DNA of 64,000 nt from positions 59,780,040-59,844,039 of the forward strand of contig OY743176.1 in NCBI GenBank assembly GCA_963555705.1, written 5' to 3'. Source of the DNA: Ligustrum vulgare. Lineage: Eukaryota; Streptophyta; Magnoliopsida; Lamiales; Oleaceae. Numbering within the stretch: position 1 is the first letter of the stretch; every line of letters begins with the position of its first letter. The position numbers were made by a program, and so were the translations under genes. Positions 1 to 64,000 of this stretch are shown one piece after another. Under the pieces are notes generated by a model. It saw only the letters and a program-made list of their open reading frames with translations. It was not told the DNA's origin and did no database searches.

Positions 1-60
1 TTAATTATTGCCATTTTAGAATAACTGCAATTTAATTTGTGTTTATTTTTTACATTTCAG

Positions 61-309
61 AAAATATCTCAAAAGATGAAGAATGAGGCAATTGATAGGA
101 AAAATGCACAATTGGATGCTAATTGAAAAGGGTGTGATCATCACGCAAAAGTGGAAAGGGCGTCACGACAAATGGTTAGAAGGTCAATTTCTATGGATTT
201 TTCATCTACTTCAATGATCTATAATGCTGCTAACATTGGTGTGAAGAAAGAAGAACAAAATCCTTATGCAGCTTCGAGTATATATAGGTTGATAAAGAGT
301 TGTTCATAT
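61..309 (+). pseudogene. exon-like fragment interrupted by the CACTA insertion
   Basis: A pyrimidine-rich stretch ending in CAG at about 58-60 looks like a 3' splice site. The reading frame after it starts KISQKMKNEAIDRK, meets a TGA at 124-126, then stays open to the CACTA insertion point at 309. If the transposon and one TAT duplicate are removed, the same frame continues at 20219 for 21 codons to a TAG at 20282-20284. I do not recognise the protein. The frame crossing the insertion site suggests a coding exon was hit, but the internal stop means it may already have been a pseudogene, or the frame may be chance. Confidence 0.3.
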
Positions 310-1167
310 CACTACAAGAAATTTACTTTCCGCATACAAAATAAATTTGTAGGGAAATGTTCTTATTCGTGGGTAAAAGTCTTCTCGGACAAAAATAATT
401 TGTAGGGAGGTTTGTGTGGCAAACATCGAGGGGATAGACATAAGCCGACAAATTTGGTACCTTTGTCTGTAGAGGTATGTGCCTACGAACCCTTTCGCTA
501 CAAAAATCATTTGTCGTCTAAGATCTTTCCCAACGAAATGATTTGTATGCTAATGTTTATTTTACCTACGAAATATGTTTCGTTGACTGAAGTTCGAGCC
601 TACAAATCTTTTAGAGACAAATATTATTTGTCGTCTAATTTCTATCCCTACACAATTTTTTGTATTCTAATGTTAGATTGGACTACGAAATATGTTTGTA
701 GATATAGAGTAAAATGATGTTGTAGGCTAAATCATACTTTTCCCCACAAATAATTGTTTGTATGGAAAGCATTTTGTAAGTTAATTTCTTGTCTACACAC
801 TTCTGTTTGCGGGGAAAGCTTATTTATAGGATAAATTTTTTATATGTTTCAACAATTATAGTATTTGTAGGGAAACTTGAATCAATTTTTTATTTTTTTT
901 TAATTTAAATGTAGTATTAAATATTGTTTGTTTATGCAAAATTATAACAATATGCAAAAATTAAATTAAATTAAAATTTCTAAAATAAACCAATATAGTA
1001 CTAACTGCAAATATTGTATCAAACTCCAAATAAAAACTCATTGTCACTGAATGTGATTGTAATAAACTTAAAAAGAGTTTAGCAAACATACTCTTTCGAC
1101 ATCTACACAATAAAAATAACATAAATATCTATCCTCATAACTTAATTAAATATGCTACTCATCCTCA

Positions 1168-1284
1168 TCAAAGTTCAGCATCGGGATTGTCAACGGATAT
1201 CTCCTCCAAATGAGTGTCTTTCGAAAGCTGTTGTTCCTCATCCTTTTGCAAGAGATATTCATCAACTTTGACAAGTATCTCATC
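1168..1284 (-). other. exon-like open segment inside the CACTA element
   Basis: On the minus strand a pyrimidine-rich stretch ending TTGCAG is followed by an open frame that begins DEILVKVDEYLLQKDEEQQ and ends with TGA at 1170-1168. It is acidic and hydrophilic, like the last exon of a transposase-associated or captured gene. I cannot assign a family and it may be coincidental. Confidence 0.25.
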
Positions 1285-1287
1285 CTG

Positions 1288-2583
1288 CAAGATATGATAG
1301 ATAAAAAAAATAGATATATATAAATAGACATCCAGAAGATATATAACACTAATCAAGAAAAAAATCAAAGCACAAACGCAAAACTGAATATTTCTTACAT
1401 ATTGAGTCTTAGCTATATTATACGTCCAAAACTCATTCTTCCCTACAAATCATTATATACTCTAAAAACACTGGGCTCAATTTCCTAATTCTAAAATTTG
1501 TTATCTAAAAATAAAATTCCTAAACTCAAATTGTGTACCAACCAGATTTTCAAGTATTTCAAGACTAATCACTTTGATCAGCATCAAGCATTAAAAGTAA
1601 TACTAATGGTCATGGTAAGCAAAATCAATTTTTGACAAACATAATACATCATACATAGCTACATCTATATCTGAACATTTCTAAATGCAGTTTACATAAA
1701 TTAGACTTTAGTGCTCTGTATCTGTGCAAAGAGCAATTTTTAAGATGTGCAGGAGTACTTTCTCCCAATTGCTCAAACATAAATATTACATAAGTTTCTA
1801 GTCAATTGTGGAGAACCAAACCAAACACTCTCCTAAAAGGGGCATACGGCAAACTCAGGGAAGATTTAAATTTTAGATTATGTACAAGAAGATCCATGTG
1901 TTCTATAAAACTTTGGAAAATAAAAGAGAGAAGGGCATGGCATCACCCAACACATCTAAATTGAAAAATAAAAGAAGTGCTAGTAGGCTCAAGAAATCTA
2001 AGGAAAGAGAGAAGGGCATGGCATTACCCACCAGACTGAAGCGAGCATTCTCAAAATTTGACCGAGCATGATGAATCTCCTGAGGAAATTCTAGAAAATA
2101 TCAAAATATGTATCATTGGGTACTACTTCACATACACAAAATGTGCTTTACATAATTATGTTACCTTAAGGATGTGCTGGGATAATTAACTTATCAACCA
2201 TAACTATCTTACTAACTTTTGGCTTACACACTCATCAAGTCACTTGGACAAAATTTCATAATTATCAAACTTGATCAAAGGATAAACCTGTCGAATAGTA
2301 GGGCAAGCATGAGGAGATAACAAAACCACCACAAGACTACCACAAGACTTTACAGAGAACATCAAAAGTAATATGAAGGTAAAGATTTTAACTTTTGTGC
2401 AGATCGAGAGAAGTATACTCACAGAGCAATATTGAAGAATATACGAAGCTCGTGTTTTGGAATAAAGTAGCCAGGGGAATTTTCTTTCCTTTGTAGTCGT
2501 AAAATAAAGAAAAATAATCAGCTGTAGTAGAGGCAGCAAGTAATACAATTGATAAAAACCCAACAATGGGATCATATTGACAT
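1288..2583. other. CACTA interior without recognisable gene
   Basis: AT-rich sequence inside the CACTA element. A near-duplicated phrase, GAGAAGGGCATGGCAT, occurs at about 1928 and 2010. No convincing coding frame, RNA gene or further element end was seen. Confidence 0.4.
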
Positions 2584-3600
2584 TTGCAAATGACAATGCC
2601 CTTCCCATTTAATGTAGTTCAAGATTTAGGCTGCAAAATTGAAGTGAGGATTGAACACAAATCAATTTACAAAGAAGAAGCTAATTATTCAAATGTAACC
2701 TATGTATCAAAAACAAACAGAGGCAATAATCAAGACCAATTTCTGCTTTCAAATTACCATGTCCAAACCATCAGCCACAATTCACCAAAATCATAGTCGA
2801 AGCCACAGCCACAATCAACACTATTGACCAAACCGCCAAATTTCACAACCACAAGAAGTATTCACTGCCTTCTTCACCAGAAAACTCTCTCACAGCAACT
2901 CCAACACCACAGCCGAACCATGAACCAGTACAACATCAAAACTCCATAGCTGAAACCGACCACCAACGCCAGTACTGTTCGAACCTCAATCTCAGCCATT
3001 GTCTTGACCAACACAGTCGCCACTACCAAAAGCACACGCACCACCACCAAAACTGCCCAACTTGAAAGTCACCTCCCATCGTCGACCAAAACTGCACCAC
3101 AGCTCTACCGTCATCACCAAACGGACATCACCACTGCCACAGCCACTGTCGACCGCACAACCCGTCATAACCACTGCCCAACCCAAATCAACATTCCAAA
3201 TCGAAAACCAAAAAAAAAAAAAAAATAACCAAGAAATAAATTAATCCCAATACCTAACCTCGATCTTCGACCACTTCGACCGGATTAATCACCGGAAAAC
3301 TTCCAAACCCAAACCTCTCAGTTTCGGTTTTGACACCCAAGAGCAAGCCCACTTCATATCTTTCCATACCCACACCACTTCGACCTCCACCTCGCGAAGG
3401 TGGCACCGCCGCCGACCAGCGACTTGAAACTGGAGAAGGCGCCGTCCATCGCCCGACCTCCGCCTCTCTCTCTCCTTCCTCCTCTGTTTCGGGCCGAGTG
3501 AGAGAGAGAGAGAATTGTATTGTTTTAAAAATGAATTTTTTACAAAAATTGCCCTTTTTAAAAATCGACACATAAAATTCAAAAAAATTCACAAAATTAC
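2584..3600. other. C/A-rich, then CT-rich non-coding segment of the CACTA element
   Basis: The plus strand is rich in CCACCA/CATCACC words, then in a GA/CT microsatellite (about 3470-3515). It gives low-complexity Thr/Pro/His frames on one strand and Arg/Glu-rich frames on the other. The layout (C-rich stretch, TCGACC...CCGG motif, then GAGAGAGA) resembles the middle of the LTRs at 4521, 10514 and 16505, so it may be a diverged relative of that LTR. No real gene is supported. Confidence 0.35.
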
Positions 3601-4520
3601 TACCGCGTTTTTATATGCGTCGATTTTCTTGAAAAGAGATTTACATTTGTTATTTTTTTGGGTAAATTTGTACTAGTGTTCCTCTTCGATAGTAAGAAAT
3701 ATTCTAGGGCAAAGTCGAGTGGAGGGATGGAAACGTGATAAGTTTTTACTTTTAGAAGGAAACTTTTAATTTATTTTTTTCCTAAAATTTAGATTAAATT
3801 TTTATTCTTTTTTTAATTATTTTTTCCTATTAAAATAAATTTTGTAGGGAAATTAAAAAAAAAACGCGGATTTTTCTTTAATTATTAGCCTAAAATAAGT
3901 CATTTTTTGTCGGCAAAAAATATATCTTATGCCACGATTTTTTCGCATGAAAAATATACATGTTTGTAGTCACAAAGTCCTCTAATCTTGAAAATTTTGG
4001 AGTTAAATGTTAGCCCTACGAATCCTTGTTTTGCGGGAAAAAGTGATTCCCCAACGAAAACCTCTATGACCTGATAGGAAAGGTCAATCCCTACTTCGAA
4101 GCGACAATCTTATTAGTATAAATAGCAATAAATCAATGAATAAATTTTAAAAATATTTAAGTAAAATAATTCTTCAAAATATCAAATTTGTAGGGTAAAA
4201 TAAACTCACGTTACGAATTAAAAATTGTATTCTAAAATTTTGGAGGCAAAATTATATTCCAACGAAAATTATTTTTGTGAAAAAAAATTAACTCCGCCTA
4301 CAAATCTCATTTTATAGGCAGAATTTCGTAGGCTAAAGTATGCATATTTTTGGAGCCAATGTTTTACACATACAAAATCTTATTTTGTGGGAAAAAATAA
4401 TCTTTACCTACAAATCTCATTTTTTAGGCGGAATTTCGTAGGCTAAGTTACATATTTTTGGAGCCAATTTTTTCCACATACAAAATCTTATTTTGCGGGG
4501 AAAAACAATCTTTACCTACA
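3601..4520. repeat. CACTA subterminal repeat region (left side)
   Basis: AT-rich DNA with several copies, in both orientations, of a short block whose core is CCTACAAATCTCATTTT...AGGC (about 4295, 4400 and 4510) and of TTTTTGGAGCCAAT. The last copy is cut at 4520 by the nested retrotransposon and resumes at 20162, which shows the retrotransposon entered an existing subterminal repeat. Confidence 0.7.
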
Positions 4521-7500
4521 TATAGCGACCCAGAATTTTTACGCAATTTTATAATTATTTTAATATTTAGAAAATTGTGTCGCTACTATTTCACTCATTG
4601 TTTTGAAATTAACGCCGCGACGGATTCGTCTAGCCAAGTCAAGAAATATCGAATTTGTTCGATTTTAAATTAAAATTCGAATTTCTAAAATTTTGTTATT
4701 TTAATTATTTATTCAAAGTATTATTTTCAAAATCATTTTGAATTCCAAATTTATTAAAATATCTCAATTTTCCTTATTAAAATTATTTCAAGTCCAAATA
4801 CGTAATTCAATTTTTATCTCAATTTTCAAATTTATTTTCAGTCCAAAATATATCAGTTTTAAATACAATTTCAAATCAAAGTTAGTCAAATTTTTAGTTA
4901 AATTAATTCTATTTAACTAAACCAAATTTTCCCCACATGTTTTCTTCTTTACACCAAAACATCATCATTTTATAAAGAATCTTACACAATTGTCCATTTC
5001 ATATTCCACCTAATTCTACACTATCCTATTCTATAATACCTAATCAATACATATATTTCTCTTATCCCCCATCACAACTCACGTTGCCCACATTTTGTTT
5101 CCTTCTTAATTATTCTTTCTATCTCATTGTGTACAATCAACAAGCATCTCCACACATGGACAATTGGAACACCTCAAAGCATCATCATTATCATCACCAA
5201 TTCCACTCAACGATTCCCTCCACTTTCCACCCCATCTCATACCTAACTCTCCACTATACTTTCTTCAATTTAAGTCACTTTCTCCAGCTTTCCTCCATCA
5301 ACATCATCACACACACGTATTATTTTCAATACCATCACTGCCATTGTTCCATTTTCACAATTCAGCCACCACTAGAATTCACATCTCGATCCATTTCAGC
5401 CTCCTCCCTACACCACTGCAGTATACCTCCGCCCCAAAGCAGCCACTGATCAACCATAGCCCAATTATCCACAACCAAGAACCACCCCCCAACCAGCCTG
5501 ATCAAGAACAGCCCTCACCATCACTCTGTTAAACACTCAATTCACCAAAGCTGTCGATCCACCATCATCGTATTGGCATCAACCTGCAGCTCCATCACCC
5601 AAGAAATCTGTATCATCACCTTCACTGCCATTCTTGCTCACTGCACAAAACCAAGAACCTCATGAATGCCAAATTTAATACCCAAATCACCACCACCCCG
5701 GCCAAGATCAAACACCCTGCATCATCTTCATCAATCAACCACAATGCCATTTCTTTCAACATCCACCACTGCCTCATTCAAATTTAATTCACCACCTCCT
5801 CAATCCAGCCACCACCGTACCTAGCTACAATCATCAGACGACATCACCACCTCCGACCACCACTACTCAACTCTAAATCACCAAATGAACACCAACCTTC
5901 AAGATCAAACATCCGTTCATCATCATCATCGCCAACAACCCAATCATCGCAACCAATACATCAAAACCACCCTGCAACCAGTTTTCGTTGCAGCTCCAAA
6001 CCGCCACGCAACCAACTCAGCCCATCCAACTCACCATCTTCATCACCAACGTAATCACTGTAAAACCACCAAGTCATCATCACCCAACCACCGAATCATC
6101 ACCACCCAAAACCATCATCCTCAGTCACAAATCAAACCCAAAATCAAAACTGAAAACCCAGAATAAGTTATCCCAAATACTTACCTACCTCGACCGCCGG
6201 TAAACTCGCCGGAAAATCGTGAAATCAAGCCACGGTCGCACACGGTTTCGCACTCAAAACTCGCACCCAATCCCTCAAATTTGAAACACTCCTTGGCCGC
6301 CTCTTGCCGCCACCATGCGGCAACGTTCCGCCGGCCAATCGCCGGTTGTAGCGCCGGAAATGGGTGAGAGGCCTCGCGTGCTCTCATCGCCTCTGAACCT
6401 TCCAATTTTGAGAGAGTTTTGTTGTGAGAGAGAGTAATAAAATCGTTTTTAATAATTGTTTTGATTTTCAGATTTTGCAAACCAGTCCCCAGCCTTCTAA
6501 TATGATTTTATTCCAGTACCAAGTTTTGCTGATTATTTATTTCAGTCCTTCAGCTTCTAAAACTGTTTATTTCAGTCCTTACTGATTTAAATCATTTGAT
6601 TATAAATCCCAAGTTTCAAAAGTACTCATTTTAATCCCTCAACTTTCAAAGTATCCATTTGAGTCTTTCAACTATCAAAAGTATCCATTTAAGTCCCTCA
6701 ACTTTCAAAAGTATTCAATTTAGTCCCTCAACTTTCAAAACATCAATTTTAGTCCTCAAATTATAATTTATCATTTTGAACTATATATTCGATAGACTAA
6801 AGTGACTTATTGGCTAAGACGAAGCGTACGGAGAATTTAAAGAAATTGAAGTCATTCCCGCTCAACTTTGCACTCGTCGAATTTGAGGTAGACTCGCACT
6901 TATTAATTGATTTAAATTATGATTTCATATAAATGTCATGTGACTTGTGAAAGTCAATTTTCAAGAAAATTAAGTATGTTTTATGAAAGGTAAATATACC
7001 TTATGTTTTTATGAAAAGTAAGTATACCCTATGTTTTTACGATAATGTTTTATATGTTTTGGATCATTGCTATGCACATAAGAATTCTTACCACCTAAGT
7101 TCGGTAAAATTCTTGTGTCTCCATAAGTTTATGAGGATTTACCACCTAAGTTCGGTAAAATTCCTGTCTTTCCATATGTTTATGAGGATTTACCACCTAA
7201 GTTCGGTAAAATTCCTGTCGCATATGTTTATGAGGATTTCGATCCTATCTTATGTTATAATGGAAATGATCCCTATGAATTTCATGAATTATGTTTTGGT
7301 ATACTTACTGTTATTATGATCTTACTGTTATTATGATTTTACTACATAAGAATTCTTGCCACCTAAGTTCGGTAAAATTCTTATATTTATGAGGATTTCG
7401 ATCTTATCCTATGTTATTATGATCTTACTGTTATTATGGTTTTACTGCATAAGAATTCTTGCCACCTAAGTTCGGTAAAGTTCTTGTGTCTATTTATGTT

Positions 7501-8172
7501 TATGAGGATTTCAATCCTATCTTATGTTATGCTTTCAAAAGAAATTATGCTTGGCATAATTAAAATGTTTTTTTATAAGTATATGGTTTTCAAAGAGCTG
7601 TTTTCAAAGAGCTATTTTCAAAGAGCCTATGATTTATAAAATATGTCCCGTGCTGTAATGCACAATATGAGTTTTATCAAGAGCAGTTTTATAAAGAAGC
7701 TCTATCAATGCCGTTTTATAAAGAGCCGGGATTTATGTGTTTAATCATCTTATAAATTAAATTAATTTGCGATGAGTCTACTGAGTATTTCCCCCATGAA
7801 ATACTCACCCTACTTTTTAACAGTTTTGCAGATTTCGGAGACGGTGGCGAGCGATGAATGATGGTGGCAATAATCGTTAAACGGTTGAAAGTTTGACGTT
7901 AATGATTTCCGTATTTTTTTCCAAACAATCGAATAATTTAGAGAAGTTCATTTATTTGAGAAATTATGACATTGTCAATTTCTTTACAAAATTAATGGTT
8001 CGATTTACTATTTCAAATGGTTTCATAAATGTTTTCAATTTTATCGGCCATTACAGTTTATTTAATGTTGCCAAAAATGAATTTCAACTATTTCTTCCGC
8101 AAAAATATTATTCGAAAAATTTAGACAGAAAATGACGTAGTGAATCGGGTATACGGAACTCGGGGCGCTACA
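4521..8172 (+). repeat. LTR 1 of the LARD-like element
   Basis: It starts TATAGCGACCC and ends GGGGCGCTACA; the ends are inverted repeats apart from the second base (TA instead of the usual TG). It contains an AT-rich part, a C-rich part (about 5050-6170), a set of TCCCTCAACTTTCAAAAGTA-type repeats (about 6600-6760) and five GTTCGGTAAA repeats. The one difference noticed from LTR 2 is A instead of G at 7259. His/Pro-rich open frames here are low complexity and not credible genes. Confidence 0.92.
7091..7480 (+). repeat. five short direct repeats inside LTR 1
   Basis: The core CCACCTAAGTTCGGTAAA starts at 7091, 7142, 7193, 7359 and 7462, each followed by a TTTATGAGGATTT block. The first three are spaced exactly 51 bp apart. 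The same set recurs in LTR 2 (+5993) and LTR 3 (+11984). The spacing suggests slippage duplication; a role as enhancer repeats is possible but not shown. Confidence 0.85.
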
Positions 8173-8175
8173 AGT

Positions 8176-8187
8176 TGGTATCAGAGC
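8176..8187 (+). promoter_or_regulatory. primer-binding site, initiator-Met tRNA (copy 1)
   Basis: TGGTATCAGAGC lies three bases after LTR 1. It is the standard plant site complementary to the 3' end of initiator tRNA-Met, used to start minus-strand DNA synthesis. Confidence 0.93.
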
Positions 8188-10496
8188 TAGTCTGCGTTTC
8201 TGTAGACTGGTAAAATTTTCAAAAAGAATTTTCAAGAAATATTTTCATTATAAGATTTTTATTGATGAAGATTGCCACTGCCATCATTCGTTCCACCAAC
8301 TCCGAGGTAAAGAAGTTTATGATGTTTAAAGTTATTTCAGTATTTCGAATACTCATTTTACTGATTTATGAGAAAGAATGAAGAGTATTTCGTATACTTA
8401 TGATTTATGAGAAATAAGAATGTATTTCTTCGAAAATAATGATGTTGTTATGCTTTGTCATAACTTATATGCTTTAATGTATGATTATAAAAAAAAAAAA
8501 ATTTAGAAAGAAAACGAGTGTTGAGCATAATGGGAATAATATGATTTTATTGAGAATTAAGTAATGGATATTATGTTGAGTAAGTGAATTATTTCCTCTA
8601 TTTTGAAGAGAAATTTATTATGAAGTTTGGCCTTGTGAATAAATTTTGGGAACATGATTTATGGTATATATTTATAAGTATGAGTTATCTTTTGAGCCAT
8701 TAAGGTATCGAAGGAAGTGATATTGTGATATTGAAAAATATAATTTGAAATTGTTATGTTAAGGAATTATGAATTGAATTATGGGATATTTTTGATGATA
8801 TTGAAGTGTTGGAATCATTTTCAATATTTTTAGATCGTTGTGATTAAATGTGGAGTTATATGTTATTGTTAGTTATGAAGTATACTTATGGTTTGGGATA
8901 AGTTCAAATTACAAGGGAGACTCTGTCCAGAATTTTATCATTTGGAATTAAGAGCATAGTATGGTATGCAATCACTAAGAGAATTGAGTTTAGAATTGCA
9001 AGTTCATAAGCAAGATTGAGTAAATGATAAGTTATATTTTGAAAGACGAGTGAAGACAAGTATAAGGGCATTATTGGGAAGAATCTTAATTTTTCTTGGG
9101 AATGGATTTATCACTTGAAAGGAATGATCACTTGTATTGGAGAGTATTATAAGGATATGAATTTTGAGGAAAATAGGAATAAGATTTTACAGTGATGATC
9201 TTATTTTGATGGTTTATTGCATTATGGTAAAATATTATCTACGATTGAGAATTTTCATTTTTAGTCATAATATATGGGTTTATTTAAAGATTTAGTGATA
9301 CAGTTTCGATTAATTATTATTGGTTGTACTTTTGAAGTGAGTAAATATTTTGGCTACAATAATGGAAAATCTGAGATGATCAGTTGTGTGATTTTTAATT
9401 ATGGGATTGTATCTTTGGGTTAAGCAAATTTGATGAGGAATCCTATATGATGTACAGAAGTCTTATTTAATGGTGATAAGATTAATCAGAGTATTGTTCA
9501 TAAAGTGTGATATGAATTGAAGTTTGGGAGAATAGAAAATTTTAATTTTAAATTTCAGATTTGGGAAATTAGTGAAGTTTCTTAAGTTTGAGAATAACAT
9601 ATTTGATCCTTGTGATGCTGTTTTAAGTTAGTATCTTAGCTCTCAGCTAGAATGAGTATTTGATACCGAGTACTTGATGTATGATTTAAAGTATGGAATA
9701 GAAAAAAAATGAAAAGTGGGAACAAGAGTTAATGCGCTGTTATTTTTCTCGACAAAAGAAAATTTGATGATAAGATTGGAGATATGGAATATTTTATTGG
9801 ATTTTGGTACTGATATTTTTGGTATAATAATCAAGGTATAGTGAGATGATACGGGAATACGTGAAAGAGAAATAAGGACCGTATTGAATCAGAATTTATA
9901 AGTATGTATAAGTGAAAGAAATACTTTGCATGAAATGTGGTGACATTTAAGTAAAGAATCTTAGTTATTTGGAAGATATTTGTTTACTGAATTTTGGGTT
10001 ACAAATATTGGAAAGATAAGTTGATGATATTATGTTGATATGTTTGGGTATATTACGTAGAGAGAATATTCAGGTAATTCTTTGATTATTATTTTGGGAA
10101 TATTCGATGATAAGAAGAAAGGAAATTTTTTTATGATATGATATATCAGTAAAGATTTGTTGAAATTTTAGAGATATATACGAATATTTGAGGTCACATG
10201 ATACGATGATAAGTGACAAGTTACATGAATACTACAAGATATGATGAAATATCACATACGATTGGGAAAATTTCATTTTGATTCAGAAGAATTTTTGAGT
10301 AGACACATATGTCTATAGAAAAAGTCCATGTTCTTGAGAAAACAAAGTGATGCATTTAGTCAGAGTCCAGTTGGTTAAATATGGTTGGGTTAAATATGGT
10401 AGCAATGATGCTACATAAGAGAAGAAGAAGAAGAGATTCTGATTAAGTATTCAGAAATCATAAGATCAAGTAAGTTTAATTTCGAGGACGAAATTA

Positions 10497-10513
10497 TTTT
10501 AAGGGGGTAAGAT
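10497..10513 (+). promoter_or_regulatory. polypurine tract (copy 1)
   Basis: TTTTAAGGGGGTAAGAT directly before LTR 2, preceded by the Ty3/gypsy-like word TTCGAGGACGAAATT (10481-10495). It would prime plus-strand synthesis. Confidence 0.85.
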
Positions 10514-13500
10514 TATAGCGACCCAGAATTTTTACGCAATTTTATAATTATTTTAATATTTAGAAAATTGTGTCGCTACTATTTCACTCATTGTTTTGAA
10601 ATTAACGCCGCGACGGATTCGTCTAGCCAAGTCAAGAAATATCGAATTTGTTCGATTTTAAATTAAAATTCGAATTTCTAAAATTTTGTTATTTTAATTA
10701 TTTATTCAAAGTATTATTTTCAAAATCATTTTGAATTCCAAATTTATTAAAATATCTCAATTTTCCTTATTAAAATTATTTCAAGTCCAAATACGTAATT
10801 CAATTTTTATCTCAATTTTCAAATTTATTTTCAGTCCAAAATATATCAGTTTTAAATACAATTTCAAATCAAAGTTAGTCAAATTTTTAGTTAAATTAAT
10901 TCTATTTAACTAAACCAAATTTTCCCCACATGTTTTCTTCTTTACACCAAAACATCATCATTTTATAAAGAATCTTACACAATTGTCCATTTCATATTCC
11001 ACCTAATTCTACACTATCCTATTCTATAATACCTAATCAATACATATATTTCTCTTATCCCCCATCACAACTCACGTTGCCCACATTTTGTTTCCTTCTT
11101 AATTATTCTTTCTATCTCATTGTGTACAATCAACAAGCATCTCCACACATGGACAATTGGAACACCTCAAAGCATCATCATTATCATCACCAATTCCACT
11201 CAACGATTCCCTCCACTTTCCACCCCATCTCATACCTAACTCTCCACTATACTTTCTTCAATTTAAGTCACTTTCTCCAGCTTTCCTCCATCAACATCAT
11301 CACACACACGTATTATTTTCAATACCATCACTGCCATTGTTCCATTTTCACAATTCAGCCACCACTAGAATTCACATCTCGATCCATTTCAGCCTCCTCC
11401 CTACACCACTGCAGTATACCTCCGCCCCAAAGCAGCCACTGATCAACCATAGCCCAATTATCCACAACCAAGAACCACCCCCCAACCAGCCTGATCAAGA
11501 ACAGCCCTCACCATCACTCTGTTAAACACTCAATTCACCAAAGCTGTCGATCCACCATCATCGTATTGGCATCAACCTGCAGCTCCATCACCCAAGAAAT
11601 CTGTATCATCACCTTCACTGCCATTCTTGCTCACTGCACAAAACCAAGAACCTCATGAATGCCAAATTTAATACCCAAATCACCACCACCCCGGCCAAGA
11701 TCAAACACCCTGCATCATCTTCATCAATCAACCACAATGCCATTTCTTTCAACATCCACCACTGCCTCATTCAAATTTAATTCACCACCTCCTCAATCCA
11801 GCCACCACCGTACCTAGCTACAATCATCAGACGACATCACCACCTCCGACCACCACTACTCAACTCTAAATCACCAAATGAACACCAACCTTCAAGATCA
11901 AACATCCGTTCATCATCATCATCGCCAACAACCCAATCATCGCAACCAATACATCAAAACCACCCTGCAACCAGTTTTCGTTGCAGCTCCAAACCGCCAC
12001 GCAACCAACTCAGCCCATCCAACTCACCATCTTCATCACCAACGTAATCACTGTAAAACCACCAAGTCATCATCACCCAACCACCGAATCATCACCACCC
12101 AAAACCATCATCCTCAGTCACAAATCAAACCCAAAATCAAAACTGAAAACCCAGAATAAGTTATCCCAAATACTTACCTACCTCGACCGCCGGTAAACTC
12201 GCCGGAAAATCGTGAAATCAAGCCACGGTCGCACACGGTTTCGCACTCAAAACTCGCACCCAATCCCTCAAATTTGAAACACTCCTTGGCCGCCTCTTGC
12301 CGCCACCATGCGGCAACGTTCCGCCGGCCAATCGCCGGTTGTAGCGCCGGAAATGGGTGAGAGGCCTCGCGTGCTCTCATCGCCTCTGAACCTTCCAATT
12401 TTGAGAGAGTTTTGTTGTGAGAGAGAGTAATAAAATCGTTTTTAATAATTGTTTTGATTTTCAGATTTTGCAAACCAGTCCCCAGCCTTCTAATATGATT
12501 TTATTCCAGTACCAAGTTTTGCTGATTATTTATTTCAGTCCTTCAGCTTCTAAAACTGTTTATTTCAGTCCTTACTGATTTAAATCATTTGATTATAAAT
12601 CCCAAGTTTCAAAAGTACTCATTTTAATCCCTCAACTTTCAAAGTATCCATTTGAGTCTTTCAACTATCAAAAGTATCCATTTAAGTCCCTCAACTTTCA
12701 AAAGTATTCAATTTAGTCCCTCAACTTTCAAAACATCAATTTTAGTCCTCAAATTATAATTTATCATTTTGAACTATATATTCGATAGACTAAAGTGACT
12801 TATTGGCTAAGACGAAGCGTACGGAGAATTTAAAGAAATTGAAGTCATTCCCGCTCAACTTTGCACTCGTCGAATTTGAGGTAGACTCGCACTTATTAAT
12901 TGATTTAAATTATGATTTCATATAAATGTCATGTGACTTGTGAAAGTCAATTTTCAAGAAAATTAAGTATGTTTTATGAAAGGTAAATATACCTTATGTT
13001 TTTATGAAAAGTAAGTATACCCTATGTTTTTACGATAATGTTTTATATGTTTTGGATCATTGCTATGCACATAAGAATTCTTACCACCTAAGTTCGGTAA
13101 AATTCTTGTGTCTCCATAAGTTTATGAGGATTTACCACCTAAGTTCGGTAAAATTCCTGTCTTTCCATATGTTTATGAGGATTTACCACCTAAGTTCGGT
13201 AAAATTCCTGTCGCATATGTTTATGAGGATTTCGATCCTATCTTATGTTATGATGGAAATGATCCCTATGAATTTCATGAATTATGTTTTGGTATACTTA
13301 CTGTTATTATGATCTTACTGTTATTATGATTTTACTACATAAGAATTCTTGCCACCTAAGTTCGGTAAAATTCTTATATTTATGAGGATTTCGATCTTAT
13401 CCTATGTTATTATGATCTTACTGTTATTATGGTTTTACTGCATAAGAATTCTTGCCACCTAAGTTCGGTAAAGTTCTTGTGTCTATTTATGTTTATGAGG

Positions 13501-14165
13501 ATTTCAATCCTATCTTATGTTATGCTTTCAAAAGAAATTATGCTTGGCATAATTAAAATGTTTTTTTATAAGTATATGGTTTTCAAAGAGCTGTTTTCAA
13601 AGAGCTATTTTCAAAGAGCCTATGATTTATAAAATATGTCCCGTGCTGTAATGCACAATATGAGTTTTATCAAGAGCAGTTTTATAAAGAAGCTCTATCA
13701 ATGCCGTTTTATAAAGAGCCGGGATTTATGTGTTTAATCATCTTATAAATTAAATTAATTTGCGATGAGTCTACTGAGTATTTCCCCCATGAAATACTCA
13801 CCCTACTTTTTAACAGTTTTGCAGATTTCGGAGACGGTGGCGAGCGATGAATGATGGTGGCAATAATCGTTAAACGGTTGAAAGTTTGACGTTAATGATT
13901 TCCGTATTTTTTTCCAAACAATCGAATAATTTAGAGAAGTTCATTTATTTGAGAAATTATGACATTGTCAATTTCTTTACAAAATTAATGGTTCGATTTA
14001 CTATTTCAAATGGTTTCATAAATGTTTTCAATTTTATCGGCCATTACAGTTTATTTAATGTTGCCAAAAATGAATTTCAACTATTTCTTCCGCAAAAATA
14101 TTATTCGAAAAATTTAGACAGAAAATGACGTAGTGAATCGGGTATACGGAACTCGGGGCGCTACA
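10514..14165 (+). repeat. LTR 2 (central LTR) of the LARD-like element
   Basis: Same 3652-bp sequence as LTR 1. It is shared by the two internal domains, so it serves as 3' LTR for the first and 5' LTR for the second. No base private to this copy was noticed, so it looks closest to the parental sequence. Confidence 0.92.
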
Positions 14166-14168
14166 AGT

Positions 14169-14180
14169 TGGTATCAGAGC
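14169..14180 (+). promoter_or_regulatory. primer-binding site, initiator-Met tRNA (copy 2)
   Basis: TGGTATCAGAGC three bases after LTR 2, identical to copy 1. Confidence 0.93.
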
Positions 14181-16487
14181 TAGTCTGCGTTTCTGTAGAC
14201 TGGTAAAATTTTCAAAAAGAATTTTCAAGAAATATTTTCATTATAAGATTTTTATTGATGAAGATTGCCACTGCCATCATTCGTTCCACCAACTCCGAGG
14301 TAAAGAAGTTTATGATGTTTAAAGTTATTTCAGTATTTCGAATACTCATTTTACTGATTTATGAGAAAGAATGAAGAGTATTTCGTATACTTATGATTTA
14401 TGAGAAATAAGAATGTATTTCTTCGAAAATAATGATGTTGTTATGCTTTGTCATAACTTATATGCTTTAATGTATGATTATAAAAAAAAAAATTTAGAAA
14501 GAAAACGAGTGTTGAGCATAATGGGAATAATATGATTTTATTGAGAATTAAGTAATGGATATTATGTTGAGTAAGTGAATTATTTCCTCTATTTTGAAGA
14601 GAAATTTATTATGAAGTTTGGCCTTGTGAATAAATTTTGGGAACATGATTTATGGTATATATTTATAAGTATGAGTTATCTTTTGAGCCATTAAGGTATC
14701 GAAGGAAGTGATATTGTGATATTGAAAAATATAATTTGAAATTGTTATGTTAAGGAATTATGAATTGAATTATGGGATATTTTTGATGATATTGAAGTGT
14801 TGGAATCATTTTCAATATTTTTAGATCGTTGTGATTAAATGTGGAGTTATATGTTATTGTTAGTTATGAAGTATACTTATGGTTTGGGATAAGTTCAAAT
14901 TACAAGGGAGACTCTGTCCAGAATTTTATCATTTGGAATTAAGAGCATAGTATGGTATGCAATCACTAAGAGAATTGAGTTTAGAATTGCAAGTTCATAA
15001 GCAAGATTGAGTAAATGATAAGTTATATTTTGAAAGACGAGTGAAGACAAGTATAAGGGCATTATTGGGAAGAATCTTAATTTTTCTTGGGAATGGATTT
15101 ATCACTTGAAAGGAATGATCACTTGTATTGGAGAGTATTATAAGGATATGAATTTTGAGGAAAATAGGAATAAGATTTTACAGTGATGATCTTATTTTGA
15201 TGGTTTATTGCATTATGGTAAAATATTATCTACGATTGAGAATTTTCATTTTTAGTCATAATATATGGGTTTATTTAAAGATTTAGTGATACAGTTTCGA
15301 TTAATTATTATTGGTTGTACTTTTGAAGTGAGTAAATATTTTGGCTACAATAATGGAAAATCTGAGATGATCAGTTGTGTGATTTTTAATTATGGGATTG
15401 TATCTTTGGGTTAAGCAAATTTGATGAGGAATCCTATATGATGTACAGAAGTCTTATTTAATGGTGATAAGATTAATCAGAGTATTGTTCATAAAGTGTG
15501 ATATGAATTGAAGTTTGGGAGAATAGAAAATTTTAATTTTAAATTTCAGATTTGGGAAATTAGTGAAGTTTCTTAAGTTTGAGAATAACATATTTGATCC
15601 TTGTGATGCTGTTTTAAGTTAGTATCTTAGCTCTCAGCTAGAATGAGTATTTGATACCGAGTACTTGATGTATGATTTAAAGTATGGAATAGAAAAAAAA
15701 TGAAAAGTGGGAACAAGAGTTAATGCGCTGTTATTTTTCTCGACAAAAGAAAATTTGATGATAAGATTGGAGATATGGAATATTTTATTGGATTTTGGTA
15801 CTGATATTTTTGGTATAATAATCAAGGTATAGTGAGATGATACGGGAATACGTGAAAGAGAAATAAGGACCGTATTGAATCAGAATTTATAAGTATGTAT
15901 AAGTGAAAGAAATACTTTGCATGAAATGTGGTGACATTTAAGTAAAGAATCTTAGTTATTTGGAAGATATTTGTTTACTGAATTTTGGGTTACAAATATT
16001 GGAAAGATAAGTTGATGATATTATGTTGATATGTTTGGGTATATTACGTAGAGAGAATATTCAGGTAATTCTTTGATTATTATTTTGGGAATATTCGATG
16101 ATAAGAAGAAAGGAAATTTTTTTATGATATGATATATCAGTAAAGATTTGTTGAAATTTTAGAGATATATACGAATATTTGAGGTCACATGATACGATGA
16201 TAAGTGACAAGTTACATGAATACTACAAGATATGATGAAATATCACATACGATTGGGAAAATTTCATTTTGATTCAGAAGAATTTTTGAGTAGACACATA
16301 TGTCTATAGAAAAAGTCCATGTTCTTGAGAAAACAAAGTGATGCATTTAGTCAGAGTCCAGTTGGTTAAATATGGTTGGGTTAAATATGGTAGCAATGAT
16401 GCTACATAAGAGAAGAAGAAGAAGAGATTCTGATTAAGTATTCAGAAATCATAAGATCAAGTAAGTTTAATTTCGAGGACGAAATTA

Positions 16488-16504
16488 TTTTAAGGGGGTA
16501 AGAT
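16488..16504 (+). promoter_or_regulatory. polypurine tract (copy 2)
   Basis: TTTTAAGGGGGTAAGAT directly before LTR 3, identical to copy 1. Confidence 0.85.
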
Positions 16505-19500
16505 TATAGCGACCCAGAATTTTTACGCAATTTTATAATTATTTTAATATTTAGAAAATTGTGTCGCTACTATTTCACTCATTGTTTTGAAATTAACGCC
16601 GCGACGGATTCGTCTAGCCAAGTCAAGAAATATCGAATTTGTTCGATTTTAAATTAAAATTCGAATTTCTAAAATTTTGTTATTTTAATTATTTATTCAA
16701 AGTATTATTTTCAAAATCATTTTGAATTCCAAATTTATTAAAATATCTCAATTTTCCTTATTAAAATTATTTCAAGTCCAAATACGTAATTCAATTTTTA
16801 TCTCAATTTTCAAATTTATTTTCAGTCCAAAATATATCAGTTTTAAATACAATTTCAAATCAAAGTTAGTCAAATTTTTAGTTAAATTAATTCTATTTAA
16901 CTAAACCAAATTTTCCCCACATGTTTTCTTCTTTACACCAAAACATCATCATTTTATAAAGAATCTTACACAATTGTCCATTTCATATTCCACCTAATTC
17001 TACACTATCCTATTCTATAATACCTAATCAATACATATATTTCTCTTATCCCCCATCACAACTCACGTTGCCCACATTTTGTTTCCTTCTTAATTATTCT
17101 TTCTATCTCATTGTGTACAATCAACAAGCATCTCCACACATGGACAATTGGAACACCTCAAAGCATCATCATTATCATCACCAATTCCACTCAACGATTC
17201 CCTCCACTTTCCACCCCATCTCATACCTAACTCTCCACTATACTTTCTTCAATTTAAGTCACTTTCTCCAGCTTTCCTCCATCAACATCATCACACACAC
17301 GTATTATTTTCAATACCATCACTGCCATTGTTCCATTTTCACAATTCAGCCACCACTAGAATTCACATCTCGATCCATTTCAGCCTCCTCCCTACACCAC
17401 TGCAGTATACCTCCGCCCCAAAGCAGCCACTGATCAACCATAGCCCAATTATCCACAACCAAGAACCACCCCCCAACCAGCCTGATCAAGAACAGCCCTC
17501 ACCATCACTCTGTTAAACACTCAATTCACCAAAGCTGTCGATCCACCATCATCGTATTGGCATCAACCTGCAGCTCCATCACCCAAGAAATCTGTATCAT
17601 CACCTTCACTGCCATTCTTGCTCACTGCACAAAACCAAGAACCTCATGAATGCCAAATTTAATACCCAAATCACCACCACCCCGGCCAAGATCAAACACC
17701 CTGCATCATCTTCATCAATCAACCACAATGCCATTTCTTTCAACATCCACCACTGCCTCATTCAAATTTAATTCACCACCTCCTCAATCCAGCCACCACC
17801 GTACCTAGCTACAATCATCAGACGACATCACCACCTCCGACCACCACTACTCAACTCTAAATCACCAAATGAACACCAACCTTCAAGATCAAACATCCGT
17901 TCATCATCATCATCGCCAACAACCCAATCATCGCAACCAATACATCAAAACCACCCTGCAACCAGTTTTCGTTGCAGCTCCAAACCGCCACGCAACCAAC
18001 TCAGCCCATCCAACTCACCATCTTCATCACCAACGTAATCACTGTAAAACCACCAAGTCATCATCACCCAACCACCGAATCATCACCACCCAAAACCATC
18101 ATCCTCAGTCACAAATCAAACCCAAAATCAAAACTGAAAACCCAGAATAAGTTATCCCAAATACTTACCTACCTCCACCGCCGGTAAACTCGCCGGAAAA
18201 TCGTGAAATCAAGCCACGGTCGCACACGGTTTCGCACTCAAAACTCGCACCCAATCCCTCAAATTTGAAACACTCCTTGGCCGCCTCTTGCCGCCACCAT
18301 GCGGCAACGTTCCGCCGGCCAATCGCCGGTTGTAGCGCCGGAAATGGGTGAGAGGCCTCGCGTGCTCTCATCGCCTCTGAACCTTCCAATTTTGAGAGAG
18401 TTTTGTTGTGAGAGAGAGTAATAAAATCGTTTTTAATAATTGTTTTGATTTTCAGATTTTGCAAACCAGTCCCCAGCCTTCTAATATGATTTTATTCCAG
18501 TACCAAGTTTTGCTGATTATTTATTTCAGTCCTTCAGCTTCTAAAACTGTTTATTTCAGTCCTTACTGATTTAAATCATTTGATTATAAATCCCAAGTTT
18601 CAAAAGTACTCATTTTAATCCCTCAACTTTCAAAGTATCCATTTGAGTCTTTCAACTATCAAAAGTATCCATTTAAGTCCCTCAACTTTCAAAAGTATTC
18701 AATTTAGTCCCTCAACTTTCAAAACATCAATTTTAGTCCTCAAATTATAATTTATCATTTTGAACTATATATTCGATAGACTAAAGTGACTTATTGGCTA
18801 AGACGAAGCGTACGGAGAATTTAAAGAAATTGAAGTCATTCCCGCTCAACTTTGCACTCGTCGAATTTGAGGTAGACTCGCACTTATTAATTGATTTAAA
18901 TTATGATTTCATATAAATGTCATGTGACTTGTGAAAGTCAATTTTCAAGAAAATTAAGTATGTTTTATGAAAGGTAAATATACCTTATGTTTTTATGAAA
19001 AGTAAGTATACCCTATGTTTTTACGATAATGTTTTATATGTTTTGGATCATTGCTATGCACATAAGAATTCTTACCACCTAAGTTCGGTAAAATTCTTGT
19101 GTCTCCATAAGTTTATGAGGATTTACCACCTAAGTTCGGTAAAATTCCTGTCTTTCCATATGTTTATGAGGATTTACCACCTAAGTTCGGTAAAATTCCT
19201 GTCGCATATGTTTATGAGGATTTCGATCCTATCTTATGTTATGATGGAAATGATCCCTATGAATTTCATGAATTATGTTTTGGTATACTTACTGTTATTA
19301 TGATCTTACTGTTATTATGATTTTACTACATAAGAATTCTTGCCACCTAAGTTCGGTAAAATTCTTATATTTATGAGGATTTCGATCTTATCCTATGTTA
19401 TTATGATCTTACTGTTATTATGGTTTTACTGCATAAGAATTCTTGCCACCTAAGTTCGGTAAAGTTCTTGTGTCTATTTATGTTTATGAGGATTTCAATC

Positions 19501-20156
19501 CTATCTTATGTTATGCTTTCAAAAGAAATTATGCTTGGCATAATTAAAATGTTTTTTTATAAGTATATGGTTTTCAAAGAGCTGTTTTCAAAGAGCTATT
19601 TTCAAAGAGCCTATGATTTATAAAATATGTCCCGTGCTGTAATGCACAATATGAGTTTTATCAAGAGCAGTTTTATAAAGAAGCTCTATCAATGTCGTTT
19701 TATAAAGAGCCGGGATTTATGTGTTTAATCATCTTATAAATTAAATTAATTTGCGATGAGTCTACTGAGTATTTCCCCCATGAAATACTCACCCTACTTT
19801 TTAACAGTTTTGCAGATTTCGGAGACGGTGGCGAGCGATGAATGATGGTGGCAATAATCGTTAAACGGTTGAAAGTTTGACGTTAATGATTTCCGTATTT
19901 TTTTCCAAACAATCGAATAATTTAGAGAAGTTCATTTATTTGAGAAATTATGACATTGTCAATTTCTTTACAAAATTAATGGTTCGATTTACTATTTCAA
20001 ATGGTTTCATAAATGTTTTCAATTTTATCGGCCATTACAGTTTATTTAATGTTGCCAAAAATGAATTTCAACTATTTCTTCCGCAAAAATATTATTCGAA
20101 AAATTTAGACAGAAAATGACGTAGTGAATCGGGTATACGAAACTCGGGGCGCTACA
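16505..20156 (+). repeat. LTR 3 of the LARD-like element
   Basis: 3652 bp. Three bases differ from the other two copies: C for G at 18176, T for C at 19695, A for G at 20140. It is followed by the CTACA duplication and by the resumed CACTA subterminal repeat. Confidence 0.92.
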
Positions 20157-20218
20157 CTACAAATCTTATTTTGTATGCGCATTATTTGTAGGAAAAGCAA
20201 AATTTTCTTGTAGTGTAT

Positions 20219-20627
20219 GGGTGCTCCATTCAAAAAATGTCAATTTCAATGAAGAGGTCTTTTTCGTTTAATCCGAACACTTAGTATCTAAAATTGAGTT
20301 TTTTAGATTGGTGCAGCTGAATTAGTGAATATTGCCTCACCAGGTTTAGCATGGAATTTTCTAATTCAAAATTGTATACAGAAATAATGAAATGTGAATA
20401 TGATTTTCTCATGTTTCATGTCCCAAAATATAATATAATATAATATAAAATAAAATGAAATACAATGATTTTATTGGAAGGAATTGAATAACAGATGTCG
20501 AATTGAGGTTGTTCTATATGATAGTACTACATGCTATTTTTTTCCTAATCAAGTTTCCGTACAATCCATGTATTAAAATCATGTACATGCTAAGACTCTT
20601 ATAAAATATATAAAAATTAACGAAAGC
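20219..20627. other. host DNA between the CACTA element and the gypsy element
   Basis: Apart from the possible exon tail at 20219-20284, this is AT-rich DNA with an imperfect TATAA/TAAAA simple repeat at about 20428-20460. No gene is recognised. Confidence 0.5.
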
Positions 20628-20632
20628 AGTTG

Positions 20633-21175
20633 TGACGAGACGGAAGTACGGAATTCAAGCGAAATCTTTAAAAGAAATATGAAATTTGGAATTCACCAAG
20701 CAACTCGGAATCCATCAAGCGAATTGAGAAAAAATTTCAAGAATTTTATTAATAATCTGAATGAATAAAAATAATGAATTAACCTACTATTTATATGGCC
20801 ATAAAATAAAGAAACATATTTTAAATCAAATAGGAAAAACATAAAACCTATTATAAATTAACTAAATAAAATAAAGAAACATATTCTAAATCATCTAGGA
20901 AAACATAAACCTATTTTAGATCAAATAAAATAAAATCAAGATAAACTAAATGATAGAAATAGTACTAAAATACTAAAAGACTATTTTCAATGTATGAACA
21001 ATCTCGAATGCTCAAAATCTATCATATATCAAAGCAAAGCAGTGAGTTGCACTCGTCTCGTCGAGCTACCCAAAATAGACATATTATGGGTCCGAAACGA
21101 AGGTTGACCGCCAAATCTGTAAATTCCGATCTAGTCCTTTACGATCTAATTTTGCATCAATTTTGTCCTACATCA
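20633..21175 (-). repeat. 3' LTR of the gag-only gypsy element
   Basis: 543 bp. On the minus strand it starts TGATGTAGGACAAAAT and ends CCGTCTCGTCA. It is clearly homologous to 22748-23282 with scattered substitutions and small indels, so this insertion is older than the LARD-like element. Confidence 0.9.
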
Positions 21176-21246
21176 GACCCTTCCACCTCCAAATAACTCG
21201 ACCCCGAGTTATAATTTTAACTCGAAAATTTTCAAGCTATTAGTCA

Positions 21247-22716
21247 CTAGCGATGTCTTGCTCCTTTGAATTTAAATTTCTTAAATTCGAGGATTAGCGC
21301 TCCAATAAATTGGCCAACTAAAATATGTGGTTTCATGAATAAATCATCATCACCATTTGGTTGTTCCTTCAAGACATAATAGCTAACATGTTTAACATGT
21401 AAGCATGCCATCAAAATTGTTTTCTCGATTTTTAACTTTTCAATTTTATCATTCACAGCACAATCTTCTACTTCTTCAAAGACGTATTCTTTGATTTCAT
21501 CCCTATAAATAAAATTCACAATTTTCTCTTGAACATTCTTCCTACCACTAGCGATCATATCTCCTGTCTCATTACAAGTAACACCCTTTTTTTCTTCATC
21601 TACCTCTACCTCCACCAGATTAATTTGCTTACATTCCGGGAATACATTGGACTGATGCCCTTGCTTGTTGCAACGATAACAAATTACTATTGTTGGTTTG
21701 GCATATGGATTCTCCTTATGAGGTTGATTTCATCCGTGATTCCTGGTATTTATTTTAGAATTTTGAGCTGCCTGATTATTTGCAATGGAGGGTTTTGTAG
21801 TATTTCCTATTTCAAGTGTATTAGATGATTATAGAACAGTTTGAGGGACTCGCCGAAAATTGGTTGTTTTCTTCTCGTTCTCCATTGCCCTAGCTCGTAA
21901 GTCCATATTAATTGCGTCATATCAACATAATCTGCAACCCAATTTTCTCTTGGATGGAAACCTTTAGCCCACTAGTAAAACGAGCAATCATCTGATTTTT
22001 ATACTCCTGAAGGTCATTACGTTCAACCAACCTTTGGAATTCAAAGACATAATCATGCACACAACGATTGCTCTGCACACAATTCAAGTACATACGATAG
22101 AGAATTTTTTTGTAATCCAAAGGTAAGAACCGTCCCTGTAATAAATGCTTCATTCTTCTCCAGTTGCGAATTTTATTCTTCCCTTGTTTATGACAGGTGG
22201 CCTGTAATTGATACCACCATACTGCTGTAGAACCCTTCAAGCGAAATGCCACAATCTTCACTAATTTTTTTATCGGAAATCTTCATCATATCAGAAAATC
22301 TCTCAACTTCCCCTAGTCAATCCTAGCCAATCGAAGAAATCTTCAACTCTTAAGTTGCCAGCAAAGTAGGGAATATCTGCCTTAACACGATAGTCTTTCC
22401 GATTATTGTTGTTTTTCGTGGAGGAGCAATATCCTCCTCCGAATCTTCATCGCTAGTATCGCCATACTTTACATCCCTAGCAGCCTTACGGTTGTGCCCT
22501 CCTTCAGGATGGCCAAGGGCAACTCCCTCAACTCCATCTCGGTTGGCAAGGGCACGGGCGTTAACAACGTGTGCTTTGGGGTTGGGTTGACGACCCAACA
22601 GTTAGCATGCCCTCCATCATTTGCCGCTGCCTGACAATTGCTGCCCATAGATCTACATCACCTTCCCTACGATCAGCATCGCGAGGGTTCACTCTTTCGG
22701 CTTCATTATTGGCCAT
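21247..22716 (-). pseudogene. degenerate Ty3/gypsy gag polyprotein
   Basis: The minus-strand frame starts MANNEAERVNPRDADRREG at 22716. It continues through a linker ending near 22350. Then comes a segment (22261-21917) with the plant retrotransposon gag signature (Retrotrans_gag, PF03732): LKGSTAVWWYQLQ, a basic region, RFLPLDYKK and VERNDLQEY. A nucleocapsid zinc-knuckle remnant CYRCNKQGH follows at about 21690-21640; its final Cys is displaced by extra residues. A last acidic segment ends at 21247. Frameshifts and stops break it into pieces. Gag would package element RNA in cytoplasmic particles; this copy cannot do so. Confidence 0.85.
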
Positions 22717-22733
22717 TGAACAAGGCAAACCTA

Positions 22734-22745
22734 GCTCTGATACCA
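22734..22745 (-). promoter_or_regulatory. primer-binding site of the gypsy element
   Basis: Minus-strand TGGTATCAGAGC, two bases downstream of the 5' LTR end, complementary to initiator tRNA-Met. Confidence 0.9.
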
Positions 22746-22747
22746 AT

Positions 22748-23282
22748 TGACACAAGACGGAAGCAAGGAATTCAAGTGAAATCCTTAAAAGAAATATGAA
22801 ACTCGGAATCCAACAAGCGAATTGAGAAGAAATCTCAAGAATTTTTTTAATAATCTGTATGAATAAAAATAATGAATTAACACACTATTTATATGACCAT
22901 AAAACATAGAAACCTATTCTAAATCAAATAAGAAAAGCATAAAACCTATTATAAATTAACTAAATAAAACAAAGAAACATATTTTAAACCATCTAGGAAA
23001 ACATAAAACCTATTTTAGATAAAAAAAAAATTAAAAAGAAATTTGAAGATAAACTAAATGACAGAAATAGCACTAAAATACTAAAAGACTATTTTCGCTG
23101 TCTGAACGATCTCGAATGCCAAAAATCCATCAATGTCATAGTAGAGCAGTGAATTGCACTCGTCTCATCGAACTAACTAAAATAGACATAATATGGGCCC
23201 GAAACGAAGGTTAGATGCCAAATCTGTAAATTACGGTCTAGACCTTTACGATCTAATTTTGCATCGATTTTGTCCTACACCA
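22748..23282 (-). repeat. 5' LTR of the gag-only gypsy element
   Basis: 535 bp. On the minus strand it starts TGGTGTAGGACAAAAT and ends CCGTCTTGTGTCA, followed by the primer-binding site. Confidence 0.9.
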
Positions 23283-23287
23283 AGTTG

Positions 23288-24252
23288 ATAAATATATGTC
23301 CTAAATTCTTATCAATTTAAGGGTTATTGAGAGTTGAAATGTAGTCATGGTAGATAAACGGTCATCTTCACCCTCCTTGGCAACCAATTCTGTGGGATTT
23401 TTTCGCTCAGCTCACATTAATAATTTACTGTTTAGGATTTGAAAACATTGAGATCCTAACAAGGTGACAAAAATAACTAGCCTACTCGTAGAATTTTTTA
23501 TTTATCTCTTCATAAAATTTTAGATTTACATTTTTAGCTTACTTTTGAATCATCGATGACTTGAGATTTTTTGAATTGAATGGCACAAAGAAGATTTCTA
23601 GAAGGTGACGAGGTGTGACGAGCAATAGCGGAGTCAGAGCTTTGATTTTGAGAGGGGTGGGAGGGGGGAATTTATATAGTAGAATTATAAAAAATGGACA
23701 AGCTATGCAAATAGTATTTAAGTTTGAGGACTGAAAAGTCTGATACCAAAGATTGAGGATTTATTTGAAATATATAATAATTGCGCAATTTTTTTAAATT
23801 TTTTAGTTTTTATTTTTTATTTTTTGTTGGGGGGGGGGGGGGGGGATGGGGGTTGGGGTTGGAGTTGGAGTTTGATTGAATTATGTAAAATGGTCAACTT
23901 ATGCAAATAATACTTAAGGTTGGGGACTAAAAAAATCCGATATTAAAGATTGGTGACGAATTTGATATTAATTGTGTATACTTTTCACAAACGATATGGT
24001 AGTGGTGGTGGATATATTTTAATTTAGTATAAATTTTATGAGAAGAAGATAAACATGTACATCATCACTATTTTTTTATTCTATTGAGTACTTGCTTTGT
24101 TGAACTCTTGGTATCGCGTATTTCTATCAATTGTGAAGAAAGTTGAATTGTGGTTTTACTTGAGATTTCATCAGGATGTAGTATTTCTTCCTAAAATTAT
24201 AGTTTAATCAAAACTTGTTTGAGCTGAAAATAATAATATTTTTTTAAAAAGT
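23288..24252. repeat. host DNA with a pair of about 95-bp direct repeats and a 17-G run
   Basis: Two related blocks, about 23670-23765 and 23870-23965, share GTAAAATGG / ATGCAAATA / TTGGGGACT-type words and differ at many sites. Between them is an uninterrupted run of 17 G (23829-23845) followed by G-rich sequence. No gene is recognised in the interval. Confidence 0.6.
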
Positions 24253-25910
24253 CACTACAAAAAAATGGGCTCCAGCGACCAACGATAAATGGTTTGTAAA
24301 GTTTTTGGTACGTTAATAGTGGAATAATTTTTTAGTGCTCTGTTGCGACAAATATATCGTCGTTGATACATATTATCAGTAACCACACATTCTATTGGTT
24401 ACTAAAAAATTTTCCAGGGAAATGGACGAAAATTTCCCGTATAAAAATATATTACATCGACAACCATTTGGTCTCTGTTGTCATATATTAGTGACCAATA
24501 GGTGGTTGGTCGCTAACTAAATTAGAGGAAAATTTTTGGCAAATTTTATAATGTTTCAGCGACCAACCATCGTGATCGCTGAAATTTTAAATTTGACAGG
24601 GACCACAAGTTTGGTCCCTATTGTTATATTTAGCGACCAACATTTGGTTGGTCGATAAAATAATTGAAGTGAAAATTTTTGCTATTTTTATGATGTTTCA
24701 GCGATCAACCATTGTTGTCTCTGAAAGTTTAAATCTGACAGTGACCACAAGTGTGGTCCCTGTTGTTATATATTAGCAACATTAGCAACAAACATTTTGT
24801 TTGTCGCTAAAACAATTGGAGGAAAATTTTTCATTATTTTTATGATGTTTCAGCGACCAATAATTGGTCCCTATTGTCATATATTAGTGACCAATAGCTA
24901 GTTGGTCGCTAAAATAATTTTGGGAAAGTTTTTGGCGATTTTTATGATGTTCCACGACCAACCATCGTGGTCCCTGGAGGTTTAAATTTGATTGGGACCA
25001 CAAGTTTAGTCCCTGTTGTTATATATTAGAGACCAACATTTGGTTGGTCGCTAAAATAATTGGAGGAAAATTTCTCGCTATTTTTATGATTTTCAGCGAC
25101 CAACTATCATGGTCGTTGGAAGTTTAAATCTCACAGTGGCCAACATATGGTCCCTGTTATCATATATTAGCAATCAACAGTAGGTTGGTCGCAAAAACAA
25201 TTGAAGGAAAAATTTTGTTGATTTTTATGATGTTTCAACGACCAACCATTGTGGTAGCTACAAATTTAAATCTTACATGGACCAAAAGTTTGGTCCCTGT
25301 TGTTATATATTAACAACCAAATAAAGGTTAATTGCAAAAACAATTGGAGAGAAAATTTTCAAGATTTTAAGATGTTTTGGCGACCAACCATCATGGTCGT
25401 TGTAAATTTAAGTCTTACAGGAACTACACTTTTGGTCCCTATTGTTATATATTAGAGAACAACATTTGTTTGATCGCTAAAACAATTTGAGGGATTTTTT
25501 GCTCGATTTTTATGATATTTCAGCGATCAACCATAGTGCTTGCGGGAATTTTAGATCTTACAAGGGCCAAAAGTTTGGTCCATGTTGTCATATATTAGCG
25601 ACCAAACCTAATATTGGTGGCAAAAACAATTGGTGGGAAAAAAATTCTAGATTTTTAAGTTGTATCAGCGACTAACCACCGTTGTCACTGCAAGTGTAAA
25701 TCATACATGGACTAGACATTTGGTCCTTGTTGTTATATATTATCAACCAACTAAAGGTTGGTCGCAAAAATAATTGGAGGGAAAATTTTCTAGATTTTTT
25801 AAGTTGTTTCAGGGACCAATCATTGTGGTCGCTATTATTGTAAATCATACAGGGACTACACATTTGGTCGCTGCTGTTATATTTTAGTGACCAACTAAGG
25901 TTTTTCCCAG
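24253..25910. mobile_element. one-ended CACTA fragment made of about ten 145-bp tandem repeats
   Basis: It begins CACTACAAAAAAATGGGC, a typical CACTA terminus. It continues as an array with a period near 145 bp; the phrase TTTCAGCGACCAACCAT or a variant recurs near 24557, 24697, 24850, 25090, 25226, 25375, 25518, 25662 and 25805. Each unit holds AGCGACCAAC and its reverse complement GTTGGTCGCT about 80-90 bp apart, so every unit can pair with itself or its neighbours. No opposite terminus was found before 26130, so the element looks truncated. No coding capacity. The right boundary is approximate. Confidence 0.75.
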
Positions 25911-26129
25911 AGTTTAATAGGATGACAATGAATATGGACGAGTTTATGACACTCATCCCTGCTCCCCATCTAGTCAAGAATATTTTCAAGGCTGCATGGA
26001 AATAAAACCCTAATTTATCGCCCGTTTAATAATTTATTAATTTTAATATTTTCTTTATTTTTAAATTTAGTTATGAACTAAAATAACGACACAATAAAAT
26101 AAGCAAAAAGCTTCCGGGTGAAATCAAAA

Positions 26130-26534
26130 AATATGGGGCAGGAAATCATGTGGAGCCACTAAACATTGGAAATAGACCTCAAGTCAATTTGGCGGACCTA
26201 TAGTCAATTTTCGGAGAATATACCCCATGTGACTCAAGAGTCTATTTGGGTCTACTTGCCTAGATCAATGAAAGATGGGGTATAACGATCATCCAACTGA
26301 CTTAAATAATCCATCAATTAAAATTGATTATTTGAAGATTAGAGACTCCTCATAATAGTTTTGGAGAAAAAATGAGTTAAATAACATTAACCCCTACTTA
26401 CACAAGTGTATAGTCAAATTTGGATATAAATCGAAGATCTCATGTTTCACACTTCAGGGTCTAACGATCAACCAAATGATCTAAGACATTGATAAATAAT
26501 TTTCAAATGACTTAAGTCATCCAACGGGTGCATT
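26130..26534. repeat. tandem repeat (about 350 bp), unit 1, interrupted by the second CACTA element
   Basis: A diverged unit sharing ACTTACACAAGTNTA, GATCTCATGTT, GGTCTAACGATCAACC and CATCCAACGGGTGCATTC with the units at 30282-31045. The junction word CCAACGGGTGCATTC ends here at the transposon and recurs at 30615 and, varied, at 30964 (349-bp period). Nothing was recognised in the preceding stretch 25911-26130. Confidence 0.8.
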
Positions 26535-27222
26535 CACTACAACAAAAATGTCTAGTAGTGACATATTTTTTGCTACGTGTGATGCAAGTGTCACAATTTT
26601 GGTGACACTTAAAAGCATAACTAAATATTGTGATGGTTTGAAGTGTCGCAAATAATTTTATTTATACAAAAATAATTAAAAATATAGTTTATTTACAATT
26701 TAGTGACACTTAAAATCTTTACTATATCTTTTGAGGGTTCCAAGCGTCACAAATATTTATATCCATACAATAAATAATTAAAAAAATAATTTATTTATAA
26801 TTTAGTGACATTTAAAATCCTCACTATCCAAATCCTCACTGTTCAAACGTCACAATTTTTTCCAATTTCATTGAAGCTCCAAATTGTCCCTCCCATCGCA
26901 AATTTGTATTGGGTTCAAATTCTTCAATACTTTCTTCAAATTACACCAGATTGCTCAAAAATTTCTGCACAAAAAGTGTCGGTTCGGTAAAGAATCGATG
27001 CCTTCTCTCCCATCGCAATTTCTCTCCAAATTTGAGAACACCTTCATCAACTTCTTCCAGATCTACATTTTTCTCTCCAAATCGGTGCTAGCCTTCTAAA
27101 GAGTTGCAGGAGAAATCATGGCGTTATGATAAAGCCAGTGTCAAACCCCCCACTTCCTTCAGATCTCTTCACATAAAATTTGATTTTTGTCTTCGTTGTG
27201 ATGCTGTTTCGATTTTATGTAG

Positions 27223-27608
27223 GGTTATGCTTGTCGGATGGGGAGGTAACAATAGCTTAACACTTACTGGTGGTGTCATTGCAAATCTCGAGTGAGTTTT
27301 CTATATTTGAGTAAGTCGCATAAAACTTTAATTGTGGTGTTTTTATAATATGATAATCCAGGATTTGGGAAATTAATATTTAGAAATTAATTAGGATTTA
27401 AACAAAGATTTACCCTTTGATGAATGCGAATATATGGCAAAAATCTGACTTATGAGTTATTGAATATTGGCAGAGGGATTCATGGGCTACAAAGGACAAG
27501 GTGCAGGAAGCCAATTATTTTTGTTGTCTTAACCAAACATCCTCAGTTAGAGTTGGGTCTTTCAATGGAGAAGAAATTTATGCTCCATTCAAGAGCCTAC
27601 TCCCAATG
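27223..27608 (+). pseudogene. captured fragment of myo-inositol-3-phosphate synthase (MIPS) gene, two exons and intron
   Basis: Exon A (27223-27291), after a TTTATGTAG splice acceptor, encodes [21 protein letters not shown], the NAD-binding glycine-rich start of MIPS. It ends at a GTGAGT donor. A 182-bp intron follows, ending GGCAG. Exon B (27474-27608) encodes [15 protein letters not shown], then [20 protein letters not shown], and ends at a GTATCC donor. MIPS converts glucose-6-phosphate to inositol-3-phosphate in the cytosol. Here a base is missing in what should be ATT TCA TGG, shifting the frame, and the rest of the roughly 510-residue enzyme is absent. The retained intron shows DNA-level capture by the CACTA element, not a processed copy. 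Confidence 0.85.
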
Positions 27609-27726
27609 GTATCCTATGTTTTATTTTATTGGTTCTTTTTTAAGTATAATATATATTTTATTCTTCCTTCTTTTGATTGATTCTATTTGGGATTGAGAAT
27701 TAGGGGTTAAAAACTCATCGTTAAGC

Positions 27727-27795
27727 ATGTTCAAGAGTTCTCAAACTGGAATTGGAATCAACTATGGAAGCATAGGAAAAGTTAGTGCATCTATA
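27727..27795 (+). pseudogene. possible second captured fragment, GH17 glucanase-like N-terminus
   Basis: A short frame from ATG at 27727 reads MFKSSQTGIGINYGSIGKVS. The GIGINYG word is typical of the mature N-terminus of plant glucan endo-1,3-beta-glucosidases. The match is only about ten residues and could be chance. Confidence 0.22.
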
Positions 27796-28122
27796 ATGTA
27801 TTCATTTTGTTAAAGGGTCAGTAATTATGGAAGTATATCAGTCACTTTGGAAACTAAGCACTTGCAGTTTTATAATGACAAAATTTAATTTACACAATTT
27901 CCCAAACAATTTTTTAACCAACCATATTTTCTCTCTCCAATTACACAATTTCCCAAACTAATTTTTAACCCTACATCTTACCTAGAAAATACAAATAAAT
28001 CCAACACAAAAATTAATTTCATAATTGTTGTCTACCGACCAGAGCCTAAAAAGGGAAAAGGAAAGGAAAAGAGAGGAGGAGGAGGCACAGAAGAGGCAGA
28101 GGTGGAGCCGAGGAAAAACAAT

Positions 28123-28589
28123 TAGGAATGACAATGGGTCGGAGGTGGGTCGGGGACGACCCACCCCGAACCCGATATGGCCGAACCCCGCCCCGCGATT
28201 GTTCGTGGGGCGGGTCGCGGTCCCGCCCCGCCAAATGACCCGATTTTTTTTTTTTAAAATTGATAATAAAACTTTAGGTGAAAAACGTAGGAGTCGAACT
28301 AGTTAGAGTTTTTAAGTTTAAACTTTAAACATAATATGTATATTTGAAGGGAAAAAAAATAATAAACATGTGGTATAGTGGTTATGTATTCTCATACCCT
28401 TAAATTTCACCAAGGTTCAATTCTTCTAAACCTCATTAAATTTATTTTTAGTTTCTCATTCCCAAAAAAAAAAAATATATATTCTCTGGTCACGGGTCGG
28501 GGCGGGGCGCCCCGAACCCGCCTCGCTTCGGGGTGGGTCGTTTCGGGTCCTCTGAGTTTCGGGTCGTTCGAATTTTTTTGCCATCCCTA
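28123..28589. mobile_element. hAT-type MITE nested in CACTA 2
   Basis: 467 bp. The left end TAGGAATGACAATGGGTCGG and right end (reverse complement TAGGGATGGCAA) form short inverted repeats. They are flanked by a perfect 8-bp duplication AAAACAAT (28115-28122 and 28590-28597), the hAT signature. Both ends are very GC-rich (GGGGCGGGTCGCGG type words) while the centre is AT-rich. No transposase. Confidence 0.92.
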
Positions 28590-29383
28590 AAAACAATAGA
28601 TGTCTTTCTCAAACATGGATCCCTATGGAATGCAGGAAGAATTCAGTTATGAACTTAAAGGATGCCTGTGTTTCATGTATTCTAGTTCAATTATGCCAAC
28701 AATCTTTTAGCTGCTAGTGTATCTTAAAGTAAATCAATGTGTGCTTTAGTATGACTGTATTCATTTTTGGAGTTATTCTACCTGTTCATATAATCGATAG
28801 TGATATTCAGTGGGTATATTTTAGGCAATGTTTCGTGAATAGGTTACATGGAATGGTCACAGCAAAGCAAAATAAATTAAGATAAGCTTACATGGTGTGC
28901 TTGGTCCTTCGTTGTCATTTTTTTTTTTTTTTAAATTTCAGTCACTGTTCAAGCATACTTCACACTTCAATGATTGTTATACGGGACAACAAAACATGGA
29001 AGTATTCCTGATTAAAGTTATGTTTTTGGACTTTTGCTTGCAGGCTGCAGCTCATTTGAATAATTAACTAGAGACCTACCTCCCAAAAAATGCAGCTTCC
29101 TCAAAGCATGTATTGTTGTAGGTATGATGCTTTCTCTTGTATTTTACTGGATGTAATGCTAAAATCTCATTTTGTGGTTATGTTTCCAAAGTTTGTTGTA
29201 TTTTGAATTTTATGGGGACTAAAGCATGCATAAATCAAGAAGTTATGAATGAGAATATATAAGAATTATTATGCTAATATATAGCTTGGAAAAATCTCCC
29301 TTATTATGCTAATTTGATTCAATTTTTATTTTGATGGAATACATAAGAATTATAGCTACTTATTATTATTTATTATTTTTCAG

Positions 29384-29455
29384 GATTCTTGTGGTTTGAA
29401 TGAGAATGATGTACACAATACTTCACCACCCAATGAAAGTGGTGCTAATGATTGA
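29384..29455 (+). other. exon-like tail inside CACTA 2
   Basis: After a TTATTTTTCAG acceptor, an open segment reads DSCGLNENDVHNTSPPNESG and ends with TGA at 29453-29455. It looks like the last exon of a transposase-related or captured gene. No family assigned. Confidence 0.3.
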
Positions 29456-29825
29456 GAGGAAGAGGAAGAATGTAATCATTTTGAGGTTTAGCTAAGTGAA
29501 ATCTTTAGATTATGTTTAAGAATATAATTTTTATTGTTTTAAATATTATGTAGATGTTCGGTATATTGTGATACTTGAACAATTAAAATTTTCTTTTATT
29601 AATGATTTGTTAATCATGTTTTTGTGTAGCATGGAACATATGGTGCAAGATTTTCTGTGGTAGCATATTAATTATGTATGTTGGTGAGATTTTGTGTAGA
29701 TTATCATGAATTTTTATTGTGAATTGGTGATGTATTCTAGATAATTTATGCTATATTGTGGATGGTTTAATTTAATGGTCAACAATAATTTTTTTTTATT
29801 TAAAACATGTATATGTATATATATG

Positions 29826-29831
<6 letters not shown>

Positions 29832-29889
<58 letters not shown>
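29832..29889. repeat. TA dinucleotide microsatellite
   Basis: An uninterrupted TA run of about 58 bp inside CACTA 2, preceded by ATGTATATG variants. Confidence 0.95.
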
Positions 29890-29894
<5 letters not shown>

Positions 29895-30281
29895 ATCTCA
29901 CTAAACGCATAAGAAAAAATAGTGACATTTTATATGCTCAAAACAGTGTGATATTTGGAGGTCTTATTAAAGTGCATTTAATAGTCCATGTAATAGTGAC
30001 ATTTGAAAGCGTCATTATAGCACAATTAATTCACTAATGCGCAATTAATATTGTTGCGTTTGTAAGCGTCACAATTTATTAGTGACGCTTTCAAATGTCA
30101 GAATATTTAGTGACATTGGAAAGCGTCACAAATTTTAGCTACGCCAACAAGCGTCACAATTTATTTTCTGACACTCGAGATATACACACTTCTTCAAGCC
30201 GTCACAAATTTTTTTTGTGACATTTATAACTCTCACAATATTAATAAATAATTGTCACTACTGGATTCTTTTTTTGTAGTG

Positions 30282-31045
30282 ATTCAAAAGTGTTTGGATC
30301 ATGAGAAGATGAAATAGACCCACATTGACCCTATGGTCTATTTGACTAGCTTTGGCTTGAAATGGCTTGTGTTTCTATTTTGAGATGTGCCGATTAGGTA
30401 ATAATAGGGTATTTCATACTAAAAATTTATTATTTTTATATTAAATACTCCTCAAAATAGTTTTGGAGGTGAAACGAGTTGAATCGCAACGACCCGTACT
30501 TACACAAGTATAAAGTCAAATTTGAATATACCTCGAAGATCCACGCTGTGGGGTCTAACTATAAAAAAAATGATCTAAGATGTTGATAAATAGTCCCCAA
30601 ATGGCTTAAGTCATCCAACGGGTGCATTCAAGAGTATTTGGGTCTTGATAAGGTTAAATAAATCCACATAGACCATGCAGTCTATTTGACTAGCTTGACC
30701 TCGAAATTGCTCGTTTTCTCTTTTGATATGTGCCAGCAGGTAATAATAGTGTATTTCATTCTAAACATTGATTATTTTTAGATCTGAGATTCTACAGAAT
30801 AGTTTTCGAGACGAAATGAGTTAAATCGCAGTAACCCCTATTTACACAATTGTAAAGTCCATTTTGGATATACCTCGAAGATCTCATGTTCCACACGTGG
30901 GGTCTAACGATCAACCAAATGATCTAAGACCTCGATAAATAGTTTCCAAATAGCTTAAGTCATCCAACGAGTGCACTCGAGGGTGTTTAGGTCGTGAGAA
31001 GGTCAAATAGACCCATATAGACCTATGGTCTATTTGTATAGCGTG
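30282..31045. repeat. tandem repeat (about 350 bp), rest of unit 1 plus units 2 and 3
   Basis: Units repeat GACCCACATTGACC / CTATGGTCTATTTGACTAG / GGTAATAATAG / TCCTCAAAATAGTTTTGGAG / GGTCTAAC / CATCCAACGGGTGCATTC. Unit junctions lie near 30629 and 30978; a truncated further unit ends near 31045. The first bases continue the unit cut by CACTA 2. Confidence 0.82.
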
Positions 31046-31827
31046 GCATCCACTTGACGAATCTCACCCTTTGCGTAGTCGAAGTTGCAGACTGCATCCC
31101 TGAGCCGCCATCGGTATCCCGATATTCATGCAGTCATCGTTCATCTCGGTATCCTGCCATTCTTCTTCTCTTCTCACTCTATCAAGTATTTTATTTTTTG
31201 TCCATCAATTTCTATCATTATTTCCACTGGTATGTATTGATTTTGTGGATCCTTATCATTTTTGCTAGTTTTATCCTCTTAATTTATTGATTTTTTTCTG
31301 AATGAGACTTGGTTAAATTTTTTGTATTTAATAGAACGAACTAATCGATGAGCAAAATAAAATAAAATTCTCTTGTTTGAATGTGGTGGGGAATCCAGCT
31401 GTTATTCTGCTCCGATTATCCCACCTTTGAAAGAGTAAAGAGTTCCTTGTACCTCTTTCCTATATTCTCCTAATTCTCTAGATGAAGGAAAATATGGACT
31501 TTCTAGGTTTGAAGAATTATTTTGCATCCTGTATTTGGTCCAGTTTCATGGGTTATAACTTGTACATGATGGGATATGAAGACTTCCCTTGTTTAGGGTG
31601 AAAAGTAGGAGAGAGAAAAGATAAAGAGTAAGATGTATGTAAACCATATATGTCAAAAAAAGGTAAATATGCTTGCATTCTATTCTTCCCTCAAACTATG
31701 GAGGGATTTGAGGTGAAGAGATGAAAATATTAATGGGATTTCAGTAAAATTATAAAATAGAAAAGGTAGGAAATATGTATCAGCTGGTCAATTAAATGAT
31801 CTGTTTGTTAGGGATTTTGTTGAGGTC
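31046..31827. other. unassigned DNA between the tandem repeat and the copia element
   Basis: A short GC-richer stretch (31050-31180) is followed by AT-rich DNA. No convincing gene or element end. Confidence 0.4.
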
Positions 31828-31832
31828 CAATG

Positions 31833-32403
31833 TGTTGGGAAAAATCAAATTTCACACCCCAAATCAACCAACGCAATGGAAACACAAAATAACTGGATAA
31901 AAGAGAAAGCAGATAATTTAACGTGGTTCAACTGAATGTTGACAATCACGGGAAAAGAACACTTTTATTGATAAGAAAAATAAATCACTCGTTGCAATAT
32001 TTTTCTCACTCTCACAACTTCTCCCAATACGAAGAAAGAACAACATAAGAGATTTTCTTACATTCTCTAAACTCTTGCACACTCTCTCACATAATAGGTA
32101 CACTGTCCTTTTTCTCTCTCTTACTGACCCTCATAGCTGCAAACAAGTTGGCTTTCCTTTTTTCGTCGCATCTCTTCATCAATTAGCAACCGTATATATA
32201 ATAATAATCATTTCAAAAACTTACCTAATTGCAATCGAACTTTCTTAATTATTTTCCAAATATAGTAATACCAATAATATTCTTTTCCTTTTCTACTTGG
32301 TATTATATATATAAAGAAAATACTCTTTATTTAATTTGACCACTTTTACTTTTCTTGTCAAACAAGGATTCTATATTCCACAATTTTTTTGTCAAACCCA
32401 ACA
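31833..32403 (-). repeat. 3' LTR of the copia remnant
   Basis: 571 bp, intact at both ends (plus-strand TGTTGGGAAAAAT ... TTTTGTCAAACCCAACA). It serves as the reference for recognising the pieces of the broken right LTR. Confidence 0.88.
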
Positions 32404-32654
32404 ATCTCCAACCTGACCCAAAATTTTAATAAGTATGAACAAGATTCAAAGATTCATGAAACGTCACCTTTATTTTTGATATCTTTGAACTACTTTCTTC
32501 AACCTGCAGGTCATTAGCCACAGATCCCATCTTGGCTACTTCACGAACTTTAGTAATAGTGCAAGACTCTCCGCGGTGCGACTCCAATTTGGAAGTTCAA
32601 CCTTAATTTTCTTCCCTGATAGCCTTTACGAATTACCAACATTTTCACCTCTAA

Positions 32655-33818
32655 TTATTGGTACATAATTTTCTTCACAATCATCACACCACCTCTAGCA
32701 GAATATTCATAACCCAATGTATCTAATGCTTCCAACGATATTAAACTTCGCTTCAATTTTGGGACATGCAAAACACCTATTATTTGTCTCACCACTCCAT
32801 CAAACATCTTTACCTTCATAGTACCCGAACTCTTAACTACGAGTTTTTGATTATTAGCCACAAAAACATGACGTATCACATGACTTATAATTTTCAAACC
32901 AATCTCTATTTGGACACATTGATAAAAGCATCAAGAATCTAGAAACCAATCACTAACTAGACTCTCATCAATATTAGCAACACATAAAGCATCCTTAGCG
33001 TCATAATTTTCCTCCACCACATTTGTAGAGTCTAAATTCTCTGAATCTTCTTTATCTTTCCTCTTCGATTCCAGATATTTCATCAATTCTTCACAATCCC
33101 TTCTAATGTGCCCCTTCTTGTGATAGGGATAGCACTCCATGTCTCTCCTTAAATGAGATTGAGAACGATCCCTTTTATCATAATTTCTTCCTCGCGATTC
33201 ACCACTACCATACCTATTATCAGAATTGGTTAACAAAATCTGATCACAATTCCCATTACCACTTGGCTTCTTCATGTTGCCTGTCTTTAACAAAGTAGTC
33301 GAACCTCGTTCACTGTCAAAGTAGACTTACCAACTAACAATGATGTCACCAACATCTCATATGATTTGGGCAAGGAAGAAAATAAAATAATCGCCTCATC
33401 TTCATCCTCAATCTTAACATCCACATTCAACAACTCTTTCACGCATTTATTAAACTTATTCAAGTGGTCCCTAACATCAATAACATAATCCATCTTCAAC
33501 TCATATAATTGTTTCTTAAAATGATGCATATTACTTAGGGACTTAGACATATATAAATCTTTTAGCATTTTCCATAAACTAGAAGCAGATTTCTCGCTTA
33601 GAACACTATATATTATCTTAGATGCAAGAGACAATCTGATTGTACTGGCTATCTTTGCTTTAAGTTATTCCCAATCTGCATATTTCATCGCTTTCGGCCT
33701 TTTACCCTACAAAGATAAAGTTCCTGTTGCACGAGAACATCTTCAACTGTACTTTCCAAATATTAAAATTATTCGTTCCGTCAAATCGCTCCACCTCAAA
33801 CTTGGAACCTGTCATCAT
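32655..33818 (-). pseudogene. degenerate copia gag with start of the protease/pre-integrase region
   Basis: The minus-strand frame opens MMTGSKFEVERFDGTNNFNI at 33818, the usual copia gag start. The UBN2/Retrotran_gag_2 core follows (33634-33287), with LKDLYMSKSLSNMHHFKKQL and LLNVDVKIEDEDEAIILFSS. Then comes a basic segment with zinc knuckle CYPYHKKGHIRRDC (second Cys changed to Tyr) and DWFLDS, the residue run before the protease active site. A last piece (32897-32655) matches the gag-pre-integrase region (MKVKMFDGVVRQIIGVLHVP). Stops and frame changes separate the parts, and pol is deleted after this point. Confidence 0.86.
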
Positions 33819-33849
33819 CTTCGAAATGATCCCGGAGTTCGAACCTTGA

Positions 33850-33861
33850 GCTCTAATACCA
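33850..33861 (-). promoter_or_regulatory. primer-binding site of the copia remnant
   Basis: Minus-strand TGGTATTAGAGC directly after the 5' LTR; one base differs from the initiator-Met consensus TGGTATCAGAGC. Confidence 0.8.
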
Positions 33862-34420
33862 CTGTTGGGAAAAATCAAATTTCCTATTCCAAATCAACCA
33901 ACGCAGTGGAAACACAAAAACACAAAATAACTGGACAAAAGATAAAACAAAGAATTTAACGTAGCTCAACTGACTGTTGACAACTACATGAGAAGAACAC
34001 ATTTATTGATAAGAAAAATAAATCACTCGTTACAATATTTTTCTCACTCTCACAACTTCTACCAACACAAAGAAAGAACAACAAATGGGATTTTCAATAT
34101 CACATATATGTCTCACATTTCTTTCAACACATAATCATTTCAAAATCTTTCTAATTCCACAAATCTCATATTCTCATAATATTTCACAGTAATCACGTAA
34201 TTGGGCAAATAAATCACATAATCACGTTTAATGTAATTATATAAAAAATTATCAATATTTGAAAATAAATAAGTTTTTCCACTCATAGTCTATGTACGTG
34301 CAAACTAAATCGGCTAATAAGTTGTCCCAATCAATTCGTTACCTCCTGAAATTGATGTAATATCTAAATCAACAACTAACCATATCAGCTAACTAAATAT
34401 AATGTGATATTAAAATATAA

Positions 34421-34629
34421 GCCCCTGTTCTCTTTGCTGTTTTGAGGTCGTTTTCTGTTTTTATTTTCGAAAACGCTAAAAACGTGTTCTCTTTACCATT
34501 TTCGAAAACGCATTTTGGAAAACAAAAAAAAAATTTGTACACAAAACGGAAAACGCCCGAAACATCGTTTTGGGCGTTTTGTGTGTATTTCGACAAAAAA
34601 TGTCCAAAACACGGAAAACGCGTTTTGGG

Positions 34630-34663
<34 letters not shown>

Positions 34664-35174
34664 AGAATTATCCTAACTTGGAACTTAGTTTAAATAAAAT
34701 TTTATTGAATTCAATATCAACATTACAAAAAAAAATTAAATGAAAATTCTTATTGTTATATTTCAAAAAATGCAATGATAAATGGACTCTGGTGGTTTTG
34801 AAAGAACTTGCATTTTCTGGATTTTAATATAAGTAGAGCTTTCTCAAGTCCCGAACCTGATCAAGTTGTGTTAATATAGACTCTTAATGCTCACATTAGT
34901 GTGTTGCATGTAACCATATTTTTAGTGTATTGTGAAAGGAAATTTGAGTTGGAGTTAGTAGTATTCTGCAAGCAAATTAATTAAAAATAGTTTAAATAGT
35001 GTTCTGCAAAATTTCAAACAGAACGTGTTTTCCAGCTTTTCATTTTCAAAAACAGTTTTCAGAAATGACAAACCAAACGCGTTTTCAGCAAATTTGAAAA
35101 CAAAAATGAAAACACAAAACACAAAACATTTTCGAAAATGAAAATACAAAATAAAATACAAACAGAACGCCACC
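34421..35174. mobile_element. PIF/Harbinger-like MITE
   Basis: 754 bp with 3-bp flanks TAA (34418-34420 and 35175-35177). The imperfect inverted ends are GCCCCTGTTCTCTTTGCTGT and, from the right, GGTGGCGTTCTGTTTGTATT. Near each end are several copies of TTTTCGAAAACG / GAAAACGCGTTTTGG in opposing orientation, so the element can fold on itself. It contains a 31-T run (34632-34662). Superfamily assignment rests on the TSD size and general end sequence. Confidence 0.55.
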
Positions 35175-35724
35175 TAATCTTTTCATTTTTTGGCAAATCC
35201 TTTTGATAAAATTGAATTTAAATCAATAATCTAACAATCCTAAATTTGACATAACTTTGCAGTAAATAAATTATCACTTACCTTTCAAAATCGAATAATA
35301 AAAGTTTAATAATATAACCTACTAATTTCTAAACCATGCTATCGACGTCGCCTATTTTTCTCTCTGTCTAGGCTCAATCTCCGTCCGTTTGTGTATCTAT
35401 GTATTGTGAAGAGAAACAATTGAATTGATATATATGAAATATATCACCACTTGACTTGCCTAAATTGTCTTATTTTCCTTTTTTATATATAAGCTTGACA
35501 TAATTGACCGAAGAGTAAAAGTTGGCTGACAAATACATTACGTGTGGGCTAAACCTTTTTAAAATAATGGCAAAAACTTACCTAATTACAATTGAACTCT
35601 CTTAATTATTTTTCAAATATAATAATACAAATAGTATTCTTTCCTTTTCTACTTGGTATTATATATATAAAGAAAATACTCCTAATTTAATTTGACCACT
35701 TTTCCTCTTGTCAAACAAGGATTC

Positions 35725-37168
35725 TGTTGCGATTTACTTCCACAAGTGTATGGGTCGCATAAGTAATAAAGTGGACCAAAAGTCTGGATATGGTACCGAT
35801 AGGGGTTGAGTAAATTGTATTATAGATTACTATCCTTAACCGGAACTAAGGATATCAATTTGGAATTTGTTTGGATTAAACATACACACTAAGAATAATA
35901 AAATCAACTAAAAAGTAAAGGATAATACGAACTTGTGATTTTCTTAAGTGGTGTTTCTTAAGTGGTGTTTAAATGTGTCAGGACATTCAATTTCACATAA
36001 GTCAATACTATTAATTCTAATCCTTTAGTTTTACTCCTATCTATGCGCTCAACTGAATTCACTTATACGTATGAAATTCCCCTCTTGGGTTTAAATAAAC
36101 TCGATCTAGTTAGTCGACCATGTTTCTAGTAGGCCGTAATGACTAAGTGCATGGAATTCAAGAATTTATTTAACGGTCACAATACTAACAATCGTATACC
36201 TCTATCATTTGTACAAGTACCGGATTTTATCCCTAGATCTAAGTGTTAGCTTACCTCTCATATTATGAAAATACTCATGATATCGTGAACAAGTGATCAA
36301 TTCATTCATGCATTAAACAAGAAGATAAAATCAACACATGCAACTTACACGTAAAACTCAATTCATGAAATTAATAGCGTAAAACATATGCTACATCGAA
36401 TATCCCAACTAAATGTTTAACTACTCATCACAAAATAATAAAAACGTAGAAAGTATAAAATATAGGCATGTCGAGTTTATCCAATTAACAAGAAAATAGA
36501 ATTCTTGCACCAAAATTCAATCCCTGTTGATAATCTTCAATCCCCGTTTTGTTCCCTTGAATATTCCTCCTCAAAGTATGCATCCAAGATGCCCAATTTG
36601 TGCCTTTCTATGTTCTAGTTCATAACACAATTCTCCAAAGAAAACTAGGTAAATAGAGGAAGAAATCGCGCATGGGTCTGATTCACCACTAGGTAGACAA
36701 CTGCGCGGCTGCGTAGGTCAAATTGTGGTGGCCGTGCAGTTACCTCAAAAGTGGTTCTACTAATTTCAGGTTTAACGTACAACTACCAAGTGTAAAAGGC
36801 GTGGCCGTGTAGGGTTAAACTTCCAGCGATGTTTCATCTTTCAAAAAAAGTTTAAGTAGGTCCCAGATATTTTATTGCCCTCAAGTCCTTCATCTTCCAA
36901 TTGTTGCATTTCAGCCCTTATACTTCTGATTTCTTCTCTTTTCTTCCTTGTTCTTCTCAATTAGCTACTTGAACTTCTTCAAGTTTACAATTTAGCTCCA
37001 AAACTTATCCAATTCTTCACTATTTGCTTCATCTGCATCCATCACTCAATTTTGGGTTGTTTTCTGAAGTATAAACAAATATAAATCAAATGAATTGTGA
37101 ATATTCTTAAACAAACATATAAAATCCTACTTTTGGCACATAAATAAGTGTATAAAATACACTTATCA
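35725..37168 (+). mobile_element. solo LTR, 1444 bp (Athila/Tat-like)
   Basis: It starts TGTTGCGATTTACTTCCACA and ends ATACACTTATCA, flanked by a perfect 5-bp duplication GATTC (35720-35724 and 37169-37173). It has no internal domain, so it is a product of LTR-LTR recombination. It resembles 51313-52540 in the block around TAAATAAACTCGATCTAGTTAGT and TAAGTGCATGGAATTCAAGAA. Confidence 0.9.
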
Positions 37169-37210
37169 GATTCTTTAGAACATAAATTTTTAGTCAAACC
37201 CAACATAATG

Positions 37211-38764
37211 GATGATCATGTACAATACCAGAGAGGTAGGAAATATCTATAATGGTGGGATTGAAATGAAGAAAGAAGACGAAATGAAGTTAGGACAAAG
37301 GGAGGCTAGTGTTCGAGGTACAAAGAGAAGAGGCAGAATGGACTCTTCGCCGAGAAAATACATTATCTAGTCAGAAAACTTAATACTGAGAAACGCCCTC
37401 GTGTAGTTGTGTTAAGGGCTGATTATTCAAAAGAGATTAGAGGATCATATATATTGGAAGAACTGAGCAATTAGCATCATATTTTTGTTTCTTCTTTTAA
37501 GGTCCTCCACCTTTGGAGCGGTACTGTATAGAGTAAAGAATTTCATTTTCGGCCAAAAGGTATCATAATTATTTCCAAATTTCTTTAAAACTAGATAAAT
37601 TGCAGTATTGACCCCTAACATAATGTCCTATAATGAGTTTTCCTTCAATCTTTAAATATTTTGAAAAAATAGTAAGTTCTTTGTTAATAATTTATTATGG
37701 TAGATCATAATTGCCTTCTTCCTATCCCTCCGTTAATGTCGAGAGGCAACAACGCAACACGAACAAAAATGGAAAGTCCATTCTTATTCTTTCTTTTAGA
37801 AGATCTATATTCTCCGAAAGATTCCCAAAGAGGATAAGAACAGAACATTTTGTCTCATGTGACACTCCTCGGCCCGAACTCTCTCTCAAATAGCACAATC
37901 TCTCCCAGCATCCAAAACTATTCAAATTTTTAGTACATTACATTTCCGTCATATGTCTAATTTTATGAAATTATATTCTGTTTCGTCACTAGTACTTAAA
38001 AAATTGAAGTGAGAAGTGTGTTTATGTGTGCTAATATATATGATTGGTATTGATGTGCAACTATAAGAAAAGTTTGTGAATTAAATTGCTCTTTTTTAAA
38101 GATTACAGACACGCTACTACCTGTAAATAATCAACTAGGGACCGAAAATGCATTCTCCTTAGATAATAGTGTTTGGTTGTTAAGATTAGTAAAAGGAGTG
38201 AATAATGTAGTTCGAGGGAATGAAATTGTAAAATATCTACTCCAAGTAAGTACTAGTAGATCTTTAACTTTCACTGAGTTCACCACCTCCCTTTTTCTCA
38301 CTAAACAACATGAGATAAATCATCGTAGTTTCTATGTCAAGAGTTTCCATGCGTACTCCTTCCAATTGCATTAACCTAGGATTCACACTAATATTCAGTT
38401 TTACCTTTGATGTTACTGCTGTTTTTACCCAACTATAGCTGCATGTGACACTATTTAATATTTATTTATGATTGTAGATCTTTCTTGTCTCTTGCCATTT
38501 TAAATGCTGAAACGACTTAAACCCCCTGGATAACTTCAGGTTAATCAGATTGATGGCCTTATATAGTGTTGGGATTATTGGCTTAAAACCAAACAAGAAA
38601 GCTCTTAGAAATGTTATCTCGTTTAAAATAAACTTGTGTGGATTTTTGAAGATTACTTAATGTAACCGGGACAAAAATAAATAAAGGGCTTACAACCATA
38701 AAAACAATTGAAATCAGTTTTTGTTAGTTTTTGAAGATTACTTGTGTTGATTGAAACGGATATG
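37211..38764. other. unassigned DNA downstream of the receptor-like pseudogene
   Basis: AT-rich DNA with no convincing gene. From 38568 a TGTTGGGATTATTGG stretch with two similar TTTTTGAAGATTACTT words could be a copia LTR fragment, but no second end was found. Confidence 0.35.
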
Positions 38765-39441
38765 TAGCTCCTTCAAATTGATTAGATCATTCAACTCTAA
38801 TCCAAAATAAAGTGAATTATATGTAAGTGAAGCAGCGAAGACCTCACCAAATTACATGTATCACAAGATATTGAAAGGAGACAATAAACTAGTTCACAAA
38901 CTTACCTAGTACTGATATAACTTCGGTGTCAGTAATGCCATAATAATTCATACTGAAATCAAGGACTAGGAGCTTCTTTAGCCCCCGAGAGTCTTTCGTG
39001 GATTTTTATTTTACCTTGTATGGTATATTCTGAGATTTCAGAATTGAAGTGGATTTAGAGCTTATGTATTAATTCTTTGGAGGTACTAAACCAAACACTT
39101 GTTTTGAAAACCTAAGTTAAATTAAGAATCCATGATCTTAGAGGCAAATAAAGTATATGCTACTTACTTTAAGTCTTTCCTCGCAAAGAAAAACAATGAT
39201 AAAGATTCAGACTCTTGAGAGAAGAAAGTTGGCTAAGAGATGTCAGAAGGTTGCGATCAAATGAGTTCATGCTCAGATCAAGAGCCTCCAAATTAGTCAA
39301 CTTTGACAGTCTATCAAAACCTTCAATGAAGTTCAATGCAATATCTATGTCGTCAATTATGAAAGAAGATTTATAAATCTAACCTGATAATTAAGGAGAG
39401 AGAGGACATCATACCTTCATTCTCAATCCATCCTTGTAAAC

Positions 39442-39832
39442 TGGGACGAATTTACTCAAGGACCAGTGAGTTATTTGGACCCCACTAAAAAAAAAAATTA
39501 AGTTCACACGTTTGGGCCAGTCCATTTCTCAGTTCAAATAATTTGGCCCAAAAAAATTTTCAAAATTATTTTACTTCAATTGATTTAATTTGAGATTTGT
39601 AGTTTGTGAAATTAATTTTTTGATACTTAGCTTTTGAGAAATTGAAGTTTTATATATTACTTGTAAGTTAGAATTTGTTTATTTGTCATTTATGAAATTA
39701 AACTTCTCTTTTTTTTAATATTTTCCCAAGGAAAAATTTTTCGAGGGCGTTGCCCCCGAACCCCCTTCAGCTCCCTCCTACCTCGAATTTTTTTTTTGCC
39801 CGCACTAACATTAATTCCCGATTCCGTCCCTG
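39442..39832. mobile_element. MITE in exon 1 of the pseudogene (hAT- or Mutator-like)
   Basis: 391 bp between direct copies of CTTGTAAAC (39433-39441 and 39833-39841). The ends TGGGACGAATT and, from the right, CAGGGACGGAAT are similar inverted repeats. The shared bases allow either an 8-bp (hAT) or a 9-bp (Mutator) duplication. The 3' half carries TCGAGGGCGTTGCCCCCGAA, a hairpin seen in a common plant hAT-derived family. Confidence 0.75.
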
Positions 39833-39967
39833 CTTGTAAACCATTATTCCCTAGCGAGATATTTTGAGCTCTTGAAAAGGAAGAAATAGAGAGGCATTAA
39901 TGTACAAATCTCCTTCTCTTTCAATCTCATAGACATTGTAATAGAAATCAAGTTCAAGTACGGTTAC

Positions 39968-41241
39968 TGTTAGAAAAAATAACTTACCTCGAGAGTTTTT
40001 GACTAATCATCATTATCAAATGAAGAATCACAAACCAATCAGATTGAAACATTCACTTGAAATCTTGAAAATGATAGAAGAACGCCAAAAAATGGAATTA
40101 AATGAGAGGTTTGAACACGTGATTAAACGTTGTCCTAAAAGTACATTTGTCCCCTCTTTGTCGAGATGCTTAAAGGGTTAGATATCAAATACTTTAGCAA
40201 ACTAATCAAGCCTACAAATCATGTATTTAGTAAGCACAAATAATCCATGGAAGAGGAACAAAAAAAATTGAAAAATGAGTCTTAATTTTGGTGGAAATGA
40301 TCTCTATAAATTTATATGGATGTTTTTCATGTTTTCATCATGAATTATATCTCTATTTATAGAGTTTCAACACATCATTTCATAATTGCACCAATGTTCA
40401 CAAAGGATTCGAAATGATTGATGAAAAGGTACTAACAAGAAATCTGAAATTTCTGCCAACGGTCGTATTTTTCCACCATGCTATCGCATGGTTCTAAGAC
40501 CAAGCGATAGCATGACGGTCAATTTCTTAAGTAGATTAGAAATCAGCTTTGCCAAGCGATCGCCTGACCATGAACCAAGCGATCGCTCGGTTCATATTAT
40601 TGTCCCGAATAGTAAGTCCGGTCCGTTCTATTCGATTTGACGCAGGACGGAAGCAAATAAGGAATTCAAATGAAATCCTTAAAAGATAAAACTTGGAATC
40701 AACCAAGAATGAAAGAAATTCAAGAATTTTATTAATCAATGAATGAATAAAAATAATGAATTAACCCTTTATTTATAGGGTCATAAAACAAAGAAACGTA
40801 TTTTCAATTAACTAGAAAAGTATAAAACCTATTCTAAATCAAATAAACAAAAATAATTCGAAATAAACTAAATGACATAAATAGCGCTGAAATAATAAAA
40901 CACTATTTTCAATGTCTAAACGAAAACGAACCCCCAAAATTCATCGTAGGTCACAGCAAAGCGGTCAGTTGTACTCATCTCGTCGAGTTACCCAAAACGG
41001 AGGTCGAACGTCAAATCTATAAATTGCGGTTTAATCCTTTACATTCTATTTTTTCTTCAATCCACTCCGTCATTTGTTCTACATCAAATTTGGTCCTACT
41101 GGTCTATATAGTCCGATCTTTACTCTTTTTGGACCGGTTCTCATCCTTGTTGACCTAGTTTTTGCACTTTTCATCTTATACTTTGATCTACTCATCTCAT
41201 ATATATTTGAATAACCATTTGGAAATATTAAATTTCCAACA
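39968..41241. mobile_element. solo LTR (copia-type ends) in exon 1 of the pseudogene, itself carrying a nested solo LTR
   Basis: It starts TGTTAGAAAAAATAACTT and ends AAATTTCCAACA, with a perfect 5-bp duplication GTTAC (39963-39967 and 41242-41246). Without the nested element at 40638-41086 it is about 825 bp. No primer-binding site or coding region was seen, so it is read as a solo LTR. It splits codons for the VT.. residues of the receptor exon. Confidence 0.82.
40638..41086 (-). mobile_element. nested solo LTR related to the gag-only gypsy element
   Basis: 449 bp homologous to the LTRs at 20633 and 22748: shared GACGGAAGCAA..GGAATTCAA, GAAATCCTTAAAAGA, AATAATGAATTAACC and a TTCTACATCA end. 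Relative to those copies it has several small deletions. The flanks do not show an exact 5-bp duplication. Confidence 0.82.
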
Positions 41242-41639
41242 GTTACTCGCGAGGCCGTGTTGCTACATTGAACCCCTTGCCATTGACAACAGTCAGAAGT
41301 AGTACCATTAATATCATCCCAGGAAGGCAGCAATTTTTCGGGAGGTAAGTTTATGTTTGCTTTGAGGTCGTTTAGAGCAATCCTCTCTTCCTCCAAACAG
41401 CCTAAACAATACCAGCTGCTGCGTTCATTTAGCAGCAGCATCACTAACCATACCCAAAACTTATTAATCCCCATCAATCTTTCTTGATTTTCAACTCGAA
41501 AATTAATTCCGACTTATTGTGCTTTGGTGGAGTCTCCTTGTTAGTGGCTTCTCTTTTTATACAAGGACAAGGAAGTTTATGGTCAGAATTAATTTGCCCT
41601 TTCGTTATTGTCCAAAATGATAACCTGTTTACACTGTGA

Positions 41640-42561
41640 TCGGCGGCTCAAAAAAAAAAAGTTTATTTTTTCCCCTTAGATGTAAAATGTGTGGTTAAAA
41701 ATTGGAGGAAAAAAAGTGTGTGATTAAAAAAATGATTTAAAAAATTGTGTAGTTTAAGAATTGGTTTATAAACCAATAGCTGAACACTCCGTAATAGAGT
41801 TTCTAACTGGATAGCATGAGAAAAAATGGTTCAAACAAAGTCCACAAATATGGACAACTTGACTTGTAGTGAAGAGTATACATTTTCTTTAACGTAGCTG
41901 ATGGACAACGTCTGGAAAAATTGTGCAAATTATGAACATAAATGAGAAGACCTTGACCTGTAGTAGTCAACCCTTAATATGTTATATTTTCTTTAACAAG
42001 TGGACACGTCACTTGCTCGTTTGGATTAATTTATAAATGTTTAAATTTCATTTTCAGCTATACATACTCACAACTCTTTAAACATATAATGTTTCATTCA
42101 TAAATGATTTATAATAAATGGATCCATTAATTTTTCCCTTTATTTATTTCATAAAAGAGAATCAGCCTTAGAAAAAACATTTATGACCCAGAAAGACAAT
42201 ATTCTTTTAAGCACTATAAGAAGGACAGTTGTCATCATGTTTACATACTCTAGATGCATAAAAAAGGTATGTAGATGGTCTTGAAAATGCATTAAATCAA
42301 TTAATGAAGATTATAAGAAATGCATTTTTCTTGAATGATGCATAATACATCCCAAACAAGTTGGGAATTACACTTCGAATATTCTCACTCCTTTAACTCA
42401 CAATATCTTTTTAATGTTCAAAGTAATAATAAGAAAATAAGAACAACAACGCCATATATTAAATTGTTATAAATATATAGAACTTCCTCACTCACCAACC
42501 CAATATCAATCCTACGGACCACAAAGAAAATACTAATAAAAAACTACTATCTAACCATAGG
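41640..42561. repeat. duplicated upstream region of the receptor-like pseudogene
   Basis: It shares long blocks with DNA upstream of the intact gene: GTCCACAAATATGGACAACT and ATGGTCTNAAATG-type words, GATGCATAATACATCCC and AACAACGCCA...ATATATTAAATTGTTA. Counterparts lie at 47990-48600, 49975-50640 and 50640-51230. It shows that the segmental duplication covered promoter DNA as well as exons. Confidence 0.8.
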
Positions 42562-43391
42562 TTGAGAATGCTGATTGTAATAACGTGGATACAAAGAAGT
42601 CGGAGGTTTTTATAAATGTGAAGTCTACTTATAAATTACAATCAAAAGCAAGATGGTGGGTTCTACATCTGTCCATTAGAAAAGTGACTACTTGGTTGAG
42701 TAATTTGTTGTTGAGTGATAATGCTTTTGAGAGAAATTCTGATATGAAAGGAGCCCCAGTTCCTAAATTTTGTTAGCCTGAGCAATTTCTAAATGTTCCA
42801 AAATATTATGTTGTTCCAATCTAAAATCTAAAATAATTAATCAGTAAAATGTGAATTTCCTCCTAGGAGCTTATCAAAGTCACCAAAGCATTTTGTTGAG
42901 GAGCTTAGGACTCGTCCGACTACAAACAAAGTACCCCGATCACCTTTGACAATTTCCTCTACTGGCTCGGGATTAACATCACTTTAGTCTTTGGCATATC
43001 ATCAGCATATTAAATATTAACCTAACCCTTTTTAGAACCCAATTATCACAATTGGCATATCAGTATACTGAGCATTATTATTTAGTTCAAGCAAAACTGA
43101 GATTTGTTTTTGAACAAAGTTTTGATACTTTTAGAAACTGCGATGACAATATAAATACTCATCGTTCAAATTAGAAAATTATCTATGACTAATTTAACCC
43201 TCTAAATACATGGAATTCAAGCAATGAAATCAACAAAAACACACACTCTGATTAATATATTAAATTGTAGCTCCCCTGGCCCTCTAGTCATCTTACCATG
43301 CAACAATACTTGGCAGTACTTCTTTGTTATTTCCAAAAAATGAAATCTAGAAAGAAAAATGATGGGATTAGATATAGATTAAATAAAAGAT
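42562..43391. other. intergenic DNA 3' of the receptor-like gene
   Basis: AT-rich. A short open frame at 42585-42776 matches nothing I recognise. The 3' untranslated region and polyadenylation signals of the gene ending at 43392 should lie in the right part. Confidence 0.4.
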
Positions 43392-46300
43392 TTATGAATT
43401 ACAAATAATTAGAGTAGTTGTAAGATAGTGTCTGTATGTACCTTGATTTGGGAAGCAAAGCCTTATATTTTGAATTATATAAACTTCAATGAGATGAAAC
43501 CACTTATTTCTCCAGTGAGGATTTATGTAGAGAACTGTAGCAATGCAAAGAACTACAGATACATAAGAAATGGTGAAGCTTATGTGGAAGAACTCCATGT
43601 CCATGAAACCATTACTCTCCTCACTATCATCATATGGAAGCACCGGTTTTGAACCAGTACAATCAACAGGTAATGGAGGACCACAAAGATAAGGGTTTCC
43701 CTCATAGCTATCTTTATCAAAGGTTCCAAACTGATCTTTCTGTGGGATGATACCTGTTAAATTATTGTGTGCCACAGAGAAGACTGCCAAAGATTTCAAC
43801 TCGACCAGTCCAGTGGGGATTTTCCCACTTAAATTGTTGAAGGAAAGATCCAAACTCTCAATCTGACTTATATTTGAGAATGCTGCTGGAATCGCTCCAT
43901 TAAGATAGTTGTGGGACAGGTTAAGTGCGTGGAGCTCAGTTAACTTTCCAAGGTCAATTGGAATGTCACCACTTAACTTATTTGAAGAGAGATCGATTCC
44001 TGACATGTATTCGAGGACGTTACCCTTGTAAGAAAGCGAATTTCCCTTCGTCGTGAATGTGACAATGGTTTGCATTTCAATTAAGTTCAAGTCATAATCT
44101 CTTTTTTTGGGCAACGACGTAAAATAGCCCCTTTCTAGCCCAACACTTGTCATGTAACGGATGAATGTGATAAATGCAGCAGACAAGACTTCTTTATACA
44201 CCCTAGACTTCCACTGGGTTACCTCTAGTGTTAAATTACCCAAGCAGCGTGGGATCTGACCGTAGAGACCATTATAAGATAGGTCTATTATGCTAAGCCG
44301 GTTCAATTGACATAGTTCGTCAGGGATTGTGCCTTTGAAATGATTTCCTCCAAGTAGAATAATGCTCAAGCTTAACATGTTACCAATTGATTGAGGGATA
44401 CTTCCAATGAATTGATTCTCTCTAAGATCCAATGTTACCAAAGAAGAGATGTTAAAAAATGCATTTGTAAGCTGACCTGTCAATTGGTTGTTGTTTAGAT
44501 AGACATGAGTTATTCTATCTAATTGATTGAAGCAAGATGGAATTGAGCCAAATAAATTGTTCTCGGATAAATCTAAGATTTCAAGAGATTCCAATTTGCA
44601 AATTTCCACCGGGATTGGACCTTCAAGATGGTTATTAGACATAGCAAGTTGCCTCAATTGTGTCATAATACCCACTGACGTTGGAATTCTGCCTGTCAAA
44701 TTGTTGTTACGGATGTCTAATATACTTAATTGAGGCATGGTAGACAAATTCTTTGATATGGTGCCTGAAAATTCATTGTCATTTAGATGTAAAAATCCCA
44801 ATTTTGGTAGGTTTGTAGATTCTGGAAATATTTGTCCTCGCATTTTATTTTTTGATATTTTGAATAAGTACAAAGAAATGCATCCGATGAATACTTCATG
44901 TGGAATTGTGCCAGACAGGTTATTGTTGGACAAGTCCAAATATTGTAAAGATTTCAAAGCACCAATACTAGATGGTATAAGACCATGGAAAGCATTTTTT
45001 GACATGTTTAAAATAAACAAATTTGAAAAAGTTGAACCCATATTACTTGGAATATGTCCATTTAACTTATTACCAGATATATCAAAAGTTTCCATGACAG
45101 AATTGGAGCTTGTTGGCAACTTGAGAATCCCTGTAAAACCATTCTCTCTCAAGTAGAGTCCCCTAAGTCTTGTATTTTTCTCTAACAACCAATTTGGGAA
45201 ATTTCCCCCTATATTGTCAAATGAGAGATCAAGAATTCTCAAGTTAGTTTGATAGTGAAGAAATTTGGGTAGTGTTGTAAGATGGCAATAAGCCAAACTG
45301 AAAACCTCAAGTTGGAAACTTGGGACCCAAATTCGTGACTCGGTTTCTGTGATTACATTATTGCTATCAGCAATTATGAATCGCAGGTTTGAATGGTTAA
45401 AGAATGACTCAAAGGAAATTGGCACTTGAAAGTTGTTGCTTGAAAGAGAGAGATATTCAAGCGAGGTCAGTTTGGCAAGTGGGGACAAGGCAATATTTCC
45501 AGAAAAATTATTCCATGAGAGTTCGATCAACCGAAGAGATGTCATGTTTCCTAGACATGAAGGAAGTATTCCTTCATACTCATTACTACTCAAATCCAGT
45601 TCCTCGAGGTTTTTAAGTTCACACCACCCTGTAAAATTAATGCGTTAAAAATCAATAAATAGTTAATTAATTACCTCCATTAAGATAGAGCAAAACACTT
45701 GAAAAGCAAAAATTAAATATTACGAAGTACATGGACTAGAAAGTGAGAAGTTTACCTTGGTTGGGAAGGGTGCCATTGAATCCACAACCATTTAAATATA
45801 GAAACTTTAGAGAAGTCATCACTCCAATGACCTTAAGAAAGTTTTCATCCAGAGAAGAACCGAACAAAAACAATCCCTCCAAATGATTTAAATGCTTCAA
45901 ATCTGTGATAAGAGTAATACATTCTTGTTAATATGATTTAGCACTAGTGAATGTTTGAAAATTAAAATTCTTTGGCTTACCATAAGTTCCAATTAGTCCT
46001 TCCATATTATTATTCCCGAAGTAGAGGTTCTTGAGATATGGGAATGCCCTTAAAGATTGTAGCGTGTTGCCAATGTTGGAGACAGCAATGTCATCTAAAT
46101 GAAGCACTTGAAGGCTAGGCATAGTTTTCATGTCTGGCATGTGAACAAATCAAATTTTCAGTAGCAAAAGAGAATAACTTATTATTGTTCATTATGAGGC
46201 AAATACCAAAACTGACAATCATAGTTCATACCTTTGGAAGTGTTAAAGTTATCCAACTCATTAAAACTCAAATCCAGCTCCACCAAATTATTTAAAGCAT

Positions 46301-47861
46301 GTAACTCTGGGCAGGTGAAGAGGAATAAAAACTTCAATTTGTTGGAGAAAAGATAGATAGGAAAAGTTAATTAGATTGCAGAAGTAACCATTTATTTGAA
46401 CGGATCCTTTTATTTCATTTCCAGAGAGATCTAAAGACTGGAGTGAACTTAGCCCTTGAAGTGACGAGAAAATGTTGTTATTGAAGCCATTGGATCCTAA
46501 ATTAAGGACCTTCAAATTTCTCAACCCTGTTTGTATATACAAATTAAACCAGCATTATTAATTTTATCAATGACAATAGAAGTGAAACGAACATAAATGA
46601 TTCATCACATCATAATAATGCAAACGAGAAGTAATAAAAGAAATGGAATGAAAAGACATACCGTAAACGGTTCCCAAACTTTGAAATTGATTGCTACTGA
46701 TGTCTAGCTCCTTCAAATTGATAAAATCATTCAACTCTAATGCAAAATAAAGTGAATTATATGTAAGTGAAGCAGCGAAGACCACACCAAATTACATGTA
46801 TGATCACAAGATATTGAAAGGAGACTTACCTAGTACTGATACAACTTCAGTGTCATTAATGCCATCATTTTGACCGAACTCAAGGACTTGGAGCTTCTTT
46901 AGACCTGAGAGTCTTTCATGGCCTACGTCATGAAAACATTACATTAACTAATATGATGTTTTTGGGTCCAAAGATTTCATTAACCAGTGAAATCCCTATA
47001 TATGCGATCTCTCTACAATTAACGTCAGCATACATACTGAAATAGTAATTCTAAACTTATGATCAAGAAGAGATTATTTTGCACAATTAATTTGAAGTCA
47101 TAGGAAAATATAAAAAGATTATGGTATATATTTTATAAGTGGATTTAAAGCTTATGTAAAAATTCTTTGGAGGTAACGAACAAAACACTTGTCTTAAAAA
47201 ATCATGGATAAATCTAACCTAATAATTAAGGAGAGAGAGGAAAGTATATGCTACTTACTATAAGTCTTTCCTTGCAACGGAAAACTCTTATAAAGATTCA
47301 GATTCTTGAGAGAAGAAAGTTGGCTAAGAGATGTCAGAAGGTTGCGATCAAATGAGTTCCAGCTCAGATCAAGAGCCTCCAAATTTTTCAACTTTGACAG
47401 TCTATCAAAACCTGCAATGAAAGAAGATTTATAATTAAATCTAACCTACTATTACTAATTAAGGAGAGAGAGGACATCATACCTTCATTCTCAATCCATC
47501 CTAGTAAACCATTCCTGCTCAACGAGATATTTCTGAGCTCTTGAAATGGAAGAAATAGAGAAGCATTAATGTACCAATCTCCTTCTCTGTTATAACCATC
47601 ATAATCATAGAAATCAAGATCAAGTAAGGTTACTCGCGAGGTCATGTTGCTGCACTGAACCCCTTGCCATTGACAACAGTCAGATGCAGTACCGTTAATA
47701 TCATCCCAGGAAGGCAGCCATTTTCCGGGAGGGAATTTTATGTTTTCTTTGAGGTCCTTTAGAGCAATCCTCTCTTCCTTCAAACAGCCTAAACAATACC
47801 AACTGCTGCGTTCATTTAGCAGCATGATTACTAACCATACCCAAAACTTGTTAATCCCCAT
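43392..47861 (-). CDS. LRR receptor-like protein (RLP), 9 exons, 1149 aa
   Basis: Exons (minus): 47861-47483, 47411-47259, 46922-46830, 46736-46662, 46526-46389, 46306-46232, 46133-45981, 45902-45756, 45628-43392. All eight introns are GT-AG and phase 1, and the joined frame is 1150 codons including stop. Residues 1-25 form a signal peptide. An LRR N-cap follows (CLKEERIALKDLK; DCCQWQGVQC at 61-70), then about 30 extracellular LRRs. A non-LRR island (about residue 860-935, with FTTKGNSLSYKGNVLEYMSG) precedes the last LRRs. An acidic stretch, a membrane helix (about 1084-1106) and a short tail (INPHWRNKWFHL) end the protein. There is no kinase domain. This is the architecture of plasma-membrane RLPs of the Arabidopsis RLP1/13/14/15 type, which pair with SOBIR1-like kinases in pathogen or signal perception. 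The ligand is unknown. The start is supported by the paralogous exon at 41477. The last 30 residues are less certain. Confidence 0.92.
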
Positions 47862-47925
47862 CGATCTTTCTTAATTATCAACTCGAAAATTATTCCGACT
47901 TATTGTGCTTTGGTGGAGTCTCCCC

Positions 47926-47933
47926 TTTTTATA
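47926..47933 (-). promoter_or_regulatory. TATA box of the receptor-like gene
   Basis: Minus-strand TATAAAAA, 65-72 bases upstream of the start codon, conserved at the matching place upstream of the pseudogene (41561-41554). It predicts a 5' untranslated leader of roughly 35-45 bases. Confidence 0.6.
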
Positions 47934-47989
47934 CAAGGCAGTCTGGTCAGAATTGAGTGCCTGCACTGTTAATTTTCAACGTCATGAAA

Positions 47990-48600
47990 AATTAATTGTC
48001 CTTTCATTATTGCCCAAATGATAACGTGTTTGAATTCTTCTTGTGTCATTAATAGTGTTTCTAACTGGACAGCGTGAGGAAAAATCATGCAAACAAGGTC
48101 CACAAATAAGGAGAACTTGACTTTGTATAGTGAAGAGTATGCATTTTCTTTAAGACAGCTATGGACCACTTATGGAAAAATCATAGAAATTATATGACCA
48201 CAAGTGTGGAGACCTTGACTTGTAGTAGTCTACCCCCTTAAGAGGATAAATTTTCTTTAACAAGTGGGCAGGCCACTTGCTTGTTTGGATTCATTTAAAA
48301 TTTAGCCCGTTGATAGAGATTAAAATCAGGATTTTTGCGAAATTTAACAAAAATTGATGGGGTGTATATGTTTAAAAAGTTGTGAAACTCATGAAATATG
48401 TGGTTGTGATTAATTGTTGATTTTGATAAAAATTTAATTTTTAATCTATACCAAACATGCCCTTATTCATAAATGGTCAAATTTTATTTTCAACTATACG
48501 TACTCACAACTCTTTAAGCATATATATTTAATTCATAAATGATTTAAAAATGAATCAGTTAGTTTTCCCTTTTATTTATTTCATAAAAAAGGATCAGCTT
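47990..48600. repeat. upstream region of the receptor-like gene, duplicated elsewhere in the window
   Basis: It contains GGTCCACAAATAAGG, GAAGAGTATGCATTTTCTTT and TACGTACTCACAACTCTTTA blocks that recur upstream of the pseudogene and at 49975-51230. Regulatory elements of the gene are likely to be here, but none other than the TATA box can be named. Confidence 0.7.
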
Positions 48601-48639
48601 TCCTTCTCAATTACCAGTGCAATTTGGCCTCTGAGCGTA

Positions 48640-48805
48640 TAGTTTGCTGAAGTTGGCTCAGATTGACTAATGCAAGTCCATTTTAATAGAGCTCAAGTGC
48701 TCAACTCTGCTTTCATAAGTCATCAGCAGGGACTGCAATTTATGCCATGAGATTGAATCCTTGTTATTAATTTGAACCACCATAGGAGTGTACTCCTCGT
48801 CAAGG
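48640..48805 (-). pseudogene. small fragment of a copia gag
   Basis: The minus-strand frame from 48805 reads LDEEYTPMVVQINNKDSISW, then LQSLLMTYESRVEHLSSI, the typical middle of plant copia gag (UBN2-type, ..LL.YE.RLE..). Stops follow. The fragment is cut on its upstream side by the LTR that starts at 48806. Confidence 0.6.
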
Positions 48806-49875
48806 TGTAACGCCCCGGATTCTGAACACCCGGAACGCCACTTCATCGTCTCAAATTAATTTTGAAAATAATGATTTAGCGGAAAATAAAACAACAATTG
48901 AAATTTCATTTCACAATAATTTTATAAAGTTTGACCAAAAAGGTAACAATTCGAATATTGAATAAGTTTCAACTTCAAATAAAACATTTCTAAAATCTCA
49001 ATAATGGTCACCATCGTACGCCTCGCTGCCAACTCCGTCATCTGCAAAATTTGTTTTGAAAAACGTGAGTATTTCATAGAAATACTCAGTAGACTCACGC
49101 ACAATAATCATTTAACATCATAAATTAAAACACATAATCATGATATTCAAGTCTCAGGTGTCTAACGATCATCAGTATTCTCATGAACATACAAGTTCAA
49201 GTCTCATGCATTTAAGCAAGTAAATTCTCTTAACATAGTCTCATGCTTAGAAAGTAAGTAATTCTCATGAACACAATCATACATGCTAAACTTATAATCC
49301 AAATAATCATTGATGCGCACTTTTGAAAATAGAGAAATTTGTAAATTAGAGTCTACCTTATTTCTCGAGTATTGAGCAAACGGGAATAAATACTTTTAAT
49401 TTTCTCGCGCCTCGTCTAGCCCTATAAATAAATAAATTAAATTTAGTACTTTGGAATTTAAGTTTTAAGATGAAAATAAAAGCTTAGGGGTTGAATTAAA
49501 ATATTTAAAACTGTAGGGACTAATCATTTAAGTTTTAAGATGAAAATAAAAGCTTAGGGGTTGAATTAAAATATTTAAAACTGTAGGGACTAATCTTTAA
49601 AATATAATAAGACTAGGGACTGAATTGCAATATTTTAAAGCTTGGGGCTTAAAATCAAATAAATTAAATCTACCTGGACTGAAATAAAATGTATCATAAC
49701 TCTTGGGACTAAAATAATAACCTTTTTAAATTGGGGACCAAAATGTAACTTTTGAAACTAAAATATATAACATATATCATATAATAATCCTTTATCATTC
49801 ATTTCCCATCTGCAAATTTTCGTGAATAGAGAGTAGAGAGAGATGCTGCGACGCTGCTTTCACCGTCACTTTCGT
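48806..49875 (-). repeat. truncated Ty3/gypsy LTR, reverse orientation
   Basis: It begins TGTAACGCCCCGGATTC, the complement of a gypsy LTR 3' end, and shares the layout of the LARD LTR read backwards: GTGAGTATTTCATAGAAATA and ACTCAGTAGACTCA near 49066-49097, and GGGACTNAAAT phrases at 49480-49740. The other terminus was not found; receptor upstream DNA resumes at about 49876. Probably a deletion derivative. The left flank is CAAGG. Confidence 0.65.
49457..49596. repeat. perfect 70-bp tandem duplication inside the truncated LTR
   Basis: The block starting TTTAAGTTTTAAGATGAAAA occurs at 49457 and again at 49527 with no differences seen. It looks like a recent slippage or unequal-exchange event. 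Confidence 0.88.
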
Positions 49876-51312
49876 TTTTAACTACATATTCTCTCTTCAA
49901 TTTTTAACCATTATTTTTTTTTACTTCAAAATCATAAATAAACAATTTATAAATCAAACAGTATTATTAATGGTCAAATCTCATTTCCAACTATTCGTAC
50001 TCACAACTCTTTAAGCATATATTTACTTCATAAATGATTTATAATAAAAGACAATATTCTTTTAAGCACGAAAGGATAGTTGTCGTTATGTTTACATACT
50101 AGCCTTTTTGAGCATAAATAAGATATTTAGATGGTCTCAAATGATCTTTTTAGAAGAATTATTTTTCTTCAATGATGCATAATATATACCCAACATGTTG
50201 GGAATTACATAAAGTGTGTTTGATATAAAAAGAGTTTTTTTGAAATAAATAGTGATTTTTTAAAGAATGGATGGTTTAGATTTCATTGAAAAGTCAAATA
50301 TTGTGGGCTTGACTTTTAATGAATGATTGAGATTGAATACTGTAAAAAAAAGAGAAAAATTTAATAAAAATCAAACAATGGTACAGTATTTCTAACTGGA
50401 CAACATGACAGTCCACAAATAAGGACAACTTGACTTGTAGTCAAGAGTATACATTTTCATTAACATAGGTGATGGACCACGTATGGAAAAATTGTGCAAA
50501 TTATGAACATAAGTGAGGAGACCTTGACTTGTAGTCAACCCTTAAGAGGTTATATTTACTTTAACAAGTAGACACGTCACTTTCGTTTGGATTAATTTAT
50601 AATTTAGCATACGTTTGGTAAAAAAATAAACTAATTTATAAATCAGTTTGTAAATTATACATTTTTTCAAATTACTTTTTAACTATATCTTCTATCTTCA
50701 ATTTTCAACCACTACTTTTTACTTCAAAATTATAAATAAATCAGTTTATAAATCAAACAGTGTTACTAATCGTCAAATCTCATTTCCAACTATATGTACT
50801 CACAACTCTCTAAGCATATATTTACTTCATAAATGATTTATAATAAAACACAATATTCTTTTTAGCACGGAAAGATAGTTGTCGTTGTGTTTACATACTC
50901 TAGCCTTTTCGAGCATAAAAAAAGGTATTCAGATGTCTCAAATGATCTTTTTAGAAGAATTATTTATCTTGAATGATGCATAATACATCCCCAACATGTT
51001 GGGAAATTACATGTCGATTCCCACTAAGTCACATGATCTGTTTGATGCTCAAAGTAATAACAAGCAAACAAGAAAATAAGAACAACGCCAAAATTTCGGA
51101 CCGTCGGAGCCTTTCACAATATATTAAATTGTTACAAATATATAGAACTTCCGCACTCACTAACCCACTACCAATCCTACAGACCAGAGAGAAAATACTA
51201 ATAAATAGCTACTATCTAATTACAAGTTTATACTCATTGAATTATTCCACAAGAAGTTGAAAGAAACTATAAAGACAAAAATCACAATTTTCTCTCTAAT
51301 TAGTCACAATAT
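49876..51312. repeat. duplicated receptor upstream DNA, two tandem copies
   Basis: Two copies (about 49876-50200 and 50680-51000) share TAACTACATATTCTCTCTTC-like starts, CAAATCTCATTTCCAACTAT, GTACTCACAACTCT and TTGTCGTTATGTTTACATAC. The region 50395-50600 repeats GTCCACAAATAAGGACAACT, and 50970-51230 matches 42330-42560. No coding frame is credible. Confidence 0.75.
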
Positions 51313-52540
51313 GACACTTGTTCACTAAATTAACATCGAAAGTGTACAAATCGTGACAAGTAATAGAGTTATCGTTCCTACGAGAAATTTGAGTAAGTAT
51401 CAAAGTTATTCTAATTCTCACTTTATTTAAATGACAAATAATTTAAGTTATGATGATCCTAAAGATTAAGCTAAAAATAATAAATAATAAATAAAAGTGT
51501 GTTTTTGATGTTTTTAAATCTACTAATGTGATTAGTCGATCTCACTTGTGCACATGAAATTTCCTCTGAGTTTAAATCAACTCTATCTAATTAGTCAACC
51601 GTGTTAACGAACAACTGGTTGTAATGATTAGGTGCATGGAATACAAGAACTCAATTAAGACTGCAATAACAACAAACGTAAATTTCTATCACTCATTCAA
51701 TTACTGGATTTTATTCCTAGGTCTAGATCATTAGCTCACCTCTCGGATTATGAAAACGATCAAATTAATCAATGAATTAGTGGCAAGTTAATTCACGCAT
51801 TGAACACAAAATAAAACCATACACATGCAATCAAATCATAAAACTTAAGTAATGAAATTAAAAAACATCAAACTACGCTACATTGTTTGATCCCAACAAA
51901 TAGTTTAGTTACTCATAGTATAAGAAATCAAAACGTAGTGAATAATTAAACTAAACATCAAAAAGAAATTTGAAGAGAGAGTAGAAGTACTCTTGCACCA
52001 AGAATTGTGTTCTACAATGTTATCTCCAAATTTCATCGCCTTTGACTCAAAGTAATGCTCCAAAATCCTCAAGCCTTGATGGTAAATTATTCCTCTTAAG
52101 TATATGTCCCAAGTCCTCTATTCGTGCATAATAAGTCTCTTTTATAGATTTTTCAAGAAACCTAGGCTAAACCACGTTGAAATCCTCGAATAGGCTTTTC
52201 TCTCACTAGACCGGATAACCACGCGGCCGCACAAGCTAACTCGTAGTGGTCGCGCGGTAGACTGAAAACAACTTCTGTAAATTTGAAGATTTTAGAGCGG
52301 CCACTAAGTCTCGGGTCTGTGGCCACGCAGTTCAAAACATGTAGTGCGGCTTTCATCTTTTCGGCTACGTTTAAGTTGGCCCCTCAACTTTATTTCCACG
52401 CGAGTCCTTCATCTTTTGAATGTGACAACTCGGTCCTGAACTTTCAAAACTCTTCAAATCTTCTTCCAAACTTCAATCCATCTTCAATTAAGCTCTTGAA
52501 CCTTGATTTTTTCCACTCAACTCTCCTTGGAAATCCCATG
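51313..52540 (+). repeat. LTR-like segment related to the solo LTR at 35725
   Basis: From TGACACTTGTTCACTAAATT the segment parallels 35725-37168: GTGTACAAATCGTGACAAGT, ACTCTATCTAATTAGTCAAC, GATTAGGTGCATGGAATACA, then a GC-rich CGCGGCCGC part. No CA end was found; integrase sequence begins abruptly near 52541, so a deletion probably joined LTR and pol. Confidence 0.65.
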
Positions 52541-53629
52541 TGACGATTCCTCATCGAGTTTGCTACTTTAGGCTTCAAATGATATTCAAATGCCCATTTT
52601 ATTGGCCTAGTTTGTTTAAAGATGCTCATACATTTTGTAAAAATTGTGAAGCATGTCAGAAACTTGGTAGTCTCGACCATAGGAATATGATGCAATTAGC
52701 TCCAATCCTTGTCCTTGAAATTTTTGATTGTTGGGGATTAGATTTCATGGGTCCTTTTTCCCCCTTCTTTTGGATATTTATATATATTGGTTGATGTTGA
52801 TTATGTTTCAAAATGGGTAGAGGCTATTCCATGTAGAACAAATGACCATAAAGTTGTGCTCAAATTTTTGAAAGAACATATTTTTTCTAGGTTTGGTATG
52901 CCTAAGGCCATAATTAGCGATGTAGGAACACATTTTTGTAATAAACCTTTTGAAACTCTGTTAAAGAAATATGGCATTAGGCATAAGATTTCCACTCCCT
53001 ATCACCCTCAAACTAATGGTCAAACTGAATTAGCCAACCGGAAAATTAAAGGCATTTTGACAAAAACAGTGAATCCAAATAGAAAATATTAGGCTATAAA
53101 ATTGGATGATGCTTTATGGGCCTATAGGACTGCTTTTAAAATTGTTCTTGGAATGTCTCCTTATAGAATTATATTTGGTAAACCTTGCCATTTGCCGGTT
53201 GAAATTGAACATAAAGCTTATTGGGCAATTTAGACACTCAACTTTGATTTAGATCATGCTGGTGAATTTAGGAAACTGAAATTAAATGATTTAGATGAAT
53301 TATGTTTGGAAGCGTATGAGAATGCAAAAATTTCAAAAGAGAAAATGAAAGTTTTTCATGATAAGAAAATTTTTAGAAAATCATTTTTTCCTTCTCAGAA
53401 AGTTTTGTTGTATGACTCTAAACTTCATCTGTTTCCTGGTAAGTTGAGAACTAAATGGATTGGTCCTTACATTGTGCAAACTGTTTATCCTTATGGAGCG
53501 GTTGAAATTTTGGATCCAAAAACTTGTACTGTTTTTAAAGTTAATGGACAACGTCTAAAACCATTTTTGGATAATTTTTCTGCTGAAATTAATGAACTAC
53601 CTCTGCTGGACCCTGATTCCAGCGGCTGA
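52541..53629 (+). pseudogene. Ty3/gypsy (Athila/Tat-type) integrase, broken
   Basis: The first part carries the end of the HHCC zinc finger (FYWPSLFKDAHTFCKNCEAC). The catalytic core follows with all three acidic residues: D in [10 protein letters not shown] in [11 protein letters not shown] in [12 protein letters not shown]. Then come [28 protein letters not shown] and a C-terminal region with [19 protein letters not shown] and NGQRLKPF. A frameshift lies near 52775, and TAG stops interrupt at about 53091 and 53233. Integrase would insert element DNA into chromosomes in the nucleus; this copy cannot be made whole. Reverse transcriptase and RNase H are missing upstream. Confidence 0.92.
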
Positions 53630-55333
53630 TTTTCTTGGGAACTAACTTTTTATTATTATGCATATATTTTCTTTTCTTTTTGCAGATTTTATTCTTTTCT
53701 TCATTTTTTAGTTTTTCATTCTTGAATAATTGCTCATGTGCATAAGCCTCCTCTCAGGTACACTCTTCTCCTTTAACTTGATTTAATTTTGAGTCGTGCC
53801 TATTAATCACTTTTCATTTTTCTTCTCTTTGAGTCATTGAGGACAATGTCTGATTTTAGTTGGGGGGAGAGTGACTCAAATATACTTCTTTTGCATTAAT
53901 TTTTGTGATAGTTGAGCATTAAAATTGAGTACATCTTGAGTCTTGAATTATATCTTTATTATTCTGTAAAGACCTCCCTCCTAAAAATTTTTATGCACGA
54001 ATTTAAGCCTTGTGGTAAGATGGATAGTCAACACATACAAATAGAGCTCTCTCAAGTTAAGTAGTTTTATTTGTTCATCATGAGAGTTGAGTGATTGGTG
54101 GTTTTCTTATATTGCCCTTGTTTGATATTGCTACTTCCATTGGGCATCATTACACGGATTGTGGATTGTTGGTAGTTTATACTTAAGAAACGATGAAGCT
54201 CAATGTCAAATAAAAATTTGATCATTTGAAGCTAACCTTATCATCTTCTCATCCCATCACAAATCCCTTCATATCAACAAATCCCTTTCATTTATTTCAC
54301 ATTAAAGATGACATTACATCCAGACACTGTTTTCATAAATACATAACCTTGTTTCTACTTTCAAGTATAAGTGAGGATGATTATTTTTGCTCCATATTTG
54401 AAGAAAAAATGTTCAGTGCATGAAAAGAAAGAAAAGTGGAGTTAGAAAGTATTTGACAGTCATTGAGACTAGAGGAGAATGTTGAAGAATTAATTGAGAG
54501 GATTTCAATTTCAAAAAAAAAAAAAAATAGAGAGAAAAAAAGAAAAAAAAAAGGTAGAAAGAAAAGGGAGACGTATTGAAGAGAAAGTAAAGGATGTGAA
54601 GAAGAAATTAATCTTGAAGTGTGATTAAAAGTGAAAATTATTATCCTTGCTTATATTTTGAAAGTCCTCGATTTCTACCCTCTTCTTTTATTTCCTTATC
54701 CTATACAAAAAATAAAAAATAAAAAATAAATGCTACCATTGCCTCTTATACTTCCATTGGAATTTCTTGTTCTACTATTATCATTGGAACACGTAAATCT
54801 TTTCTTCCACCACTCCTTATCAGTTCCTTTCATAACACAAGCGTCACCTTTACATTGACATTGACATTTTGATCTTAAGTTGGCTTGTGGTAAGAACGGT
54901 TGAGTCCCAATGGTTGTGAGCTTTTCATGAGGTCAATATTTGCATTACTGTCATCCACACATATATATGGCCTTTATTGAATGCTTGAGTGATCAATTTT
55001 CAAACTCTATGAGTGACCCCCTAACCAGTTCAGAAACAAAATACACATACCCGTGAGTATATGGAGTTTATACTTGGCTTGAGTGATTACTCGACACTGT
55101 ATGTGTTGGGGTTAGTGGTTTTATGGATCGACTTAAAACACACACACACAAATTTTTGGGAATGTTTTTATGGATTAATTTTGGATATAATGCTTGTTCT
55201 CTTGATTTTGCGAAGTTGATGTGCTCGACTATCTAAACTCATTCTTGACTTTACAATTGAAGTCTTTCATTGAGCTAATCATGTTTTTAATTCGCTTGAA
55301 TTGCTAGAGACTAGCAAAAAGCTAGTTGGGGAG
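53630..55333 (+). mobile_element. non-coding 3' domain of the Athila/Tat element with polypurine tract
   Basis: It contains CATTGAGGACAATGTCTGAT followed by TTAGTTGGGGGGAGAGTG (53838-53873), a phrase usual after Athila/Tat pol. A second tract, AGTTGGGGAG (55324-55333), lies directly before the LTR at 55334. An A-rich/GA-rich stretch lies at 54515-54570. No extra gene (envelope-like) is supported. Confidence 0.7.
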
Positions 55334-56832
55334 TGTGATTATTGTCCAATTTTACGTATTGTAGGTAGGCAAATAAATGAAAAATACAATTTTGGGGATT
55401 TAAATTTTGTAATTTAGAGTAAAACTTATAAAAAATTTAATTTTAATTCTTAAACTCTAAATTGATTTTATTGACTATTGATTTCATTTATTTAATTAAT
55501 TGCAGAAATACAATGGACAATTTTTTTATATCCAATTCAATTTCCAACCCACATTTTTGGCCCAATTCTTTAGCCCAAAAACACTAACCCATTCTCTTAA
55601 CCTACAGCCATCTTCTCTCCCTAAAACAACCAGTCTGCCTTCATCTTCTCACGCACGCACTTTCACTCTCTGTCTTCTCTCTACACACAGGCAACCAACT
55701 TCCTCCACCACCCACCAACACAGCCACCTTCGGTATGCATAAAACCAGTCACCATCTCTCCTCCTCCATCATTCTCTCACGCAACCAAACCTATACTCGG
55801 CGACCTGACCTTCTCCCTCGCTGCCTCGTCTCCACCTCCATCAACAACACACGTAACCAACCACCCTCTGCCTCACGTCTCTCTCCTCTTCCATCCTAAA
55901 ACCAGTCGCCATCTCTTTACCATCTACAACCTACAGCAGCTCCTCTGTCTGCTTGAAACCGCCAGCCACAGCTCCGTTTTCTCTCATCTCTCATAGCTTT
56001 TTCTCTAGCCAACAGAAAAAGCAGCAGCTCCAACCTCCAGCAGCATGCATTCTCTCCTCTGTCTCTATCTCTATCTCAACTGGAAGGCAGCAGCTCCAAC
56101 TTCCAGCAGCCTTGGTTTTGGTCGATACAGCAGCCTCGATTTTGGTTGATTGCTTGAGTTTAATTCATAGTTTTTCTTAGACTTCTATTTTTTTAATAAT
56201 TATTTTACATAATTTTATATTATTGATGTTAGTTTGATTTTAGATATATTTAGTATTGTAATTTCATTTCCGAATTTGAATTTCGTTTGATTAATGGTTA
56301 GTGTTTATTTGAATTTTATTTCGGTTAATTTAATGATGTCCGGCTAAGTTATATTTGAGGGGAGTTATTTTTAACTTCAATGGGCATGTTTTAATTTGTT
56401 ATGAATGAATTCTTGTTGTTGATAAGCGTTTACAAATTGTTTTAAATTTTCAAATTATTTTACTTCGATTGATGTCGTTGATGTGATATGTATTGAATAT
56501 GCACATAACATGCTCGACTAAATGCCGTAAAATAAATTGATTAATTTTCGTACTAATATTTCCAAATTTTATCGATCTCAAGAAATTCATGCTAAATTTA
56601 TTTGAAAAGCCCAATTGATAGCGAAAGAATAACTCAACTCAAATTTTTCTTTCATTGCAATTTAATTATATTCTCTTTTTATCATTTAAGCAATTTCGAA
56701 ATCATAGTTTAAGACTTGAATTTAGCATATATTACGATACCAATAAAATCCCTAGGAAGAATGACCCTGGATTATTGCTAGGCTATAACCTGACCCCTTT
56801 ATACTTGGAGGGTAGATTTTACATTAGTCACA
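55334..56832 (+). repeat. 3' LTR of the Athila/Tat element
   Basis: It starts TGTGATTATTGTCC after the polypurine tract and appears to end ACATTAGTCACA, making TGTGA/TCACA inverted ends (about 1.5 kb). The middle (55550-56130) is CT-rich, as in many LTR R/U5 regions. The right end is inferred from the inverted repeat only. Confidence 0.6.
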
Positions 56833-58461
56833 CAGTCGACATCGGAAAGTTAAGGAAGTTTAATTGTCTTATGTGTAAGTCCACTCTCTGTACTTGCTTT
56901 CTAATTGACCCTGTAACGAGCTTTAGGCTGATAGATCCCAACTCAGTTGAGTTTAGGGTACTAGTTTTGAAAGACCCTTAAAACTTACTTGCTCAAGTGA
57001 AAAATGGTATTTATAGAATAGAATAAGACATTTAGCATTTTTCTATTTTTATGAGGGTTATGGTTTATACCTGTCAACCAAACTGCTTTAACTAAAGTGC
57101 AAAACCAAGAACTACAAACATCCAACTCATCAAACACACACATTCTAACCATTCTACCCCTAAACTAGCTTTTTAAGCCATTTGGTTCTGTTTAAAGGAC
57201 GAGGTGTCTAATGTTCTAAGTTTAGAGATTTTCAAGTCATTCCTTGTTCAAGTTGCATAAATATGCCCACATGTATTAAATATGTTCCTACACAAGTGAT
57301 AATTCAACAAAGGCTATGTGTGCATGAAGATGAAATCAAGCAAATCATAACTAATTAATGAAATTCATGTTTTTTGTGTTGTCCAATTATTAATGCCAAA
57401 ACACAAATTGATCCATTTTATATCCTAGGCAATAAGCATATCAACACAATTTTCAACCTTTTTTTGGTAGAATTTTCTAAATAATTGAAGGTAAGTGAAG
57501 CAAATGGAGCATTTGAAGTACATGAAGCAATTAACATGAAATAATAATTTCCACCCTCAAACTAAAACTATACATTGCCTCAATGTGTATCATGAAAATA
57601 TGATACATGAAACAAAATAAAAAAATAAGGAGGGATTCAAGTACTTCCCGGGTTTGAGGGTGCAATTCTTCAATTTAGAGCCTTTTTTTGAATGTAGACT
57701 TGGATAGTCCCACTTGTTCCATTCTTGATTTCTATGTTTTCCAACAGATATACACCTCGTAAAAGTGAAACAAGTACATAAGAAACATAAAATTTAAAGG
57801 CAATCATAACCACTTCATTCACAACCCCCAAACTAAAGCAAAACTAAAATCTGAATTTATTTTGAAAGTGGTCAACTACCATGTTTAGCTCCCGACATCG
57901 CTATGAAAGATTGAAATTTTTTCGAGCCATATTCGGACACATGAAAGTATGTAATGTGGTCTATACATGTCACAAATTCAGTTCATTTTTAATTTAAAAG
58001 GGTTGTGAAATAATGTGGCAAAGTGGTCACCAAAATCTGAAATTTATGCACATTGCTTGCAATGACCTTAAAATTGTGCTTAAGTGTGCCTTTGGTTTCA
58101 ACTCAAGATTCATACACTTGTGATGATGCAAATCATGAAAGTTTTGCACATAATCAATGTTCAATATAAAGTGATGAATGTTGTTCAAAAGAATTTGCAA
58201 AAAGTTGATGAAAGTTTCATTTAAACATTTCAACAAACACCTAGTGTGCATTCCTAAAGATGAAGACAAATCATGGTAATGAAAGCAAGAAGTTTTCCCA
58301 AGATTTTGACCTAGATTTGACAATCAATTCATCATAAAGTCCTAGCCTAATCAACAACTCAATAATCTCTAAACTCCTATTCTTCATAAAAGCACAAAAA
58401 CCCACAATACTATCAAAATTGTAAAGTAGAGATGAATTTCATACCTTTCAAAAGATTGGGA
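56833..58461 (-). mobile_element. remnant of an oppositely oriented Athila/Tat-like element, non-coding part
   Basis: On the minus strand, about 57700-57520 reads ACATTGAGGCAATGTATAGT then TTAGTTTGAGGGTGG, the same post-pol phrase as at 53838-53873. This suggests the 3' domain of an element whose gag-protease part lies at 61000-62018. The rest is AT-rich without genes. Confidence 0.5.
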
Positions 58462-59801
58462 TGTAACGACCCAAATTCTAATTGAATATTAATCATTACG
58501 CAAGCTCCATTTATGAAAAAAATTAAGAATTTCAACCGGCTATTGAATCCGACTAAGATTAATTTAATGAAAATTTTTGAGTAAGGTACTTTAATATGCA
58601 TAATGAATAGAGGCTGTCATAAGATTACCAGATTCGAAATTTAAGAAATAAAAGGTAACATTAGGACTTTAAAGTAATAGTGCTTAAACTTAGCATTAGC
58701 ATTTAGTCTAATTAAAGAAGAGAACACGTCCATCCCAACAAGAAATAATTAATGTATAGGTAATTAGGTATCACATTATAATATACAAACAATTATATTT
58801 GCTGGGATATATATATATAACAAAAGTCCACAAATTTTAATTGTATGGTTGACTAAAGTATGTCATTTTAAGAAACTTCAAAATCATGAGGAGATCTTAA
58901 CAAAAATTATGATTCATGAAAATTTCGTCAAACACAATAAAATTATCAACGGAAGAAATATCATAAATTATTTTGAAACGTAAATAACCGTTGTGGCAAA
59001 AATATTTAAATCTTGATCCAAATTCATAATCTCAAATAAATAAGACAAAATAAGACAAAGATCCATAACTAGAATAAAACAAAGTACTATTGGAAATAAA
59101 ATTGTCCAATCAAAAATTACTCCGAATTTTATTATTGAAAACCATAGTTCTTGGCATCTCGACAGCACCGCATCAATCATCAATCAACGACCTGTTCTAA
59201 TCTGTAAAATAGTAGGAATGAGTATATAAAATACTCAGTAGGACACGAAAATCATGGTGCTATCCCAGATAAAATATCAAACACATATGCCAAGAATATT
59301 ATACCGTCATCATATCTTTTAGAAAATCGATAAGAGCTCAATCATATCATATATTTGGTACCGGATGGCCATAAAACATTATATCATATCATATCATTAA
59401 CTTTCATAAGCATGATAAATTAACAACATGGAAAAATAATTTAAACGAGATAAAGTCAACTGTACCTCGTTATCCTACCTTAAGCTTTTGAAAAAGTTGA
59501 TTTATTGATCCCAAACGTAACTTTTACATACTCCTAGAATCAGCCTCAAAAGTCAAAACTTTAAAAATATAATACTGCTTTCTTCTAAGAATTCTTGAAG
59601 AAATCTTGTTTGTTTTCTGATTAAGGTAAAATATAAAGAAGAGAGAATAAAAAGAGATGGAGAACGTGAGGGAGGAAAATAGAGTGAGGTAGTTTATATA
59701 TAATGGGGAAAAAAAAGTGAGAGGAAAGTGGAGAATCTTTGGAATAAAGATTTGATCGATTTATACCAACCCAATTCCTATGGCAAATCCAATCAATTGG
59801 C

Positions 59802-59867
<66 letters not shown>

Positions 59868-60281
59868 CCAAATTCAACCTACCTAACACATCACACGTGC
59901 ACAACTATTGTGCTAAAGTCCAAGAATGGTATGCACAACTATTGTGCTAAAGTCCAAGAATGGTGACCATACAGACATCTACATGTATTAAAAGACAACC
60001 AATGAAATAATATTAATTGACAATTTCTTTAAACCTCAAAAACTTAGGCTTCATTAATCCGAATCAATTTTTTCTCGAGCCTAATATACATAATTAATTA
60101 CAATCTATCAAATGAGCCCAAAATTGATATATTTATATATATCCCATAAAAACTTATATATATGGTAAATTAAATGAAATTTAGTATATTTACCATTTTA
60201 GTCCCTAACTTCCAAGGCTCGTATGATATAGTATATAAAGAAAATAAATTTTATTTTATGAAAATATTTTGGGACTTTACA
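58462..60281. mobile_element. solo LTR, 1820 bp (Ty3/gypsy TGTAACGACCC type)
   Basis: It starts TGTAACGACCCAAATTC and ends TTTTGGGACTTTACA, flanked by a perfect 5-bp duplication TGGGA (58457-58461 and 60282-60286). The ACTCAGTAGGA phrase near 59235 and the TGTAACGACCC end resemble the LARD LTR and the LTR at 48806 read in the same (reverse) sense. No internal domain. Confidence 0.9.
59805..59866. repeat. TA dinucleotide microsatellite
   Basis: About 62 bp of uninterrupted TA inside the solo LTR. Confidence 0.95.
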
Positions 60282-60286
60282 TGGGA

Positions 60287-61000
60287 TGTGATGCAATCTA
60301 GTGCAATGCTCAATTCCATGTGTGAAAGTGCAATTTAGGTGATATGTTATGTTGGGGTATTTTTGGGAGAGAAAACGAAGTTGAAAGTTATGAATATGAA
60401 TGATTTTTCAAAGTGCATAAAAATTTGTTGAAATTGCCTTATAGGTAACTACATGGCCGAGCAAAAGGACTTCTAGTGGCCGCATGGTTACACGTTGTAA
60501 AGTTCTACAAAGTTGAATGATAACACACGGCCACCAACGTGCATTGGCGTGGATGCGTGGTTCTCTGGCTATAACAAATTTTTATGCCAATTTTGAATTT
60601 CAACTCCAATTTCTCACCCTAAAACATCGTGTTCTCAATAAGCTTACTCCCCCAACTTTGCTTCCTACTATGAACTAAGGTTCCATGCATGAGTTTATGA
60701 CTTAAACATACAATTCTAGCATGCAATGTAAACCAACTGATGCTATGAGATGAACAAGTTTTCTTGCAACAATTTATTCTTTTACTTCTAAGGCTATATA
60801 CTTATGATGGTGTTGATGTCAACACTCTTAACATAAGGAACATGTTCATGGTAACTTCCTAGTGTGAAACAAAGATGAAAGGAAAAATTAAAAATCAATG
60901 ATGACAACAAAAACTCTACTAAAGCATATAAATCCTAACTTATTCATAAAGCATAAAATTAAACATAAATAAATAATAAAAGGATACGGGTTGGGTTGCG
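60287..61000. other. retroelement-derived non-coding DNA
   Basis: It contains a GC-richer patch (60440-60570, GGCCGAGC / GTGGCCGCATGG) similar to patches in the LTR-like segments at 36690 and 52200. No gene. Confidence 0.45.
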
Positions 61001-61097
61001 TTTCCTCCCAACAAACGCTCCGTTTAGAATCTAAAGTTCAACTTTTTTTAGAGACCTTCAAGGTGGCTCATGGGTTTGAGTCGAAACAATTTCTCCT

Positions 61098-62018
61098 TTA
61101 TTGGAATTTCTCTTCATACCCCCCAAGACCGTTGGTTTTTGCTTCCTTTTTTTTCTTCAATGTGGACTCCACTTCTATACTTGAGCAATTTTCAAGGTTC
61201 GGATTATGATTCTCCATTTGTATAAGGTTGAATGTCACCTTTTCTTCCTCCATCCTAAAGATCATTTCCCTCTTCTCAACATCTATCAATGCTCTAGTGG
61301 TTGCTAAAAATGGCCTACCCAAAATCAATGACATCTTTTCATCCTCTTCCATATCCAAGATCACAAAATCTACGAGAAACACAAACTTGTCAGTTTTAAT
61401 GTGCACATCCTCACCCCATAAGAATACCTGATTGATCTATCAGCTAGTTACAACACTATAGTCTTTGGTGTCGGATCTCCTAAGTGCAACTTCTTGTAAA
61501 CAGAAAGTGGCATTAAGTTAATGCTAGACCCCAAATCACATAAAAATTTATGAAATTTTAATTAAAAAAGGAATTGAGAAACTCCCTGGATCCTTTAGTT
61601 TTGGTGACAGCTTATTTTGGAGTAAAGCACTACACTCTTCATTCAATGCTACCATTTCACAATCTTCAAGACTCTTCTTCTTGATCGTCAAATCTTTTAA
61701 AAACTTTGAATGGCTCGGAATCTCTCTAATTTCCTCTTGAAAGGGGATGTTGATATGCAACTTCCTTAACATGTCCAGAGACTTATTAAATTGTTGTTCC
61801 AGTAAGTGTTTTGCCACTCTTCCTAGATATAGAATCAGTGGCAAATACGGTTTTACAGCTGGTTTTGCTGGCCTCTCCTCATCATTATTCACTTTCTTTG
61901 GTCACATAGGCTGATTCAACAATTCTCTTGCTCTTTCTGTTCTTGACCTCCATCATGCAAGTCTTTTTCTTTCGGACTCTCTTCTTTCTTTTTCTTAACC
62001 ACTTGATCAAATTTCTTA
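61098..62018 (-). pseudogene. Athila/Tat-type gag end and retropepsin-like protease, broken
   Basis: The minus-strand frame at about 61990-61900 is Lys/Glu-rich. It is followed by LHINIPFQEEIREIPSHSKF, ECSALLQNKLSPKLKDPGSF, then (about 61545-61430) CDLGSSINLMPLSVYKKLHL, the protease active-site region (D-L-G-S where D-T/L-G-A/S is usual). The last part has DFVILDMEEDEKMSLILGRP. A TAA sits where a Gln codon is usual before LADRSIRY, and a frameshift follows. The protease would cleave the polyprotein; it is inactive here. The upstream end is cut at 62018 by the Cassandra array. Confidence 0.86.
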
Positions 62019-62294
62019 TGTAACAACCCCGGTCCCACTTAACGAGCTGTCTCGGCAGTTAGATGATGGCGTACTGTTCCGACTGTACCAACACGAGTCT
62101 TTTCAGCATCCTTTGTCCTCACTTGCATGCTCCACAAGAAAACTTCTCAGGAGACCACCCATCCCAGAATTACTCCAAGCCAAGCACGCTTAACTATGGA
62201 GTTTCTAACGATGGAATTCCGGAAAAGAAGATGCACTTGATGATATGAGTAGTACATATCATTTATTTTAAGCTTTCTTGGTCCAGGTATTACA
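62019..62294 (-). repeat. Cassandra LTR a
   Basis: 276 bp; the 5S-like core is at about 62143-62203, with the A-box-like TTAAGCGTGCTTGG (minus strand) intact and the C-box region slightly changed (GGATGGGTG becomes GGATGGGTG with downstream GTCTCCTGAGAAG). Confidence 0.88.
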
Positions 62295-62429
62295 ATCATC
62301 CTCTGTTAGACTCGCGACGTCCTCGTCGCGCTTAACCCATCTGAGGATCTGTTACTAGGCGTTGGGATTCTAGATGTGGTTCCCGCCCTATGGCGTAGCA
62401 CTTAGTTCTCAATTTTCAGCTTGCGGTCG

Positions 62430-62441
62430 GCTCTGATACCA
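62430..62441 (-). promoter_or_regulatory. Cassandra primer-binding site 1
   Basis: Minus-strand TGGTATCAGAGC next to the LTR b end, initiator tRNA-Met type. Confidence 0.88.
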
Positions 62442-62443
62442 TT

Positions 62444-62710
62444 TGTAAAGACTCGGGTCCCACTTAACGACTGTCCTGGCTGTTAGATGACGGCGTACTG
62501 TACCAACACGATTCTTTTTAGCATGCTTTGTCCTCACTCGTACGCTCTTCGAGAAAACTTCCCAGGAAGTCACCCATCATAGAATTGCTTCAAGCTAAGC
62601 ACGCTTAACTGTGGAGGTTCTAACGATGGACTTCCGAAAAAGAAGGTGCACCTTATTGGTATGAATAGTACCTATCATTTATTTTAAGCTTTCCTGGTCC
62701 GAATATTACA
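62444..62710 (-). repeat. Cassandra LTR b
   Basis: 267 bp; the 5S-like core is at about 62558-62618. It begins TGTAAAGACTCGGG, diverged from TGTAACGACCCGGG. Confidence 0.88.
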
Positions 62711-62844
62711 ATCACCCCCTGTTAGACTCGCAACGTCCTTGTCGCACTTAACCCATCTGAGGATCTGTTGCCAAGCATTGGGATTCTAGAGATGGCTCCC
62801 GCCCTATGGCGTAGCACTTAGTTCCCATTTTCGACTGGCGCCCG

Positions 62845-62856
62845 GCTCTGATACCA
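62845..62856 (-). promoter_or_regulatory. Cassandra primer-binding site 2
   Basis: Minus-strand TGGTATCAGAGC next to the LTR c end. Confidence 0.88.
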
Positions 62857-62858
62857 TT

Positions 62859-63135
62859 TGTAATGACTCGGGTCCTACTTAATGGGTTGTCCCGATCGTT
62901 AGATGACGACATACTATCCCCACAGTACCAACATGAGTCTTTTCAGCGTGCTTTGTCCTCACTCGCACGCTCCCTGAGAAAACTTCCCAGGAGGTCACCC
63001 ATCCTAGAATTTCTCCAAGCCAAGCACGCTTAAATGTGGAGTTTCTAATGATGGACTTCCGAAAAAGAAGGTGCACCTTGTTGGTATGAGTAGTACCTAT
63101 CATTTATTTTAAGTTTTCTTGGTCAGGGTATTACA
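62859..63135 (-). repeat. Cassandra LTR c, best-preserved 5S-like core
   Basis: 277 bp. On the minus strand 63043-62983 matches the 3' half of plant 5S rRNA closely: TTAAGCGTGCTTGG (A box region), then CTAGGATGGGTGACCTCC and TGGGAAG (C box region). In 5S genes these are the internal Pol III promoter (TFIIIA site). Confidence 0.9.
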
Positions 63136-63139
63136 ATTT

Positions 63140-63415
63140 TGTAACGACCCGGGTCCCACTAACGGGCTATCCTGGTCGTTAGATGACGGCATATTGTCCC
63201 CACTGTACTGACACGAGTCTTTTCAGCATGCTTTATCCTCACTCGCACGCTCTCGGAGAAAACTTCACAGGAGGTCACCCATCATAGAATTGCTTCAAGC
63301 CAAGCACGCTTAACTGTGGAGTTTCTAACGATGGACTTCCGTAAAAGAAGGTGCACCTTGTTAGTATGAGTAATACCTATCGTTTCTTTTAAGTTTTCTT
63401 AGTCGGGGTATTACA
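63140..63415 (-). repeat. Cassandra LTR d
   Basis: 276 bp, only 4 bp from LTR c because the internal segment between them is deleted. The 5S-like core is at about 63263-63323. After it a 31-bp direct duplication (63400-63461 region, AGTCGGGGTATTACAATCAC...) repeats the LTR end and polypurine tract. Confidence 0.88.
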
Positions 63416-63593
63416 ATCACCCCCATTAGACAGTCGGGGTATTACAATCACCCCCATTAGACTCGCGACGTTCTCGTCACGCTTAACCTATCTAAGGATC
63501 TATTGACAGGCGTTGGGATTCTAGAGGTGGCTTCCGCCCTTGGTATAGCATTTAGTTCCCAATTTTCGGCTGGCAGCCGTCTCTGATACAATT

Positions 63594-63868
63594 TGTAACG
63601 ACCCGGATCCCACTTAACGGCTGTCCTGGCCATTAGATGACGGCGTACTGTCCCCACTGTACCAACACGAGTCTTTTTAGTATGCTTTGTCCTCACTCGC
63701 ATGCTCTCCGAGAAAACTTCCCAGGAGATACCCATCATAAAATTGCTTCAAGCTAAGCAAGCTTTACTGTGGAGGTTCTAACGATGGACTTCCGAAAAAG
63801 AAGGTGCACCTTGTTGGTATGAGTAATACCTATCATTTCTTTTAAGTTTTCTTAGTCGTGGTATTACA
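63594..63868 (-). repeat. Cassandra LTR e
   Basis: 275 bp; the 5S-like core (about 63717-63777) is more decayed, with AAGCTTGCTTAG instead of AAGCGTGCTTGG. The primer-binding site beside it (63580-63591) has mutated to a TTGTATCAGAGA form. Confidence 0.85.
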
Positions 63869-64000
63869 ATCAGATGGAAAAGACTTTTATGGAACAAGAG
63901 TATAGAAATTCTATGGAAATATCTGTTTCTGTATATATATATAAAGATGATGGATGTCTCGAATTGTGATGAAGATTTAGAGTGGGATTTAAGAAGTGTT
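63869..64000. other. unassigned DNA after the Cassandra array
   Basis: AT-rich DNA, no feature recognised. Confidence 0.4.

What the first reader, a model, noticed from the sequence alone, without database searches (positions are those of the whole stretch)
4521..20156. Non-coding retrotransposon with three identical-length LTRs and two internal domains
LTR-internal-LTR-internal-LTR with a single outer TSD (CTACA). The three LTRs are all 3652 bp. By eye I found one private base in LTR 1 (7259), none in LTR 2 and three in LTR 3 (18176, 19695, 20140), plus a 2-base poly-A difference between internals. The near identity suggests very recent insertion and a later unequal exchange between LTRs. 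The element codes for nothing, so a partner must have been active recently.
Basis: partly seen in the sequence, partly recalled or inferred. Interest (0 to 1): 0.8.

Follow-up and report, generated by a model that had tools for sequence, protein, structure and literature searches.

The report
Tandem non-coding plant LTR retrotransposon
A young mobile element that seems to make no protein sits in a plant chromosome as two copies sharing a middle repeat, an arrangement already known to be common in plants.

Summary
Three 3652-bp LTRs (4521-8172, 10514-14165, 16505-20156) and two internals (2341 and 2339 bp) form LTR-INT-LTR-INT-LTR, with four private bases (1, 0, 3); the internals differ only by two A's. 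The TSD CTACA is perfect, and the joined flanks rebuild a neighbouring repeat of the host sequence. The element has a tRNA-iMet-type primer site, a purine tract and unusual TA...CA ends, shared by all three LTRs and so older than the insertion. None of 40 pieces scanned reached a Pfam cut-off. Tandems sharing an inner LTR within one TSD are published: 266 candidates in a rice pangenome, and complexes attributed to template switching. I favour one insertion followed by unequal LTR-LTR exchange; insertion of a dimeric cDNA, or an assembly error, is not excluded, because the base pattern does not discriminate. Single copies and the partner could not be sought: the genome search did not complete 14 times. 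The finding is largely ordinary. The main side-find is an antisense leader-like module that the LTR and its CACTA host seem to share.

The parts
310..20215 (.). Host element: CACTA-type DNA transposon (TIR CACTACAAGAAA, TSD TAT at 307-309 and 20216-20218) into which the LTR element is nested, leaving 54 bp of the host (20162-20215) after the second TSD copy
4516..4520 (.). Left copy of target-site duplication CTACA
20157..20161 (.). Right copy of target-site duplication CTACA
4521..8172 (+). LTR 1 (3652 bp), TA...CA ends, private A at 7259
8173..10513 (+). Internal domain 1 (2341 bp; 7% C, 21% G), A-run of 13 at 8489
10514..14165 (+). LTR 2 (shared middle LTR, no private base)
14166..16504 (+). 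Internal domain 2 (2339 bp), A-run of 11 at 14482
16505..20156 (+). LTR 3 (3652 bp), private bases at 18176, 19695, 20140
8176..8187 (+). Primer-binding site TGGTATCAGAGC (initiator tRNA-Met type), 3 nt after LTR 1; second copy 14169-14180
   Evidence: tRNA assignment recalled
10501..10507 (+). Purine tract AAGGGGG just before LTR 2; second copy 16492-16498 before LTR 3
6141..6480 (-). Antisense leader-like module in the LTR (CT repeats, CCGG-rich, splice-donor-like AGGTAGGTA), aligning with CACTA 3201-3560 (-); repeated at 12134-12473 and 18125-18464
3201..3560 (-). Counterpart of that module inside the CACTA host
6888..7831 (+). Stretch of the LTR with splice-like ends (GAG/GT...TTTTGCAG/AT), 8-nt complement GTAGACTC (6888-6895) / GAGTCTAC (7774-7781) and hairpin GAGTATTTC/GAAATACTC; the ends are shared with a diverged LTR at 49 kb; function untested

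Best explanation
A non-autonomous LTR retrotransposon that works like a LARD, probably related to a Ty3/gypsy Tekay-like lineage (not filed as a member), inserted once into the 3' subterminal repeats of a CACTA transposon and duplicated CTACA. Its RNA must have been packaged, primed on the tRNA-iMet site, copied and integrated by proteins of an autonomous partner (inferred). Soon afterwards an unequal exchange between the right LTR of one copy and the left LTR of the same element on the sister chromatid or homologue left LTR-INT-LTR-INT-LTR inside the one TSD, with a solo LTR as the lost reciprocal product (inferred). Shown here: the anatomy, the single outer TSD, the near identity, the absence of detectable coding, and the nesting. 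Inferred: the partner and the exchange.
For: Structure and private bases. Empty site and TSD. No inner TSD. Primer site and purine tract. No Pfam match above cut-off in 40 of 40 pieces scanned: 23 of 23 sense-strand internal pieces of at least 25 aa, 6 of 31 antisense internal pieces of that size, 10 of 10 LTR1 ORFs of at least 80 aa, and 1 ORF across the left border. Long identical LTRs (3.65 kb) give ample homology for exchange. In rice a single locus is found as tandem, single and solo-LTR haplotypes, and Tekay elements are enriched among rice tandems.
Against: The private-base order in the middle LTR (like LTR1, LTR3, LTR1, LTR1) is not the pattern of one crossover unless at least one mutation came later, and it is just as expected if the array was inserted whole. 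Sabot and Schulman read an outer TSD plus near-identical outer LTRs as a sign of template switching. No reciprocal solo LTR or single-element allele could be looked for. The Tekay link lacks a detectable pol domain.
Confidence: 0.5

Rival explanations
1. The array was integrated whole: a dimeric cDNA was made by inter-template switching between two co-packaged RNAs, or from a read-through transcript of a one-LTR circle or tandem parent, and inserted by integrase with one TSD.
For: A single TSD with near-identical outer LTRs is the diagnostic used by Sabot and Schulman; read-through of one-LTR circles is proposed by Morales-Diaz et al.. All four LTR differences are private to the outer LTRs and none lies in the internals, as expected if everything was identical at insertion (P of none in the middle 0.20, of none in the internals 0.24).
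Against: It needs a rarer replication error and a 15.6-kb cDNA (judgement, not tested). There is no site where LTR1 and LTR3 agree against LTR2 (0 of 4), which would have been positive evidence.
Confidence: 0.27
2. Assembly artefact: a single LTR-INT-LTR element was traversed twice, so the middle LTR is a mixture of the two true LTRs and the poly-A difference is homopolymer noise.
For: The middle LTR has no private base and takes an LTR1 or LTR3 base at each of the four sites. The only internal difference is in a homopolymer. No reads are available.
Against: One such array in rice was confirmed by 4 spanning long reads, and candidates are common in plant assemblies; nothing in this window itself argues against an artefact.
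Confidence: 0.15
3. Two independent neighbouring insertions recombined through their adjacent LTRs.
For: This is the classical origin of most complex elements according to Sabot and Schulman.
Against: It predicts different outer target sites. Here both outer 5-mers are CTACA and the joined flanks restore a continuous repeat of the host transposon. The three LTRs differ at only 4 of 3652 sites.
Confidence: 0.03

Closest known systems
Tandem LTR retrotransposons sharing an inner LTR (TLI1/TLI2 and 266 rice pangenome candidates; Morales-Diaz et al. 2025, PMC11899658; abstract, background, results and discussion read)
   Same: LTR-INT-LTR-INT-LTR within one short TSD; similar LTRs (85-89% in TLI1, 99% in TLI2); nested in a DNA transposon (a MULE) in the TLI2 case
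   Different: All 28 curated tandems of the rice reference carry coding domains; this one shows none, and it has TA...CA ends
Template-switch complexes (Angela, Squiq, Opie; Sabot and Schulman 2007, PMC1950507; abstract and results section read)
   Same: Three LTRs, two cores, flanking TSD, near-identical outer LTRs
   Different: Nothing here is specific to template switching; the core here shows no coding domain
LARD elements such as Sukkula (described in PMC7215508, passages read)
   Same: A core without protein products, dependence on a partner assumed
   Different: Conservation across copies was not tested; here the element sits in tandem
Cassandra TRIM tandem arrays (PMC7215508, passages read)
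   Same: Non-coding element in arrays sharing LTRs
   Different: Small 5S-bearing element; such an array also seems to lie in this window at about 62.0-63.9 kb
TARE1 (tomato; PMC3701649, abstract and section list read)
   Same: LTRs starting TA; the authors propose a G-to-A change spread by amplification
   Different: Copia (Ale lineage), 194-bp LTRs

Membership tests
Tandem LTR retrotransposon with shared inner LTR | Alternating LTRs and internals, starting and ending with an LTR | tested here: met
Tandem LTR retrotransposon with shared inner LTR | One TSD flanking the whole array, none inside | tested here: met
Tandem LTR retrotransposon with shared inner LTR | Array confirmed by spanning long reads | not testable with these tools
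   no reads held
LARD (large retrotransposon derivative) | Long LTRs with primer site and purine tract | tested here: met
LARD (large retrotransposon derivative) | Internal domain without coding capacity | tested here: met
   longest stop-to-stop internal piece 55 aa sense and 81 aa antisense; no Pfam match above cut-off in 23 of 23 sense pieces and 6 of 31 antisense pieces of at least 25 aa; the other 25 antisense pieces were not scanned
LARD (large retrotransposon derivative) | Multi-copy family with a conserved internal domain | not testable with these tools
   genome search unanswered (14 tries, first, last)
Ty3/gypsy, Tekay lineage | RT and integrase (chromodomain) phylogeny | tested here: inconclusive
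   no pol domain detected; a 3'-terminal peptide resembles the recalled end of Tekay-type pol by eye only
Canonical LTR retrotransposon ends (general, not lineage-defining) | TG...CA LTR ends | tested here: not met
   TA...CA in all three LTRs; TA starts are published for TARE1, a copia element
TRIM | Short LTRs and almost no internal domain | tested here: not met
   3652-bp LTRs, 2.3-kb internal
CACTA transposon (host of the insertion) | CACTA terminal inverted repeats and 3-bp TSD | tested here: met
   no transposase was sought

The most novel reading that the evidence does not exclude
The LTR of this class I element and its class II (CACTA) host carry one homologous, about 340-bp antisense start-of-transcript module (CT tract, CCGG-rich leader, splice-donor-like AGGT(T)AGGTA). 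That would mean two unrelated transposon classes in this plant captured, or exchanged, the same promoter-leader, and each of the three LTRs would then be a bidirectional promoter.
Probability: 0.25. Interest if true: 0.5.

Novelty: new member of a known kind. Interest (0 to 1): 0.22.

Why it matters
As a tandem element it adds one clean, young, non-coding example to a recently catalogued class. Because it is so young, with four private bases, single-copy or solo-LTR alleles in relatives could help decide between local exchange and insertion of a dimer, a question left open in print. The TA start in all three LTRs shows that an element with a non-canonical U3 end integrated with a perfect 5-bp TSD.

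Tried and rejected
Genome-wide search for single copies and an autonomous partner: the same request to the genome search did not complete 14 times, so nothing is known about copy number or partner. Viral-contig scans for exact LTR-end plus primer-site patterns and for the octamer-hairpin pattern found 0. Rfam on the window found nothing at gathering scores. Search of the 108-aa antisense LTR ORF against the protein collection: 3 candidates, none with E at or below 0.001.

Considered and set aside: nested insertion (no inner TSDs, identical parts); two independent insertions (shared TSD, continuous empty site); internal-domain base bias as a cDNA-editing scar (the U3 side of the LTR, also copied in every cycle, is biased the opposite way: 34% C and 7% G over 4771-6270).

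Against the side-finds: blastn of the LTR against the rest of the window at E 1e-3 did NOT report the CACTA module, only two matches near 49 kb; the module similarity shows only in a gapped local alignment (228 identities, 79 mismatches and 64 gap columns in 371 columns), in two sequences, without any third example. The long-range 8-bp pairing in the LTR is only suggestive: shuffled 5' blocks reach 8 bp in 291 of 5000 for LTR1, 480 of 5000 for the 49-kb LTR, and both in 29 of 5000. Its predicted pairing is 0.92-1.0 in LTR1 but 0.54 in the 49-kb LTR and absent from that one's minimum-energy fold.

Papers: PMC11899658 (abstract, background, results, discussion); PMC1950507 (abstract and results section); PMC7215508, PMC5659011 and PMC7264820 (passages); PMC3701649 (abstract and section list). 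Others were seen only in search listings.

Full report
OBSERVATION. The three LTRs are at 4521-8172, 10514-14165 and 16505-20156, each 3652 bp, with four differing positions in all: LTR1 differs at 7259, LTR3 at 18176, 19695 and 20140, LTR2 nowhere. Three of the four are C-to-T or G-to-A changes if the majority base is ancestral; the fourth is G-to-C. The internals at 8173-10513 and 14166-16504 are identical except for an A-run of 13 against 11.

TARGET SITE. CTACA flanks the array on both sides and no duplication lies at the inner junctions. The joined flanks align, with no gap at the junction, to a neighbouring repeat unit of the host sequence: score 70, against 50 for the left and 20 for the right flank alone. 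The last five bases of the LTR also read CTACA. That looks like a coincidence, and the LTR1/primer-site junction fixes the LTR end.

HOST ELEMENT. The flanks look like one CACTA-type element from 310 to 20215, with termini CACTACAAGAAA on both ends and TSD TAT. The retrotransposon landed in its 3' subterminal repeats, 54 bp of which remain to the right. The intact TAT duplication suggests the CACTA was there first.

THE ELEMENT. After each of the first two LTRs come three bases and TGGTATCAGAGC, recalled as the complement of plant initiator tRNA-Met. Before LTR 2 and LTR 3 is TTAAGGGGGTAAGAT. The LTRs begin TA and end CA. Since all three share TA, it predates insertion, so a non-canonical end was integrated with a proper TSD. 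TA-starting LTRs are published for TARE1 in tomato, a copia element. The internal is strongly biased (7% C, 21% G), while the U3 side of the LTR is C-rich and G-poor (34% C, 7% G over 4771-6270).

CODING. The longest stop-to-stop pieces of the internal are 55 aa (sense) and 81 aa (antisense). Forty pieces were scanned against Pfam: 23 of 23 sense internal pieces of at least 25 aa, 6 of 31 antisense ones, 10 of 10 LTR1 ORFs of at least 80 aa, and one ORF across the left border. None reached a curated cut-off; six weak matches (E 0.013 to 1.8) to unrelated families look like chance. The lowest sense-frame stop count is 57, against a mean of 70 for the lowest frame in 500 single-base shuffles (2.5-97.5% range 59-79), so a faint coding ancestry is possible. 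The 3' end resembles the end of Tekay-type pol by eye; this is recalled, not tested. So 'codes for nothing' holds as far as tested, and 'Ty3/gypsy' is likely but not proven.

AGE. LTR1 and LTR3 differ at 4 of 3652 sites. With recalled plant rates of 7e-9 to 1.3e-8 per site per year this is about 42-78 thousand years. Zero substitutions between the internals gives a 95% upper bound of about 49-92 thousand years for their divergence.

HOW THE TANDEM AROSE. Two independent insertions are excluded in practice by the shared TSD. For unequal exchange, the middle LTR should match LTR3 before and LTR1 after one breakpoint; the four sites read LTR1, LTR3, LTR1, LTR1, so at least one mutation is later. 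For insertion as a dimer, all differences should be later private changes; none in the middle has probability 0.20 and none in the internals 0.24. An assembly error would also give a middle LTR without private bases. The data do not decide. I prefer exchange because the LTRs are long and near-identical, and because rice shows tandem, single and solo-LTR alleles of one locus, although the authors of that work call both mechanisms possible.

WHAT IS KNOWN. Tandems sharing an inner LTR are widespread in plants: 266 candidates in a rice pangenome, with Tekay enriched; 11 in Arabidopsis and in almond; 130 in cotton. Complexes with one TSD and near-identical outer LTRs were described in Triticeae, rice and maize in 2007. 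[quoted passage not shown] What is slightly unusual here is that the tandem shows no coding and has long TA-starting LTRs. The searches (4 of 4 papers listed; 12 of 28 listed) showed no title on tandem LARDs; most of the listed papers were not read.

SOURCE. A 750-aa LRR receptor-like ORF at 43392-45644 (-) is 71% identical to its best listed relatives in Abeliophyllum and Forsythia and 66% or less to those in olive, among the best 120 of 1703 hits. The plant is therefore probably in Oleaceae (inference).

SIDE-FINDS. The LTR antisense stretch 6141-6480 and the CACTA antisense stretch 3201-3560 align over nearly their whole length: score 43, against a maximum of 21 in 1000 dinucleotide shuffles and 28 in 500 local-composition shuffles; the best of 119 other window stretches scored 21. 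In a finer scan the best listed stretch outside the two elements scored 29 against the CACTA query, near a T-run at 34.5 kb. Identity is 228 of 371 columns with 64 gap columns, and blastn at E 1e-3 did not report it, so homology is likely rather than sure. Plant LTR elements with antisense promoters are on record (passages). A diverged LTR relative lies at 48806 to about 49700 (-). It keeps the LTR's GTAGACTC/GAGTCTAC complement, the 9-bp hairpin and a TTTTGCAG acceptor-like site, while the region between the octamers has changed length (260 against 886 nt). This could be an intron or an RNA fold in the LTR leader; the statistics are only suggestive.

VERDICT.

Noticed in passing
window 62018-63872 (-): A second tandem LTR array, probably Cassandra-type TRIM: LTR-like units with primer sites at 62856 and 62441, spacings 415, 425, 280 and 453, 62-89% alike; one unit matches 5S rRNA over the full model but weakly (20.2 bits, E 0.59, below gathering).
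   Followed up: partly
window 6141-6480 (-) and 3201-3560 (-): The LTR and the CACTA host seem to share an antisense leader-like module of about 340 bp; not reported by blastn.
   Followed up: partly
window 48806-49700 (-): Diverged relative of the LTR ending GGGGCGTTACA, with conserved hairpin, complementary octamers and an acceptor-like site.
   Followed up: partly
window 20622-23282 (-): LTR element with 83-87% alike LTR pieces, about 2.1-kb repeat spacing, a gag domain (PF03732) and an iMet-type primer site at 22745, apparently with no room for pol.
   Followed up: no
window 33287-33664 (-): Copia-type gag fragment (PF14223).
   Followed up: no
window 41079-47870 (-): LRR receptor-like protein genes or fragments; for the one searched (43392-45644) the best listed relatives are in Oleaceae.
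   Followed up: partly
window 24467-25902: Tandem repeats of about 142 bp with a GCGACCAACC motif.
   Followed up: no
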